DNA of 64,000 bases. It comes from Rhyzopertha dominica (Eukaryota; Arthropoda; Insecta; Coleoptera; Bostrichidae). Shown in pieces: positions 1 through 64,000 of the stretch. Each line of letters opens with the position of its first letter. The stretch's first letter is position 1. Location: the NCBI GenBank assembly GCA_025024175.1, contig QCXZ01000041.1:42155786-42219785 (forward strand), in the 5' to 3' direction. Both the position numbers and the translations under genes were made by a program. The notes beneath the pieces were generated by a model. That model ran no database searches. It was not told the origin of the DNA and was given only the letters and a program-made list of their open reading frames with translations.

Positions 1-350
1 TATGTAATGAAATACAATTAGGACAAACTTCACAGTATTTAAGAAACCGTATTTCATTACATAAAAGTGACATCAAGGGTAATAAGCAGAAAAGCGCGGT
101 TACTAGTCATGTAATAGATACTACTACACCGCATAAAATAGATTTAGATAATATTAATATTTTTGATAAAGAAAAAAATGTATGTAAAAGATCTTTTTTG
201 GAAATGGTATATATTTACAAAGAACAAAATAATATTAACAAAAAAAACAGCCATTCAAAATTTAAGTATAATTTATTCATATTTATTATCAATCGTATAT
301 AAAATTATCACAGTTTGTTTTAAAAAAAAATAAGTTGCCAACTTTCGGTT
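1..350 (+). mobile_element. Penelope-like element, 3' fragment (GIY-YIG end)
   Basis: This is the 3' remnant of a Penelope-like retroelement whose body lies off the window. Bases 15-67 read LGQTSQYLRNR followed by SLHKS, the GIY-YIG endonuclease region found at the C-terminus of PLE proteins. A basic tail follows and then an A-rich end. It closely matches the element at about 43,640-43,880, which has the same GQTSQYL block, the same TSHVID block and the same cacagtttgtt tail, so both belong to one family. In-frame stops show it is dead. The right boundary is approximate. Confidence 0.75.
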
Positions 351-1149
351 TGGTGTCAAATTCAAAAATTTAATGTTCTAGTTGTTATGTAATATTTTAA
401 ACTATGTAAGTATTGTTAATAGTTTTACATTTACATACCTACATGTTAAGAGTTCATAACATTTGTAGTTCCCTGAGAATCAGCTTCGGCCGAGAATCGA
501 GCTGAAATATTTCGTATAGCGCCTGATTTACCACTAAAAAATTATGTACGTATATCTTAACCTACAGGCGATAAATTCTATTCAATTATTCAAAAATGAT
601 TAGATCAACTCAACAGGGACATGCAAATTAAAGACCAAGTTACGCATGTCACAAAAATGTAAGGATTATCCATGAACATAATAATGAGAGAACAAGATTA
701 AGTTACATTAATGATAAGAAATTTTAGAAGACAATGAAGGTTCAAATTGTTACTTGTATCTTTTTTAAGTAATGGGGACACCTGGTTGGCTTTCCGCGTC
801 TAGGTAAAAACCGCAACTTTGCGTTTTACGCGGTTTTCATGTTTTTTTTTTAACAGATCTAATAGTTTGAAAATGGCAGCGATGTTACGAGTGCGTTAGA
901 GGGTATGCGACAATATACAGTTATAGTTTATGTGGCATAGTTTGATATGTCACCTTTAAAAGTGAATAGTACTAGACATATTACTTCTATAATTTAATTG
1001 AGGATTCTTGTTAAAATAGCACTACTATGACACTAGTATATACAAAATATTCTGTTGCTGAGGAGCGTATATCCTTTTATAGTTTTTTTTGCAAGCCTGT
1101 GCACAGTTACCTTATAGGACATGCCATCAGATTAATCCTGTATTTATAG
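351..1149. other. No gene seen; A+T-rich spacer
   Basis: This is A+T-rich sequence without coding signal or a recognisable repeat. If the upstream Trim9 exons lie before base 1, it is intron (inference). Confidence 0.4.
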
Positions 1150-1706
1150 AAGAGGCACACTAAAGGGCTGTAGAGAATGTGCGCGCGAATATAGAGGACC
1201 CAATCCAGATTCGGACCACTTCATGGGATGAAAGAAAAATATGCTGATGAAGAAATTGCTAGGAAATGAAACAGATAAAACTAAAAATACATATGCAGAA
1301 CAGTGTAAATTATATAAAAGAATACTAAGAGGGAACAAGAAAGTTTAATCAAAAGTTGTTGAGCCAAGTAGAGAAAAGAGCAGAAATAAGAAAATTAGGA
1401 GTTTATATAATGATGTAAGGAAATAAAAGAAAGTAGTATATACGAAAACGTTTTACGATAAAAAAATAAGGAGAGTGAGTGGACAATTAGTTAACGAATT
1501 GCTCAACATATGTAAATATTATTTTAAGAATTTGTTCAAGGGATAAACAGAAACAAAAAAACTTACAGAGCAACCCCTAGGTAACGAAAATGAAGAACTC
1601 CTATCTTTGAAGATTTTGGAAGGAACATTAAAATATAATGCGAGGAGTGGCGCTATTAAATGTAGCTTATAAGATTGTCGCATTGCCTAAAATAGAGTGA
1701 ATAGTA
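1150..1706 (+). pseudogene. LINE relic, part 1 (5' of RT domain)
   Basis: Frame-shifted translation gives a lysine-rich linker of the kind that precedes the reverse transcriptase in arthropod non-LTR retrotransposons. It includes KNTYAEQCKLYKRI and later GQLVNELLNICKYYFKNLF, matching the usual pre-RT pattern ending in a YFxxLF motif. Many stops and frameshifts are present. The element is interrupted at about 1707 by a tandem hammerhead repeat and resumes at about 2405, so the LINE is older than that insertion. Confidence 0.6.
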
Positions 1707-1746
1707 AAAATGGATGCCTATGCTGTGCTGTCTACACCTCAACCAA

Positions 1747-1791
1747 CTGCAGATAGTACTATTTCGCTGTCATTACAGCTCATCAGTGCAG
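1747..1791 (-). ncRNA. Hammerhead ribozyme, type I (unit 1)
   Basis: Read on the minus strand from 1791, every conserved part is present in order. Helix I 5' arm is CTGCA, then the core CTGATGA (1786-1780). Helix II is GCTGT / ACAGC with an AATG loop (1779-1766), followed by GAAA (1765-1762). Helix III is the palindrome TAGTACTA (1761-1754), then U and C (1753-1752), then the helix I 3' arm TGCAG (1751-1747). All helix I and II pairs are Watson-Crick. Predicted cleavage falls between 1752 and 1751. The tiny helix III is typical of animal retrozyme and PLE hammerheads, which often work as dimers. Activity is inferred from the conserved core and not measured. Confidence 0.88.
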
Positions 1792-2084
1792 TTTAGGTCT
1801 AGTGTAGACAACACGGCATAGAACTGGTTTTGCAATGGTATGATGAAAGTAAGAATTTAGTATGGCAATGCCATCTGTCAGCATTACACTGACATGATGA
1901 CAAAGCCACCTAGCTGCCTTAACGGGAACTACTTCCTAAAGGAAGTGACCTGTAGCCTGACAAATTGGCATGCAACTGCATACTTCAATTTGACAGCAGG
2001 CCCCCACGGCACTTTTTGCTGACGGGCAAGAACCAACATACATAAAAATGCATGCCTATGCTGTGCTGTCTACACCTCAACCAA

Positions 2085-2129
2085 CTGCCGATAGTACTAT
2101 TTCGCTGTCATTACAGCTCATCAGTGCAG
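2085..2129 (-). ncRNA. Hammerhead ribozyme, type I (unit 2)
   Basis: This has the same structure as the unit 1 ribozyme: core CTGATGA at 2124-2118, helix II with AATG loop, GAAA, palindromic helix III. Predicted cleavage is between 2090 and 2089, exactly 338 nt from the unit 1 site. One base differs: the first base after the cleavage site is G instead of T in the RNA sense, so the helix I pair nearest the core is an A-G mismatch while the next four pairs remain. Slower cleavage than unit 1 is plausible (inference). Confidence 0.82.
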
Positions 2130-2404
2130 TTTAGGTCTAGTGTAGACAACACGGCATAGAACTGGTTTTGCTTGTATACCAAAGCAATGGTATGATGAAA
2201 GTAAGAATTTAGTATGGCAATGTCATCTGTTAGCATTACACTGACATGATGACAAAGCGACCTAGCTGCCTTAACGGGAACTACTTCCTAAAGGAAGTGA
2301 CCTCTAGCCTGACAAACTGGCATGCAACTGCATACTTCAATTTGACAGCAGGCCCCCACGGCACTTTTTTCTGACGGGCAAGAACCAACATACATTAAAA
2401 TGCA

Positions 2405-3235
2405 TGTCTATGCCCCCACGGCCGATAAAATGATACTACATGGGATAGATGACAAGATAAAAATAGATGGTAGGTAATCAGAAAGCTTTACAGTTGCAAG
2501 AGGTCTAAGACAAGGCGACCCCTTAACAATCGGCAAGACAGTACTGGTGAATATGGTACGGAAAATGGAGAGGGTAGAAGCAAACGTGGATGTGGTGTTT
2601 TAGCGCTTAAATGATACACCGCTCAGTTCCCAACAACTATTCTATTAATCCATGTACTTTTAATATTGCAAGCATTTTTGCTAGCCAGCCACAGGAACAT
2701 GAGATGGATGAACAAAGATAATATGGAAACAGAGGACATCAGAGGAAGGAAAAATATCTAAAAAACCTCTCCATGGCAGGACATTTTTGTCTAAATCGGT
2801 TATTAAAAAGCAATCTATTATGGGAAGCATTAAAATAAAGATACATACAAAAGATGTGAGACCTATAGTGTCCACACTTCGGGGGGAAATCGAACAAAAT
2901 ACGTTGGAAGTTTGGGAGAGGCAAGTGCTTCGACAAATCGTTGGGGGAAAATGCGTAAATGCACAACAAACAAACAAAAGACGCTCGAGCTGTATCAGAA
3001 TGCAGGTATAGTCTCAGTGGTAAGAGCTCAAAGGCTTAAGGGGTTAGCTCATACCCCGATAATGTATAGGGATAGAATAAATAAACTTTTACTGTTGCAA
3101 GGACTAGGAGGAAAAAGAGGAGGGAAAGACCAAGGGGACGTTGAAGGAGTGAGGTGGAAAAGGTTTTTCACAGGCTTGAGAATACGAAAATAGAAAGAAA
3201 AAACACTAGATAAAGAAAAATGGTCGACTAAGCTA
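2405..3235 (+). pseudogene. LINE relic, part 2 (RT and C-terminal tail)
   Basis: This continues the LINE interrupted at 1707. Bases 2425-2580 read IDDKIKIDGR and then FTVARGLRQGDPL, the RT block with the RQGDPL motif. Bases 2787-3193 give TLEVWERQVLRQIVGGK, then (another frame) VVRAQRLKGLAHT and LLLQGLGGKRGGK. This matches the C-terminal tail common to arthropod RTE/R1-like elements (LEVWERxxLRxIxGG, RAQRLRWLGHV, GxRGGKR). The catalytic RT block is missing or too decayed to see. Several frameshifts confirm it is dead. Confidence 0.7.
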
Positions 3236-4419
3236 TAAGGCTCGAAGAGCGCTAAAATGTGTATGCACCAATCTTTAATGTAATGTCTAGAACGCTTCGT
3301 ATATCAAACATTTCACGAACTGCGCTTCTGGTCTAACACAGAAACAATCTCATGCATTCATTGCTCCTTTCATATGCTTGAGTGTCTGGATGGATTGCTA
3401 CAGACTATAAACACGCGTTGTTTACCGCAACTGAAGCTTACAGCAGCAGCGGTTGGAAACTTTGTCTCTTCGATAAATCAGGAAATGATTAAGTGGCGCA
3501 GACCACACAAATAGCAGCAGCGGACGTCTACAAACACCTATTCCAATTCTGGATGTAGTAACCCCTACAGCGTTGCCAGTTTCTTTTTCCTCACGAACGA
3601 CATCCGTGATTTTCCTAGTTGAAACATTGAAATTTAGCGTATTCGCTTAATTTTCGGCTCATAAGGAATGGTCTCATACATCGCCTTCGGTGTATTTGAA
3701 TAAACCATTTCGCTAATTGACGTCATCTGGTAGTCCATTGAGATGAAATTTGACAGTGGCAACGCTGCGCTCCCCTATTGCCCGCACCCCCCGGGGCATT
3801 AACACACAACACGTCCCGTCGTATAGCACAGAAACTAATTTATAATTAACCATCTTTAACGGTGTATTTATTACCCTTACACTGAAACTAGAGCAAGCTT
3901 ATTGCACAATATGTAAGCTTTAAATTAACTCGCAACGGGGCACGGTAAAAGGGATCGTAACTCTGCAACGCCATACTAACTGCTTTGTATCGTGGATATA
4001 CCTACTCAGAAATCTTGGTAATTAAATGTAGGTGGTGTGGTGAACTACACTGCGTTCCCCACAATACCATTCGGTCTTTCTATAACGTGCTGCCGGAAAC
4101 TTCCAAGTTTACCTTTCTCTCAAACATGCTTGCTTGACATGATTAAATATAACTATTAATTAAAGAAACGGTCCGTGAAATTTTAAATGGAATGCCTACA
4201 CGGTTAGTGTAGTCATTCCCAATTTTAAATTTAGATTTTTTTTAAAGCCTGAAATTTAGCGGTTATCACAAGTCTTTAAAATAAAAATGAAGCATAGAAC
4301 TTACAGATTGACATTTTGGTGATACATGGTATGTCGACCGTTCCGGAACAATAAACCCAATACCTTCGTAGATTTAGTAGTAAAATGTCTCACTTCAAGG
4401 TATTTCATATGTCATGGTC
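3236..4419. other. No gene seen; spacer
   Basis: No coding or repeat family is recognised. Part of it (about 3430-3800) is less A+T-rich, with CAGCAG runs and a C-rich stretch near 3785. It could be old repeat or conserved non-coding sequence; I cannot tell which. Confidence 0.3.
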
Positions 4420-5720
4420 AATTGGGTATTTGCCATGTATTTATATTTTATTAAATTGCATATTTATGGGTAGCACCTAATCCACAAAACAGCTGTGACA
4501 GCTTATAAATTCGAAAAAATGGATCGTAAGGTGTATTTTTAATTTAAAAAATGTGAATATTTAAAGGGACCGCTAAAACGCGAACATATTGGCCGTGACG
4601 TCAGGTGTCTTGTAAATGGCCGCTTGTTTACATCTGGGGTCAGCGCGTCACGCGTCAGCCTCAGCCCGTCAATTTATTGGTTTGTTGTTTGCTTTCATTT
4701 TGTGACAAGCGAATTAAATTACGCCAAGAAAAAGTGAAATACTTAGGAGTTATGACTTCTGAAGGCATGTTCATTGTTATGGAATTTGTGTACAGCGACG
4801 AGCGGTTCAACGCGGCGGAGATGAGGAACGTAAAAGCAACAGCATAAGTGAACTTTTTATCAAATTAACGTAGTACTTATTGATAATTTGATCAGCGGTG
4901 GGTTGTTGGAAACATACTATTTGTAAACATAAAAATGTAAGAATCAAAAATGTACCCTAAACTTAGCATTTATTTTAGATGTCAGAATAAATATAAATTG
5001 CCATTTATTTTCGGGGCTCTTGCCCTCGTTTCCGGTCTGGCTAAGTCGAATATATGGGAAACAACGACGTTCTTTATTATAACACTTCCCCCTATCAACT
5101 TAAAATGCATATAATTTTTCATATACTCTTCTAGCTATAACAAAATGGAAACTGAATGGTAAATACTTATAACCCCAAAATGAATAATAAAACTCACAGT
5201 AAGGATTAAGATGATCTTCACAACAGAAAAACAAACTTTGTGATTTCGACATATCACGTCTAGGGACCTTAAACAACTTTTTCATACGTTGAAAATCTCG
5301 AGGAACGGATACAAAAAATATGTCAGCTGTACTGACTGAAGTACTTTTATAACCATACACAAAACAACATTTGTTCTGTTTTCCATACATAATAGATGCT
5401 TGTAAAACTACACATATCACTTTTTGGTGCAACCTCTTACACCATCCTTTCAATAAACACCACACAAAAGCTTTTCCGATACAAAACTGATACTACACCA
5501 TTAAACAGCACGCTCCTCGGTAATGTTTACGTGACACTTGACGTCACGAGTTGAATAACCTTGGATAGAAGCGTTTTGGCGGTGACTCCTAAGATTCGAA
5601 TTTCAGACCTGAAATTCTCTACCTACAAATATTTTTTGTTTTTTCTAACATGGCGTGCGACATATATGCACTTCAAAATTCATTTTACGTAATTCTCAAA
5701 AAAAGTGATAATACCCAATT
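4420..5720 (-). mobile_element. THAP-domain DNA transposon, copy 1 (non-autonomous)
   Basis: The element is bounded by short inverted termini starting AATTGGGTATT (4420 rightward, 5720 leftward). It is about 1.3 kb and carries a THAP-type zinc-finger reading frame on the minus strand. It is the inverted counterpart of 26,725-27,981 over its full length, including the same termini and a TGACGTCA octamer just inside each end. A THAP domain at the N-terminus is typical of P-element-family transposases. No catalytic domain is seen, so it is probably an internally deleted derivative. No convincing target duplication was found. Confidence 0.7.
5200..5465 (-). pseudogene. THAP zinc-finger remnant (copy 1)
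   Basis: Reading leftward from 5465, the frame gives MWCLLKGWCKRLHQK, then KCCFVYGYKSTS, FVSVPRDFQRMKKLFKVP and FFCCEDHLN. The C2CH THAP pattern is recognisable (first cysteine, then CxxH in CEDH), but the second cysteine of the first pair is Y here (GYKS against GCKS in copy 2), so zinc binding would be lost. A second block continues leftward after an intron-like gap (gtgag ... ttatag) with a decayed C-terminal half. Confidence 0.65.
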
Positions 5721-5734
5721 CTCCCCGTTATTAT

Positions 5735-6660
5735 TGGTAATAGCAAACCTATTCATGAAAGCCTTTGAACACATGGTCTTTGAGTCACTATGCAACAATT
5801 CTCTCCCATTTCTTGATGTTCTTGTCATTCGTTTATCAGATGGTCGTTTGCCACCCTATATATCGTAGAACCAATCACACAGTTTGGTCCTGAACTCTCT
5901 TATTCACCGCGCAGTATCAATTTCTGAACGAGCAAGCTTCAAAGTGAACTGCAACACTTATCAATTTGGCCGATCGTCGTTTTTATCCCCAATCTAAAAG
6001 GACCTTCAAATTATAGATCGACGGCATTCGGCATTTCTTTCTTACACCTAAAATGTTACAGACAGAATTGCCATCAAAACTTGCAACCCCTTTGAAAATG
6101 TCACAAATTCTTCCATCTCCGAAAGACAAAACAATTTCTCTGTCATCTAGAGGTATTTATAGCATTTCTTGCTGATGCGGCGCCGTGCACGTCGGTAAAA
6201 CAGGCAGATCCGTTAAAACCCGGCTTGCAGNACACAAACGCTACNTNAATCAGATCTCTTCGTCATCCACTCAGTCACCGATCACATCATATTATTATAA
6301 TTATATGATATTATCTCAGTCCTAGCGAAAGTCCCTTTTTACACCACTCGCAAATTTTGAGAGGCCATTTAGATTTATAAACACCCGAATAACCTGAACG
6401 GCGAAGATAGATTATCACTTTCCCAGTATCTGGAATCCGATCACACAACAGTCCTCCCTACATACACAGTCTCTTTCCCCAACCATCCAAGCATTCCCAC
6501 AGCCTGCAAGCTTGCATAAAACCAGGCGATTGCAGTCTCTTTTACCTTTAGGATTTGGTTTAGCTCTGACGTAGTTATCGCGTTGAGTTTATGTCGTACT
6601 CCGTATTCCTATTCTGATGATGCCCATTATAAGGATGGGCGAAACGTCGATCTCGTTTCC
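5735..6660 (+). pseudogene. Penelope-like element relic
   Basis: Bases about 5750-5850 read NNSLPFLDVLVIRLSDG, the post-RT block of Penelope proteins (SLPFLDVxVxR). Bases about 6150-6245 read GIYSISC then CGAVHVGKTGRSVKTRL, a decayed GIY-YIG endonuclease (YSIxCxCG, IGxTGR). It ends with the hairpin plus GAAACGTC signature at 6613-6653 that marks PLE 3' tails. Stops, frameshifts and Ns interrupt it. It begins right beside the THAP element. It belongs to the same broad PLE group as the copy at 13.4-14.4 kb, not to the GQTSQYL family. Confidence 0.72.
6605..6660 (+). ncRNA. Hammerhead-like hairpin in PLE tail
   Basis: CTGATGA (6613-6619) is followed, after one extra T, by a perfect six-pair stem GCCCAT / ATGGGC, then GAAA and CGTC. 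This resembles the minimal hammerheads reported in Penelope-like elements. Only about three weak helix I pairs can be drawn, and the extra T separates the core from helix II, so self-cleavage is doubtful for this copy. Confidence 0.42.
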
Positions 6661-8413
6661 AAAACCGGCACAGTCTTATCCAAAACCAGCGTATTTTTTA
6701 AGAAACTTGCTCTTGATTTAATCCAATAGCTAAATCTGTATGGTGTGTCAAACATTAAAAGGATTTCTTCACGTAAAAGATTTACTGAGAAGCGGACTTT
6801 CAAGCACATTAGCTAAGGAAAATATCAACAGTTCATGAATATGGGCACGTACAAAGTAATTGTCACAAATTCAGAAAATCTTCCAAAAATCCGCACACTA
6901 CTAATCAAAAAACCATCAAACACATCACAACGGTGGATTTCTCCTTCATTTTGCATAAAACAAAAGTTTTCTACAGGGTATCTGATTTTACGCACATGAT
7001 CCAGTAACCGACTAGATTTTTTTTTCTTGTAACGTCTATATCAAAATTCTATGACCATGTTAAGTCTAAACCTCGAAACCATCGTGAGGCCATCTGATCT
7101 AGGTATTGTATGAGCGATTCGATTCAGAATCGGATCGATACTTCGAATACGATTAATCGAGTCAATAAATTCGATCTGGTGAAGTTTTTACTGGGTATAA
7201 AAAGATAGCATGATGCTCTTATTAATCCAAGTAGCATCATCTTTAAGTAGGCACGACTACCACTACCTATTTTTTTTACGTTTTTTATAACAATGATGCA
7301 AAAATGTCCTATGGTTGTTTTTAATACTAATCGTTGGTTTACTTTCGAATATTAATTAATTTAGAATTCTATTTTCATAGTTCAAGTTTATTAATTAAAT
7401 ATAGCAGAAAAGTAGTACAGAATGAGAGGCTTATGGAGAGTTTTTAATTATATGCTGTGTTGCTGCGTCCACGTTTTCTGACTGAGGAGCTGTTGTCTAA
7501 AGCTTGACAGTACACTGTACACGTTACTCAGTCAACAAACAGATTCTTACCAAGGCGATTTTCCTTTCTTTTCTGTATTTTATCTTTAAAGATTAAGGAT
7601 CTGTGTATCTTCTCTTTGTTAAAGTTGATAGTAGCTAAAATCAACGGAGTAACCATGACAAGAGCTTAAAGTGTGGGATGTGATAGGTTTAGATTCTAAT
7701 TACAGAACTGATTTTAGCTTAAATAGAGAAGTGAAACAGTTCCATAAATAAATGTAAGTTACTGAAACGGTAAGGCTCGTGTTTTTTAGTATAATGTACA
7801 CTGAAATCAATCTATTTTGATTACCCTAATCTGACAAAAACTTCTATACGATCAATTTAATTATTATTATTATTATTCTGTATTGTGCAATGTGCAAGTT
7901 GTACAAATTTGCAAATGAAAAGTTTCCGGATTCCCGTATGCCCGAATTACCTGATTACAGAATTCCTTGTCATCCGAATTCTTGCGCAATTTATGAGTTT
8001 GAACGTCGTTACATCAATAAAGTCGGTTGTCCTTGAAGCTAGCTTGTATAACACATTTTCCATCTTACGAAAGAATATTGTAATCATACTGGTATATCTG
8101 CATGAAATCATATTTTCTAAAAATCCTATGAAGCTGGATATCTTAAATTATAAAGAAGTGGAGTTATCAATTTACCTATGCATGCAGCTTGTCAAGCTTT
8201 AAATATACGAGATGCATTCTTCTTTTTAGTATTTCATTAAAAAACGTTTACTTTGAAAACTTTAATTCTAAGTTGTAATTAAATATATACAAATGTAATT
8301 TTGCATACCATTTATGACCTTTATTTTTTATTAACTTTTTTGGAATGCGTATATTTTGATATGACGGCCAATATGATTGATTCATATATTGAAGCGTTTT
8401 TGTTTTGATCTAG
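6661..8413. other. No gene seen; upstream of Trim9 FN3 exon
   Basis: A+T-rich sequence lies next to the splice acceptor at 8412-8413. The first 400 bases may be the outer part of the PLE. An open frame at 7885-8202 has no recognisable domain and its composition matches the surrounding sequence. Confidence 0.4.
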
Positions 8414-8553
8414 CGCCCACTGCACCAACTATAATACCTGAAGAATGCAGTGCCGAAAACAACTCAGTCACCGTTGCCTGGCAACCTCCGCCACAAAGTC
8501 ACGTGGAAGGTTATGTTCTTGAATTGGACGACGGAAATGGTGGCGAATTTAGG
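8414..8553 (+). CDS. Trim9: Trim9, exon encoding first half of FN3 domain
   Basis: Trim9 is a class I TRIM E3 ubiquitin ligase of neurons that acts with netrin/DCC-type signalling and the cytoskeleton (family knowledge). This exon reads APTIIPEECSAENNSVTVAW, then QPPP, VEGYVLELDDGNGGEFR, the N-terminal strands of its fibronectin type III domain; the LELDDGNGGxFR block is diagnostic for TRIM9/TRIM67. The acceptor is a T-rich tract ending ctag (8410-8413). The donor gtaagt starts at 8554. Entry is in phase 2 (the first two bases complete a codon) and exit is in phase 0, which fits the next exon. The upstream RING, B-box, coiled-coil and COS exons are outside the window. Confidence 0.93.
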
Positions 8554-10469
8554 GTAAGTTCAACATGTAATTTTTATGTATGAGATAACTGGGGTGTAAC
8601 TATCTGCGTAATTGTTTGTAGACCAGCAAAATGTTATTTAATGTTTATTTAATTTCGGCAGGTATTTGCTGAAACGAAAACATATAAGTTTCATTTTCTC
8701 TGAAGTTTCAGCAGAATTTGCCTTTAAAATTAAAAGCAATAGTAGGTATTAAAATTGCTATGTAAGTTGTCGCAATCTCTGTTAATTTCGATAGAATCTA
8801 TGGGTAATAATTTCTAGAATAACTGATGGAAGCAAAGCCTACTTCGACTTATCTAGGTCCTTCATAACGAATTCTACTATCGTAATCAACGTAAAGATCC
8901 AAATTAAGCATCCGTCCTTCTTCAGTGCCTATGACATCCCAAAACAACACTGTGGAGCTTTTCGCGATATTAGCCAATAATATTCCCACAATTCGAACTA
9001 CTTCATCAGCGCAAACTTATTTCCGAGTTTAAATTGGTTATTAAACTTGGGACTAAACACGAAGCCATTAATATTCGATTGCTTTTGAATAACACACTGA
9101 TAGAAACTTTTAGCCGAACAAACCCCAACACCGGGCAAACACAGATTTCCATTTAGCACAACAATGCCGGCGGTCGAAGGCAGACACGTAATTTTTTCCA
9201 ACGAAAATTGGAATCAAGCGCTACGATCGGATTGGTCTGCAATATTTAACGCCTAACATACAGTTTGACTGCCGGGTCATGAAGTAGATGCATACAAAAA
9301 TTATTGTTTAGGAATTGCCCAGTGCAGATTTATCCCTAGTGAGATCGTTTGAAATATTAAATATTTCGTAGGAACTGTAGCTTCAGTTTCTTACAATCGA
9401 AGCTGAGTAACAACAAGAAATTTTCCATTGACATGAAAACCTAGCGGAAATTAAATGTAACACTAGCTAGTGCTTCCCTTCTTCTTTCCAAAATAATCTT
9501 CAATAACACCACCAGGATTAAGTATTTGGTTGACCATATAGCTTCTAGAAACAATAGGCAAAGTGCCTGATCAGAAATTTATGTGAAATACATCAATACG
9601 ACTCCTAAACTAATTTTTGTTGATTCAAAAGTTTCATACAAAATTAACACAAAAATATTTAAAACAGTTTTCTTTCTGTGTGTGCAGCTGACTTGCTGTA
9701 GTAGTTTGTTTGATAGCAATATTCACTATTAACATTTGGAGAAGCCGAAGAAACGGGTTTGACCTGTATGATTAGTAAAACTTTCCAGAAATATTTCGTG
9801 CTTGTGTGCCACATGTCGAGCAGTTATATCTGACAACCAATATGCAACTGCAATTAAATTATCTTAATTTATCGGGAGGTTGAAAAATTATTAAAGAAAG
9901 AGTTTTAAATAATTTGAATGCTTTCGAAAGTGTACTTGTGAAATAGTTCAAATCAGTCAAATAAGCTTTTACAGGCATTGTTCAATGTAAAAATAACAAC
10001 TCATCGGAAGCGAAAGGAGCCATTAAAGGCAACAACATTTTGGAAATCAGGAAATGCCTCACACTAATATCAGCAAAACCGCGTGAGCATTTAAAACGAA
10101 TCCATATAGGGTTACATAGGAAACTGCATAATTTTTGATGATAAAGTTAACCACATCGACGGTGAGGTTCTAATTCTAATCCATAAACAATATAGCATTC
10201 AAGAAATTAAAAAATCTGCGTAGAAATCATGTAGAAAATAGAAGTCAAATGACCTCAGTTAACCCCCAGTATGATTTTAAATTCAGTGATCGTTTAGTTA
10301 ATCTTACCAATATAAATATTACACAGGCGGAAAGTAATGATTAAGTAAAGGGTTGAAGCATAATCAACATTTACCAGTGCACAAAAAATATAATATTAAG
10401 TGTAAATACTTAAGTTATCTTTAGACAAAGTTACAAAATGTGTTTTAATAAATTAGATGATATGTTTTC
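8554..10469. other. No element recognised in this part of the intron
   Basis: The first 1.9 kb of the intron shows no coding or repeat signal that I can name. The stretch 8880-9250 is less A+T-rich with a short open frame on the minus strand (8998-9201) of no recognisable family. It may be unique intronic sequence. Confidence 0.35.
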
Positions 10470-10860
10470 GTAAAGATCGCTGTCATTATAAAACACTGGA
10501 AAAAAATTATTAACCTGACGTTTCGATTACGCCTATAATCTTTGTCAAAAGAGAGAACCTCAAAATGCCGGCCTCAGTGGTCAAGTGGGCAATGTGTATG
10601 TCTNTGGTCTCCGAGGCTGCGGTTTCGGGTTCCGCCTAGGGCATGGGTGTATGTGTATGTCCTATATAAATGTATAATTATATAATTTTCAATAAAGAAT
10701 AATAAGAAACTAATGAGATGGCTATTTGTCCTAAGATGGCAGGGCCATAAATTATAAAAGAAGAAACTCAAAATTTCTTCGGACGCGATTTCAAATAAAA
10801 TTTTGTCAGGGTAATAATTTTTTGTCAGTGTTTTATAGTGACAGAGATCATTCCTGAAGG
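10470..10860 (-). mobile_element. PLE tail with inverted arms, split by a SINE
   Basis: About 45 bp at 10,471-10,515 (containing tataaaacactg) are inverted at 10,805-10,855. Just inside the left arm, on the minus strand, is the PLE-type tail: stem GATTA / TAATC followed by GAAACGTC (10,548-10,514). The element was about 190 bp before a SINE landed in it. No protein remains. Confidence 0.55.
10567..10766 (+). mobile_element. tRNA-derived SINE with 8-bp target duplication
   Basis: This 200-bp insertion is flanked by perfect 8-bp direct repeats CTCAAAAT at 10,559-10,566 and 10,767-10,774. The head contains an A-box-like stretch (ctcagtggtcaagtggg) and, about 40 nt on, a B-box-like stretch (ggtttcgggttcc), as in a tRNA-derived RNA polymerase III promoter. 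An A+T-rich tail follows. One ambiguous base lies in the head. It would depend on a LINE for mobility (family knowledge). Confidence 0.72.
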
Positions 10861-10924
10861 CATTCACCCTCGTATTTGTTTTAATAAATTACGAAAAAAT
10901 TAAGATACGTGTTTGCAGATCTCA

Positions 10925-11375
10925 AATATTGTTAAAATACTAGAAACGATTTGACCGAGTTCCTAATTGAAAATGACATTCTAGCTGATCAGCAATTTGG
11001 CCTTAGGAAGGAAAGATCCACTCAAGATGTGATTGTAAGAGTGGCAGAACAAGACCGATCAGCTGTTGATAAAAGTTATAACTTCGTTGCATGAACGTTC
11101 GTGGATCTTGTCAAGGCTTTCGGTGCGGTGAACCACCGGTGACGTTTGGAGCTACTTAAGATAGGTTGAAGCAATTATTTTGCACCTATTTGATTAATAG
11201 AAAACAACAACTGAAGATTGGAGAAGCTTTTAGAGTTTAGTGGGCCACACACGATTATGATAACCGTTGCTTTACTTAATCCGTTAACCGTTTGCCGACG
11301 ATATAGCTATTCTGTATACAGCAAACAACGGGAAAACAGTAAAACAAAAGGAGCAAATCGATTTTCCAAAATTTG
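10925..11375 (+). pseudogene. LINE reverse-transcriptase relic
   Basis: Frame-shifted translation gives EFLIENDILADQQFGLRKERST, then FVDLVKAFGAVNHR and, near 11,290, FADDIAILYTA. These are three ordered blocks of a jockey/CR1-like RT: the QFGFRxxxST block, the DLxKAFDxVxH block with the catalytic D replaced by G, and the catalytic (F/Y)ADD block. Stops and a deletion between blocks two and three show it is inactive. It abuts the long-inverted-repeat element starting at 11,376. Confidence 0.75.
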
Positions 11376-12748
11376 AGCCTAAAGTATTTTCACTTGACTT
11401 TGACTGATCAAGCAATAAAAGGGGGACGGACTTCTTAATACAAGCTTGTAAAACGTACGGTGCACATTTTTAGACAATCGAAAAAGTAGTCCCGGTAGAA
11501 ATGCGTTTTTAAGTAATATTTTGCCAAAACTGTAAGCCGCTCTCCAAGAAAGGTCTACCATAATATAAAAACTATAACTTGCTACATTATTCTAATGGCC
11601 CTTAGCTCACTTATATATAAGGGTCATTTTTGCAGTTACAGTTTAGAGATAAGCGTTCGGGTTCTTTTGAAACCAGCGGCTCTAAACCTATTCCTGATTA
11701 CACCTTAGTTCTTGTTCAGTTTTCAATTAAATATGTCTGATTCAGGGAATATATACAAGCACTTGACAACTGCAGGGAGCAATTTAGTGTTATCGGTGCT
11801 TGATTTTTTTCAAGAGTAGAAGATCGGTTGCAATTTGCAAACATTCGCTGTGACAATGAAAATAAATAAGTTTCTTTATCATTACTGGCAATTACATTTG
11901 AAAGAAATGAAAATTTTTGTTGCTTTGAATTATTGCAAATTTAATGTTATACTTGTAATTATTTAAATATTTCTGCATTACGACCCAACAAAGCATAAGA
12001 TATTATGGCCATCTATATGACTATATTTCTCGCTTAAAACTTTTTTGAGATCTATCCAAATAAGTTTTCTGTTAATGACTTTGTAAGTACCTAGGCAATG
12101 AATTCGAAACTTTAAATCATCCTGTAGGTTATTACAGTTAAACTATAATTTTTGTATAAGCTTTTGGGTCATAAAACATATTAAACGAGATGCATTATAA
12201 GAAATAGATAGGTATACTAACCTGCAGTGCAAACAAACTTATTTCTTCCCAGAAGTATGAAAATATATATTAGGTAAATATTTGTTATATATGCACATCC
12301 TATATAAATTCGTTGTAAAGGTTAAATAATAATTTCTAAATTATTCCGCTCAAAAGTAAACTAAGACAGATTTGCTTCTATCTGACCGTATTTTCTGAGC
12401 ACTACGAGTGGCCTTCAAAAGCGTTTGTATAAATTCTTTGAATCAAACACTTTTGAAAGGAGTGAAGTGTAACCAGGTTTAGAGCCGCTGGTTTCAAATG
12501 AATCCGAGGGCTTATCTCGAAACCCATTGCTTAGCAAGTAACTGCAGTAATTATCCTTATTTATAAGTGCGCTGAGGGTCTTGGCACAATATAGCAAATT
12601 ATATTACTTGAAAACGCATTTCCAACGGCACTACTTTTCCGCTTATCTAAAAATGTGTATCGTATATTTAGCAAGCTCGTATTAAGAGGCCGCCTTTCTT
12701 TTATTGCTTGATCGCTCAAAGTCAAGTGGAAATACTATACTTTAGGCT
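11376..12748. mobile_element. Long-inverted-repeat (foldback-type) element
   Basis: The left arm 11,376-11,699 and right arm 12,475-12,748 are inverted copies. Both ends read AGCCTAAAGTA from the outside, share CACTTGACTTTGA and GATCAAGCAATAAAAG near the end, and share AACCAGCGGCTCTAAACCT at the inner end. The arms are visibly diverged, with several indels. The 775-bp centre has no recognisable coding sequence. It is a non-autonomous DNA element of unknown superfamily, and no target duplication is obvious. It sits exactly against the LINE relic to its left. Confidence 0.7.
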
Positions 12749-12856
12749 ACGACGCATTGGACGTACACGCTGCAGGTGAGACAATAATAAATGAGAAAAA
12801 TAATTACACCTGAGGTGGAATGTAGGTACTGCAAAACAGATTAATGATGGCGAGCG

Positions 12857-13404
12857 GTGGGGGCTGCGCACAAACGCATTTGCAACTCAGAACCAGTAGT
12901 AGTGTACCGTGTGTTTTATTATTTTAAAAATAAAAGCTGTGCCTCAGATACTCTTGAAAGTGTGCAACGTAAGACATCTATTGCTACTGCAATCTCTGTC
13001 AGAACTACAGAGAGGATTGTTCGTGAAGGTGATTGCAGTGCACAGTTCATTACTCCTGGAAAGAAACAACCTAGGAAGAGTAGCCTGACTGCCGATTTGC
13101 GTCATATTGTGCACGAATTTTACAAGACCTAAGGAAATCGTGTGACAGTAGCACAATTAAACCAGAAGATACGAAATGACTTGAATTGGCATGGATCGAA
13201 CGAGACTTTGAGGGTTTTATTGCGCAACATAGGATTCAGGTGGAGGAGAACTCAAAATAATCGGTAAGTGCTATTCGAAAGGCACTCCATCAGATCACTA
13301 TAAAATATTTCTAAAGTCAGAATACACCAATTGTATATGTGGACGAAACTTACCTGCATAGTGGACACATTTCGTCGAAAAACTGGACGGATGATTCGAC
13401 AAAA
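12857..13404 (+). pseudogene. Mariner-like transposase, N-terminal part
   Basis: The region shows a helix-turn-helix-like N-terminus (TSIATAISVRTTERIVREGD) and a linker (SSLTADLRHIVHEFY), then VTVAQLNQKI. After frameshifts it reaches VDETYLHSGH with NWTDDSTKG at about 13,335-13,405, the first catalytic aspartate block of the DDE domain. In-frame stops occur at about 13,130 and 13,258. The frame resumes after the PLE at about 14,435. Confidence 0.78.
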
Positions 13405-14434
13405 GGGTTGGTTTGAAGGCTTCCGTGGTTGTTATCGATGACATGTTGTGTTCCGGGCTGGTTCCCACGTTGGTTATTAGACCTTGACGTTTCGACACTC
13501 ATGTCGGTGTCTTCCTCAAAAGTAGCTCTGAAACTGAAGTGTCCTAACCTGCTCGGGTATTTATACTCGTCCGGGTCACTGACGCGTGGGCGNTGTTACG
13601 CATGACCGGTTTCCAGATTCCAGGTAGGTCGATGCCCCGGTCTCGGTTGTAATTGTGCGGGTTCTTCTGGATTTCGATGGCTTCCTTGTACAGTCTCGGC
13701 CAGAATCTCGCTTCCCTCGACAGCATTTGTGCTTCCTCGAATTTGATTATGTGGCCAGTCTCCATTCGATATTCTGCTACAACCGACCTATCACCTTGTC
13801 GGTCTCTGGTGTCCCTCATGTGCTCCTTGATTCTCGTGCTGATGTGCCTTCCGGTTTGGCCGATGTAAACCTTCCCACAGCTGCATGGGATGCTGTACAC
13901 ACCTTGTGTTTGTAGCTCCTCAGTCGTCGAACGATATTTCGGAAAGGCGTTAGCTATCTTTCTCGGGGCGGTGAAGATGGTGTTTATATGATGTCTTCTC
14001 AGCAGCCGTCCGATCTTATCTGTACATCCATTGACGTAGGGCAAGTATGCCGCAGCGATGTGCTCCTCTGGTTCCTTCCTCCGTGGTTGCTTGTTGATAG
14101 CCAACTCAATCTGTGCCTTAGGATATCCGTTCTTCTGTAGTGCACTGCGTAGATGTTCTAATTCCTCTTCTAGATGGTTTGGTTCGCTGACTAGCTTCGC
14201 CCGCTGTATCAGCGTGTTGATGACTCCTTGTTTTTGGGCGGGGTGGTGGTGTGAATCTGCATGCAGGTAGCGATCCGTGTGGGTTGGCTTCCTATAGGCC
14301 CGATGTCCTAGCGTGCCGTCTTGTTTCCTTGTCACCATCACATCCAGGAAGGAGAGGGCGCCGTTGGTCTCCATCTCCAGCCCGGAACACAACATGTCGT
14401 TGACAAAAGGGTTTTTTGCAAATTGTATGTTCAA
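13405..14434 (-). mobile_element. Penelope-like element, 5'-truncated insertion
   Basis: This insertion on the opposite strand cuts the mariner transposase between TKG and QRLVIIHAG. AAAGG occurs at both junctions and could be a short target duplication. Its 5' end is truncated within the RT C-terminus. Its 3' end includes the hairpin plus GAAACGTC tail (13,520-13,482). It contains one long open frame, so it is younger than the host mariner, whose own frame is broken. Confidence 0.82.
13544..14434 (-). pseudogene. PLE protein: RT C-terminus and GIY-YIG endonuclease (truncated)
   Basis: About 290 codons are open without a stop, apart from one ambiguous base near the 3' end. In order they show: residues 25-43 GALSFLDVMVTRKQDG, the post-RT block; 47-58 YRKPTHTDRYLH, the diagnostic Penelope block; a helical linker; and 178-192 GVY...VYIG with GQTGRHISTRIKEH (193-205), the GIY-YIG nuclease with its conserved R201 and H205. 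The C-terminus reads GIDLPGIWKPV. The RT palm with the catalytic aspartates is missing, so reverse transcription is lost although the endonuclease looks whole. In PLEs this nuclease nicks target DNA to prime reverse transcription. Confidence 0.88.
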
Positions 14435-14930
14435 AGGTCAGAGGCTTGTAATCATACACGCAGGATGGGAAAAGGGGTTCTTACCTGTATGACTATTAAT
14501 GTTCAAGTCGGGAACAAAAAGTGGTGATTACCATTCAGAAATTAATTCTGGTAATTACGGAAAGTGGCTGTAAAACGTGTTAATTTGACAAGGAATTCGG
14601 TCATTGTTATAGATAATGCGCCGTACCATATCCAGCGCCGTCGTCGAATTTCAAGAAAGCAGATATGGTGCGATGGCTTACGGATCGTAGCATTAATTTT
14701 GATCCAAACAGTTTGAAACTAAAACTGTAGGAAATTATAAAAAATAACAAGAAGGGCTATGTCATTTACAAGTTTGACAACTTGTTACGAGGTCATGGAC
14801 ATACCATTTTACGCTTAACACCCTACCACCCGGATTTGAATCCCATCGAGTTAATTAGGGCCACAGTAAAACACAACGTTGCTGCAAGAAATATCACGTT
14901 CAAATTGAATGACGCAAGTGGAACCTCTAA
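14435..14930 (+). pseudogene. Mariner-like transposase, C-terminal part
   Basis: It resumes with RLVIIHAGWEKGFLP, then VIVIDNAPYHIQRRR at 14,600-14,645 (second catalytic D at 14,612). After frameshifts come GHTILRLTPYHPDLNPIEL and IRATVKHNVAARN (glutamate at 14,848). The nearly 80-residue spacing between D and E, with the inserted GHxxLRLxPYHPDLNPIE block, marks the long-spacer lineage of IS630/Tc1/mariner DDE transposases common in arthropods. The right TIR follows at 15,097. Confidence 0.82.
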
Positions 14931-15299
14931 TTATTAACTTACAAGATAGTAGTGACAGTGACTGTAATAGTAATTAGATAGTGCCTATGCACCGATGTTT
15001 TAATTCTCTTCATTGTATAATGTTGTTTTGCTTGTTCTCTTTTTCGTTTGCTTTCAATTTCTGGTAGTAACTTGACAACCCACGCCAAAGCGTCCCATCC
15101 CCACCGCTCGCCATCATTCATCTGTTTTACAGTATATGCAAATAATTTAGTGAGAAAACTTTATGACCTTCTGCAAACTATCACAATATAAATGAAAATA
15201 TTAAACTTTCATCAAATGAAAGTATTGTATTATACCCTGGTGGAGTCCAGATGGCCACTGTCATCTACTTTTCCACTAACAGCATACTCCAGCTTTAGT

Positions 15300-15415
15300 G
15301 CCTATTGGTTCTGTTATGCTGTCTGCACTATAACTAGACCACGCTGAGGAGCTATAATGAGAGCAAAGCAGACCTGTATGTAGTCGGTTGCGATGCAGAT
15401 AGCATACCTACAAAT
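15300..15415 (+). mobile_element. Decayed retrozyme fragment
   Basis: It is homologous to the hammerhead-containing stretch of the 1.7-kb repeat, in the opposite orientation. The outer arms tatgctgtctgca and tgcagatagcata pair. Between them lie actagacc, then CTGAGGA where the core CTGATGA is expected, a GCTATAATGAGAGC helix II remnant and AAAG instead of GAAA. Both core changes should abolish cleavage. Confidence 0.6.
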
Positions 15416-15420
15416 GAGCT

Positions 15421-16496
15421 TTAAAGCTGTACAAAAGTTTAACTCGTCAGTACGTATAGCTTAAAAGCAAGAATCACTTTACTAAATTTTGTAGTTCGTA
15501 AATTAAAAAAAAAAAACATTTTTTGCGTATTATTTGTAAATACGTTTCCCCTTGCCGCGCTTACCCCAACCTTTCCACATTCCTGCTAGCCCATTCCGGG
15601 GTTCAAAAGGCCACAACCCGCACACTTGGACTCCGAAACCCGTCGTTATAAATCCCATTAATTAAGAAATCCGCGGAAACATCGGCGTAAAAACCAGCCA
15701 CGGCTCTGCGCTAATTGGCAAAGTTCTCCATTCACGGGGCACCTATTTTAGATGGCTGCTGCGATAACACGGAACATTCCCAGTAATAACTCGTACCAGA
15801 CGTAACACGTTATTGACAAATAAACGAACCTGGCCCGTCATAGTCGGAACAAGTAATCGCGGGAGCGTATTACGAAACAATCGAGTCCGATTCTGCATCT
15901 ATCGTGACGGATGGAATCCCGACAGCGATCCTTTGTTGGACTGGTTGCATGAACTGAGCGTTGTGTTAGGTCTTGCTCTATTTGCATGTGCTGTGCGTTC
16001 GAAACAAATATGTGGAGTTGTAATTAGCACCTACACGCTTCGAAACAAGATGTAAAGAGGTGATAATATACAAGCACGCGTTACGTATAATTAAGTAGAT
16101 GTGTTATGCAGACAACCACACAAAGGAAATATAGAAGAAAAAAATTATAACGTTCCGAGCGTTTTCATTACATCGTGAAAAGAAATTTAATAAATGAATA
16201 CAATTATTGACAAAGTAGGATGAATTCAATCTTTAGGTTTACCTCCAGATATTGTGTTGTGAACTGCTGTTATTTTATGCGAGAATTAGAATATGGAAAA
16301 CACCATGCCATCTAGTAGCAATTTTACAGTATTATCAACTCGTCTCCGTGGGAAACCATTCAAAATGGTAGGCCACTTTGCTATGGGCATTTGAAAAGCC
16401 GACAGAGGTCCCCAATGACGATTTCTGTAAAGGGTGCAGTTTTCAAGCACAAAATTACATCTATGCCATGTCGCTTGCGTAAAAACGTAAAAAATC
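15421..16496. other. No gene seen; partly G+C-richer intron
   Basis: Bases 15,540-15,830 are noticeably less A+T-rich than their surroundings and contain no repeat I can name. They could be a conserved intronic element. The rest is ordinary intron. Confidence 0.3.
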
Positions 16497-16645
16497 CGAA
16501 ACAGCTGTCCACAGATTGTAAAATTGTCACATTCCAATTCTCGCATACACATAAGGGAAGCCACATCTGTACTCTGTTGTCTGCGTTTGGATTACAGCTG
16601 TGCTGATGAGGCTTTATAAGCTGAAACAGCTGTCCACAGATTGTT
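16497..16645 (+). mobile_element. Second hammerhead-bearing repeat (123-bp unit)
   Basis: The 22-base stretch from gaaacagctg through ccacagattgt occurs directly repeated at 16,500 and 16,623, bounding a 123-bp unit. The right copy is the 3' half of a near-canonical hammerhead; the left copy lacks a CTGATGA half. This fits a small ribozyme-bounded unit cut from a tandem array. A further stretch (gtcgcttgcgtaaaaac at about 16,470) is inverted at about 16,645-16,665. Confidence 0.55.
16598..16639 (+). ncRNA. Hammerhead ribozyme, type I (intronic, sense)
   Basis: Helix I 5' arm is CTGTG (16,598-602) and the core CTGATGA is at 16,603-609. Helix II is GGCTT / AAGCT with loop TAT (16,610-622); its core-proximal pair is G-U instead of the preferred G-C. 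GAAA is at 16,623-626. Helix III is the minimal palindrome CAGCTG (627-632), then U and C (633-634), and the helix I 3' arm is CACAG (635-639), a perfect five-pair match. Predicted cleavage is after 16,634. It lies in the sense orientation of the 27-kb Trim9 intron, so the pre-mRNA would contain it. Confidence 0.85.
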
Positions 16646-16680
16646 TTGACGCAGGCGACAAGACATGAAGATATAGACAT

Positions 16681-19149
16681 ATTTTGTTATTAGCTATCAT
16701 ATTGGTTCATAAGATAACTACTAATCAAAAATGCTTGTAATTCCACTACCAAATTGTCAAAGAAATTGTTAACGATTTCTTCTTAAGTTGCAGTAGGTGT
16801 ATGACTAGTATTTTTGGCAAATGTATGGAAGCCATGTAATAAATGAACTTACCCATTAGTTTTGATGAAATTTTTTATTAAAAGATTTGACATTTCTACT
16901 CAGTCGCTCCAAATAGGATTTGACTGTACGTCTAAGGTAAAAGGTGGTGACTAGCAATCCAAACGAGGTGTCTCAGACTTCCTGGTCGATAAAAACTCGT
17001 CCATGATTTTTCTCATGTTCTTTAATTTACAACTAAAGAGTACTTTTATGAATCTTATATTTTCAGCTGCACCATGGAAAGATATTTGTTTATTTCCAAT
17101 TTCTACAAGGTCCTGTTGCAATTTTGTTGTGTGTACCTATGTGTTATAACATCTCATTTTGGAACACTTTGTTTGTGTCACAAAGTAATTCATTCCAGCT
17201 AGTCATGATAAAAAAAATTGCTAAATAATGCTTTTTTTAATAATATCATTTACTTACATACCTGTCTAGATAACCAAAAGCGTATTTCTTCGCGAAAACA
17301 AAATTTCCCAATAAGTATTTTTTTAGGCTCTAGGAGGTAGCCATTACAGAAATGGTTGCATTCAGTNACGGCTCAGTTATGATTTGCAAATTTGATTNAA
17401 ATGCCGGTAGATATTCGTTTACGAGTTAGTAAGGATTCAAAATAATACCCACTGAGTGGTATTATTTTGTCCATGTCATAAAGTAACATAAACACAAAGC
17501 AAAATACAAAGATTGGAATACATTTTCAGCACTCTCACTTATGCTAGCTCTGTCACAAATTTAAAAAATTGTTTCGCACGGTGTTACAGCTTTTGTTGTA
17601 GTATCCACATGAACAATACGAAATTTATTTATTTTTATTGTCAATAGCTGGTTTATCTAAAGGTGGAGACTACAAAAACCACGTAAAGCACTATTACATT
17701 ATTCTGTTCCGTAAGTTTTAGACATGTGTTCATGTTTTTCAGCAGGTAAACTTGAGTTTCACCTGCTGCTCGGCGCATTGGTTCTTCATCATGATTTTGG
17801 TTGGTAATTTTAAAAATTTAATGGGATATTTACTGCCTCTGGGGGGCACATACCTATTAATTGGCTTTCATTATTTATGTTTCTTCTCATTCCTTTCTGA
17901 AATGTTGAAGATCTGCCATATATGCAAAGCAACAAGAAACTTGCGTGCTTAATATGTGGTTTTCTATTAAACCATTTTCCATCTTGTTTACTTCACCATT
18001 TCAGCTTAAATTCTATACCGTTATATTCACCGATCTGATCACAAATTTCAAGATGAATTGTTGCAAAACGCTGATTTGAAGGTTTTAAATTCATCGATGT
18101 GGGTGAGCTTAAGAAAATATGTAGTGCGCAAAAATTTTCGACTTTATAATAGACGATGCAAAGTAAATTACCAGTGATATTGAATATTATCGACGTGACT
18201 CACCCGGTGCACCGCATATGCTCATGGACCATTAATCTTTTACTAGACAGGTTGATACCGAGTAGTTGGCAATTTGATTCTGGGGTACGCATTCAGGGGC
18301 GTAGGAATAAAAAAGACCACATTTTCAAAATACTGCTTTTATTTTTTCTTGCCATAATTTAGGTACCTGTTCAATACGTGAACGAATATTTCACCTCCAG
18401 TCCTATAATATATGTAAAAATGGCAGCTTGCCAAACGAACCTTATTATTTAGATTTATGTCTTCCGGGTAATTTATCCATTTTATATTCATTACTATAAA
18501 GTAGATCATTTCTTGGTGAAGCGTAAACCGAGTTCATTGGCTTTTTATAGGTTTTTGCTATCAGAAAATACTCAAGAAATCGATATTCTATTCAAGGAGT
18601 AAAATAAAAAATGTGTTTAAATTACGTCAAATATTTTAATTGTTTTTACCATGCTCGTTTAGCAATAAGTAATCCTCGAAGAATACTGACTTGCTTTTCA
18701 TTTACAGGCTAAAGAATAAATTAAAAGCTCGCTAGTATTGCAGAAAATTATAAAAATTACTTATTATAAAGAGATTTCAATGGACAATATAAATCAAATC
18801 ATATTTAACTCCTGTTTCTATTAAAAAACATGATGATCCTCTTCAGATGTTGAAGTGGCGATAAAGGGGTGTACATATTTAATTGTCTCGACTTAATATA
18901 AAATTGACCAATTCGAGCGCTTTTTTTCATAAATTAAGTCAAAATTTCAAAATCTCAGGTCGCTTGTTTTAAGTGCGCCACTCGGTATATTGTTTGATAA
19001 TAAATTTTCAGTATCGTCTAATGGATTTTCCCTACATCAACATTTTTTCTCTTTGTATCTTCATTTCATTGTTTTGATCACGTTGTTTTTTTGCACTGCA
19101 AGTATTTCAACAGCCAGTATGATTTTGCTTAATGGATAAAAGTATATAT
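16681..19149. other. No gene seen; A+T-rich intron
   Basis: 2.5 kb of A+T-rich sequence with a few ambiguous bases near 17,367-17,398. No repeat family or coding sequence was recognised. Confidence 0.4.
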
Positions 19150-19990
19150 ATCATCTAGGAGATATTAGATTACAGTTATGCTCCACAATTATATTGGACT
19201 TCCTTTCANTAAGTTCATTCGACACTGACAATTGTAAAAATGTACCGTTCTGCGGCTTCATATTCTGGAACGTAAAAATAATTTGTTCGAGCAGGCTAAT
19301 ACAATCTACTCTATTGTTAATTAAGTTGCCAAGAAATATTACGGAATACCGACTGCGTTTGTCACACAAGGAGTAGTATTGAAACTCATCTAAATAACTT
19401 TGTTATGGTATGGCTCGAACTGGACAAATACCGTCTTTTTTAAGTTTAAAATATTTCAAAAAGTTGCGCTGACAGACCCAATAAGAGTTTTGTAAATATT
19501 ATATCTCGGGTACCAAATTAAAGAACAGTACTCGAGCGTGAATCGTACAAGGCTATTAAACAGCAGTTTCATGCCGGGTATGCTAGAAAAGTCACTGCAG
19601 TTTTGTATTACGAAACCCAACATTTTAAAGGAAGAGCTTACAGTTTTAACGATGTGGTTCTTAAAAGCTAGTTATGAATCAAAAGAGACTCCCAAGTCAA
19701 TGGATTTATAAGTTCTATTTAACTAGATCATACTTCACATAGTAGGAATGTACAGTTAGATATCTGCGTTTGGTAAAACTCATGATGTTACATTTAAAGA
19801 CATTTAATGATAATTTATTCGCGATACACCACTGATCTATTATGTCTAGGTTGCACTGCAGTAGATAACAATCATCGTAGTGAAAGATGCGGTTATATAT
19901 CTACATCGTCAGCAAGTATTAATGTCATTCTTACCTAAATGAGTCGACCAGCAATGCCCCAGATGGGGGTAGTCATGTATTTTGTTTTCT
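19150..19990 (-). pseudogene. LINE RT relic, C-terminal half
   Basis: Reading leftward from 19,930, the frames give LADDVDIY, then DCYLLQCNLDIIDQWC, LSLNVFKCNIMSFTKRRY and, further on, CDKRSRYSVIFLGNLINNRV and DCISLLEQI. This is the order of the post-catalytic RT and thumb of jockey/CR1-type LINEs: ADD, LQxDLDxIxxWC, LNxxKCxxMSFTR, LxxLxNxxIDCxxLLxxI. Frameshifts and stops are frequent. Upstream of the ADD block the GSxLGPLLF motif is barely recognisable. Confidence 0.72.
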
Positions 19991-20079
19991 TCTATATATC
20001 AAGCAACTTTGTGGGAAACTGAGTCAGATCTTAGAGGAATTTGATGTTGGAAAATTTGTACCTGTCAAATTACGTTAAC

Positions 20080-20330
20080 ATAGGATATATTATATAGCGA
20101 AATTACTGTGAAGAGGTTTAGACTACATTAGTAAGACTGGTAGGCAGCTTAATAACAGAATTATTGAGCATGGAAGAGATGAAATAATTCTGCGTTGATA
20201 GAACATGCTTTTGAATTTGATAACACTTTTGATTGTTATGGCGTTAGGGTCTTAGGAACTGGAAAATTGATAAAAAAGATACTATTTCACACCAAAAAAT
20301 AATTTTTAATATATGACATAATTGTGTAAA
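20080..20330 (+). pseudogene. GIY-YIG (Penelope-like) fragment
   Basis: Bases about 20,112-20,170 read LDYISKTGRQLNNRIIEHGRD, and 20,200-20,260 read EHAFEFDNTFDCYGVRVLGT in another frame. The (Y)IxKTGRQLxxRxxEH pattern followed by an H-x-F-D/N-x-x-F block is the PLE GIY-YIG endonuclease. It is short and frame-shifted. It lies between a minus-strand LINE and a minus-strand Tc1 relic. Confidence 0.55.
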
Positions 20331-21385
20331 TCAGGGGTGCATAAGTATAACCCCTGTATAATTTAATAACGGGCTAGTCCACCTTTTTTCCAACTAACTC
20401 AAAAATTCTCGTATTCGTATTATCAACCAATTTTTTTAGTATTTCGAGTTCCAATTTTCCCCAAACTTCCTACAAAGAAATTTTGAATTTGCTAATGGTA
20501 GCTATTGTCTGTTGTCTTTGTATACTCGGTGAATCAAGATTCCAGAAGAGTTTTATATATAATTCATATCCGGGGAGCAAGCAGATCGCTCTAAAAAGTC
20601 GATATTTTCATCCCCAAACCATGCCATCGCATCTTTGTTTACGTGTATTCGCGCATTGTCATGTTGGTATATAAACTGGTTGGAGTTATCTTCACTTGAA
20701 AATGGCAATAAACGATTTCCCTTACCCTTCTTTGGTAACGGCTCCCTACGCCATGAGAGTACTTCCCCAAAATTCCTCTTATTCAGCAATTTAGCCTCTT
20801 TAAGCGAATCTCACTAATAACAAAACCAACTGGACCATCTGGCGAAACTTTACTTCGTCCGAATGAATAACCTGAAATACGCTTGAAACGCAGAATAAAC
20901 CCAGGAAGAAATAAAAATTAAATTCGTGCAAATGTCGTGAATTACATTATCCCTGGTCGGGTCCATATTCCGCTTCCAATTGAGGGAGAATTTTTGCCAG
21001 ACAGTAAGCGTACTCTTCTTATACTCCATCGCTCCACATTCTTCACTTATTCGTTTGCAAGTTTTTAAGCTGTTACTGGCAATAGCAACAATTTTTCTTG
21101 CACTTCTAAGCGAAGTGTTCTTTTTCGGGTCTTCTTAGCGGGGTTTTTTAGGTAATTTAACACAACTTTTCGTGACCGATTACTTTGGAGCACTTTCACG
21201 TCGACTTAGCCCTTCTTGAAAAGCCAAAATTTTACCCTTCTCAAACTCAGATAAAAGTAAGACTTGTACCTCAGAAAGTTGTTTTAAACTACCTAAATGC
21301 TTAATTCATTCCCTTAAAGATTAACGTAGATACGCCCTAGATTAGGGTTAAGGCTATAGTTATTTATGGTCACCAGGGTATAATA
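20330..21385 (-). mobile_element. Tc1-like transposon relic
   Basis: Reading leftward from about 21,290: LSEVQVLLLSEFEKGKILAF and EGLSRRESA, the Tc1 N-terminal helix-turn-helix. Then, at 20,553-20,789, IYQHDNARIHVNKDAMAWF and IDFLERSACSPDMNYI, the second catalytic D block and the (W)xARSPDLNPI block, with the expected glutamate region lost to a stop. Possible degenerate TIRs are caggggtgcataagtataac at 20,333 and a similar inverted stretch at about 21,350-21,375. Several frameshifts make it inactive. Confidence 0.75.
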
Positions 21386-21821
21386 TTTAGTTGTTACAAA
21401 TAATGAGAGGAAAGCTGATTTTGCCATCTTTGACTACTATGTGAAGTGGTTTACTATCTGGCACATAATCTCACGTTAGAAGTAAGTAACCTTTTTTTGC
21501 GTCGTGGTTTCCTGTAAACTCTCATATTGTACTGCTATGTTCTGAAAAAAAGTTTATTCCGAAAGCTCAGCATTTTACAAAGAGCCTGCTTGTTACCTTT
21601 TATATAAACACTCAGAAATAATATTCTGCTTACAAGCCTCCTGCAGCTCTTAGGCAATTTCTGTTTTCTATTTGGCACCAAAGCATTTTCATCAATACTT
21701 CATCGTTTCTTCCTGTACTATTTTTTTAAGTGGTAAAGTGCTTCCACTTGTATTGTATTGGCTTAGGTTTTCACGGTCAGCGTTCAGCGGGTTGGATAGC
21801 CGTTGTCCATGTCTTCGTTTG

Positions 21822-21872
21822 TCTCCAGACGTTTCGCCTATTGTAATGGCAGGCATCTTCATTGATGAGCTT
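21822..21872 (-). mobile_element. PLE 3' tail signature
   Basis: On the minus strand: ATGAAGAT, then stem GCCT / AGGC, GAAACGTC and TGG. It is the same architecture as the other PLE tails in the window. No PLE protein is recognised next to it, so this is a solo end. Confidence 0.45.
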
Positions 21873-21885
21873 GAGTATTCCGTAA

Positions 21886-24226
21886 GTGCATAGTGGTATT
21901 GACTAATTTGTGGACATATATCAAACATTTAGTTGAAATAAACGATTAAATCTTGAAAAAAATTATACAATATCCTCTCGTCCTTGGTGTCTAATATGCT
22001 ATTTTAATTTCACAATTGCTAACTGAGCTAGTAAAGAATCACCAATTAACTTTCCAACGAGCCGCCCATGGTAGCCACCAAGCGTTTCGACAGTCGATTG
22101 TTCTGGCGTTCTGGGTTCCATTGGGCGTCTGCGTTTCTGATTCACTGATCGACGGGATGCCCGCGGCACCCCATACGCCACCCCCTAATTCACAGTATTC
22201 TAGGGAATCCGTGATAAAAATGGTCGTTTTATAAAATGAGGGTCGGTACTCGGAGTGGACGACACAGATTGCGAAACGGAACGGACTCCAAAAATATAAA
22301 GAAGGGTCGAGTGGCCATCATGTGACTGGATAAGGGAAATTAGGTGCTACGTGAAGAGGAATGATGCGGTGCCGTAGCACTTTTTTATGTGGAAAAGTCG
22401 CGTTTTACGGCCTGTTGGAAATGTGAATTGCCGTGATTTTTCGGGGAATATGCACAGCATTAATGAATTCAATTTAAACTGGCATTAAATATGAAAAACA
22501 GATTTGCGCGGATTTGGTTTTATTTTGCGATGTTTAATCAGCTGTGTCGAATGCATTATTTCAAAATAAATCATTAATTTGGTATTGTTGATGTACGCTA
22601 GAATTTTAATTAGTCGTGCACAGAACGTTGTTGTTTCAGACTTATCCATTTGAGGTCAGTTTGGTCTGTTACTAAATAACTAAAGTTAGACAGATAATTT
22701 ATCGATGTTTTATCGAATATAATTGTAAATTTTGAGTTTAGCACCTTTTAACACGATTAAAATACACAGTACGTGAGAATAAATTCTTACGTTATACATC
22801 TACGTAAGCATATAAAACAGTAACGTAGACACAAATTTTACGTAAATGTTTGTTTATAATATGTAGGTGCTTTTGGAATCAGAATCACGCGTAAATAATC
22901 ATTTCCATTTGAATGATTTCTGGTATTTATTTTCATATCCAAAGGAAAGTAATGAACCTTACTATACATTAAATTAATTTATGTAATTACAAACTTGTTA
23001 ACGCCAATGATGCGATTATTACATCTCTTCAGTTTCTTAATATCAGCAAATCCATCTTCATCCATCAGTACCTCAGAGATCATATTTTTTTTGTTTTTCA
23101 TATCAATAACGTTATATGTACGAGTTCGGTAACTTTATTTACGCACTAGTACCTTGAATTTAGTATACTACCATTCCAACAGTAGTAATTCATTTAGCCG
23201 CTGTTCAAAATGCTACACGTCAGTTAGAACATTTTTATAACACATCTTTTCAAAACGGACTTCCGTCTGCGTGTACATGGTGAGTTGTATACTGTCCAAC
23301 GAAATGTCCAGAAGAGTTTAGAGCCATATCCATGTCTATTGTGGAACTTTCCTGAATATTTGAGCACAACAAACCTACTGACAACCGCTCGAACGTCGGT
23401 CTGGTTGCCTAATTCGCAGACGCTGGTTTCGCCACATCGTAATAATAAAAATAACAATAATAAATTGCCTTTAATGCCATTTAATATTCGTTCGGTAAAA
23501 ACAGCAAATAAGTTGCAGCTGCTCTTCCATTCAAACCCTTTAGTTAAACTATACTGTTTGTATTTATTAGCCTCTTTTGAAACCACATTCCCTACAGTTA
23601 CCTGAGAGCTTTAGCCAGCTAATATCTCACCTCGTGTGTACTATTTACAATATCGCAATAATGTTTGCCAATTAATTACATATGCATTATCAGCCCTTGC
23701 ATTGACTTCAACACAAATGGCCCAGAAAACTGACGATGGTGGATTGTTATCGAATATGTCTTTTACGCAATTCAACCTCGGATGTTATAATATGTTGATT
23801 GTCTCTTAATAACATTAATTAGCCATAATGGAATATTTGCGCACTTGTAGTAAAAACAGCTGTTTCGCTAAGCCTTTCGCTCGGTGCGTAACCGGTATTC
23901 AAATTCAGAACTGCCCGCGCTCGCTCCGTCGGGCTATTTAATGGGCGCGCCAGGAAAAAAGGCGGACGTGTTGGGGACAATTGTCGCGAGACAAATAAAT
24001 AATTGGCCTGCCCGCCGTTATCCATGGTCGCAATTTCAGGTTAGCGCGACGAATAAGTTTATTAACTCAGCCCATCCCTGCGGTTTACTCCGTTCAAATT
24101 ATGGACGATAGATTCCTTAGGTGCGGCTTCGTTCCTGGCGCGCACTATATATCCCCATCCAGAAGCGACACCTTCCAGAAGCTGTTGAACTTCGCGAAGG
24201 ATCGATTATAGATTTATCTGGAGAGT
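21886..24226. other. No gene seen; two G+C-richer islands
   Basis: Mostly A+T-rich intron. Bases about 22,010-22,450 and about 23,820-24,200 are clearly less A+T-rich and free of named repeats, so they are candidates for conserved non-coding or regulatory sequence. Short open frames there have no recognisable domains. Confidence 0.3.
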
Positions 24227-24537
24227 ATTAAAGTCGCTAGATAGATAAAGTACCGCAATAGTCCGCCATTTTAGGGCAAAATAGTGCCGGGAAAATTAAA
24301 TATTTATAAAGGAGCTAGAGAGGGAACCAAACTATCAAACTTGAGCTTAAGGATTAGAGAACTGGCAGATATCAGGCTCTGATGCAATGTTGTTTGACTT
24401 TATATCTGACAGTTTTATAATCTTTAATGTTAAAAACTTGATTAGTTTAGTTCCTTCTCCCATCTCTTGCCAACATTTTGCTCTAAAATGGCGGACAATT
24501 GAGGTACTTTATCTATCTAGGGACTTTAGAGAGTATC
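24227..24537. mobile_element. TA-flanked MITE with about 50-bp TIRs
   Basis: The ends read AAGTCGCTAGATAGATAAAG on the left and the inverted AAGTCCCTAGATAGATAAAG on the right. Both continue through GTACC-CAAT to GTCCGCCATTTTAG, with a TA on each outer flank. It is about 310 bp with no coding capacity. TA duplication points to Tc1/mariner (inference). A further single terminus of the same family sits at 38,126 beside a transposase relic. Confidence 0.75.
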
Positions 24538-26724
24538 GGCATTTCCTGCCATCTGTCTGTAGCTAGTATCATTACTTGCACTGTCCTACTATACCGTATC
24601 TATAAGCCTGCAACTCCGGTCCACAGATGTCGCTGGTTCTGCAACAGTATTTACACGGCATATAAGATGATAATAACAAACTCATAATAGGTGTCAATTT
24701 CCTTGAAAAGATTGTATTTGGAATATTTAAAAATATAGAACAAACACCTCCGCGTTTCATCGCAGTTTTGTGGTCGCACTGGATAGTCAGTGGCGGTTGT
24801 TATAGTTAATGTAATAGTTTATCTCGCACCCATGATGAACCATCTTTTCTCGCAACCTAGGAATGAACTGACTCCATTTTAAAAACTATTGAAGTGGTCC
24901 ATGAATTGTATTCGAATGCTTTTTTCTTTTATGTGGGCGTGCAGTTTAATCGTAACTGTTGGAATAATTACGAAAATTAAAGGTGTCATTAATCTTAAGG
25001 TCTCAAATTATTACAGTTTGCAACATATTGCACGTTGTGGTAATTACAGGTAACATCAATCCAGTCTGTTGAACTGTAAATTGCCGTTATTACCATAAAT
25101 TTGTGGAATTACAGACAGCACCCCAATACACAATGTATCCACCGATTATTCGGTAGTTACGCAAAACAATGTCGCATTGACGCAGATGGCCGCTGACGAT
25201 AACATTGACGTATAGGGCTGCAAGTAGACACGTAAGCGTTGTAGGTGTATGCCACGAGTACACAATTTTAGCTTATCTTCATTGACGGGGTGGCCCTGTA
25301 AGCTCGCATGCTGCCTGCTTTATGACACTCATAAATATCGGCCCTCTATCTACCGTGGGGTATAACAAATTTTATTGCTCATCGGGGTTTTTGAGGGCAG
25401 CAGTTGTGCTGGGGTAATGAGGGATCATTGTCGGAAGCACGTCGATGAGTATCTTGCTGGAAAAAAAACAATGGCGGCCGTTGAGCGAACGATTTGATGG
25501 ATAATTTGGTAATAATGGAGCAAGCTGATAAAAGAGAGGATGATATATTGTTTTAAAAGAACTTCAAAATGATAGGTGTCAGCGAGGCAAAATAATACAT
25601 GTGATCGTGATTTAGAGAGACATTATATTGTGTCAGCTTAAAAATTGACTTCCTGTAGGTATGTAACTCGACTGTTTCAATTTTGATTTGATCTCGAGTT
25701 TTGTAAAAAAAACTACTAAAGAACCATGTTGTTTTGAAATCGAAATGCCAGAAACTGGTGCTTAAAGAGCATCGGCTGACGTCACACCGCATATAATCCG
25801 CGTATCGCTTAGTGCTGTTCTCGTTCATGTGGGTTTGTCGCCTCCATATAAGTAGCTTTATTTAAGTTTCATTACTTCATTATGTACGTTAGTTAGTATA
25901 CTTGTGAACTGATAGATATGTACGGAGCAGAAAATATGCGCAGAAAGGTCTGCAAATACACAAAACTACCAAATAAATTGGAGTAGCTGCATAACTGCTC
26001 GACAAAATGGCCTAAAGTAGCAAGAGGTGATATGCCCTAATTGAAAGACAATTTTTTTGTTATCAAGATCATTTTAATGTAAGATTATGCTTGACAAATG
26101 GATACGCCTCTGATCACTATCCTTTACCGTGATGACGTATAATAAATTCAGTTCCACAAACATGACTGTGGTATTTGAGGAAGCGCTAACTTACCATATA
26201 CTCGTTATCTTCACTTAACTCTTCACCTGTTTTCAACTTGCTATCACAACCTAATTCGAATAGTGAACTTCATGTGGTTAAAACACAAACATAAAACAAA
26301 CATGTACTTTTTATGGTAATTCTCAAATAACTTACAAGCTTTCACCGGCCGAGTCTTAACATTTTCACCTGATGGCATGCACTAGTCTGGTGAGGTTTAT
26401 ATGAGGAGTGACGTCACAACCAATGCGCTGTCGTTTCGGTTGTCTCTTTAAATCTGACTGGGTACCTGGATTTTTGTAACTANAATACTTTGTTCAAACG
26501 GTTTTATATGATGATTAAATCAGTGTTTGGACTCAGCACTACCCTTTTCCAAATGGCTGTGGTTGAACTTAATGTTTAAACAAGTCATCGTTCGTTGTCA
26601 AAGTAAATGCGATTTTTTATACAGTTTTCTTAATGGGACGCGTATTTGTTCAGCTTGATCATTTGTATAGAACAGGACCGATGTTAACGATACTTGAAGT
26701 GCTTTCGAAAAAATAAGGTTTTAT
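24538..26724. other. No gene seen; contains two ACGTCA-type sites
   Basis: Intron without a recognised element. TGACGTCA occurs near 25,779 and 26,411, the same octamer found inside both ends of the THAP elements, so 25,735-26,470 may be a diverged relative; no THAP coding was found. Bases 25,090-25,520 are G+C-richer. The open frame at 25,553-25,828 (minus) shows no domain. Confidence 0.3.
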
Positions 26725-27981
26725 AATTGGGTATTTTCACTTTTTTTTTGAAAACTACGTAAAATGAATCTTGAAGTGCATATATATCGTACGCAATGTT
26801 AAAAAAACAAAAAAAATATTTGTAGGTAGAGAATTTCAGGTCTGAAATTCGAATCTTAGGAGTCACCGCCAAAACGCTTCTATCCAAGGTTATTCAACTC
26901 GTGACGTCAAGTGTCATGTAAACATTACCGAGGAGCGTGCTGTTTAAAGGTGTAGTATCATTCTTGTATTGGAAAAGCTTTTGTGTGGTGTTTATTGAAA
27001 GGACGGTGTAAGAGGTCGCACCAAAAAGTGATTTGTGTAGATTTACATGCATCTATTATGTATGGAAAACAAAACAAGTGTTATTTTGTACATGGTTGTA
27101 AAAGTACTTCAGTCAGTACAGCTAACAAAATTTTTGTAACCGTTCCACGAGGTTATCAACGTATGAAAAAGTTGTTTAAGGTCCCTAGACGTGATATGCC
27201 GAAATCGCAAAGTTTGTTTTTCTGTTGTGAAGATCATCTTAATTCTTACTGTAAGTTTTATTATTCTTTTTGGGGTTATAAGTGTTTACCATTCAGTTTC
27301 CATTTTGTTATAGCTTGAAGAGGATATGAAAAATTATATGCGTTTTAAGTTGATAGAGGAAAATCTTATAATAATGAACGACGTTATTCCCCATATATTC
27401 TCGACTGTTAGCCAGACCGGAAACGAGCCGCAACAGCACCGAAAATAGATGGCAATTTATGTTTATTCTGACCTCTAAAATAAATGTCAAGTTTAGGGTA
27501 CATTTTTGATTCTTACATTTTTATGTTTACAAATAGTATGTTTCCAACAACCCACTGTGATAAAATTTTCAATGCTACGTTAATTTGATAAAAAGTTCAC
27601 TTATGCTGTTGCTTTTACGTTCCTCATCGCCGCCGCGTTGAACCGCTCGTCGCTGTACACAAATTCCATAACAATGAACATGCCTTCAGAAGTCGTAACT
27701 CGTAAGTATTTCACTTTTTCTTGGCATATTTTAATTCGCTTGTCACAAAATGAACGCAAACCACAAACTGATAAATTGACGCGCTGACCCCAGATGTAAA
27801 CAAGCGGCCAATATGTTGGCGTTTTGGCGGTCCCTTTAAATATTCACATTTTTAATATTAAAAATTCACCTTACGATCCATTTTTTTCGAATTTATACGC
27901 TATTACAGCTGTTTTGTGGATTAGATGGTACCTATTAATATGCCATTTAATAAAATATAAATACATGGCAAATACCCAATT
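26725..27981 (+). mobile_element. THAP-domain DNA transposon, copy 2 (non-autonomous)
   Basis: Its termini AATTGGGTATT at 26,725 and the inverse ending at 27,981 match copy 1. The whole 1,257 bp aligns with 4420-5720 in reverse orientation. It contains a THAP frame, an intron-like gap and a second exon-like block, then a non-coding right half with a short conserved stretch (about 27,660-27,730). No DDE-type catalytic domain is visible. The flanks show no clear target duplication. Confidence 0.72.
26983..27440 (+). pseudogene. THAP zinc-finger gene remnant (copy 2)
   Basis: Block 1 (26,983-about 27,250) gives NKCYFVHGCKSTS with C33 and C38, then FVTVPRGYQRMKKLFKVP and FFCCEDHLN with C82 and H85, a complete C2CH THAP set. 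A gt...ag interval (about 27,253-27,312) precedes block 2 with EEDMKNYMRFKLIEENL and DVIPHIF, equivalent to the VPxxF motif that closes THAP domains. Direct joining at gtaag / ttatag leaves the frame broken, so this copy is probably dead. THAP domains give DNA-end recognition in P-element transposases; a host THAP gene is less likely because it is duplicated with transposon-like ends. Confidence 0.68.
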
Positions 27982-28317
27982 GGCGCTTGTATCATGATTT
28001 TTTTAATGAAGCGACATATGTTAAAATGTTACGTCAAAGTCATAGGCGATTCCACGTTATTGTTGTGGGCACTAAAAGCGCAGGAAATTTAAAGAAAGAA
28101 ACCTATCTCAACTTGGCGGTGACACATCTCATACCAATGCTTGTTATGTCATTGTTGTTTTCGTGCTGCTGCCGAATACACGTGTTCTATTCGAGCTTGT
28201 TGTGTTGTGCATTCTTAGCAAATTGTTGCACCAGTTAGGGTATTTTATTAAGCTTTTTCTTCGGTTTGTAGGATAACTTAAGTAAGTTTTATATTTACAT
28301 GACGTACAGATCTCAGA

Positions 28318-28535
28318 TGTAAACAAGCGGCCATTTACAAGACACCTGGCGTCACGGCCGATATGTTTGCGTTTTGGCGGTCACTTTAAATATTCACATT
28401 TTGATACATTAAAAATACACCTTAAGATACATTTTTTCGATTTTATAAGCTGTCACAACTGTTTTGTGTATTAGACGCTACCTATTAATACGCAATTTAA
28501 TTAAATATACCTAAATAGATGGCAAATACCCAATT
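28318..28535 (+). mobile_element. THAP element, right-end fragment (copy 3)
   Basis: Bases from atgtaaacaagcggcc to gcaaatacccaatt repeat the right end of copy 2 (27,795-27,981), 340 bp further on in the same orientation. It keeps the segment agacacctggcgtcacgg found in copy 1 but lost in copy 2, so it is an independent copy and not a simple local duplication of copy 2. Confidence 0.7.
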
Positions 28536-29955
28536 GGTGTGGCTTCTTCTTAAGTGTGTGATGTCAAAACATTATACAAGTACCTCCATGCATACCTTTT
28601 ATTTGCAGTACGTTACTCCTTTGATTTGCTGTAGCAGTATTTTGTAATTTTATATCACAGACACAAGTATCTCATTAATGTGTTGTGCCTTCTTCAGTTC
28701 GTAACAGAGCATCAACTTGTGACAAACTTTATACGAATATCCTCCTTAACTTGTATTTTATTAGGCTTTGTTCTTCTTCAGCGTATGACATTAAATTTTA
28801 CTGCAGTAGCTTTTCCACAAAACTGTATACAAGTAGCATCTTAGACTTATGTTTTTTCATTAAAGTAAATATTGTTCCGAATTAGTTTGTCTTGAAACTC
28901 TGAAGAAAAACTGAAAAGTTTGAAACAGTACTCTAAATTAGTTATTAAATTCTGTCAAACAACCAACTGCTTTAATTTACTCTTCTGAATGACCGTTCTT
29001 AGATCTGAATTTTGTCACCTCTACACAACACGGTAATATATCAAATTTTACGTTTAGAAAATTNAACTAAAATTACAGCTTANAATTTTTTTAATATCCT
29101 GAAAGCTTCATAAGCTAACACACATTTTNTGTCGAAATTAAAAGTGCATGTATACTCTTATACTGTAGTATCTCTTTCGGTTAAAGATNATCTCGTATAA
29201 AGANCCAAATGTGGGAGACCCTTTATTACAGTTCGAGTTTTTATGATGGTGGTTTCTTCAGTAATTTATGGAACAAATTCAAAATCAGGAATATATAAAA
29301 TGAATCCGACCATTTTGGCGTTTTAAATTTTTGAATACAATTGCGTCGTTATTATATAGGTAACATATTATTTTATACATAAGTATTGTAGTTATTCTTT
29401 GTCATTCGGAATGTATTTTTGGGCAGAAGAAAATCCACTAATACAAGCTTTGTTGTTCAGACATAAAAATAGATTAAAATAATAAATACCCATTAGGGAA
29501 CAGCAGAAGCCGGTAATTCACCCCCACTAGTTCCGTCTGGCTCCCGTAGGGGACTCGTCTTTTGTTAACGTGTGCAATTCACATAAAGGGCAACAATGAA
29601 AACGTCCCCGCTGAAGTTATAGGTGCATTAGGTTGCATATTGAATTTCAGGAACCCCCGGGCTAGTTTTAGCATACATTAAACAATGAATAATGAACGTG
29701 CGTTTTGTAAAGCTGTGAATCTGAATAATTCGCAGGGATATAGTTCCCATAATAATGTGTAAATGTTTATCTTCGTAACGTCAGTCGTATTTATTATGGT
29801 GCAATTAAATACTCTAATTATAATTGAACATGTTTTCTTTGTACATTCTAATCCAGCCAGAGGTTGAAATATGGTATCCGTTAAAATATTACAATGTGCG
29901 TTCACTCACTCGTCCACTCTAAAGTTGTTGGAATATAAAGGTTTTGTTAGATCTA
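28536..29955. other. No gene seen; A+T-rich intron with ambiguous bases
   Basis: No recognisable repeat or coding sequence. Ambiguous bases cluster between 29,064 and 29,204, a sign of poor read support. Confidence 0.35.
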
Positions 29956-30872
29956 TTAAGAGGGGCGTTTACCTAGAGCGAAGCGGGTCATTTTAAGCAC
30001 CTACCGTTTTACATTTTACCGAGTTATTCGAAACTTTTTCGAAGTGAAATTTCGACATGGCAATGACAAAAGATGTAGCTACAACGTGGAGTTCGAGTTT
30101 TTTCTGAATTTGATACAGTAATGTAAAATATTTGTTGTTATATTTTGCTTAAAAATGCGTATTTTTGGCAAGCTATATCTCGAAAACTAAGGCACATAAA
30201 CGAAAAATTCGAACTCCACGTTGTAGCTACATATTTCTTTGTACACTACCAAAAACATGAGCACGATAGATAAGTAAAAACATTAAAAAAATCTAAAACC
30301 GCAAACCCTTTCGCACGAGTCCGTCAAGAGAGCTGAATGTGAATGCCCATCCCCACCAGATCCGTCGCGTGGTATCCAGAGATCAGTGAGGCTTAGACAC
30401 AAACCTGTCGGGAATGATCGTGCGGTATACGATTTATTCGGATATGACCGGATTTCTGTGCTTTTATGTCTAAATACACGTGACAAGTTTAATGTTAAAA
30501 GCTCTTTCACATTAATTTACTGTCTGCCGAAGCAATGGGAAGGCGGAATGAAAATTATTATAAAAGTTTCTCCAGAAATCATAGTCGACATGCAGTTAAA
30601 ATGAAATGTTATATAGTTCATATTTACAGAAATAAATGGATTATTCCATAATTTGAATAACCTGGTATAATATCATAGTAAGTTACTAATATCATGCTTA
30701 CTTTTTTATGCGCAGGTTACAGTCAGCAATTTTCCGAATATTAGTTTAGCCCGTCTGATCTATGCGTGATTTCAACCTATCGGCTACCCCTCTTACGTCC
30801 CATGTCCCGCTGGTAACATGGGTTGCATAGTTTACATTTTGCCCGATCGCTCCAAGTAAATGCCCCTCTTAA
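29956..30872. mobile_element. TTAA-bounded element with inverted termini
   Basis: The left end reads TTAAGAGGGGCGTTTACCTA (29,956) and the right end, inverted, TTAAGAGGGGCATTTACTTG (from 30,872). Both continue with GAGCGA and a G/C-rich run. Length is 917 bp. TTAA at both ends could be a piggyBac-type target duplication, or simply part of the repeat. No transposase is present. An internal palindrome lies at 30,072-30,236. Confidence 0.68.
30072..30236. repeat. Internal palindrome (about 31-bp arms)
   Basis: The arm atgtagctacaacgtggagt (30,073) is repeated inverted at about 30,206-30,236, with about 100 bp between the arms. It may be a small MITE nested in the TTAA element or its own secondary structure. 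Confidence 0.6.
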
Positions 30873-30929
30873 GAAAATACTCGTTAAAGAGGCATTCTAT
30901 TCTGAAAATGATTACTTGCTTTTTTAAAT

Positions 30930-32445
30930 GGGAAGGGGGGTTAAAAGGCACATCATTGAAAAGGATATTTTATCCTGATTTCAAAAATGTATCAATCACA
31001 CTTGTACAATTTATTGCTTCTGAGTTGAGAAACGTGTAAGTACAATAATTGAGCCTGACAAGGAACGAAAAGGATGAAAGCAATTTTTTATCGCTAAAAT
31101 GGACAAAAACGTCAGGTATTACCGTGTTCGTCTAGTTTGATCAATTTATTGCGAATAGGGTACCCTAAAAGTAAAAAAAGGAAAACATGATTCCGTGAAA
31201 AATGCAGTATTTTTTCAGATTTACACTACAGGAGATGCTCAATTTCTTAATTTCTGCCCTGATACGTCCTATTAAATCTTCTGCAGCATAAATACGATTT
31301 TTCAGATATCCCTACAGGAAAAAATCAAGCGGCGTGAGATCAGGGGAAGGTGCTGGGCATTCTATCAGTCCACGCCTACCAATCCGTCTGTCTGAAAATA
31401 TCGCATTCAAATATCCACAAACGTTGACTGCAAAATGGGGCAATGCACCATCATGCTAAAACCATATCTGTTTAGAAGGACGCGCAGCATTTTCACGATT
31501 AGGGAACAAGCGAATAAGTTCTGGTACCTATAATGTGTTCGCGCAGAGCTGCAAATATTTGGCCGCATTCAAATTGAAAATGAAGAAATACCTAATAATG
31601 TGCTCACCGATAATACCACACCAGACATTCACTTTTTGAGGGTGTTGTGTGTGGACTTGTTCCATCCAATGGGGATTTGTGTCCGACCAATATCTGCAAT
31701 TTTGTCTATTCACATTACCATTGGGGCAAAAAGTCGCTTCATCAGAAAACATAATCCAATTTAAACTTNATCNATGNTGTTTGTAGTAGTTTCGCAAAAT
31801 TATATCCTGCGATTGAAATCATCTTCGCTCAGTTCTTGTAATAAGTGAATTTTGTATGGATGAAACTTCTCTTTTTATAAATTTTCTGAACAAATCTTCT
31901 GCTAATATGGTAAGTTAGAGCACGCTGTTGTACGGAACACTTGGAATTCTCTTGGGCATCTAAAAGGACATTCAAGCTACTTTCTTTACTCGTAGCAACC
32001 TTTGGACGTCCTAGTTTTTGACGATTTTTAACACCGGCGGTTTCGTCAAAACGTTGCAACGTTTCAATAACTGTTGATCCGGCAATTTTTCACGATCTTC
32101 ATGAATTGCATTGTAGCGTGCAACTACTTCCGAATAACTTCGCCTTCTATCTCCATAATCAATCATCATCAAAATTTCGACGCGATCGTGTTCAGCTAAC
32201 TGAGACATTGCGATTGCAAGTAACAGAGTGAATGAAAATTATCACTAATCACGAAGAAAATGGAGACACCCGGATAACCAATATAGTTTTTATACCAAAG
32301 TTTTTTTGCAAGATATAAGTTTGTTATAACACTTTTCTCAACTCCGAAGCAATAAATTGTACAAGCGTGATACATCTTTGAAATCAGGTAAAAATATGTT
32401 TTTCAATGAGGTTCCTTTTGACCTGAAAAATGCAACTTGCGCCCA
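30930..32445. mobile_element. Inverted-repeat element hosting a mariner copy
   Basis: About 110 bp at 30,935-31,045 are inverted at about 32,335-32,445. Both arms contain ctgatttcaaa, then gtatca, acaatttattgctt and gagttgagaaa. The interior is largely a separate mariner-like transposon (about 31,150-32,275), so the two are nested. The outer ends of the host element are not defined. Confidence 0.6.
31150..32275 (-). mobile_element. Mariner-like transposon relic
   Basis: Its start on the minus strand is marked by a GGTGTCTCC-type terminus at about 32,258-32,273. The protein runs leftward: MSQLAEHDRVEILMMIDYGD (32,208), then KNRQKLGRPKVATSKE, then FSDEATFCPNGNVNRQNCRY and WSDTNPHW near 31,700-31,755 (first catalytic D) with KVNVWCGIIG. 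Next comes HDGALPHFAVNV (second D) and finally CPAPSPDLTPLDFFL with GYLKNRIYA near 31,300-31,340 (final D). The complete order of an IS630/mariner DD(D/E) transposase with an N-terminal domain like those annotated DUF4817 in insects is present but broken by frameshifts and Ns. Confidence 0.82.
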
Positions 32446-32449
32446 TATA

Positions 32450-34019
32450 TCGGAAACGAGAGCTGACACGGAGTTGAAAAATTCCAGAAAATGCATTTTA
32501 ATTAGGCCCATGCACAGTTTCAGAAAAATCGGTCGAACAAAACGTGAAATATTCTGCTGGTTCCACATTTTGTAACGAGCCGGTATATTGTATATTAAGA
32601 ATGATGTGTGTAAATTGATCTTGTAGGTAACGTACTAATAAACTTAAATATCAAGCATTGTCTGGAGCTCCATCCTATTGAAGTTATTTAACGTGCCAAC
32701 AAGGTATTCTAGTAACTGCCAATTACCATCACCAGTGAAATTGCCTTCAAAGAAAGTGGACTCATAATGCGGTCGCTAAAACGATAATTTTTTTCTCAGT
32801 ATATCAAAAATTGTTGGAGATATCTTAAATTTCAAAATAGATTTTTGTTGAGTATCAAATTTATCAATATCTCTTTTTAAGCTACTTCACTATTAGCTCT
32901 TCGGCAACGAATTTGCACACAAGGAGCGGGACACCCTGTATATGTTAATAATATACAGTAGTAAATGAGTCATGAAGTAGTATTAAGCAATGTTGATTCA
33001 GAATTCACAGAATCGGTGAAATGAACATTCCAATGCAGTTGACGAGGAGGGGATATCAGAAGTAAATGCATATTCATACTCTAATTATTGTCATGCTCAT
33101 ACGAAGCACTGAACGCGATAAAATCCGCGCCGAACGACATTTTTATATAAAAGAACGGGCGTGACTTCTAGTTGCCTAATCTCGAGTCCAATCTGTCTCG
33201 CTTTAGATGCAAATTGATTGTATTTTAATACATATTGAGTTCCCTAACTTGATGTGTCTAGTTTCATGAATATGTAGATTTTTATTTGGTTACGTCCCAC
33301 CACACGTGATACATATCCCTTTTGGATTTTCCCTTTTTTCTCAACGACCTTACCTCAAAGCGTATAAATTTGCTAGTTCGCTGGGCGGGCAGCAAAGCAA
33401 ACAAAATGTATCGCATCACAGAAGGCTTGGACCCCGCTTTCCTAAACTTTTTGCTTTTTTCGCAAATAGCAGCAGGTTAATCTAAACGAATTGAGGTGTC
33501 TTTGAATTTTAGATGAGTTGTGCAACTATATTCACATGAAATGTGTGGACTTGTGTTGTTTGAAATACCAAAAGTTCTAGTTAGTTTATAAATTAAACAT
33601 TTTGAGTGTATTTAAGTACGACTACAAATAAATCAGCATTTCATCAGAGATGCTATTATAAACGTTGGTTTTAAATAAAAGAGACCGTTTCATTATAACT
33701 TAAAAATTTAAGTTAAGAAGCAAGTGTCAAGTGCCGATTGAACATTTGAACAATGCGTAAATTGGGCTATATCACCGTACACAAGTCTACATATTCTTGT
33801 AGTACAGCAATAATAGTGACTACAGTGTTTGATATTACACCTAATTCATCATCTAGGGTTCTTAGTTTATTTTGCGAGACCGTAGAAACAGCGCAAAAAA
33901 TAATTGAATGTTGAATATTGAATTTTGGATGCTATCGCCCTGACCAAGCCGTTTCATTATTCGTGAAGCCGACTGTTCCTCAAATTAGTCACAAGAAATC
34001 TATTATCGTCGTGGCGATT
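32450..34019. other. No gene seen; possible transposon terminus at 32,930-32,945
   Basis: A+T-rich intron. GGGACACCCTGTATA at about 32,931-32,945 resembles the outer end of many insect mariner-like elements and may mark an undefined copy extending leftward. Nothing else is recognised. Confidence 0.3.
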
Positions 34020-34027
34020 TCATCTTC

Positions 34028-34069
34028 ACTGGCGTTTCGCCTACTACTGTGCTGAGCATCTTCAGAGCC
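34028..34069 (-). mobile_element. PLE 3' tail signature
   Basis: The minus strand shows CTGAAGAT, then GC-T and AGGC flanking a loop, then GAAACGCC, close to the other PLE tails but with CGCC for CGTC. No PLE coding sequence is recognised beside it. Confidence 0.4.
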
Positions 34070-34189
34070 AAGTTTATCATGGACGTAATTGTCTCCAAGC
34101 GAACACAAACAACCAAAGTCCGGTACAGACTCCGGCCGTGAAAACCTCAATCACTATATCAAATCTATTAACACCAGACACCGGTCACG

Positions 34190-34650
34190 GTCTTCTGCTT
34201 TGTTAAAAGAATATTTGATAACGCCACCATGCCATAGCCACTCCATACAGTGGTTTTTGAGGATGCAAGGTTATATCATGACTCTCTGGACTGTTTTCAC
34301 ACCAAAAACAACAATTTTCGTTGTTAATATATCCATTCAACCATAAATGGGTTGCGCCTAAAAAAAATAAGCGATAAAACCAAACGAGCCTTTGCTGACG
34401 CGTTGTCAAACCAAGTTTTTTTTTATACGTAGTTGCCATAATTCTTGAAAACGACGAGAAATTATTGATAAATCAAGAATCTTTGCAACACTATATACCT
34501 ATTACAGCAAAATATTTTCTACACCTCCTACACTTTGAAGGGTGTTTTCCTATCATTAGGAGTGAAATCCCAATTCGACGAGTAGCAAGTACAGTAGGGC
34601 GATTATACAGTGTGCACCTAAAGTATCCCTCAATTTTTAACATGTTCGTT
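34190..34650 (-). pseudogene. Mariner/Tc1-type transposase fragment
   Basis: At 34,439-34,203 the minus strand reads LGATHLWLNGYINNENCCFW, then CENSPESHDITLHPQKP and AMAWW. It corresponds to the first catalytic block of mariner-like transposases (xDEAHFxLNGYVNxQNCRxW, ENPHxxxxxPLHPQKVTVW). The aspartate position is lost. It is a different subfamily from the 31-32 kb copy. Confidence 0.68.
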
Positions 34651-37845
<3,195 letters not shown>

Positions 37846-37890
37846 TTAAAATGATGAGCTATAATGATAGTAAAATAGATCTATCATCAG
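37846..37890 (+). ncRNA. Degenerate hammerhead with covarying stems
   Basis: The core reads ATGATGA (37,851) where CTGATGA is expected, and AAAA where GAAA is expected, so cleavage is probably lost. Helix II is GCTAT / ATAGT with the same AATG loop, against GCTGT / ACAGC at 1.7 kb. Helix III is TAGATCTA against TAGTACTA, again a palindrome. The sequence differences preserve pairing in both helices. Confidence 0.65.
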
Positions 37891-38118
37891 TTGGTTTCGG
37901 TGCATACAGCATAGCATAGACATGTTTGTATTTTAATGTGTCGGTTATTGCCCATCAGCAAAAAGTGCCGTGGGGGCCTGTTGTCAAGTTGATGTATGCA
38001 GGTATATGCCAACTTGTCAGACTATAGGTCACTTCCTTTAGGAAGTAGTTCCCATTATGGCTTCTCGGTGGCTCTGTCATCGGATCGGTGTAATCCTGAC
38101 AGATGGCATTGCCATCTA
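37846..38118 (+). mobile_element. Retrozyme-like copy, single unit
   Basis: It is collinear with the minus strand of the 1.7-2.4 kb units: hammerhead remnant, then gcatacagcatagcatag, GCAAAAAGTGCCGTGGGGGC, TCACTTCCTTTAGGAAGTAG and tgacagatggcattgccat. Identity is moderate with indels, so it is an old copy. It starts close to the ribozyme and ends next to a MITE terminus at 38,126. It is in the sense orientation of Trim9. Confidence 0.75.
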
Positions 38119-38125
38119 ATTTTCT

Positions 38126-38178
38126 ATAAAGTCCCTAGATAGATAAAGTACCGCAATTGTCCGCCATTTTAGTTCAAA
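38126..38178 (+). mobile_element. Solo terminus of the 24.2-kb MITE family
   Basis: AAGTCCCTAGATAGATAAAG, GTACCGCAATTGTCCGCC and ATTTTAG match the MITE ends at 24,227-24,537, again with TA immediately outside (38,124-38,125). The other terminus is not found to the right within 1 kb. Confidence 0.7.
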
Positions 38179-38189
38179 AATATGGACAA

Positions 38190-38810
38190 TGAATTGCGTT
38201 ACTGTAATATATTTAGTGACTGTAATTTTCTAAATACATCAAGTCCATTATTAAGAACATTTTCTAGCATATTTATATATGTGCGCTGATTAACATTGTT
38301 TTTTTTAAGTGATCATCAAGGGCACACCATACAGTTACGTTGGCAAAATACTGGGGACTTTTTGCAATTCTGTATGAGGACTACCATCATTCCAATTTCT
38401 TACATGCTATGAGACAACTGCCCCATGGGTAGAAAATGTTGCCCCATCAGAAAACATTATTCTGATACCAAATTTTTGGTCTCTTGATATTTCCACAAAC
38501 ATAAATATATAATCGTTGTGCGTTATCCCCTCGTCCCAATGTATGATTAAATTTCGGTTTGTATGGCCTAATTTTCTTCTGTTTCGAAATTTTTTGAATG
38601 TAGGACTTATTAAATGCCAAGTTGGAGTGGCCACATCCTTAATTCGGCTTTTGTTTGATCCTGTACAGATTTCAATATGAAAAGAGTAGCGACCGTCCCC
38701 TTTATCGTACGGTTTTTTCTGTTTCTTAAAATTTTTTGGGTCCCATATGAGAAACGAAAATTTTCTGAAATTTCTCATTGAAGTTTTAACAACGTATACT
38801 AATACCATAA
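38190..38810 (-). pseudogene. Mariner-like transposase relic
   Basis: A minus-strand open frame at 38,808-38,407 ends FGIRIMFSDGATFSTHGAV, the first catalytic block (xIMFSDEATFxxHG) with E changed to G. Frame-shifted sequence further left reads NWNDGSPH and PLMIT, matching the WxDxNPHW region that follows. The upstream part (SFHIEICTGSNKSRIKD and so on) is too diverged to assign. It sits directly inside the MITE-family terminus at 38,126. Confidence 0.62.
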
Positions 38811-39114
38811 CACTGAATCTAATAATTTTTTTGACAGAAAACTGTCACAGAATTGTTACAACAAAGCAACCTCGCCTATATGATAAAGTTAAATTAATTA
38901 TTATGTAGTCCAAAATCAAGAAATAAAATTAAACTTCTTGTGCGCTGAGCCAGAATAGTGACATTTTAATTACAGATTCTTTGGTTTCACAACAAGCAAG
39001 ACAATTATTTTGCATTTTTTACTAAAACAAATAAATATAAAAAAATTTTCGTGTTGTAAACTCAATCCAGAGACACACTAATGAGTTATGAAATTAACCA
39101 AGCCTTTTTTGCAG

Positions 39115-39339
39115 TGGCGTGGTTCACTTTTGATCCAATACTATCTGGTTCCGGACTGCAGTATTCCGAGGACAGCACCAGAGTAACAGGTGAAGGATGG
39201 GAACACAGGGTAGCACTAGGTAGTGTTGGCTTTAGTAGAGGTGTGCATTACTGGGAATTCACTGTGGATAAATTCGACGCCGATACAGACCCAGCTTTTG
39301 GAATAGCTAGAATTGATGTTACAAGAGACAAAATGTTAG
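39115..39339 (+). CDS. Trim9: Trim9, SPRY domain exon 1
   Basis: Begins in phase 1 after tttttttgcag and reads VAWFTFDP, then GLQYSEDSTRVTGEGWEHRV, ALGSVGFSRGVHYWEFTVD and DPAFGIARIDVTRDKML. This is the first half of the SPRY/B30.2 domain: the PRY-like start, the GxHYWEFxVD strand and the DPAFGIAR strand typical of TRIM9. The donor gtaagt starts at 39,340, splitting a glycine codon that completes as GKDDKGW in the last exon. The SPRY domain mediates partner binding in TRIM proteins. Confidence 0.95.
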
Positions 39340-41652
39340 GTAAGTCTTGTAGTATGGTATAATTATAAAAAATTTCAAAATTTTGACATGTCAGATAAGT
39401 TTGGCTGCTGTTTTGCATTTTTGTAATACCTGCAAAGGAGTGAGAGGACATAGTATAATATTTTATAGTCAGTGTGTGTTTCTTATAATGTAAAGATATA
39501 AAATATTCATTGTTTTAAGTTTGTTCTCAAACACGTCTTTCAGGTTTCAGTAAACTTTATCTTCATGTATTAACTGTTCAAATTAAGGTATGTGGTGGGA
39601 CTAATGATCCTAGACAAAACTAATCCAGATTTTGAAACTGTGTACATTGAAAGAATATTTATAAAGATATTTTACAGAATGACTAAAAGGTCATGCTGGA
39701 AACCCAAAGTGCCACACTTACTTAATTACTATTACATTTTTTAAATTCTTCTTGAATCTTAAGGAAATGCTAGTTTATTAAACATTCTTTATCCCTAAAA
39801 TGGCCTGTGAATTACATTTTTAATAAGATTTATTACATTTATAATGCATTGTTTGTAACTGTGTGAAATCTTTCAAATTTCAAAAATATTTTTCGTATTG
39901 ATCATGTTTTTTTACCCACCAAATTTGCATTATTGTCATATAAGATATGTCATGACAAACTATAACAGGTTTGAAATGTTAGAATTACTACCCTACATCT
40001 CATTTATTGTCGTTTATTTTCATAAATAAATATTGACATTATATCCTTTTATTGCCAAAAATAAGCATTAGGGGTGTAACATCTTAAAAGTTACATATTT
40101 GTTTATTTTTTCATAAAAAAAGTCAAGACTTGTAAAGTCTGGCGATCTTACAGAGCACTTTACAAGATGTCTTTGACTATACCATTTGTTTACGAAATTT
40201 GGCACTATGGCTAGTAACATTATACCGCCACTACATATCCTTAAATGCAGCTAACCGAATATATTAAGACAAGCTGTAGATTTGTCATATAAAACCTAAA
40301 TAGATTTTTCCTACTAAGCATTCATTGAAGGAGAATGAAGCATTCCAATGACATATCCGTTCACCAGAAAAGATAATTTTAGAAAAAACACAAATTCAGG
40401 GCTAATCACATGGATATGACAAAATATTTCCTGGAATTGTCCTAGCACAAAAATCATATAGCTCAATACTCCTTATATAAAAGACATTATTAATGTTTTG
40501 CGAACTACCTGATAAAGTAACATTTCTTTATAAAACGAACGAGATATTGTGATGAAGACATACTGTATAATATATTAAATAGAATTATCAGAAAAGTGCA
40601 GATTTCTGCAGAATGATTGGTAATAGATTTGCTGTTAAACAAATACCTATCAAAGAAAATGACATTTAATTTTTGATCTAACTGTATAAAAAACTAGTGT
40701 TTCTTTAAGAAATTGTAGTTTAGAAGATTTTATGAGTATTACAAGTGATGTATTTATTTCATTTTACTTCCAATGAATCTGTTTAAAATAAAAGTTGAAA
40801 CGATAGACCATTTCTTTAACATACTACGAGGCCAGAAACTGCAGTCTTTTAAATATTTTAGTTTCTATTGTCCAAAAATTGTGTATTTTAAAAATACAGC
40901 AAAAGATTCGAAAATATAACTCTATATGATGTTGTATACCTCTCCAAATGAAATAAGGTTTTATTGCACTTGTAAAATTATGACCACCCAATAATTGCTC
41001 GTTTACTTACAATGAACCCTTGGCTGTAAGTAATCCCTTGTTTGACATACACCGACAGATGCTCGAACAAGCAGATGGGAGCTCTTGCTGAAATTTGTAA
41101 CCCCCAATAACTGTAGAAGTTTTTAACTTCTTAAACAATTGCAGAGGAATACAACCTTATTTTGGTTGGAGTACTATATATAGAATAATTGATTCCGTTA
41201 AATCCTGAAGTAGCACCATCTTCTAAAATACTTCTTTTACAATAAGCAGCAAATAAATTTTTAATACTTTTCTGTAAAGCAGTTTTCATCTCTTTTCAAT
41301 GGTTTAAGGGCTAACCAATTCATTGATTTGGCCTATCGGGTATCATCACCAAGGTATTTCAAGTATTGCAGTTTCGAAAACGAAGATCGCTATGATGTTT
41401 TTATTTTATAATTGTATTCTCTTGTTTTTGAAGTCATGAATTATTAAAAATACAAGTATTTACGATTTTGATTTCGTCATTTATATCATTATTATCGTTC
41501 TATTATTACTTGTGTTTAAATCTTTCTTGATCTGTGACCTGAACAAAAAATTACTTATCCAAGAAAGGGATCCATGAATATTTGCAGGGTACTGAACTTT
41601 TAGGTTATAAAAAATTTTGGTTACATAGTTCACAACACAATTTTTTTCCTAG
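39340..41652 (+). other. Trim9 last intron; possible old mariner fragment
   Basis: A 2.3-kb A+T-rich intron. On the minus strand, about 40,400-40,080, IIFSGERICHWNAS and YNVTSHSAKFRKQ faintly recall mariner catalytic blocks (IIFSDExxFHxN, DGATxHxA), but decay is too great for a firm call. Nothing else is seen. The acceptor is tttttttcctag ending at 41,652. Confidence 0.45.
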
Positions 41653-41945
41653 GTAAGGATGATAAAGGCTGGGCAATGTACATAGATAGGCAACGATCCT
41701 GGTTCCAACACGCTGGTGCACACGAACAACGTGTTGAGGGTGGCATAATGGCAGGCTCAACCATAGGTGTGCTCCTCGATCTCAACAGGCACACTTTGGC
41801 GTACTACGTCAATGAAGAACCCCAAGGCAGCGTAGCATTTAGGGATCTCTATGGAGTGTTCTATCCTGCCGTCAGCATCAATCGAGGGGTCAGTGTAACA
41901 CTGCATACAGCGTTGGATCCACCTTCAGACATTGAAGAAACCTGA
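41653..41945 (+). CDS. Trim9: Trim9, final exon: SPRY domain end and stop
   Basis: Reads KDDKGWAMYIDRQRSWFQHA, then RVEGGIMAGSTIGVLLDLNR, TLAYYVNEEPQGSVAF and YPAVSINRGVSVTLHTALDP, and ends PSDIEET with TGA at 41,943-41,945. These are the last SPRY strands (DGWAMYxDxxRSWF, GxTIGVLLDLNRxxL, FxPAVSxNRxVxVTLHT) in normal TRIM9 order. The four exons add 797 nt in the window, and with the one base carried in from upstream this is exactly 266 codons including stop. The short hydrophilic C-terminus after LHT is normal for the family. Confidence 0.95.
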
Positions 41946-42329
41946 GACGAGACGTAATGTGGAAGATGGGCGTTTAAAGACTTTGAGGATACTGGTGTTT
42001 ATGTTATGTTGCTGTGACTGCCAACGAGCTCAAAGTAGTGATGATAATTGTAGTGAGAGAACTTGAGGTTTGTACTCAAAAGGTATGCGAAACTTGATGT
42101 CAGATTCCACCATTGCAAACTTTGATGTTAAGTTTAATTTTAGAGTATTTTTGTGCATGAAACAGAGAGGATGCTGTTGAAGGATGTTGACAATGGAGAG
42201 TGAAGAAATTGGTGACAATGAATTCACATAATTTTTGTTCCATGCTCTAAATATGCATTATGAAGAATGAATGTCTGTTCTAATAAGTGTCTGTATATGT
42301 ATTAAATTGATTATTTATAGTCATAATAA
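41946..42329 (+). other. Trim9: Trim9 3' UTR
   Basis: Sequence after the stop up to the PLE insertion. ATTAAA at 42,301-42,306 is a possible polyadenylation signal (a common variant). A longer original UTR is possible: an AATAAA lies at about 44,684, beyond the PLE, so the PLE may sit inside the transcript. RNA data would decide. Confidence 0.6.
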
Positions 42330-43948
42330 CGTAATTTTTAGAGTTTATTCAGATTTACCGACCTAAATGATTACACAATATTTCCAAGCTTTCCACTGAT
42401 TTATTTTCTAGTCTTCTTCAGGAAACTAAAAGTATTACGTACTCTAACATTAATAATACTGACAACCTTAAATCACTAAAAAATGAGCCAACCAGCACTG
42501 TTCAAACTAACTTTAATCATAAAGTAATCAATGGAATAGAAGGTAAAATAATGAAAAAATTTAATTTTGTATACCCCAAAATTTATGGAATCCAAAAATA
42601 CACCAGGAAGGTTATTTCTTAAGGCCAATTATTTCAGGACTAATGGACCAACAGAAATATTAGCAGGCTTGTTAGTAAATGTTTTTAAAAAAAGCTTATA
42701 ATACCAATAACAACTATTATGTTTATGACACCTGTAAATTTGCAGAATTTGCTAATAATGAAGTTACCACAAGGTTATATAATAATATCTTTAGATGTTG
42801 TGAATTTGTTTGGAAATATTTCATTTGAATTGATNAATACTGTAATTTTNTTTTAGATATGATTAATTTTGTTTCAAATAACTNTCAGTTATAAGGGTAA
42901 TTATTTTATTCAAACTTTCGATTGTGCAATGGATTCAAAATTAAGTCCAATTATATTGCAATACATAATGGATTATCTTCTAGACCAATGCTTACGTAAA
43001 TTAACATACGAAATTGATTTTATTAAGAAATTTGTAGATGATGATTTGTATTCCTGAAAATGAAGAGCCACAAATTTTAGAGGTTTTTAATAATTTTAAT
43101 GAACATATCAAATTTGCAATCGAAAAAGAAAGAAACTCCTCAGATCTATTTTTAGACACTCTAGTTATAAGAATAAATCAAAATTAATAAAGTTGGATTG
43201 GTATAGAAAACAAACATCTTCTGATAGATATATTAATTATAACTCTTAACATAAAATGTTGATTAAAATATTTTTTTTCAAAGAAATTAAACATAGGATT
43301 GATGTCATGAGGATTATTTAAATAAAAAGTACTTGAAAATTTATTAATAGGAAAACTCTTATCCAAAGTCAATGATTCTTAAAATACTATATAATAAAGA
43401 TTCAAAGGCATTTAATAACACTGCAATAAATACAAATAATACAGACAGTAGACAAAATTTAATGCATAATGCAAGTTTACCTTATTATTCAAATTTTACT
43501 GACAAAATAATTAAAATTTATAAACGTGAAAACATTAAAGTTGCTCGAAAAACAGTAAAAAGTGTTTAGTAAATTAAAAGATAAAACTAAACTAATGAAT
43601 AATTTAAATATTATATATGAAATTAAATGTGCAACATGTGATAAAGTATATTTAGGACAAACTTCACAATATTTAAAAAATAATGGTTTCATTACATAAA
43701 AGTAACAAGGGTAATAACAAGCAGAGATGTGGACTTACTAGCCATGTAATAGATAATACTCCACCACATAAAATAGATTTTCATAATATAAACATTTTAA
43801 ATAAAGAACAAAATTTAGTTGAATAAATTAAACGTATAAATAAAAATATCACAGTTTGTTTGTAAATAAAAAAAAATTACTTTGTCAACTTGGAAATATT
43901 GTGTAATCATTTAGGTCGATAAATCTTAATAAACTCTAAAAATTACCT
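42330..43948 (+). mobile_element. Penelope-like element with inverted termini
   Basis: About 57 bp at 42,330-42,390 are inverted at 43,890-43,948; both read inward through GTAATTTTTAGAGTTTATT, then CGACCTAAATGATTACACAA. Inside, frames give PKIYGIQKY, ISLDVVNLFGNIS (RT motif A, about 42,785), SKLSPIILQYIMDYLLD and FVDDD (catalytic block, 43,031), and near 43,610-43,690 YEIKCATCDKVYLGQTSQYL, the GIY-YIG endonuclease. This is the RT-then-nuclease order of Penelope proteins. It is same-family with 1-350. Frameshifts, Ns and stops show decay. PLEs are known to carry terminal repeats in either orientation. Confidence 0.82.
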
Positions 43949-45174
43949 TTATGTATATGATTTTATTATTTTAATTAAATTTATGGCTGCCAATTCTGAC
44001 ATCAATGTACTTGACTAATATGTGAGCAAAACTCAAGTTCTGATAACTTTTTTGACTCCAGTGCAGCTGTTAATGACCCTAAGTGTACCCCAAATGGACC
44101 ATTGTAAATGAAAGAAATTATGGTTTCCAATCATTTCCTGTTATGCATTATATAACTGCAGCGTGTAAAACTATTCCAGCGTATTCCATTTCCACATGTT
44201 GAAGTCGTGTAATTGTTGTATTTTAAAAAGAACATATCAGAATGATTACTTTGTTCATGTTTAACATTTGTTATTGTATTTAAAGACTGATAATGGGATG
44301 TAATGATTTCACTTTTGATGAACATGTACTTAGTACTTAGCAGCACATCTGATTCCATAAACGATACGTAATCGCTGTTGGTTCGAAGAATTATGTAAAC
44401 TGTATTTCACGTTGTCTAGTCTTGAGCGATTTCTTGCTATCAGAAAAAGGAAAAAAAATATTTTTCAAATTGTTAACGTGAGATTCAGCCTCTTTACTGC
44501 CATGAGTTGTAATTGTATTAAATTAATATGAGCCATAAATAGGTATGTACTTAGCATGATCATGAATGAAATAACTATAGGCATCCATCGTAATTATTTA
44601 ATTAGTGCTATCAATTATTTATGGGGAATTTATATTTAAAATTTTAATATATGTGACCACTGTATATAAATTTGTACAATAATAAATCAGCATACTAATG
44701 GTTTTAAGACTTTTTAATCCAGTTATGCATTCCAAAAGCTTTTCTTTTATTTCAGGTAACAATAATGCTTTAAAACTAAATTTTCAGTTATTTCAATTAA
44801 AATGTGAGAGAGGCTGCTGCAGCGTTGAAGCCAGAACTTGACCCGTGCCAACATTTTTTTTTTTACAAAATCATCTTGATTATTTTATTGAAGTACTAAA
44901 TATTATCAAATAGAGTTTAAAAAACAGTTTTTGTTTGTTATATTAAACTCTTTTTTTGACTCTTATAAGAGCCGTCAGCACTGGAGATTAAATATATTTC
45001 CAATATTGTTATTAAATAGGACACCAACAAGTTTTGAAGTTTTTCGGTGTGTAGTTGAATTGAGAGATATTATACCAGTAATCCCAAAAGAAGAAAATTT
45101 GGAAGAATACGATGTACGTAACCAACGCCAAAAAGAAGACAATTCCGAAGCTATGTGGATTAACAGAGTAACGA
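43949..45174. other. Spacer between PLE and satellite; no clear gene
   Basis: A+T-rich. May include the distal part of the Trim9 3' UTR (AATAAA at about 44,684). The open frame at 44,931-45,179 (plus) contains PKEENLEEYDVRNQRQKED and leads into the transposase-like stretch at 45,180; it probably belongs to a decayed mobile element and not to a host gene. Confidence 0.35.
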
Positions 45175-45177
45175 CCT

Positions 45178-45250
45178 GATTGAAACCATTAGATTTGGCC
45201 CAGGCTAACTTCATGCTTTTCTCAAATCTCAAATCTGCCCTCATGGGAGA
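45178..45250 (+). pseudogene. Possible mariner transposase C-terminal fragment
   Basis: LKPLDLAQANFMLFSNLKSA and LMGER resemble the mariner block SPDLAPxDFFLFPxLKSxLxGxxF. It is short and directly abuts the first satellite monomer. Identification rests on one motif. Confidence 0.4.
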
Positions 45251-45252
45251 AC

Positions 45253-48200
45253 GTTCTAGCTCATTTCTGAATGCATTTTGGAATCAGCAGCTCAAAATAC
45301 ATCGGTATGCCGATTTTGAGCCAAAAATAATTTTCACCGAAAACAGCAAATGAGCAAAGGCTAACCCCTTTGTTGTTTTTTCACCTCGAAATTTCATGGT
45401 CTCCGATTACGCTAATTTTATGTTCATTTACTAATGTGGACCTGCTGCATTTCGGAGTGGTGTCAGTTTTTCTCTAGCTGCAACGGTTCGTCTGAAAAGT
45501 GACCTAGAGTAGAACTTTCAATTTACGAAAAATTAATTTCCCGACGTCCTAGCTCATTTCTGAATGCATTTTTGGAATCAGCAGCTCAAAATACATCAGT
45601 ATGCCGATTTTGAGCCAAAAATAATTTTCACCGAAAACGGCAAAAGAGCAAAGGCTAACCCCTTTGTTGTTTTTTCACCTCGAAATTTCATGGTCTCCGA
45701 TTACGCTAATTTTATGTTCATTTACTAATGTGGACCTTCTGCATTTCGGAGTGGTGTCAGTTTTTCTCTAGCTGCAACGGTTCGTCTGAAAAGTGACCTA
45801 GAGTAGAACTTTCAATTTACGAAAAATTAATTTCCCGACGTCCTAGCTCATTTCTGAATGCATTTTTGGAATCAGCAGCTCAAAATACATCAGTATGCCG
45901 ATTTTGAGCCAAAAATAATTTTCACCGAAAACGGCAAAAGAGCAAAGGCTAACCCCTTTGTTGTTTTTTCACCTCGAAATTTCATGGTCTCCGATTACGC
46001 TAATTTTATGTTCATTTACTAATGTGGACCTGCTGCATTTCGGAGTGGTGTCAGTTTTTCTCTAGCTGCAACGGTTCGTCTGAAAAGTGACCTAGAGTAG
46101 AACTTTCAATTTACGAAAAATTAATTTCCCGACGTCCTAGCTCATTTCTGAATGCATTTTTGGAATCAGCAGCTCAAAATACATCAGTATGCCGATTTTG
46201 AGCCAAAAATAATTTTCACCGAAAACGGCAAAAGAGCAAAGGCTAACCCCTTTGTTGTTTTTTCACCTCGAAATTTCATGGTCTCCGATTACGCTAATTT
46301 TATGTTCATTTACTAATGTGGACCTGCTGCATTTCGGAGTGGTGTCAGTTTTTCTCTAGCTGCAACGGTTCGTCTGAAAAGTGACCTAGAGTAGAACTTT
46401 CAATTTACGAAAAATTAATTTCCCGACGTCCTAGCTCATTTCTGAATGCATTTTTGGAATCAGCAGCTCAAAATACATCAGTATGCCGATTTTGAGCCAA
46501 AAATAATTTTCACCGAAAACGGCAAAAGAGCAAAGGCTAACCCCTTTGTTGTTTTTTCACCTCGAAATTTCATGGTCTCCGATTACGCTAATTTTATGTT
46601 CATTTACTAATGTGGACCTGCTGCATTTCGGAGTGGTGTCAGTTTTTCTCTAGCTGCAACGGTTCGTCTGAAAAGTGACCTAGAGTAGAACTTTCAATTT
46701 ACGAAAAATTAATTTCCCGACGTCCTAGCTCATTTCTGAATGCATTTTTGGAATCAGCAGCTCAAAATACATCAGTATGCCGATTTTGAGCCAAAAATAA
46801 TTTTCACCGAAAACGGCAAAAGAGCAAAGGCTAACCCGTTTGTTGTTTTTTAACCTCGAAATATCATGGTCTCCGATTACGCTAATTTTATGTTCATTTA
46901 CTAATGTGGACCTGCTGCATTTCGGAGTGGTGTCAGTTTTTCTCTAGCTGCAACGGTTCGTCTGAAAAGTGACCTAGAGTAGAACTTTCAATTTACGAAA
47001 AATTAATTTCCCGACGTCCTAGCTCATTTCTGAATGCATTTTTGGGATCAGCAGCTCAAAATACATCAGTATGCCGATTTTAAGCCAAAAATAATTTTCA
47101 CCGAAAACGGCAAAAGAGCAAAGGCTAACACCCCTTTGTTGTTTTTTCACTTCGAAATTTCATGGTCTCCGATTACGCTAATTTTATGTTCATTTACTAA
47201 TGTGGACCTGCTGCATTTCGGAGTGGTGTCAGTTTTTCTCTAGCTGCAACGGTTCGTCTGAAAAGTGACCTAGAGTAGAACTTTCAATTTACGAAAAATT
47301 AATTTCCCGACGTCCTAGCTCATTTCTGAATGCATTTTTGGAATCAGCAGCTCAAAATACATCAGTATGCCGATTTTGAGCCAAAAATAATTTTCACCGA
47401 AAACGGCAAAAGAGCAAAGGCTAACCCCTTTGTTGTTTTTTCACCTCGAAATTTCATGGTCTCCGATTACGCTAATTTTATGTTCATTTACTAATGTGGA
47501 CCTTCTGCATTTCGGAGTGGTGTCAGTTTTTCTCTAGCTGCAACGGTTCGTCTGAAAAGTGACCTAGAGTAGAACTTTCAATTTACGAAAAATTAATTTC
47601 CCGACGTCCTAGCTCATTTCTGAATGCATTTTTGGAATCAGCAGCTCAAAATACATCAGTATGCCGATTTTGAGCCAAAAATAATTTTCACCGAAAACGG
47701 CAAAAGAGCAAAGGCTAACCCCTTTGTTGTTTTTTCACCTCGAAATTTCATGGTCTCCGATTACGCTAATTTTATGTTCATTTACTAATGTGGACCTTCT
47801 GCATTTCGGAGTGGTGTCAGTTTTTCTCTAGCTGCAACGGTTCGTCTGAAAAGTGACCTAGAGTAGAACTTTCAATTTACGAAAAATTAATTTCCCGACG
47901 TCCTAGCTCATTTCTGAATGCATTTTTGGAATCAGCAGCTCAAAATACATCAGTATGCCGATTTTGAGTCAAAAATAATTTTCACCGAAAACGGCAAAAG
48001 AGCAAAGGCTAACCCCTTTGTTGTTTTTTCACCTCGAAATTTCATGGTCTCCGATTACGCTAATTTTATGTTCATTTACTAATGTGGACCTGCTGCATTT
48101 CGGAGTGGTGTCAGTTTTTCTCTAGCTGCAACGGTTCGTCTGAAAAGTGACCTAGAGTAGAACTTTCAATTTACGAAAAATTAATTTCCCGACGTCCTAG

Positions 48201-51200
48201 CTCATTTCTGAATGCATTTTTGGAATCAGCAGCTCAAAATACATCAGTATGCCGATTTTGAGCCAAAAATAATTTTCACCGAAAACGGCAAAAGAGCAAA
48301 GGCTAACCCCTTTGTTGTTTTTTAACCTCGAAATATCATGGTCTCCGATTACGCTAATTTTATGTTCATTTACTAATGTGGACCTGCTGCATTTCGGAGT
48401 GGTGTCAGTTTTTCTCTAGCTGCAACGGTTCGTCTGAAAAGTGACCTAGAGTAGAACTTTCAATTTACGAAAAATTAATTTCCCGACGTCCTAGCTCATT
48501 TCTGAATGCATTTTTGGAATCAGCAGCTCAAAATACATCAGTATGCCGATTTTGAGCCAAAAATAATTTTCACCGAAAACGGCAAAAGAGCAAAGGCTAA
48601 CCCCTTTGTTGTTTTTTCACCTCGAAATTTCATGGTCTCCGATTACGCTAATTTTATGTTCATTTACTAATGTGGACCTGCTGCATTTCGGAGTGGTGTC
48701 AGTTTTTCTCTAGCTGCAACGGTTCGTCTGAAAAGTGACCTAGAGTAGAACTTTCAATTTACGAAAAATTAATTTCCCGACGTCCTAGCTCATTTCTGAA
48801 TGCATTTTTGGAATCAGCAGCTCAAAATACATCAGTATGCCGATTTTGAGCCAAAAATAATTTTCACCGAAAACGGCAAAAGAGCAAAGGCTAACCCCTT
48901 TGTTGTTTTTTAACCTCGAAATATCATGGTCTCCGATTACGCTAATTTTATGTTCATTTACTAATGTGGACCTTCTGCATTTCGGAGTGGTGTCAGTTTT
49001 TCTCTAGCTGCAACGGATCGTCTGAAAAGTGACCTAGAGTAGAACTTTCAATTTACGAAAAATTAATTTCCCGACGTCCTAGCTCATTTCTGAATGCATT
49101 TTTGGAATCAGCAGCTCAAAATACATCAGTATGCCGATTTTGAGCCAAAAATAATTTTCACCGAAAACGGCAAAAGAGCAAAGGCTAACCCCTTTGTTGT
49201 TTTTTCACCTCGAAATTTCATGGTCTCCGATTACGCTAATTTTATGTTCATTTACTAATGTGGACCTGCTGCATTTCGGAGTGGTGTCAGTTTTTCTCTA
49301 GCTGCAACGGTTCGTCTGAAAAGTGACCTAGAGTAGAACTTTCAATTTACGAAAAATTAATTTCCCGACGTCCTAGCTCATTTCTGAATGCATTTTTGGA
49401 ATCAGCAGCTCAAAATACATCAGTATGCCGATTTTAAGCCAAAAATAATTTTCACCGAAAACGGCAAAAGAGCAAAGGCTAACCCCTTTGTTGTTTTTTC
49501 ACCTCGAAATTTCATGGTCTCCGATTACGCTAATTTTATGTTCATTTACTAATGTGGACCTGCTGCATTTCGGAGTGGTGTCAGTTTTTCTCTAGCTGCA
49601 ACGGTTCGTCTGAAAAGTGACCTAGAGTAGAACTTTCAATTTACGAAAAATTAATTTCTCGACGTCCTAGCTCATTTCTGAATGCATTTTTGGAATCAGC
49701 AGCTCAAAATACATCAGTATGCCGATTTTGAGCCAAAAATAATTTTCACCGAAAACGGCAAAGAGCAAAGGCTAACCCCTTTGTTGTTTTTTTCACCTCG
49801 AAATTTCATGGTCTCCGATTACGCTAATTTTATGTTCATTTACTAATGTGGACCTGCTGCATTTCGGAGTGGTGTCAGTTTTTCTCTAGCTGCAACGGTT
49901 CGTCTGAAAAGTGACCTAGAGTAGAACTTTCAATTTACGAAAAATTAATTTCCCGACGTCCTAGCTCATTTCTGAATGCATTTTTGGAATCAGCAGCTCA
50001 AAATACATCAGTATGCCGATTTTGAGCCAAAAATAATTTTCACCGAAAACGGCAAAAGAGCAAAGGCTAACCCCTTTGTTGTTTTTTCACCTCGAAATTT
50101 CATGGTCTCCGATTACGCTAATTTTTATGTTCATTTACTAATGTGGACCTGCTGCATTTCGGAGTGGTGTCAGTTTTTCTCTAGCTGCAACGGTTCGTCT
50201 GAAAAGTGACCTAGAGTAGAACTTTCAATTTACGAAAAATTAATTTCCCGACGTCCTAGCTCATTTCTGAATGCATTTTTGGAATCAGCAGCTCAAAATA
50301 CATCAGTATGCCGATTTTGAGCCAAAAATAATTTTCACCGAAAACGGCAAAAGAGCAAAGGCTAACCCCTTTGTTGTTTTTTCACCTCGAAATTTCATGG
50401 TCTCCGATTACGCTAATTTTATGTTCATTTACTAATGTGGACCTGCTGCATTTCGGAGTGGTGTCAGTTTTTCTCTAGCTGCAACGGTTCGTCTGAAAAG
50501 TGACCTAGAGTAGAACTTTCAATTTACGAAAAATTAATTTCCCGACGTCCTAGCTCATTTCTGAATGCATTTTTGGAATCAGCAGCTCAAAATACATCAG
50601 TATGCCGATTTTGAGCCAAAAATAATTTTCACCGAAAACGGCAAAAGAGCAAAGGCTAACCCCTTTGTTGTTTTTTCACCTCGAAATTTCATGGTCTCCG
50701 ATTACGCTAATTTATGTTCATTTACTAATGTGGACCTGCTGCATTTCGGAGTGGTGTCAGTTTTTCTCTAGCTGCAACGGTTCGTCTGAAAAGTGACCTA
50801 GAGTAGAACTTTCAATTTACGAAAAATTAATTTCCCGACGTCCTAGCTCATTTCTGAATGCATTTTTGGAAATCAGCAGCTCAAAATACATCAGTATGCC
50901 GATTTTGAGCCAAAAATAATTTTCACCGAAAACGGCAAAAGAGCAAAGGCTAACCCCTTTGTTGTTTTTTCACCTCGAAATTTCATGGTCTCCGATTACG
51001 CTAATTTTATGTTCATTTACTAATGTGGACCTGCTGCATTTCGGAGTGGTGTCAGTTTTTCTCTAGCTGCAACGGTTCGTCTGAAAAGTGACCTAGAGTA
51101 GAACTTTCAATTTACGAAAAATTAATTTCCCGACGTCCTAGCTCATTTCTGAATGCATTTTTGGAATCAGCAGCTCAAAATACATCAGTATGCCGATTTT

Positions 51201-54200
51201 GAGCCAAAAATAATTTTCACCGAAAACGGCAAAAGAGCAAAGGCTAACCCCTTTGTTGTTTTTTCACCTCGAAATTTCATGGTCTCCGATTACGCTAATT
51301 TTATGTTCATTTACTAATGTGGACCTGCTGCATTTCGGAAGTGGTGTCAGTTTTTCTCTAGCTGCAACGGTTCGTCTGAAAAAGTGACCTAGAGTAGAAC
51401 TTTCAATTTACGAAAAATTAATTTCCCGACGTCCTAGCTCATTTCTGAATGCATTTTTTGGAATCAGCAGCTCAAAATACATCAGTATGCCGATTTTGAG
51501 CCAAAAATAATTTTCACCGAAAACGGCAAAAGAGCCAAAGGCTAACCCCTTTGGTTGTTTTTCACCTCGAAATTTCATGGTCTCCGATTACGCTAATTTT
51601 ATGTTCATTTACTAATGTGGACCTGCTGCATTTCGGAGTGGTGTCAGTTTTTCTCTAGCTGCAACGGTTCGTCTGAAAAGTGACCTAGAGTAGAACTTTC
51701 AATTTACGAAAAATTAATTTCCCGACGTCCTAGCTCATTTCTGAATGCATTTTTGGAATCAGCAGCTCAAAATACATCAGTATGCCGATTTTGAGCCAAA
51801 AATAATTTTCACCGAAAACGGCAAAAGAGCAAAGGCTAACCCCTTTGTGTTTTTTCACCTCGAAATTTCATGGTCTCCGATTACGCTAATTTTATGTTCA
51901 TTTACTAATGTGGACCTGCTGCATTTCGGAGTGGTGTCAGTTTTTCTCTAGCTGCAACGGTTCGTCTGAAAAGTGACCTAGAGTAGAACTTTCAATTTAC
52001 GAAAAATTAATTTCCCGACGTCCTAGCTCATTTCTGAATGCATTTTTGGAATCAGCAGCTCAAAATACATCAGTATGCCGATTTTGAGCCAAAAATAATT
52101 TTCACCGAAAACGGCAAAAGAGCAAAGGCTAACCCCTTTGTTGTTTTTTCACCTCGAAATTTCATGGTCTCCGATTACGCTAATTTTATGTTCATTTACT
52201 AATGTGGACCTGCTGCATTTCGGAGTGGTGTCAGTTTTCTCTAGCTGCAACGGTTCGTCTGAAAAGTGACCTAGAGTAGAACTTTCAATTTACGAAAAAT
52301 TAATTTCCCGACGTCCTAGCTCATTTCTGAATGCATTTTTGGAATCAGCAGCTCAAAATACATCAGTATGCCGATTTTGAGCCAAAAATAATTTTCACCG
52401 AAAACGGCAAAAGAGCAAAGGCTAACCCCTTTGTTGTTTTTTCACCTCGAAATTTCATGGTCTCCGATTACGCTAATTTTATGTTCATTTACTAATGTGG
52501 ACCTGCTGCATTTCGGAGTGGTGTCAGTTTTTCTCTAGCTGCAACGGTTCGTCTGAAAAGTGACCTAGAGTAGAACTTTCAATTTACGAAAAATTAATTT
52601 CCCGACGTCCTAGCTCATTTCTGAATGCATTTTTGGAATCAGCAGCTCAAAATACATCAGTATGCCGATTTTGAGCCAAAAATAATTTTCACCGAAAACG
52701 GCAAAAGAGCAAAGGCTACAACCCCTTTGTTGTTTTTTCACCTCGAAATTTCATGGTCTCCGATTACGCTAATTTTATGTTCATTTACTAATGTGGACCT
52801 GCCTGCATTTCGGAGTGGTGTCAGTTTTTCTCTAGCTGCAACGGTTCGTTCTGAAAAGTGACCTAGAGTAGAACTTTCAATTTACGAAAAATTAATTTCC
52901 CGACGTCCTAGCTCATTTCTGAATGCATTTTTTGGAATCAGCAGCTCAAAATACATCAGTATGCCGATTTTTGAGCCAAAAATAATTTTCACCGAAAACG
53001 GCAAAAGAGCAAAGGCTAACCCCTTTGTTGTTTTTTCACCTCGAAATTCATGGTCTCCGATTACGCTAATTTTATGTTCATTTACTAATGTGGACCTGCT
53101 GCATTTCGGAGTGGTGTCAGTTTTTCTCTAGCTGCAACGGTTCGTCTTGAAAAGTGACCTAGAGTAGAACTTTCAATTTACGAAAAATTAATTTCCCGGA
53201 CGTCCTAGCTCATTTCTGAATGCATTTTTGGAATCAGCAGCTCAAAATACATCAGTATGCCGATTTTGAGCCAAAAATAATTTTCACCGAAAACGGCAAA
53301 AAGAGCAAAGGCTAACCCCTTTGTTGTTTTTTTCACCTCGAAATTTCATGGTCTCCGATTACGCTAATTTTATGTTCATTTACTAATGTGGACCTGCTGC
53401 ATTTCGGAGTGGTGTCAGTTTTTCTCTAGCTGCAACGGTTCGTCTGAAAAGTGACCTAGAGTAGAACTTTCAATTTACGAAAAATTAATTTCCCGACGTC
53501 CTAGCTCATTTCTGAATGCATTTTTGGAATCAGCAGCTCAAATTACATCAGTATGCCGATTTTGAGCCAAAAATAATTTTCACCGAAAACGGCAAAAGAG
53601 CAAAGGCTAACCCCTTTGTTGTTTTTCACCTCGAAATTTCATGGTCTCCGATTACGCTAATTTTATGTTCATTTACTAATGTGGACCTGCTGCATTTCGG
53701 AGTGGTGTCAGTTTTTCTCTAGCTGCAACGGTTCGTCTGAAAAGTGACCTAGAGTAGAACTTTCAATTTACGAAAAATTAATTTCCCGACGTCCTAGCTC
53801 ATTTCTGAATGCATTTTTGGAATCAGCAGCTCAAAATACATCAGTATGCGATTTTGAGCCAAAAATAATTTTCACCGAAAACGGATGCAAAAGAGCAAGG
53901 CTAACCCCTTTTGTTGTTTTTTTAACCTCGAAATTTCATGGTCTCACGATTACGTGCTAATTTTATGTTCATCGTTACTATGTGGACGCTTCCTGCTTTC
54001 GGAGTGGGTGTCCAGTTTTCTCTAGCTGCAACGGTTCGTATGAAAAGTGACCTAGAGTACAACTTTCAATTTACGAAAATTAATTTCCCCGACGTCCTAA
54101 GCTCATTTCTGAATGCATTTTTTGGAATCAGGCAGCTCAAAATACATTCAGTATCGCCGATTGTTGAGCCAAAATAATTTTCACCCGAAAACGGCAAAAG

Positions 54201-57200
54201 AGCCAAGGCTAACCCCCTTTGTTGTTTTTTCACTCTCTGAAATTCATGGTCTCCGATTACGGCGTCCTAGATTTTATGCTTCATCTTACTAATGTTGGAT
54301 CCTGCTTGCATTCGGAGTGGTGTCAGTTTTTCTCTAGCTGCAACGGTTCGTCTGAAAAGTGACCTAGAGTAGAACTTTCAATTTACGAAAANNNNNNNNN
54401 NNNNNNNNNNNNNNNNNNNNNNNNNNNNNNNNNNNNNNNNNNNNNNNNNNNNNNNNNNNNNNNNNNNNNNNNNNNNNNNNNNNNNNNNNNNAGCTCAAAA
54501 TACATCAGTAATGCCGATTTTGAGCCAAAAATAATTTTAACCGAAAAACGGCAAAAGAGCAAAGGCTAACCCCTTTGTTGTTTTTTCACCTCGAAATTTC
54601 ATGGTCTCCGATTACGCTAATTTTATGTTCATTTACTAATGTGGACCTGCTGCATTTCGGAGTGGTGTCAGTTTTTCTCTAGCTGCAACGGTTCGTCTGA
54701 AAAGTGACCTAGAGTAGAACTTTCAATTTACGAAAAATTAATTTCCCGACGTCCTAGCTCATTTCTGAATGCATTTTTGGAATCAGCAGCTCAAAATACA
54801 TCAGTATGCCGATTTTGAGCCAAAAATAATTTTCACCGAAAACGGCAAAAGAGCAAAGGCTAACCCCTTTGTTGTTTTTTCACCTCGAAATTTCATGGTC
54901 TCCGATTACGCTAATTTATGTTCATTTACTAATGTGGACCTGCTGCATTTCGGAGTGGTGTCAGTTTTTCTCTAGCTGCAACGGTTCGTCTGAAAAGTGA
55001 CCTAGAGTAGAACTTTCAATTTACGAAAAATTAATTTCCCGACGTCCTAGCTCATTTCTGAATGCATTTTTGGAATCAGCAGCTCAAAATACATCAGTAT
55101 GCCGATTTTGAGCCAAAAATAATTTTCACCGAAAACGGCAAAAGAGCAAAGGCTAACCCCTTTGTTGTTTTTTCACCTCGAAATTTCATGGTCTCCGATT
55201 ACGCTAATTTTATGTTCATTTACTAATGTGGACCTGCTGCATTTCGGAGTGGTGTCAGTTTTTCTCTAGCTGCAACGGTTCGTCTGAAAAGTGACCTAGA
55301 GTAGAACTTTCAATTTACGAAAAATTAATTTCCCGACGTCCTAGCTCATTTCTGAATGCATTTTTGGAATCAGCAGCTCAAAATACATCAGTATGCCGAT
55401 TTGAGCCAAAAATAATTTTCACCGAAAACGGCAAAAGAGCAAAGGCTAACCCCTTTGTTGTTTTTTCACCTCGAAATTTCATGGTCTCCGATTACGCTAA
55501 TTTTATGTTCATTTACTAATGTGGACCTTCTGCATTTCGGAGTGGTGTCAGTTTTTCTCTAGCTGCAACGGTTCGTCTGAAAAGTGACCTAGAGTAGAAC
55601 TTTCAATTTACGAAAAATTAATTTCCCGACGTCCTAGCTCATTTCTGAATGCATTTTTGGAATCAGCAGCTCAAAATACATCAGTATGCCGATTTTGAGC
55701 CAAAAATAATTTTCATCGAAAACGGCAAAAGAGCAAAGGCTAACCCCTTTGTTGTTTTTTCACCTCGAAATTTCATGGTCTCCGATTACGCTAATTTTAT
55801 GTTCATTTACTAATGTGGACCTGCTGCATTTCATAGTGGTGTCAGTTTTTCTCTAGCTGCAACGGTTCGTCTGAAAAGTGACCTAGAGTAGAACTTTCAA
55901 TTTACGAAAAATTAATTTCCCGACGTCCTAGCTCATTTCTGAATGCATTTTTGGAATCAGCAGCTCAAAATACATCAGTATGCCGATTTTGAGCCAAAAT
56001 AATTTTCACCGAAAACGGCAAAAGAGCAAAGGCTAACCCCTTTGTTGTTTTTCACCTCGAAATTTCATGGTCTCCGATTACGCTAATTTTATGTTCATTT
56101 ACTAATGTGGACCTTCTGCATTTCGGAGTGGTGTCAGTTTTTCTCTAGCTGCAACGGTTCGTCTGAAAAGTGACCTAGAGTAGAACTTTCAATTTACGAA
56201 AAATTAATTTCCCGACGTCCTAGCTCATTTCTGAATGCATTTTTGGAATCAGCAGCTCAAAATACATCAGTATGCCGATTTTGAGCCAAAAATAATTTTC
56301 ACCGAAAACGGCAAAAGAGCAAAGGCTAACCCCTTTGTTGTTTTTTCACCTCGAAATTTCATGGTCTCCGATTACGCTAATTTTATGTTCATTTACTAAT
56401 GTGGACCTTCTGCATTTCGGAGTGGTGTCAGTTTTTCTCTAGCTGCAACGGTTCGTCTGAAAAGTGACCTAGAGTAGAACTTTCAATTTACGAAAAATTA
56501 ATTTCCCGACGTCCTAGCTCATTTCTGAATGCATTTTTGGAATCAGCAGCTCAAAATACATCAGTATGCCGATTTTGAGCCAAAAATAATTTTCACCGAA
56601 AACGGCAAAAGAGCAAAGGCTAACCCCTTTGTTGTTTTTTCACCTCGAAATTTCATGGTCTCCGATTACGCTAATTTTATGTTCATTTACTAATGTGGAC
56701 CTTCTGCATTTCGGAGTGGTGTCAGTTTTTCTCTAGCTGCAACGGTTCGTCTGAAAAGTGACCTAGAGTAGAACTTTCAATTTACGAAAAATTAATATCC
56801 CGACGTCCTAGCTCATTTCTGAATGCATTTTTGGAATCAGCAGCTCAAAATACATCAGTATGCCGATTTTGAGCCAAAAATAATTTTCATCGAAAACGGC
56901 AAAAGAGCAAAGGCTAACCCCTTTGTTGTTTTTTCACCTCGAAATTTCATGGTCTCCGATTACGCTAATTTTATGTTCATTTACTAATGTGGACCTGCTG
57001 CATTTCATAGTGGTGTCAGTTTTTCTCTAGCTGCAACGGTTCGTCTGAAAAGTGACCTAGAGTAGAACTTTCAATTTACGAAAAATTAATTTCCCGACGT
57101 CCTAGCTCATTTCTGAATGCATTTTTGGAATCAGCAGCTCAAAATACATCAGTATGCCGATTTTGAGCCAAAAATAATTTTCACCGAAAACGGCAAGAGA

Positions 57201-58666
57201 GCAAAGGCTAACCCCTTTGTTGTTTTTTCACCTCGAAATTTCATGGTCTCCGATTACGCTAATTTTATGTTCATTTACTAATGTGGACCTGCTGCATTTC
57301 GGAGTGGTGTCAGTTTTTCTCTAGCTGCAACGGTTCGTCTGAAAAGTGACCTAGAGTAGAACTTTCAATTTACGAAAAATTAATTTCCCGACGTCCTAGC
57401 TCATTTCTGAATGCATTTTTGGAATCAGCAGCTCAAATACATCAGTATGCCGATTTTGAGCCAAAAATAATTTTCACCGAAAACGGCAAAAGAGCAAAGG
57501 CTAACCCCTTTGTTGTTTTTTCACCTCGAAATTTCATGGTCTCCGATTACGCTAATTTTATGTTCATTTACTAATGTGGACCTGCTGCATTTCGGAGTGG
57601 TGTCAGTTTTTCTCTAGCTGCAACGGTTCGTCTGAAAAGTGACCTAGAGTAGAACTTTCAATTTACGAAAAATTAATTTCCCGACGTCCTAGCTCATTTC
57701 TGAATGCATTTTTGGAATCAGCAGCTCAAAATACTTCAGTATGCCGATTTTAAGCCAAAAATAATTTTCACCGAAAACGTCAAAAGAGCAAAGGCTAACC
57801 CCTTTGTTGTTTTTTCACCTCGAAATTTCATGGTCTCCGATTACGCTAATTTTATGTTCATTTACTAATGTGGACCTGCTGCATTTCGGAGTGGTGTCAG
57901 TTTTTCTCTAGCTGCAACGGTTCGTCTGAAAAGTGACCTAGAGTAGAACTTTCAATTTACGAAAAATTAATTTCCCGACGTCCTAGCTCATTTCTGAGTG
58001 CATTTTTGGAATCAGCAGCTCAAAATACATCAGTATGCCGATTTTGAGCCAAAAATAATTTTCACCGAAAACGGCAAAAGAGCAAAGGCTAACCCCTTTG
58101 TTGTTTTTTCACCTCGAAATTTCATGGTCTCCGATTACGCTAATTTTATGTTCATTTACTAATGTGGACCTGCTGCATTTCGGAGTGGTGTCAGTTTTTC
58201 TCTAGCTGCAACGGTTCGTCTGAAAAGTGACCTAGAGTAGAACTTTCAATTTACGAAAAATTAATTTCCCGACGTCCTAGCTCATTTCTGAATGCATTTT
58301 TGGAATCAGCAGCTCAAAATACATCAGTATGCCGATTTTGAGCCAAAAATAATTTTCACCGAAAACGGCAAGAGAGCAAAGGCTAACCCCTTTGTTGTTT
58401 TTTCACCTCNAAATTTCATGGTCTCCGATTACGCTAATTTTATGTTCATTTACTAATGTGAACCTGCTGCATTTCGGAGTGGTGTGTTTTTCTCTAGCTG
58501 CAACGGTTCGTCTGAAAAGTGACCTAGAGTAGAACTTTCAATTTACGAAAAATTAATTTCCCGACGACCTAGCTCATTTCTGAATGCATTTTTGGAATCA
58601 GCAGCTCAAAATACATCAGTATGCCGATTTTGAGCCAATAATAATATTCACCGAAAACGGCAAAAC
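45253..58666. repeat. Satellite DNA array, 294-bp monomer
   Basis: Head-to-tail array of about 45 copies. Adjacent monomer starts (for example ctcatttctgaatgc at 45,553 and 45,847) are 294 bp apart and the spacing holds across 13.4 kb. Copies differ at only a few positions; recurring variants are ggaccTtctg / ggaccGctg-type, aaatAtcatgg, ttttAagcc, ttcaTcgaaa with ttcATagtgg, and ggcaaGagagc. The first monomer is slightly more diverged; the last breaks off at cggcaaaacg. Short open frames beginning MHFWNQQLKIH recur but stop at 60-80 codons and are by-products of the repeat. No hammerhead or CENP-B-like box was found. Confidence 0.97.
54392..54491. other. Assembly gap (100 N) inside the satellite
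   Basis: Exactly 100 Ns. By repeat phase, sequence before (ending acgaaaa) and after (starting agctcaaaat) should be separated by 51 nt plus a whole number of 294-bp monomers, so 100 is a placeholder. The true array is therefore of unknown length. Confidence 0.95.
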
Positions 58667-58829
58667 GTTTATCAAAACGTTAATTCCAAGAGCCTTTGTA
58701 TGCCTGAATCTTTTGCCTTATTTCCAGTTTCAAATACTGAAGTTGGGAATGCAATAAAAATCTTAGACCTAAAAACTCAACAGGATATGTTAATATTTCC
58801 AACATGTAATTAAATGAATTTCTCTTTTC

Positions 58830-60260
58830 ATTGTGATGCCTCTTACTTTTATAATAAACACATCGTTTGAAAAAGGAAAGTTTCCAACATTGTTAAAATT
58901 CTCTGTGGTTAAGCCACTTTTTGAGAAAGGTGATCTCTGTCTAATTGGAAACTACACACCAATTTCAAAAATATTTGAAATAATAATGCTGGAAAGAATT
59001 ACATCTTTTTTTACTGTAAAAAAGATACTTTCCACGATGCAACACGCTTTCTGGAAAAGTCTTTCTACAGTAACAACTATATATAGTTTTCTTTCAGAGT
59101 TATACACAAAAATAGATGAGACAGGTAACTATATGGGAAGATTTTTAAATCTTTTCAAAGCGTTTGATCTACCATCCATCATCAGCTATTAAAAAAAGTT
59201 AGAAAACTATGGTATAAGAGGGACAGCTCTTCAGTGGGTAAATTCATTTTTGGAAGGATTCATACAGGGATGGTTGTTGAAATCAAAGGCTGCAAATATG
59301 CATCATCTGAAAAAGGAGTTTTTGCCGGGGTAACTCAGGGCAGCATTCTTGGCCCTTTTCTCTTTATAGCTTATATAAATGATCTTCATTATAACTTTGA
59401 AGGGCATATCTCTACAAAAATTGTAAATTATGCTGATGACATCAGTCTTCTAATTTCAGTTAGCACCAAAAAAGAGGTTGTTGAAAATGCAGTTAATGTC
59501 GCCTCAAGTTTGCAAAATTGGTTTCAGACGCATAAGTTATATTTAAATTTGAACACAACTAAGTTGTTGTTGTTTATGTTGTTTTATAATAATAAAAGTA
59601 AAACTTTTACCGATAGTTTGATTAACACTAATGTAAAATTGGTTAGCATTACAAAATTTTTAGGCATCACTTTGGATGATAACAACATGGAATTCCCAAC
59701 TTGATATACTAACCAAGAAATTGAGTACTGCTTGCTATGTACTGAAGGAATTAAACAAAGTGGTTAATAAAACTACTTTACTAAGTGCTTACTACAGAAA
59801 AATTTAATATCACAATGAAATATGGTATAATTTTTTGGGGGATATTAATATATAACAATGAAATTTTTGTGTTACAAGAAAAGGCTGTAAGAATAATAGA
59901 TAATTTGAAACCACTTGATTCATGTAGAGGAATTTTTAGAAAACATAAACTTCTTACTGTTATAAGTTTGTACATATAAGAGTGCATTTGCTTTGTATCA
60001 AAAACGGTACAAAAATTTTAAAACTAAAAACTTTAAGGTAACACGTAAAGTTGATACCTATACTTACCTATTACAATTCTTTGGCATCTAAATATAAAGA
60101 AATCTTATTTAAAAAAGAAATTAAAGCAACACTTGTGTCACTGATATTACTAACTATTATTATTATTATTCAAGAAAATGTGGCGGTGATTCTAAAAAGT
60201 GTTCCAGTAATGGATTTTTCTAAGTCATTAGAGAGCCTTTATCAAGAGCGTCATTAGTAT
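58830..60260 (+). pseudogene. LINE reverse-transcriptase relic (jockey/CR1-like)
   Basis: The first frame (58,833-59,192) reads FEKGKFPTLLKFSVVKPLFE, KGDLCLIGNYTPIS and KIFEIIMLERI, the RT start (P-x-FKxGxxxxxxNYRPIS). The second (59,234-59,704) reads GVTQGSILGPFLFIAYINDL and IVNYADDISLL with YADD at 59,429-59,440, then LNTTKLLLF and FLGITLDDN. A third block (60,051-60,257) gives YYNSLASKYKEILFKKEIK, a decayed C-terminus. The catalytic YADD is intact but stops separate the frames. An unusually small number of breaks suggests moderate age. It begins just after the satellite. Confidence 0.85.
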
Positions 60261-60879
60261 GTAGTGAGAGAAGGGATGTACATGGAAAACTAACGAGTTA
60301 ATAATTTTTTTTACTGTTATCCGGTATTTACCCTATTTAGTTACTTGGTGTGTCTTTAGTAGCCTCCATTCGTACACCTATAACTTGCTGAACTACTCAT
60401 AAAGACCTACCAAGTTACCGTAAAACAAACTCAGCAGTTTTGGATGGATTACTGTTTACTATTTAGAATGTAAAGTGTTATAAATTGCTAGATAGGAAAA
60501 GTGTATTTCTTGCACTTCTTTTTAACTAATAATTTTTAATTAATACATCTGGTGACTAACACATTGCGGTAGCCATGTTTTAAACATTCTTTATTTGTTA
60601 CTTGTGACATATTGTCATTAAAAAGCCGTTTAAAAAAAAAACATAAAAAATAATGTAATAAAAAGATAAAATGAGAAAATCAAAGAAAATTGAAAATAAA
60701 ACAAATAGTATAGACTACATCATCAAATACTTATCTTAAGTCATTATAATTATTACCCTTGATATCTTGATTGATTTATAAGAAAAAAGTCATTAAAACC
60801 TGTTCTAATTGCAGTTTTATAGAATTGTAAAGTTGTACATAAAATTTTTAATTTCTTGCCAATTTATTACACAAAAGAT
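60261..60879. other. No gene seen; spacer
   Basis: A+T-rich, with a small hairpin at about 60,339-60,420 (acttggtgtgtctttag paired with an inverted aaagacctaccaagt). It may be the LINE 3' end or a separate small repeat. Confidence 0.35.
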
Positions 60880-62000
60880 AATATGCATTTTGTTGAATCA
60901 AAAAACATACAAGTCCCTCCATATCATAAAGTAGTATCATTGGATGTAGTCAACCTTTTCAGAAATATTTCATAACAGTTAGTTATCAAGGTATTGTGTG
61001 AACACTGGTACAAAATTGACCCTTGTTTCATGTCCCAAAATTTTGACCACTGATGAAAGAAGTTGTTCTTAGTTAATATCTTTCATCTTAGATAAATTTT
61101 TTTTTACTTACCAAGAAAAATACTACAAACAAATTTTTGGTGTGCCATGGGCTCAAAATTGAGTCCCATATTAGCGCAATACATAATGCACCATCTACTT
61201 GATACTTGCATACCAAACTATCTTATAATTTAATTTTCATCAAAAAATTTGTGGACGATTTGCTATTGATAATTCCAAGGGATGGCATCGAAGCAATTTT
61301 AACAGTTTTGGCTCTTTTGATGAAATTATTAAATTCACAATTGAAAGGGAGGTTAATAACAGTGTGCCCCTTCTAAATATTAGGGTCATAAGACAACATA
61401 ACATTTTAATTCTAGACTGGTATCAAAAGCCTTCCTTCTGACAGGTATCTAAATTTTCTATCAAATCATTCCGTTAGAATAAAATCAAATTAAACACAGA
61501 ATTATAAAAATTTCACATACAAGTTTAGTAAATAAAAATTTCATAAAACTTAAAATTATGTTGCTGGAAACTCACACCCAAAGATTCTATTAAATAAAAT
61601 TCTTTTTTCTGTAACCAATGACGAGCACCAAGAAAACATAGATTCTTCAATAAATAACATAGAAGGAATTCCCCACTTCGAATCTCTTCCAAATATAACA
61701 GGTTTAGTAACCAAGCTAACAAGATTATTAAAATATCTATAAAAAACACTAAGAAAGTTTCAAACATTTTCAGTAAATGTAAAGATAAAATTCATGTAAA
61801 ATACCAGTCAAATGTGGTTTACTGTTTAGTGTTAAAATTGTAATAATGTTGACGGGCAAACAACATCACAGTGGCTATCAAGGAGGGTAATCTGCATAAA
61901 AGTGACATCAAAACCAATAAAAGAGATTGTTGCTCTCTAGCAGAACATGCAATTCTAAATCAGCATTCAATAAACTGGCAATGAATTAAAACCTTCAAAA
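60880..62000 (+). pseudogene. Penelope-like element relic
   Basis: Bases about 60,930-60,975 read VVSLDVVNLFRNIS (RT motif A). Then YYKQIFG and, after a frameshift, AMGSKLSPILAQYIMHHLLD, and FVDDLLLIIPRDG with the catalytic FVDD at 61,248-61,259. From about 61,790-61,950 a remnant of the nuclease region remains (NLHKSDIKTNK, SLAEHAI). The same order and wording as the 42.3-43.9 kb element show the same family. Frameshifts throughout; the termini are not identified. Confidence 0.75.
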
Positions 62001-64000
62001 AAAATTACGAAAAAGAGATTAATTTTGGAGATGTATCTAATTAACAAACACTAATATCATTAATAAAAAGCGAGACACAAAAACTTAGTAATATTTACAC
62101 ATACTTACTTTTGGAAGGGATTTTGAATAATTAACTGTGTATAAAATACTAGAAAATATTGCTGTGATGGAAAACTGTGACTTTTGATGCTGACATATTG
62201 ACACCGTCTATATTTCGTTTTTCTGTTGTGTGCATTTTAATGTTTTACAATTACTTTATCTATTCCTTGTTAATACGATTTACTGAAACACAGGATGAAA
62301 AAGAAATTACATGGTATATTGGAAAAATAATTCACAACATAAGACTCTTTAAAATTAATCTCACTTTATGTAAGATTAATGTAAAACCTTTTATTGTAAT
62401 AAAGTGCTTAGTCCATTGTAAATTTATTGTAGAAGCCCTGATGTTGTATTAAATAAAAGACGAAAGCTTGGCACTGAAAGAAGAGTTTACATAATTTATT
62501 AAATCAAAAGGCCAAATACCCCCTATTTCTGAAACTTGAACATTCAATTTTATTTCCCCTATACTATATAATTAGAAACATGTTATTTATCCACGTCCCA
62601 CAACATACAGACAAAATAAGAACAAAAGGACAGAAAATCAAGCAACTTTAAATAAACGAGTATGCGGTTTATTTAGGCAATTCACATAATTAACCCTTAT
62701 TAAAAGTAAAATATTGCAAGCGCCATTCATGATACGATAGTAATTTGCTGAGTATTTCGAGGATCCTTCACATACGCCATTTTAAATTCATTTAAAGCTA
62801 AGGTACAGCAAAGTACATGAGTGAGTGTTTGTGAGTAAAGAAAACCAACAAAAGATATATGCAGAATATGCCAAACGGTGAATTGGCTCACATACATACA
62901 TACCCTTATAAAAATATGAATATAGATGAGATAAATTATTTTTAAACACAGGACTTTTACGGTAACAACATCCAAGAAATGTATCTCTGAAAATATCTAC
63001 AAGTAGACTACGATACAACGGCTCTGTTCGGTTTAAGATTGTAGAATTTCTTATAGCTCTCTGTGGGATACATACATGAAAGGCATATTTACAGTAAATC
63101 TGAAGTGGCATTTACCCAAGCTTTACAACTGGTTTGTCACAAGTGTTAAGATGTACTAAGCCTTAATTTTTACTTCAAACATTTTCAAGATTCGTTTTAC
63201 AACACACATGATTGAACTGTGATATGTTCATAACATTTTCTCAAAAGTTTTTAACTTTTTCCGCCAATACGTTCTTGATATGACTTAATTACTGCAAAAC
63301 TGAGTTCCAAAAAGGTTGCAAATTAAATCAGTGACATCCATTATACTTACAGCCTCAAAATTTTGTGATGTAATACAAATTGAAAAGCTTTCTTGATGTC
63401 AACATGGGAAATACAAAATTTTTGCTTATTTTTGCAAATACTATTTTTATGCTTTCATAATACTTGTAGTCATAGTCAAGTACACGTATCTATGTGCATT
63501 GCTGTAATGTTGTATTCTTTATGTATGAGGTGACATATTTTCAACCATTGCTCATACAGGAAGTGCAAATTTGGACTCAGTCTACTTGGGATAGTTTTTT
63601 TGTGTTTAACTTGAGCTTATGACCAATTTTGAATCTACATGCCTCAAATGTCAGTTTTATGACTCCATCCCTATTAAAAAAGCTTTTATGCGTTACTAAA
63701 ATACTTTTGCGCTTTGTAAACATGTAATGTTTATTTTGATATTTTGACTTCAAGGGTATGCACTTGATTTTGTTGAAATTTTTTAAATGTTATTTGTAAA
63801 TACAAAGAGTGTATTCCGAATGACGAATTTCTTAAAACCACCTTTGCAAACCCAATTTCCCAAAGTCTTTCCTCTCATTGTGAAAAACCAGTTGTTCATT
63901 CTCGCTTGAGTGTAACTTGGTACTATTACTCTAACAAACAAATCAGTGTTGACCCTGACTATTGCTCTGCAACTGATGGCGAAAAGTGAAAATTTCAGGA
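62001..64000. other. No gene recognised at the right edge
   Basis: A+T-rich sequence. Minus-strand open frames at 62,727-63,111 overlap in two frames and show no domain. Around 63,330-63,420 the minus strand gives HVDIKKAFQF, slightly like an RT motif, but with no supporting neighbours. Confidence 0.35.

What the first reader, a model, noticed from the sequence alone, without database searches (positions are those of the whole stretch)
1712..2403. Tandem hammerhead ribozymes exactly one unit apart: a retrozyme-like element
Two type I hammerheads on the minus strand have their predicted cut sites 338 nt apart, the same as the direct-repeat period. A transcript would release a 338-nt RNA with ends suited to circularisation. 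All conserved core residues, perfect helix II and a palindromic minimal helix III are visible, and the flanking 20-nt arms extend helix I. Metazoan retrozymes of this type are known, but this family in this genome may be undescribed.
Basis: partly seen in the sequence, partly recalled or inferred. Interest (0 to 1): 0.88.

Follow-up and report, generated by a model that had tools for sequence, protein, structure and literature searches.

The report
Beetle retrozyme copied from RNA circles
The two repeated self-cutting RNA motifs are real and belong to a jumping element with thousands of copies in what looks like a beetle genome, and the scars its copies leave suggest that a small RNA circle is copied into DNA from both sides of a break, the way Penelope-type jumping genes insert.

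Summary
Two type I hammerheads lie on the minus strand, cut sites 338 nt apart. The 338 is local: unit A has a private 14-nt deletion; the family monomer is 351-352 nt. The upstream hammerhead starts helix I with an A.G mismatch. The retrozyme reading is supported: 6,233 genome places match the family's hammerhead core, reversed-pattern control 0.

New is how copies sit in the genome. Of 96 non-redundant insertions sampled, 62 are head-to-head with RNA 3' ends outwards at both ends; 57 of these pair one E1 end with one E2 end, 1 is E2/E2, none E1/E1, 4 have other ends. 47 of the 57 have border repeats of 8 bp or more, against 28 of 1118 shuffled pairs. Opposite arms agree at 421/441 variable sites, against 56% between insertions, all 57 E1 arms cross the ribozyme cut, and 15/57 exceed one unit. 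Four Penelope-like copies, one in this window, share layout and repeat size. Best reading: a retrozyme RNA circle reverse-transcribed from both target ends by Penelope-type machinery. Cleavage, circles and enzyme are untested.

The parts
1712..2049 (-). Retrozyme unit A (338 nt, private 14-nt deletion)
2050..2401 (-). Retrozyme unit B (352 nt)
2402..2413 (-). Partial unit at the RNA-5' end of the insertion (remnant of the helix I 3' arm); no border repeat found for this copy
   Evidence: read by eye
1718..1821 (-). Hammerhead of unit A with extended helix I (Rfam HH9 match 1732-1802); cut between 1752 and 1751
2056..2159 (-). Hammerhead of unit B with extended helix I (Rfam HH9 match 2070-2140); cut between 2090 and 2089; A.G mismatch at first helix I pair
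1705..1711 (-). End site E1 of the insertion (RNA reads AUUUUUA after the last unit base)
   Evidence: by eye; family end site
37851..38122 (+). Older copy C: unit 279-353 then about 1-197, 3' side close to end site E2; hammerhead core mutated
15248..15406 (+). Older copy D: unit 174-341, hammerhead core mutated
13398..14413 (-). Penelope-like element copy, 5'-truncated, with a short inverted 3'-end arm at about 14377-14406, between two copies of AACCCTTTTGTC (14413-14402 and 13409-13398)
   Evidence: repeat read by eye
13486..13519 (-). PLE minimal hammerhead-like motif (UUGAGGA...GAAACGUC|; both arms of the PLE in L109 have CUGAGGA)

Best explanation
This is a non-autonomous, non-LTR retrozyme. 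Transcripts of tandem copies are cut by the hammerheads into monomers of about 350 nt, which are ligated into circles (inferred from published animal retrozymes). The circle is the template for insertion. A GIY-YIG/RT protein of the Penelope-like (PLE) kind nicks both strands of AT-rich DNA about 12-13 bp apart. One target 3' end primes at site E1, the other at site E2, two mostly unpaired places on the same RNA circle. Both cDNAs run round the circle, sometimes more than once, and are then joined. The result is a head-to-head insertion with RNA 3' ends outwards, E1 at one end and E2 at the other, flanked by a 12-13 bp repeat. The copy in the window is of the minority form with only the E1 arm. 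Shown: ribozyme anatomy with some covariation, copy number, insertion architecture, border repeats, common template per insertion, same architecture in four PLE copies. Inferred: cleavage, circles, order of steps, identity of the enzyme.
For: Architecture: of 96 insertions 62 have both RNA 3' ends outwards: 57 E1/E2, 1 E2/E2, 0 E1/E1, 3 E1/other, 1 other/other. Border repeats of 8 bp or more: 47/57 against 28/1118 shuffled and 18/1130 in a second run. Common template: opposite arms of one insertion agree in 421/441 comparisons at 13 variable sites, same-arm segments in 306/315, different insertions in 53463/94740. Template joined across the cut: 57/57 E1 arms span it, 25/57 E2 arms. An arm longer than one unit: 15/57. 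Inner junction offsets fit a uniform spread (KS p 0.21), as two independent cDNAs would give. E1 and E2 are mostly unpaired in the circular fold. PLE link: insertions L001, L006 and L109 have one end at PLE position 939-940 and the other at 968-970, with 13-bp border matches; the window PLE has an inverted 3'-end arm and a 12-bp repeat. Of 133 PLE matches, 11 neighbouring pairs within 5 kb face 3'-outward, 1 inward, 1 same strand. The first PLE end lies about 47 nt past the PLE hammerhead cut, and E1 about 47 nt past the retrozyme's. A purified anole PLE cuts and extends both strands and starts at two internal RNA sites (PMC11167929).
Against: No RNA data, no cleavage assay. E1 and E2 share no evident sequence with the PLE ends (by eye). 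A linear multimer from a homogeneous array would also give matching arms and laps. A few insertions do not fit one template: L027 agrees at 5/9 sites, L048 at 7/10, L086 at 16/19. 24 of 96 insertions have only an E1 arm, without excess of border repeats (1/24; control 15/470), while 3 of 5 E2-only ones have them. The hammerhead core is no better conserved than the rest in young copies (9/683 against 194/16235 mismatches, p 0.72). The PLE sample is four insertions, and their border matches have no shuffled control. Only 132 of 12,084 PLE candidates were scored. The anole PLE showed no start-site difference between strands, unlike the strict E1/E2 pairing here.
Confidence: 0.75

Rival explanations
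1. Same retrozyme, but a LINE (L2, CR1 or similar) mobilises it by target-primed reverse transcription with frequent L1-like twin priming.
For: Twin priming is known for L1 (recalled); the R. dominica genome paper names L2 and CR1 beside Penelope among common retrotransposons; border repeats of 12-13 bp would fit.
Against: L1-type starts are at the RNA 3' end on an A-rich tail (recalled); here both starts are internal and all 57 E1 arms run through the ribozyme cut. The two ends are fixed and different. PLE copies of the same genome show the same layout. In the listed rows of a LINE RT query I saw no outward pair and one inward pair by eye (weak control, since RT is not at the LINE 3' end and the listing was cut).
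Confidence: 0.12
2. The template is a linear multimeric transcript from a homogeneous tandem array, not a circle.
For: Arrays exist (12 of 96 insertions have two or more HHRs in one orientation), and units within an insertion mostly agree at the variable sites.
Against: The hammerheads should cut multimers; 84 of 96 sampled insertions carry no such array; animal retrozymes of this type accumulate as circles (PMC7229834).
Confidence: 0.2
3. Foldback or self-priming: one cDNA or an antisense RNA snaps back and copies itself, giving inverted repeats, as was proposed for rotifer PLEs.
For: Proposed for PLE inverted repeats in PMC3846280 (passages seen); 6 of 57 junctions have arm coordinates within 8 nt of each other, about 3 expected if even (counted).
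Against: A snap-back arm would be expected to end at the first start site; here the second arm ends at the other fixed site in 57 of the 58 insertions that have both ends at E1 or E2, and junction coordinates of the two arms look independent.
Confidence: 0.05
4. Ordinary tandem satellite DNA with decayed ribozymes and no mobility.
For: The window pair is a tandem repeat, and animal HHRs were first described in satellites (PMC7229834).
Against: Thousands of dispersed matches, fixed ends and border repeats in the sampled copies.
Confidence: 0.02

Closest known systems
Animal non-LTR retrozymes with type I hammerheads (Cervera & de la Pena 2020, PMC7229834: coral, mussel, axolotl)
   Same: Type I HHR, unit size, low GC, no coding capacity, tandem copies, palindromic helix III tip as in axolotl, presence of PLEs in the same genome.
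   Different: Described there as tandem repeats from dimers to multimers; here the commonest sampled form is a head-to-head insertion with two different fixed ends and a 12-13 bp border repeat. The parts I read (abstract to methods, cnidarian, invertebrate and axolotl results, discussion) do not describe this; the circularisation section and supplement were not read.
Penelope-like elements, e.g. Adineta vaga Penelope (PMC3846280, passages) and anole Poseidon (PMC11167929, abstract and main text)
   Same: Head-to-head inverted ends, one end with an extra 'tail', border repeats, internal start of reverse transcription, AT-rich targets, a hammerhead near the start sites.
   Different: PLEs code for RT and GIY-YIG endonuclease; this element codes for nothing. 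The two ends are about 30 nt apart on the PLE and 196 (or 156 the other way) nt apart on the retrozyme circle; their sequences differ.
Plant LTR retrozymes (PMC4918200, seen in listings only; described in PMC7229834 and PMC7761336)
   Same: Non-autonomous, hammerhead-bearing, thought to move through RNA circles.
   Different: Type III HHR, LTRs with tRNA primer site and polypurine tract, 4-bp border repeats.

Membership tests
Animal non-LTR retrozyme | Type I hammerhead with conserved core | tested here: met
   Core letters present in both units; RF02275 28.0 and 23.0 bits, below gathering 52; covariation at one helix I and one helix II pair and in the helix III tip
Animal non-LTR retrozyme | Unit about 170-400 nt, GC below 45-50% | tested here: met
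   338 and 352 nt, GC 0.444 and 0.439
Animal non-LTR retrozyme | Tandem copies | tested here: met
   Window pair; 12 of 96 insertions have two or more HHRs in one orientation
Animal non-LTR retrozyme | No coding capacity | tested here: met
   Longest stop-free run 59 codons on a unit trimer
Animal non-LTR retrozyme | No LTR, tRNA primer site or polypurine tract | not tested
   No search for primer site or polypurine tract was run
Animal non-LTR retrozyme | Border repeats longer than 4 bp when present | tested here: met
   47 of 57 two-ended insertions at 8 bp or more; none found for the window copy
Animal non-LTR retrozyme | Self-cleavage and RNA circles in tissue | not testable with these tools
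   Needs RNA
Penelope-like element | RT plus GIY-YIG endonuclease ORF | tested here: not met
   No long open frame in the unit; the ORF is in the separate PLE at 13544-14437
Penelope-like element | Head-to-head insertion with two different ends and border repeat | tested here: met
   it inserts like a PLE but is not one
Plant LTR retrozyme | Type III HHR in LTRs, 4-bp border repeats | tested here: not met
   Type I layout; border matches mostly 8-15 bp

The most novel reading that the evidence does not exclude
A PLE-type protein complex holds one retrozyme circle with two non-interchangeable start sites, E1 for one target strand and E2 for the other, and copies the circle from both ends at once in rolling-circle fashion. 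The same rule would explain the old puzzle of the optional PLE 'tail': it is the stretch between the two start sites, one used at each end. Retrozymes would then be the minimal substrate of PLE integration.
Probability: 0.5. Interest if true: 0.87.

Novelty: new variant of a known kind. Interest (0 to 1): 0.77.

Why it matters
How animal retrozymes get back into DNA has been open: the 2020 paper names PLEs as a strong candidate because both carry type I HHRs, occur in tandem and coexist. Here the genome itself gives testable evidence: insertion scars that need an RNA joined across the ribozyme cut, copied from both target ends, in the same form as Penelope copies of the same genome. It offers thousands of natural insertions, two defined start sites and a small non-coding substrate for an in vitro PLE assay.

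Tried and rejected
Rfam at gathering scores finds nothing in the window. The genome-wide RF00163 search scored only 74 of 57,767 first-look candidates; its 25 matches do not include the window pair, so it says little about this family. Two exact-pattern scans of viral contigs found no copies. A first impression that the hammerhead core is better conserved (9/683 against 693/16872) came from using unit B as reference; against the column majority and without the 13 variable sites it vanishes, so I dropped it. Pfam gave no credible family for the PLE ORF; relatives (171 found, 120 listed) mostly carry PF26215, many PF00078, a few PF01541. A sequence search of solved structures gave one hit at E 0.86.

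Searches for earlier print, all in an open-licence library: 'retrozyme' + 'hammerhead' 32 papers; 'hammerhead ribozyme' + 'satellite DNA' + 'insect' + 'type I' 5; 'Penelope-like' + 'hammerhead' + 'target site duplication' 6; PLE terms 3; 'twin priming' + 'hammerhead' 0; 'retrozyme' + 'Penelope' + 'inverted' 5; 'hammerhead ribozyme' + 'beetle' + 'retrotransposon' 4. Of these I opened PMC7229834 (most sections), PMC11167929 (abstract, main text), PMC3846280, PMC7761336 and PMC11722881 (passages); the rest were seen as listings. PMC8956072 was seen by passages. None described this insertion form for retrozymes in what I saw. Cervera & de la Pena 2014 is not held.

Rows dropped before the count of 96: BLAST segments below 30 bits, clusters under 90 bp or within 60 bp of a locus edge, and places already seen. 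The border-repeat measure is the longest exact match near both borders and can include one or two shared A's. The 353-letter reference counts one junction base twice.

Full report
What is in the window. On the minus strand, 2401..1712, two units of 352 and 338 nt agree at 329 of 338 aligned positions; unit A also lacks 14 nt. Each holds a type I hammerhead: CUGAUGA, a 5-bp helix II, GAAA, a short helix III whose tip is the palindrome GUAC, then AUC and the cut. Helix I is long, with 19 more pairs beyond the inner loop. Cut sites are 338 nt apart. Rfam has no match at curated scores and a weak one to Hammerhead_HH9 at relaxed threshold (28.0 and 23.0 bits).

The unit bodies are 352 nt apart; only the hammerheads are 338 apart, because unit A has a 14-nt deletion in between. 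95 of 101 units that span the place have no gap there, and 28 of 32 tandem spacings in the fetched loci are 351 or 352 nt. Unit B has an A.G mismatch at the first helix I pair, where 130 of 134 units have U. A clean 338-nt product from this very locus is therefore not assured.

Species. A relative of the PLE protein is 92% identical over 39% of the query to a Rhyzopertha dominica protein. Passages of the R. dominica genome paper (PMC8956072) give 480 Mb for males, 35% GC, main satellite monomers of 123-294 bp and Penelope among the main retrotransposons; the window has a 294-bp satellite. So the lesser grain borer or a very close relative is likely (inference). 'Hammerhead' does not occur in that paper's main text.

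Copy number and covariation. A 25-nt core pattern with up to 2 mismatches gives 3,154 forward and 3,079 reverse places, reversed-pattern control 0. In the aligned units, helix I pair 260-331 is AU in 89 and GC in 27, against 2 AC, 2 GU and 2 others; helix II pair 289-296 is GC in 121 and AU in 11, with 4 GU and 1 AC; the helix III octamer is UAGUACUA in 75 and UAGAUCUA in 50, both palindromes, the rest spread over rarer forms. Most other pairs vary little and say nothing either way. The palindrome fits ribozymes that pair as dimers, as reported for amphibian retrozymes (PMC7229834). Much of the sample was chosen by the core pattern, which leaves the helix II pair free.

Architecture. I mapped unit segments in 100 loci (L009-L108) and kept 96 non-redundant insertions. 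L009-L038 and L069-L108 were picked by exact core match on contig C1, up to about 11.9 Mb; L039-L068 are the best matches to the unit body without the ribozyme. 62 of 96 have the RNA 3' end outwards at both ends, in two inverted arms. In 57 one arm ends at E1 (just past the unit junction...GCAUUUUA(A)) and the other at E2 (unit about 204, range 197-217). E2/E2 occurs once, E1/E1 never, 3 are E1/other and 1 other/other. Of the remaining 34, 24 have E1 and a 5' end, 5 E2 and a 5' end, 5 other and a 5' end. In the body-chosen loci 19 of 24 are E1/E2, in the rest 38 of 72 (counted). The window copy is one of the 24; copy C in the window ends near E2.

Single events. 47 of 57 two-ended insertions have an exact match of 8 bp or more at the two borders, most often 13-14 including shared A's; shuffled pairs give 28 of 1118 and 18 of 1130. 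The repeats are 81% AT, flanks 66%. E1-only copies show no excess (1 of 24, control 15 of 470); E2-only copies do in 3 of 5 (control 0 of 83). The E1-only ones may be damaged or end-joined copies (inference).

One template, joined across the cut. At 13 variable sites, opposite arms of one insertion agree in 421 of 441 comparisons, same-arm segments in 306 of 315, different insertions in 53,463 of 94,740. In L064 all 115 and in L051 all 81 comparisons agree; L027 (5 of 9), L048 (7 of 10) and L086 (16 of 19) do not fit well. All 57 E1 arms run through the hammerhead cut site, so the template was not the linear self-cut monomer. In 15 of 57 an arm is longer than one unit. A circle explains this most simply; a homogeneous linear multimer is not excluded. 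Inner junctions are spread evenly (KS p 0.21), with 6 of 57 within 8 nt of symmetric.

Start sites. In the circular fold of the 353-letter reference (-120.8 kcal/mol; 60 mononucleotide shuffles mean -86.3, s.d. 6.3) E1 lies in an unpaired U-run beside the hammerhead hairpin, and E2 in a 23-nt unpaired stretch.

Link to Penelope. The window holds a PLE fragment (ORF 13544-14437, minus). The genome search had 12,084 first-look candidates, scored 132 and gave 133 matches with open frames up to 786 aa. Among these, 11 neighbouring pairs within 5 kb face outwards, 1 inwards, 1 same strand. In L001, L006 and L109 one PLE arm ends at position 939-940 and the other at 968-970, with 13-bp border matches (no shuffled control). 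The window copy has an inverted 3'-end arm and a 12-bp repeat. Both arms in L109 carry CUGAGGA...GAAACGUC, a minimal hammerhead. The first PLE end lies about 47 nt past its cut, and so does E1 of the retrozyme; with so few sites this may be chance. A LINE RT query gave 151 matches; in the listed rows I saw no close outward pair and one inward pair, a weak control because RT is not at the LINE 3' end.

Literature. The anole PLE protein cuts and extends both strands, starts at two internal RNA sites that bound the 'tail', and prefers AT-rich DNA; it showed no start-site difference between strands (PMC11167929), unlike the strict E1/E2 pairing here. Rotifer PLEs have head-to-head inverted ends, an optional tail at one of them, and border repeats of 8-10 bp where present (PMC3846280, passages). 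The animal retrozyme paper proposes PLEs as a strong candidate helper. My evidence joins these three.

Verdict. A real retrozyme family, not found in print for this genome in the searches named, with an insertion form that I did not find described for retrozymes and that points to circular RNA and PLE-type integration. Steps shown are those with counts above; cleavage, circles and the enzyme remain to be tested.

Noticed in passing
window 16595-16632 (+): Another hammerhead-like motif (RF00008, 28.2 bits, gathering 48.5, E 0.077) with palindromic helix III CAGCUG; a 22-nt piece around its cut site recurs 125 bp upstream.
   Followed up: partly
window 6614 (+) and 34065 (-): Minimal hammerhead-like cores that resemble the PLE kind (CTGATGA...GGGCGAAACGTC; CTGAAGA...GGCGAAACG), seen in a motif scan.
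   Followed up: no
L001-L008, genome-wide RF00163 matches: Other type I hammerheads: 25 matches, 22 over the cut-off, among 74 scored candidates of 57,767. In the eight loci seen I found no second copy of the motif, and several have palindromic helix III tips (CCCGGG, CTAG).
   Followed up: partly
window 45251-58665: A 13.4-kb array of a 294-bp satellite, 45 copies, 93% matches.
   Followed up: no
window 8438, 35733-36065, 41604-41945 (+): Possible exons of one gene on the plus strand: SPRY at 41604 (E 1.9e-12), weak fn3 at 35733 (E 0.0011, below cut-off), 8438 by eye only. The guess TRIM9 is recalled. The retrozyme's RNA strand is antisense to it.
   Followed up: no
window 58818-59704 (+): Broken LINE reverse transcriptase (RVT_1, E 2.9e-11).
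   Followed up: partly
sampled insertions, class E1 + 5' end: The 24 E1-only copies lack border repeats (1/24) while two-armed ones (47/57) and some E2-only ones (3/5) have them; unexplained.
   Followed up: partly
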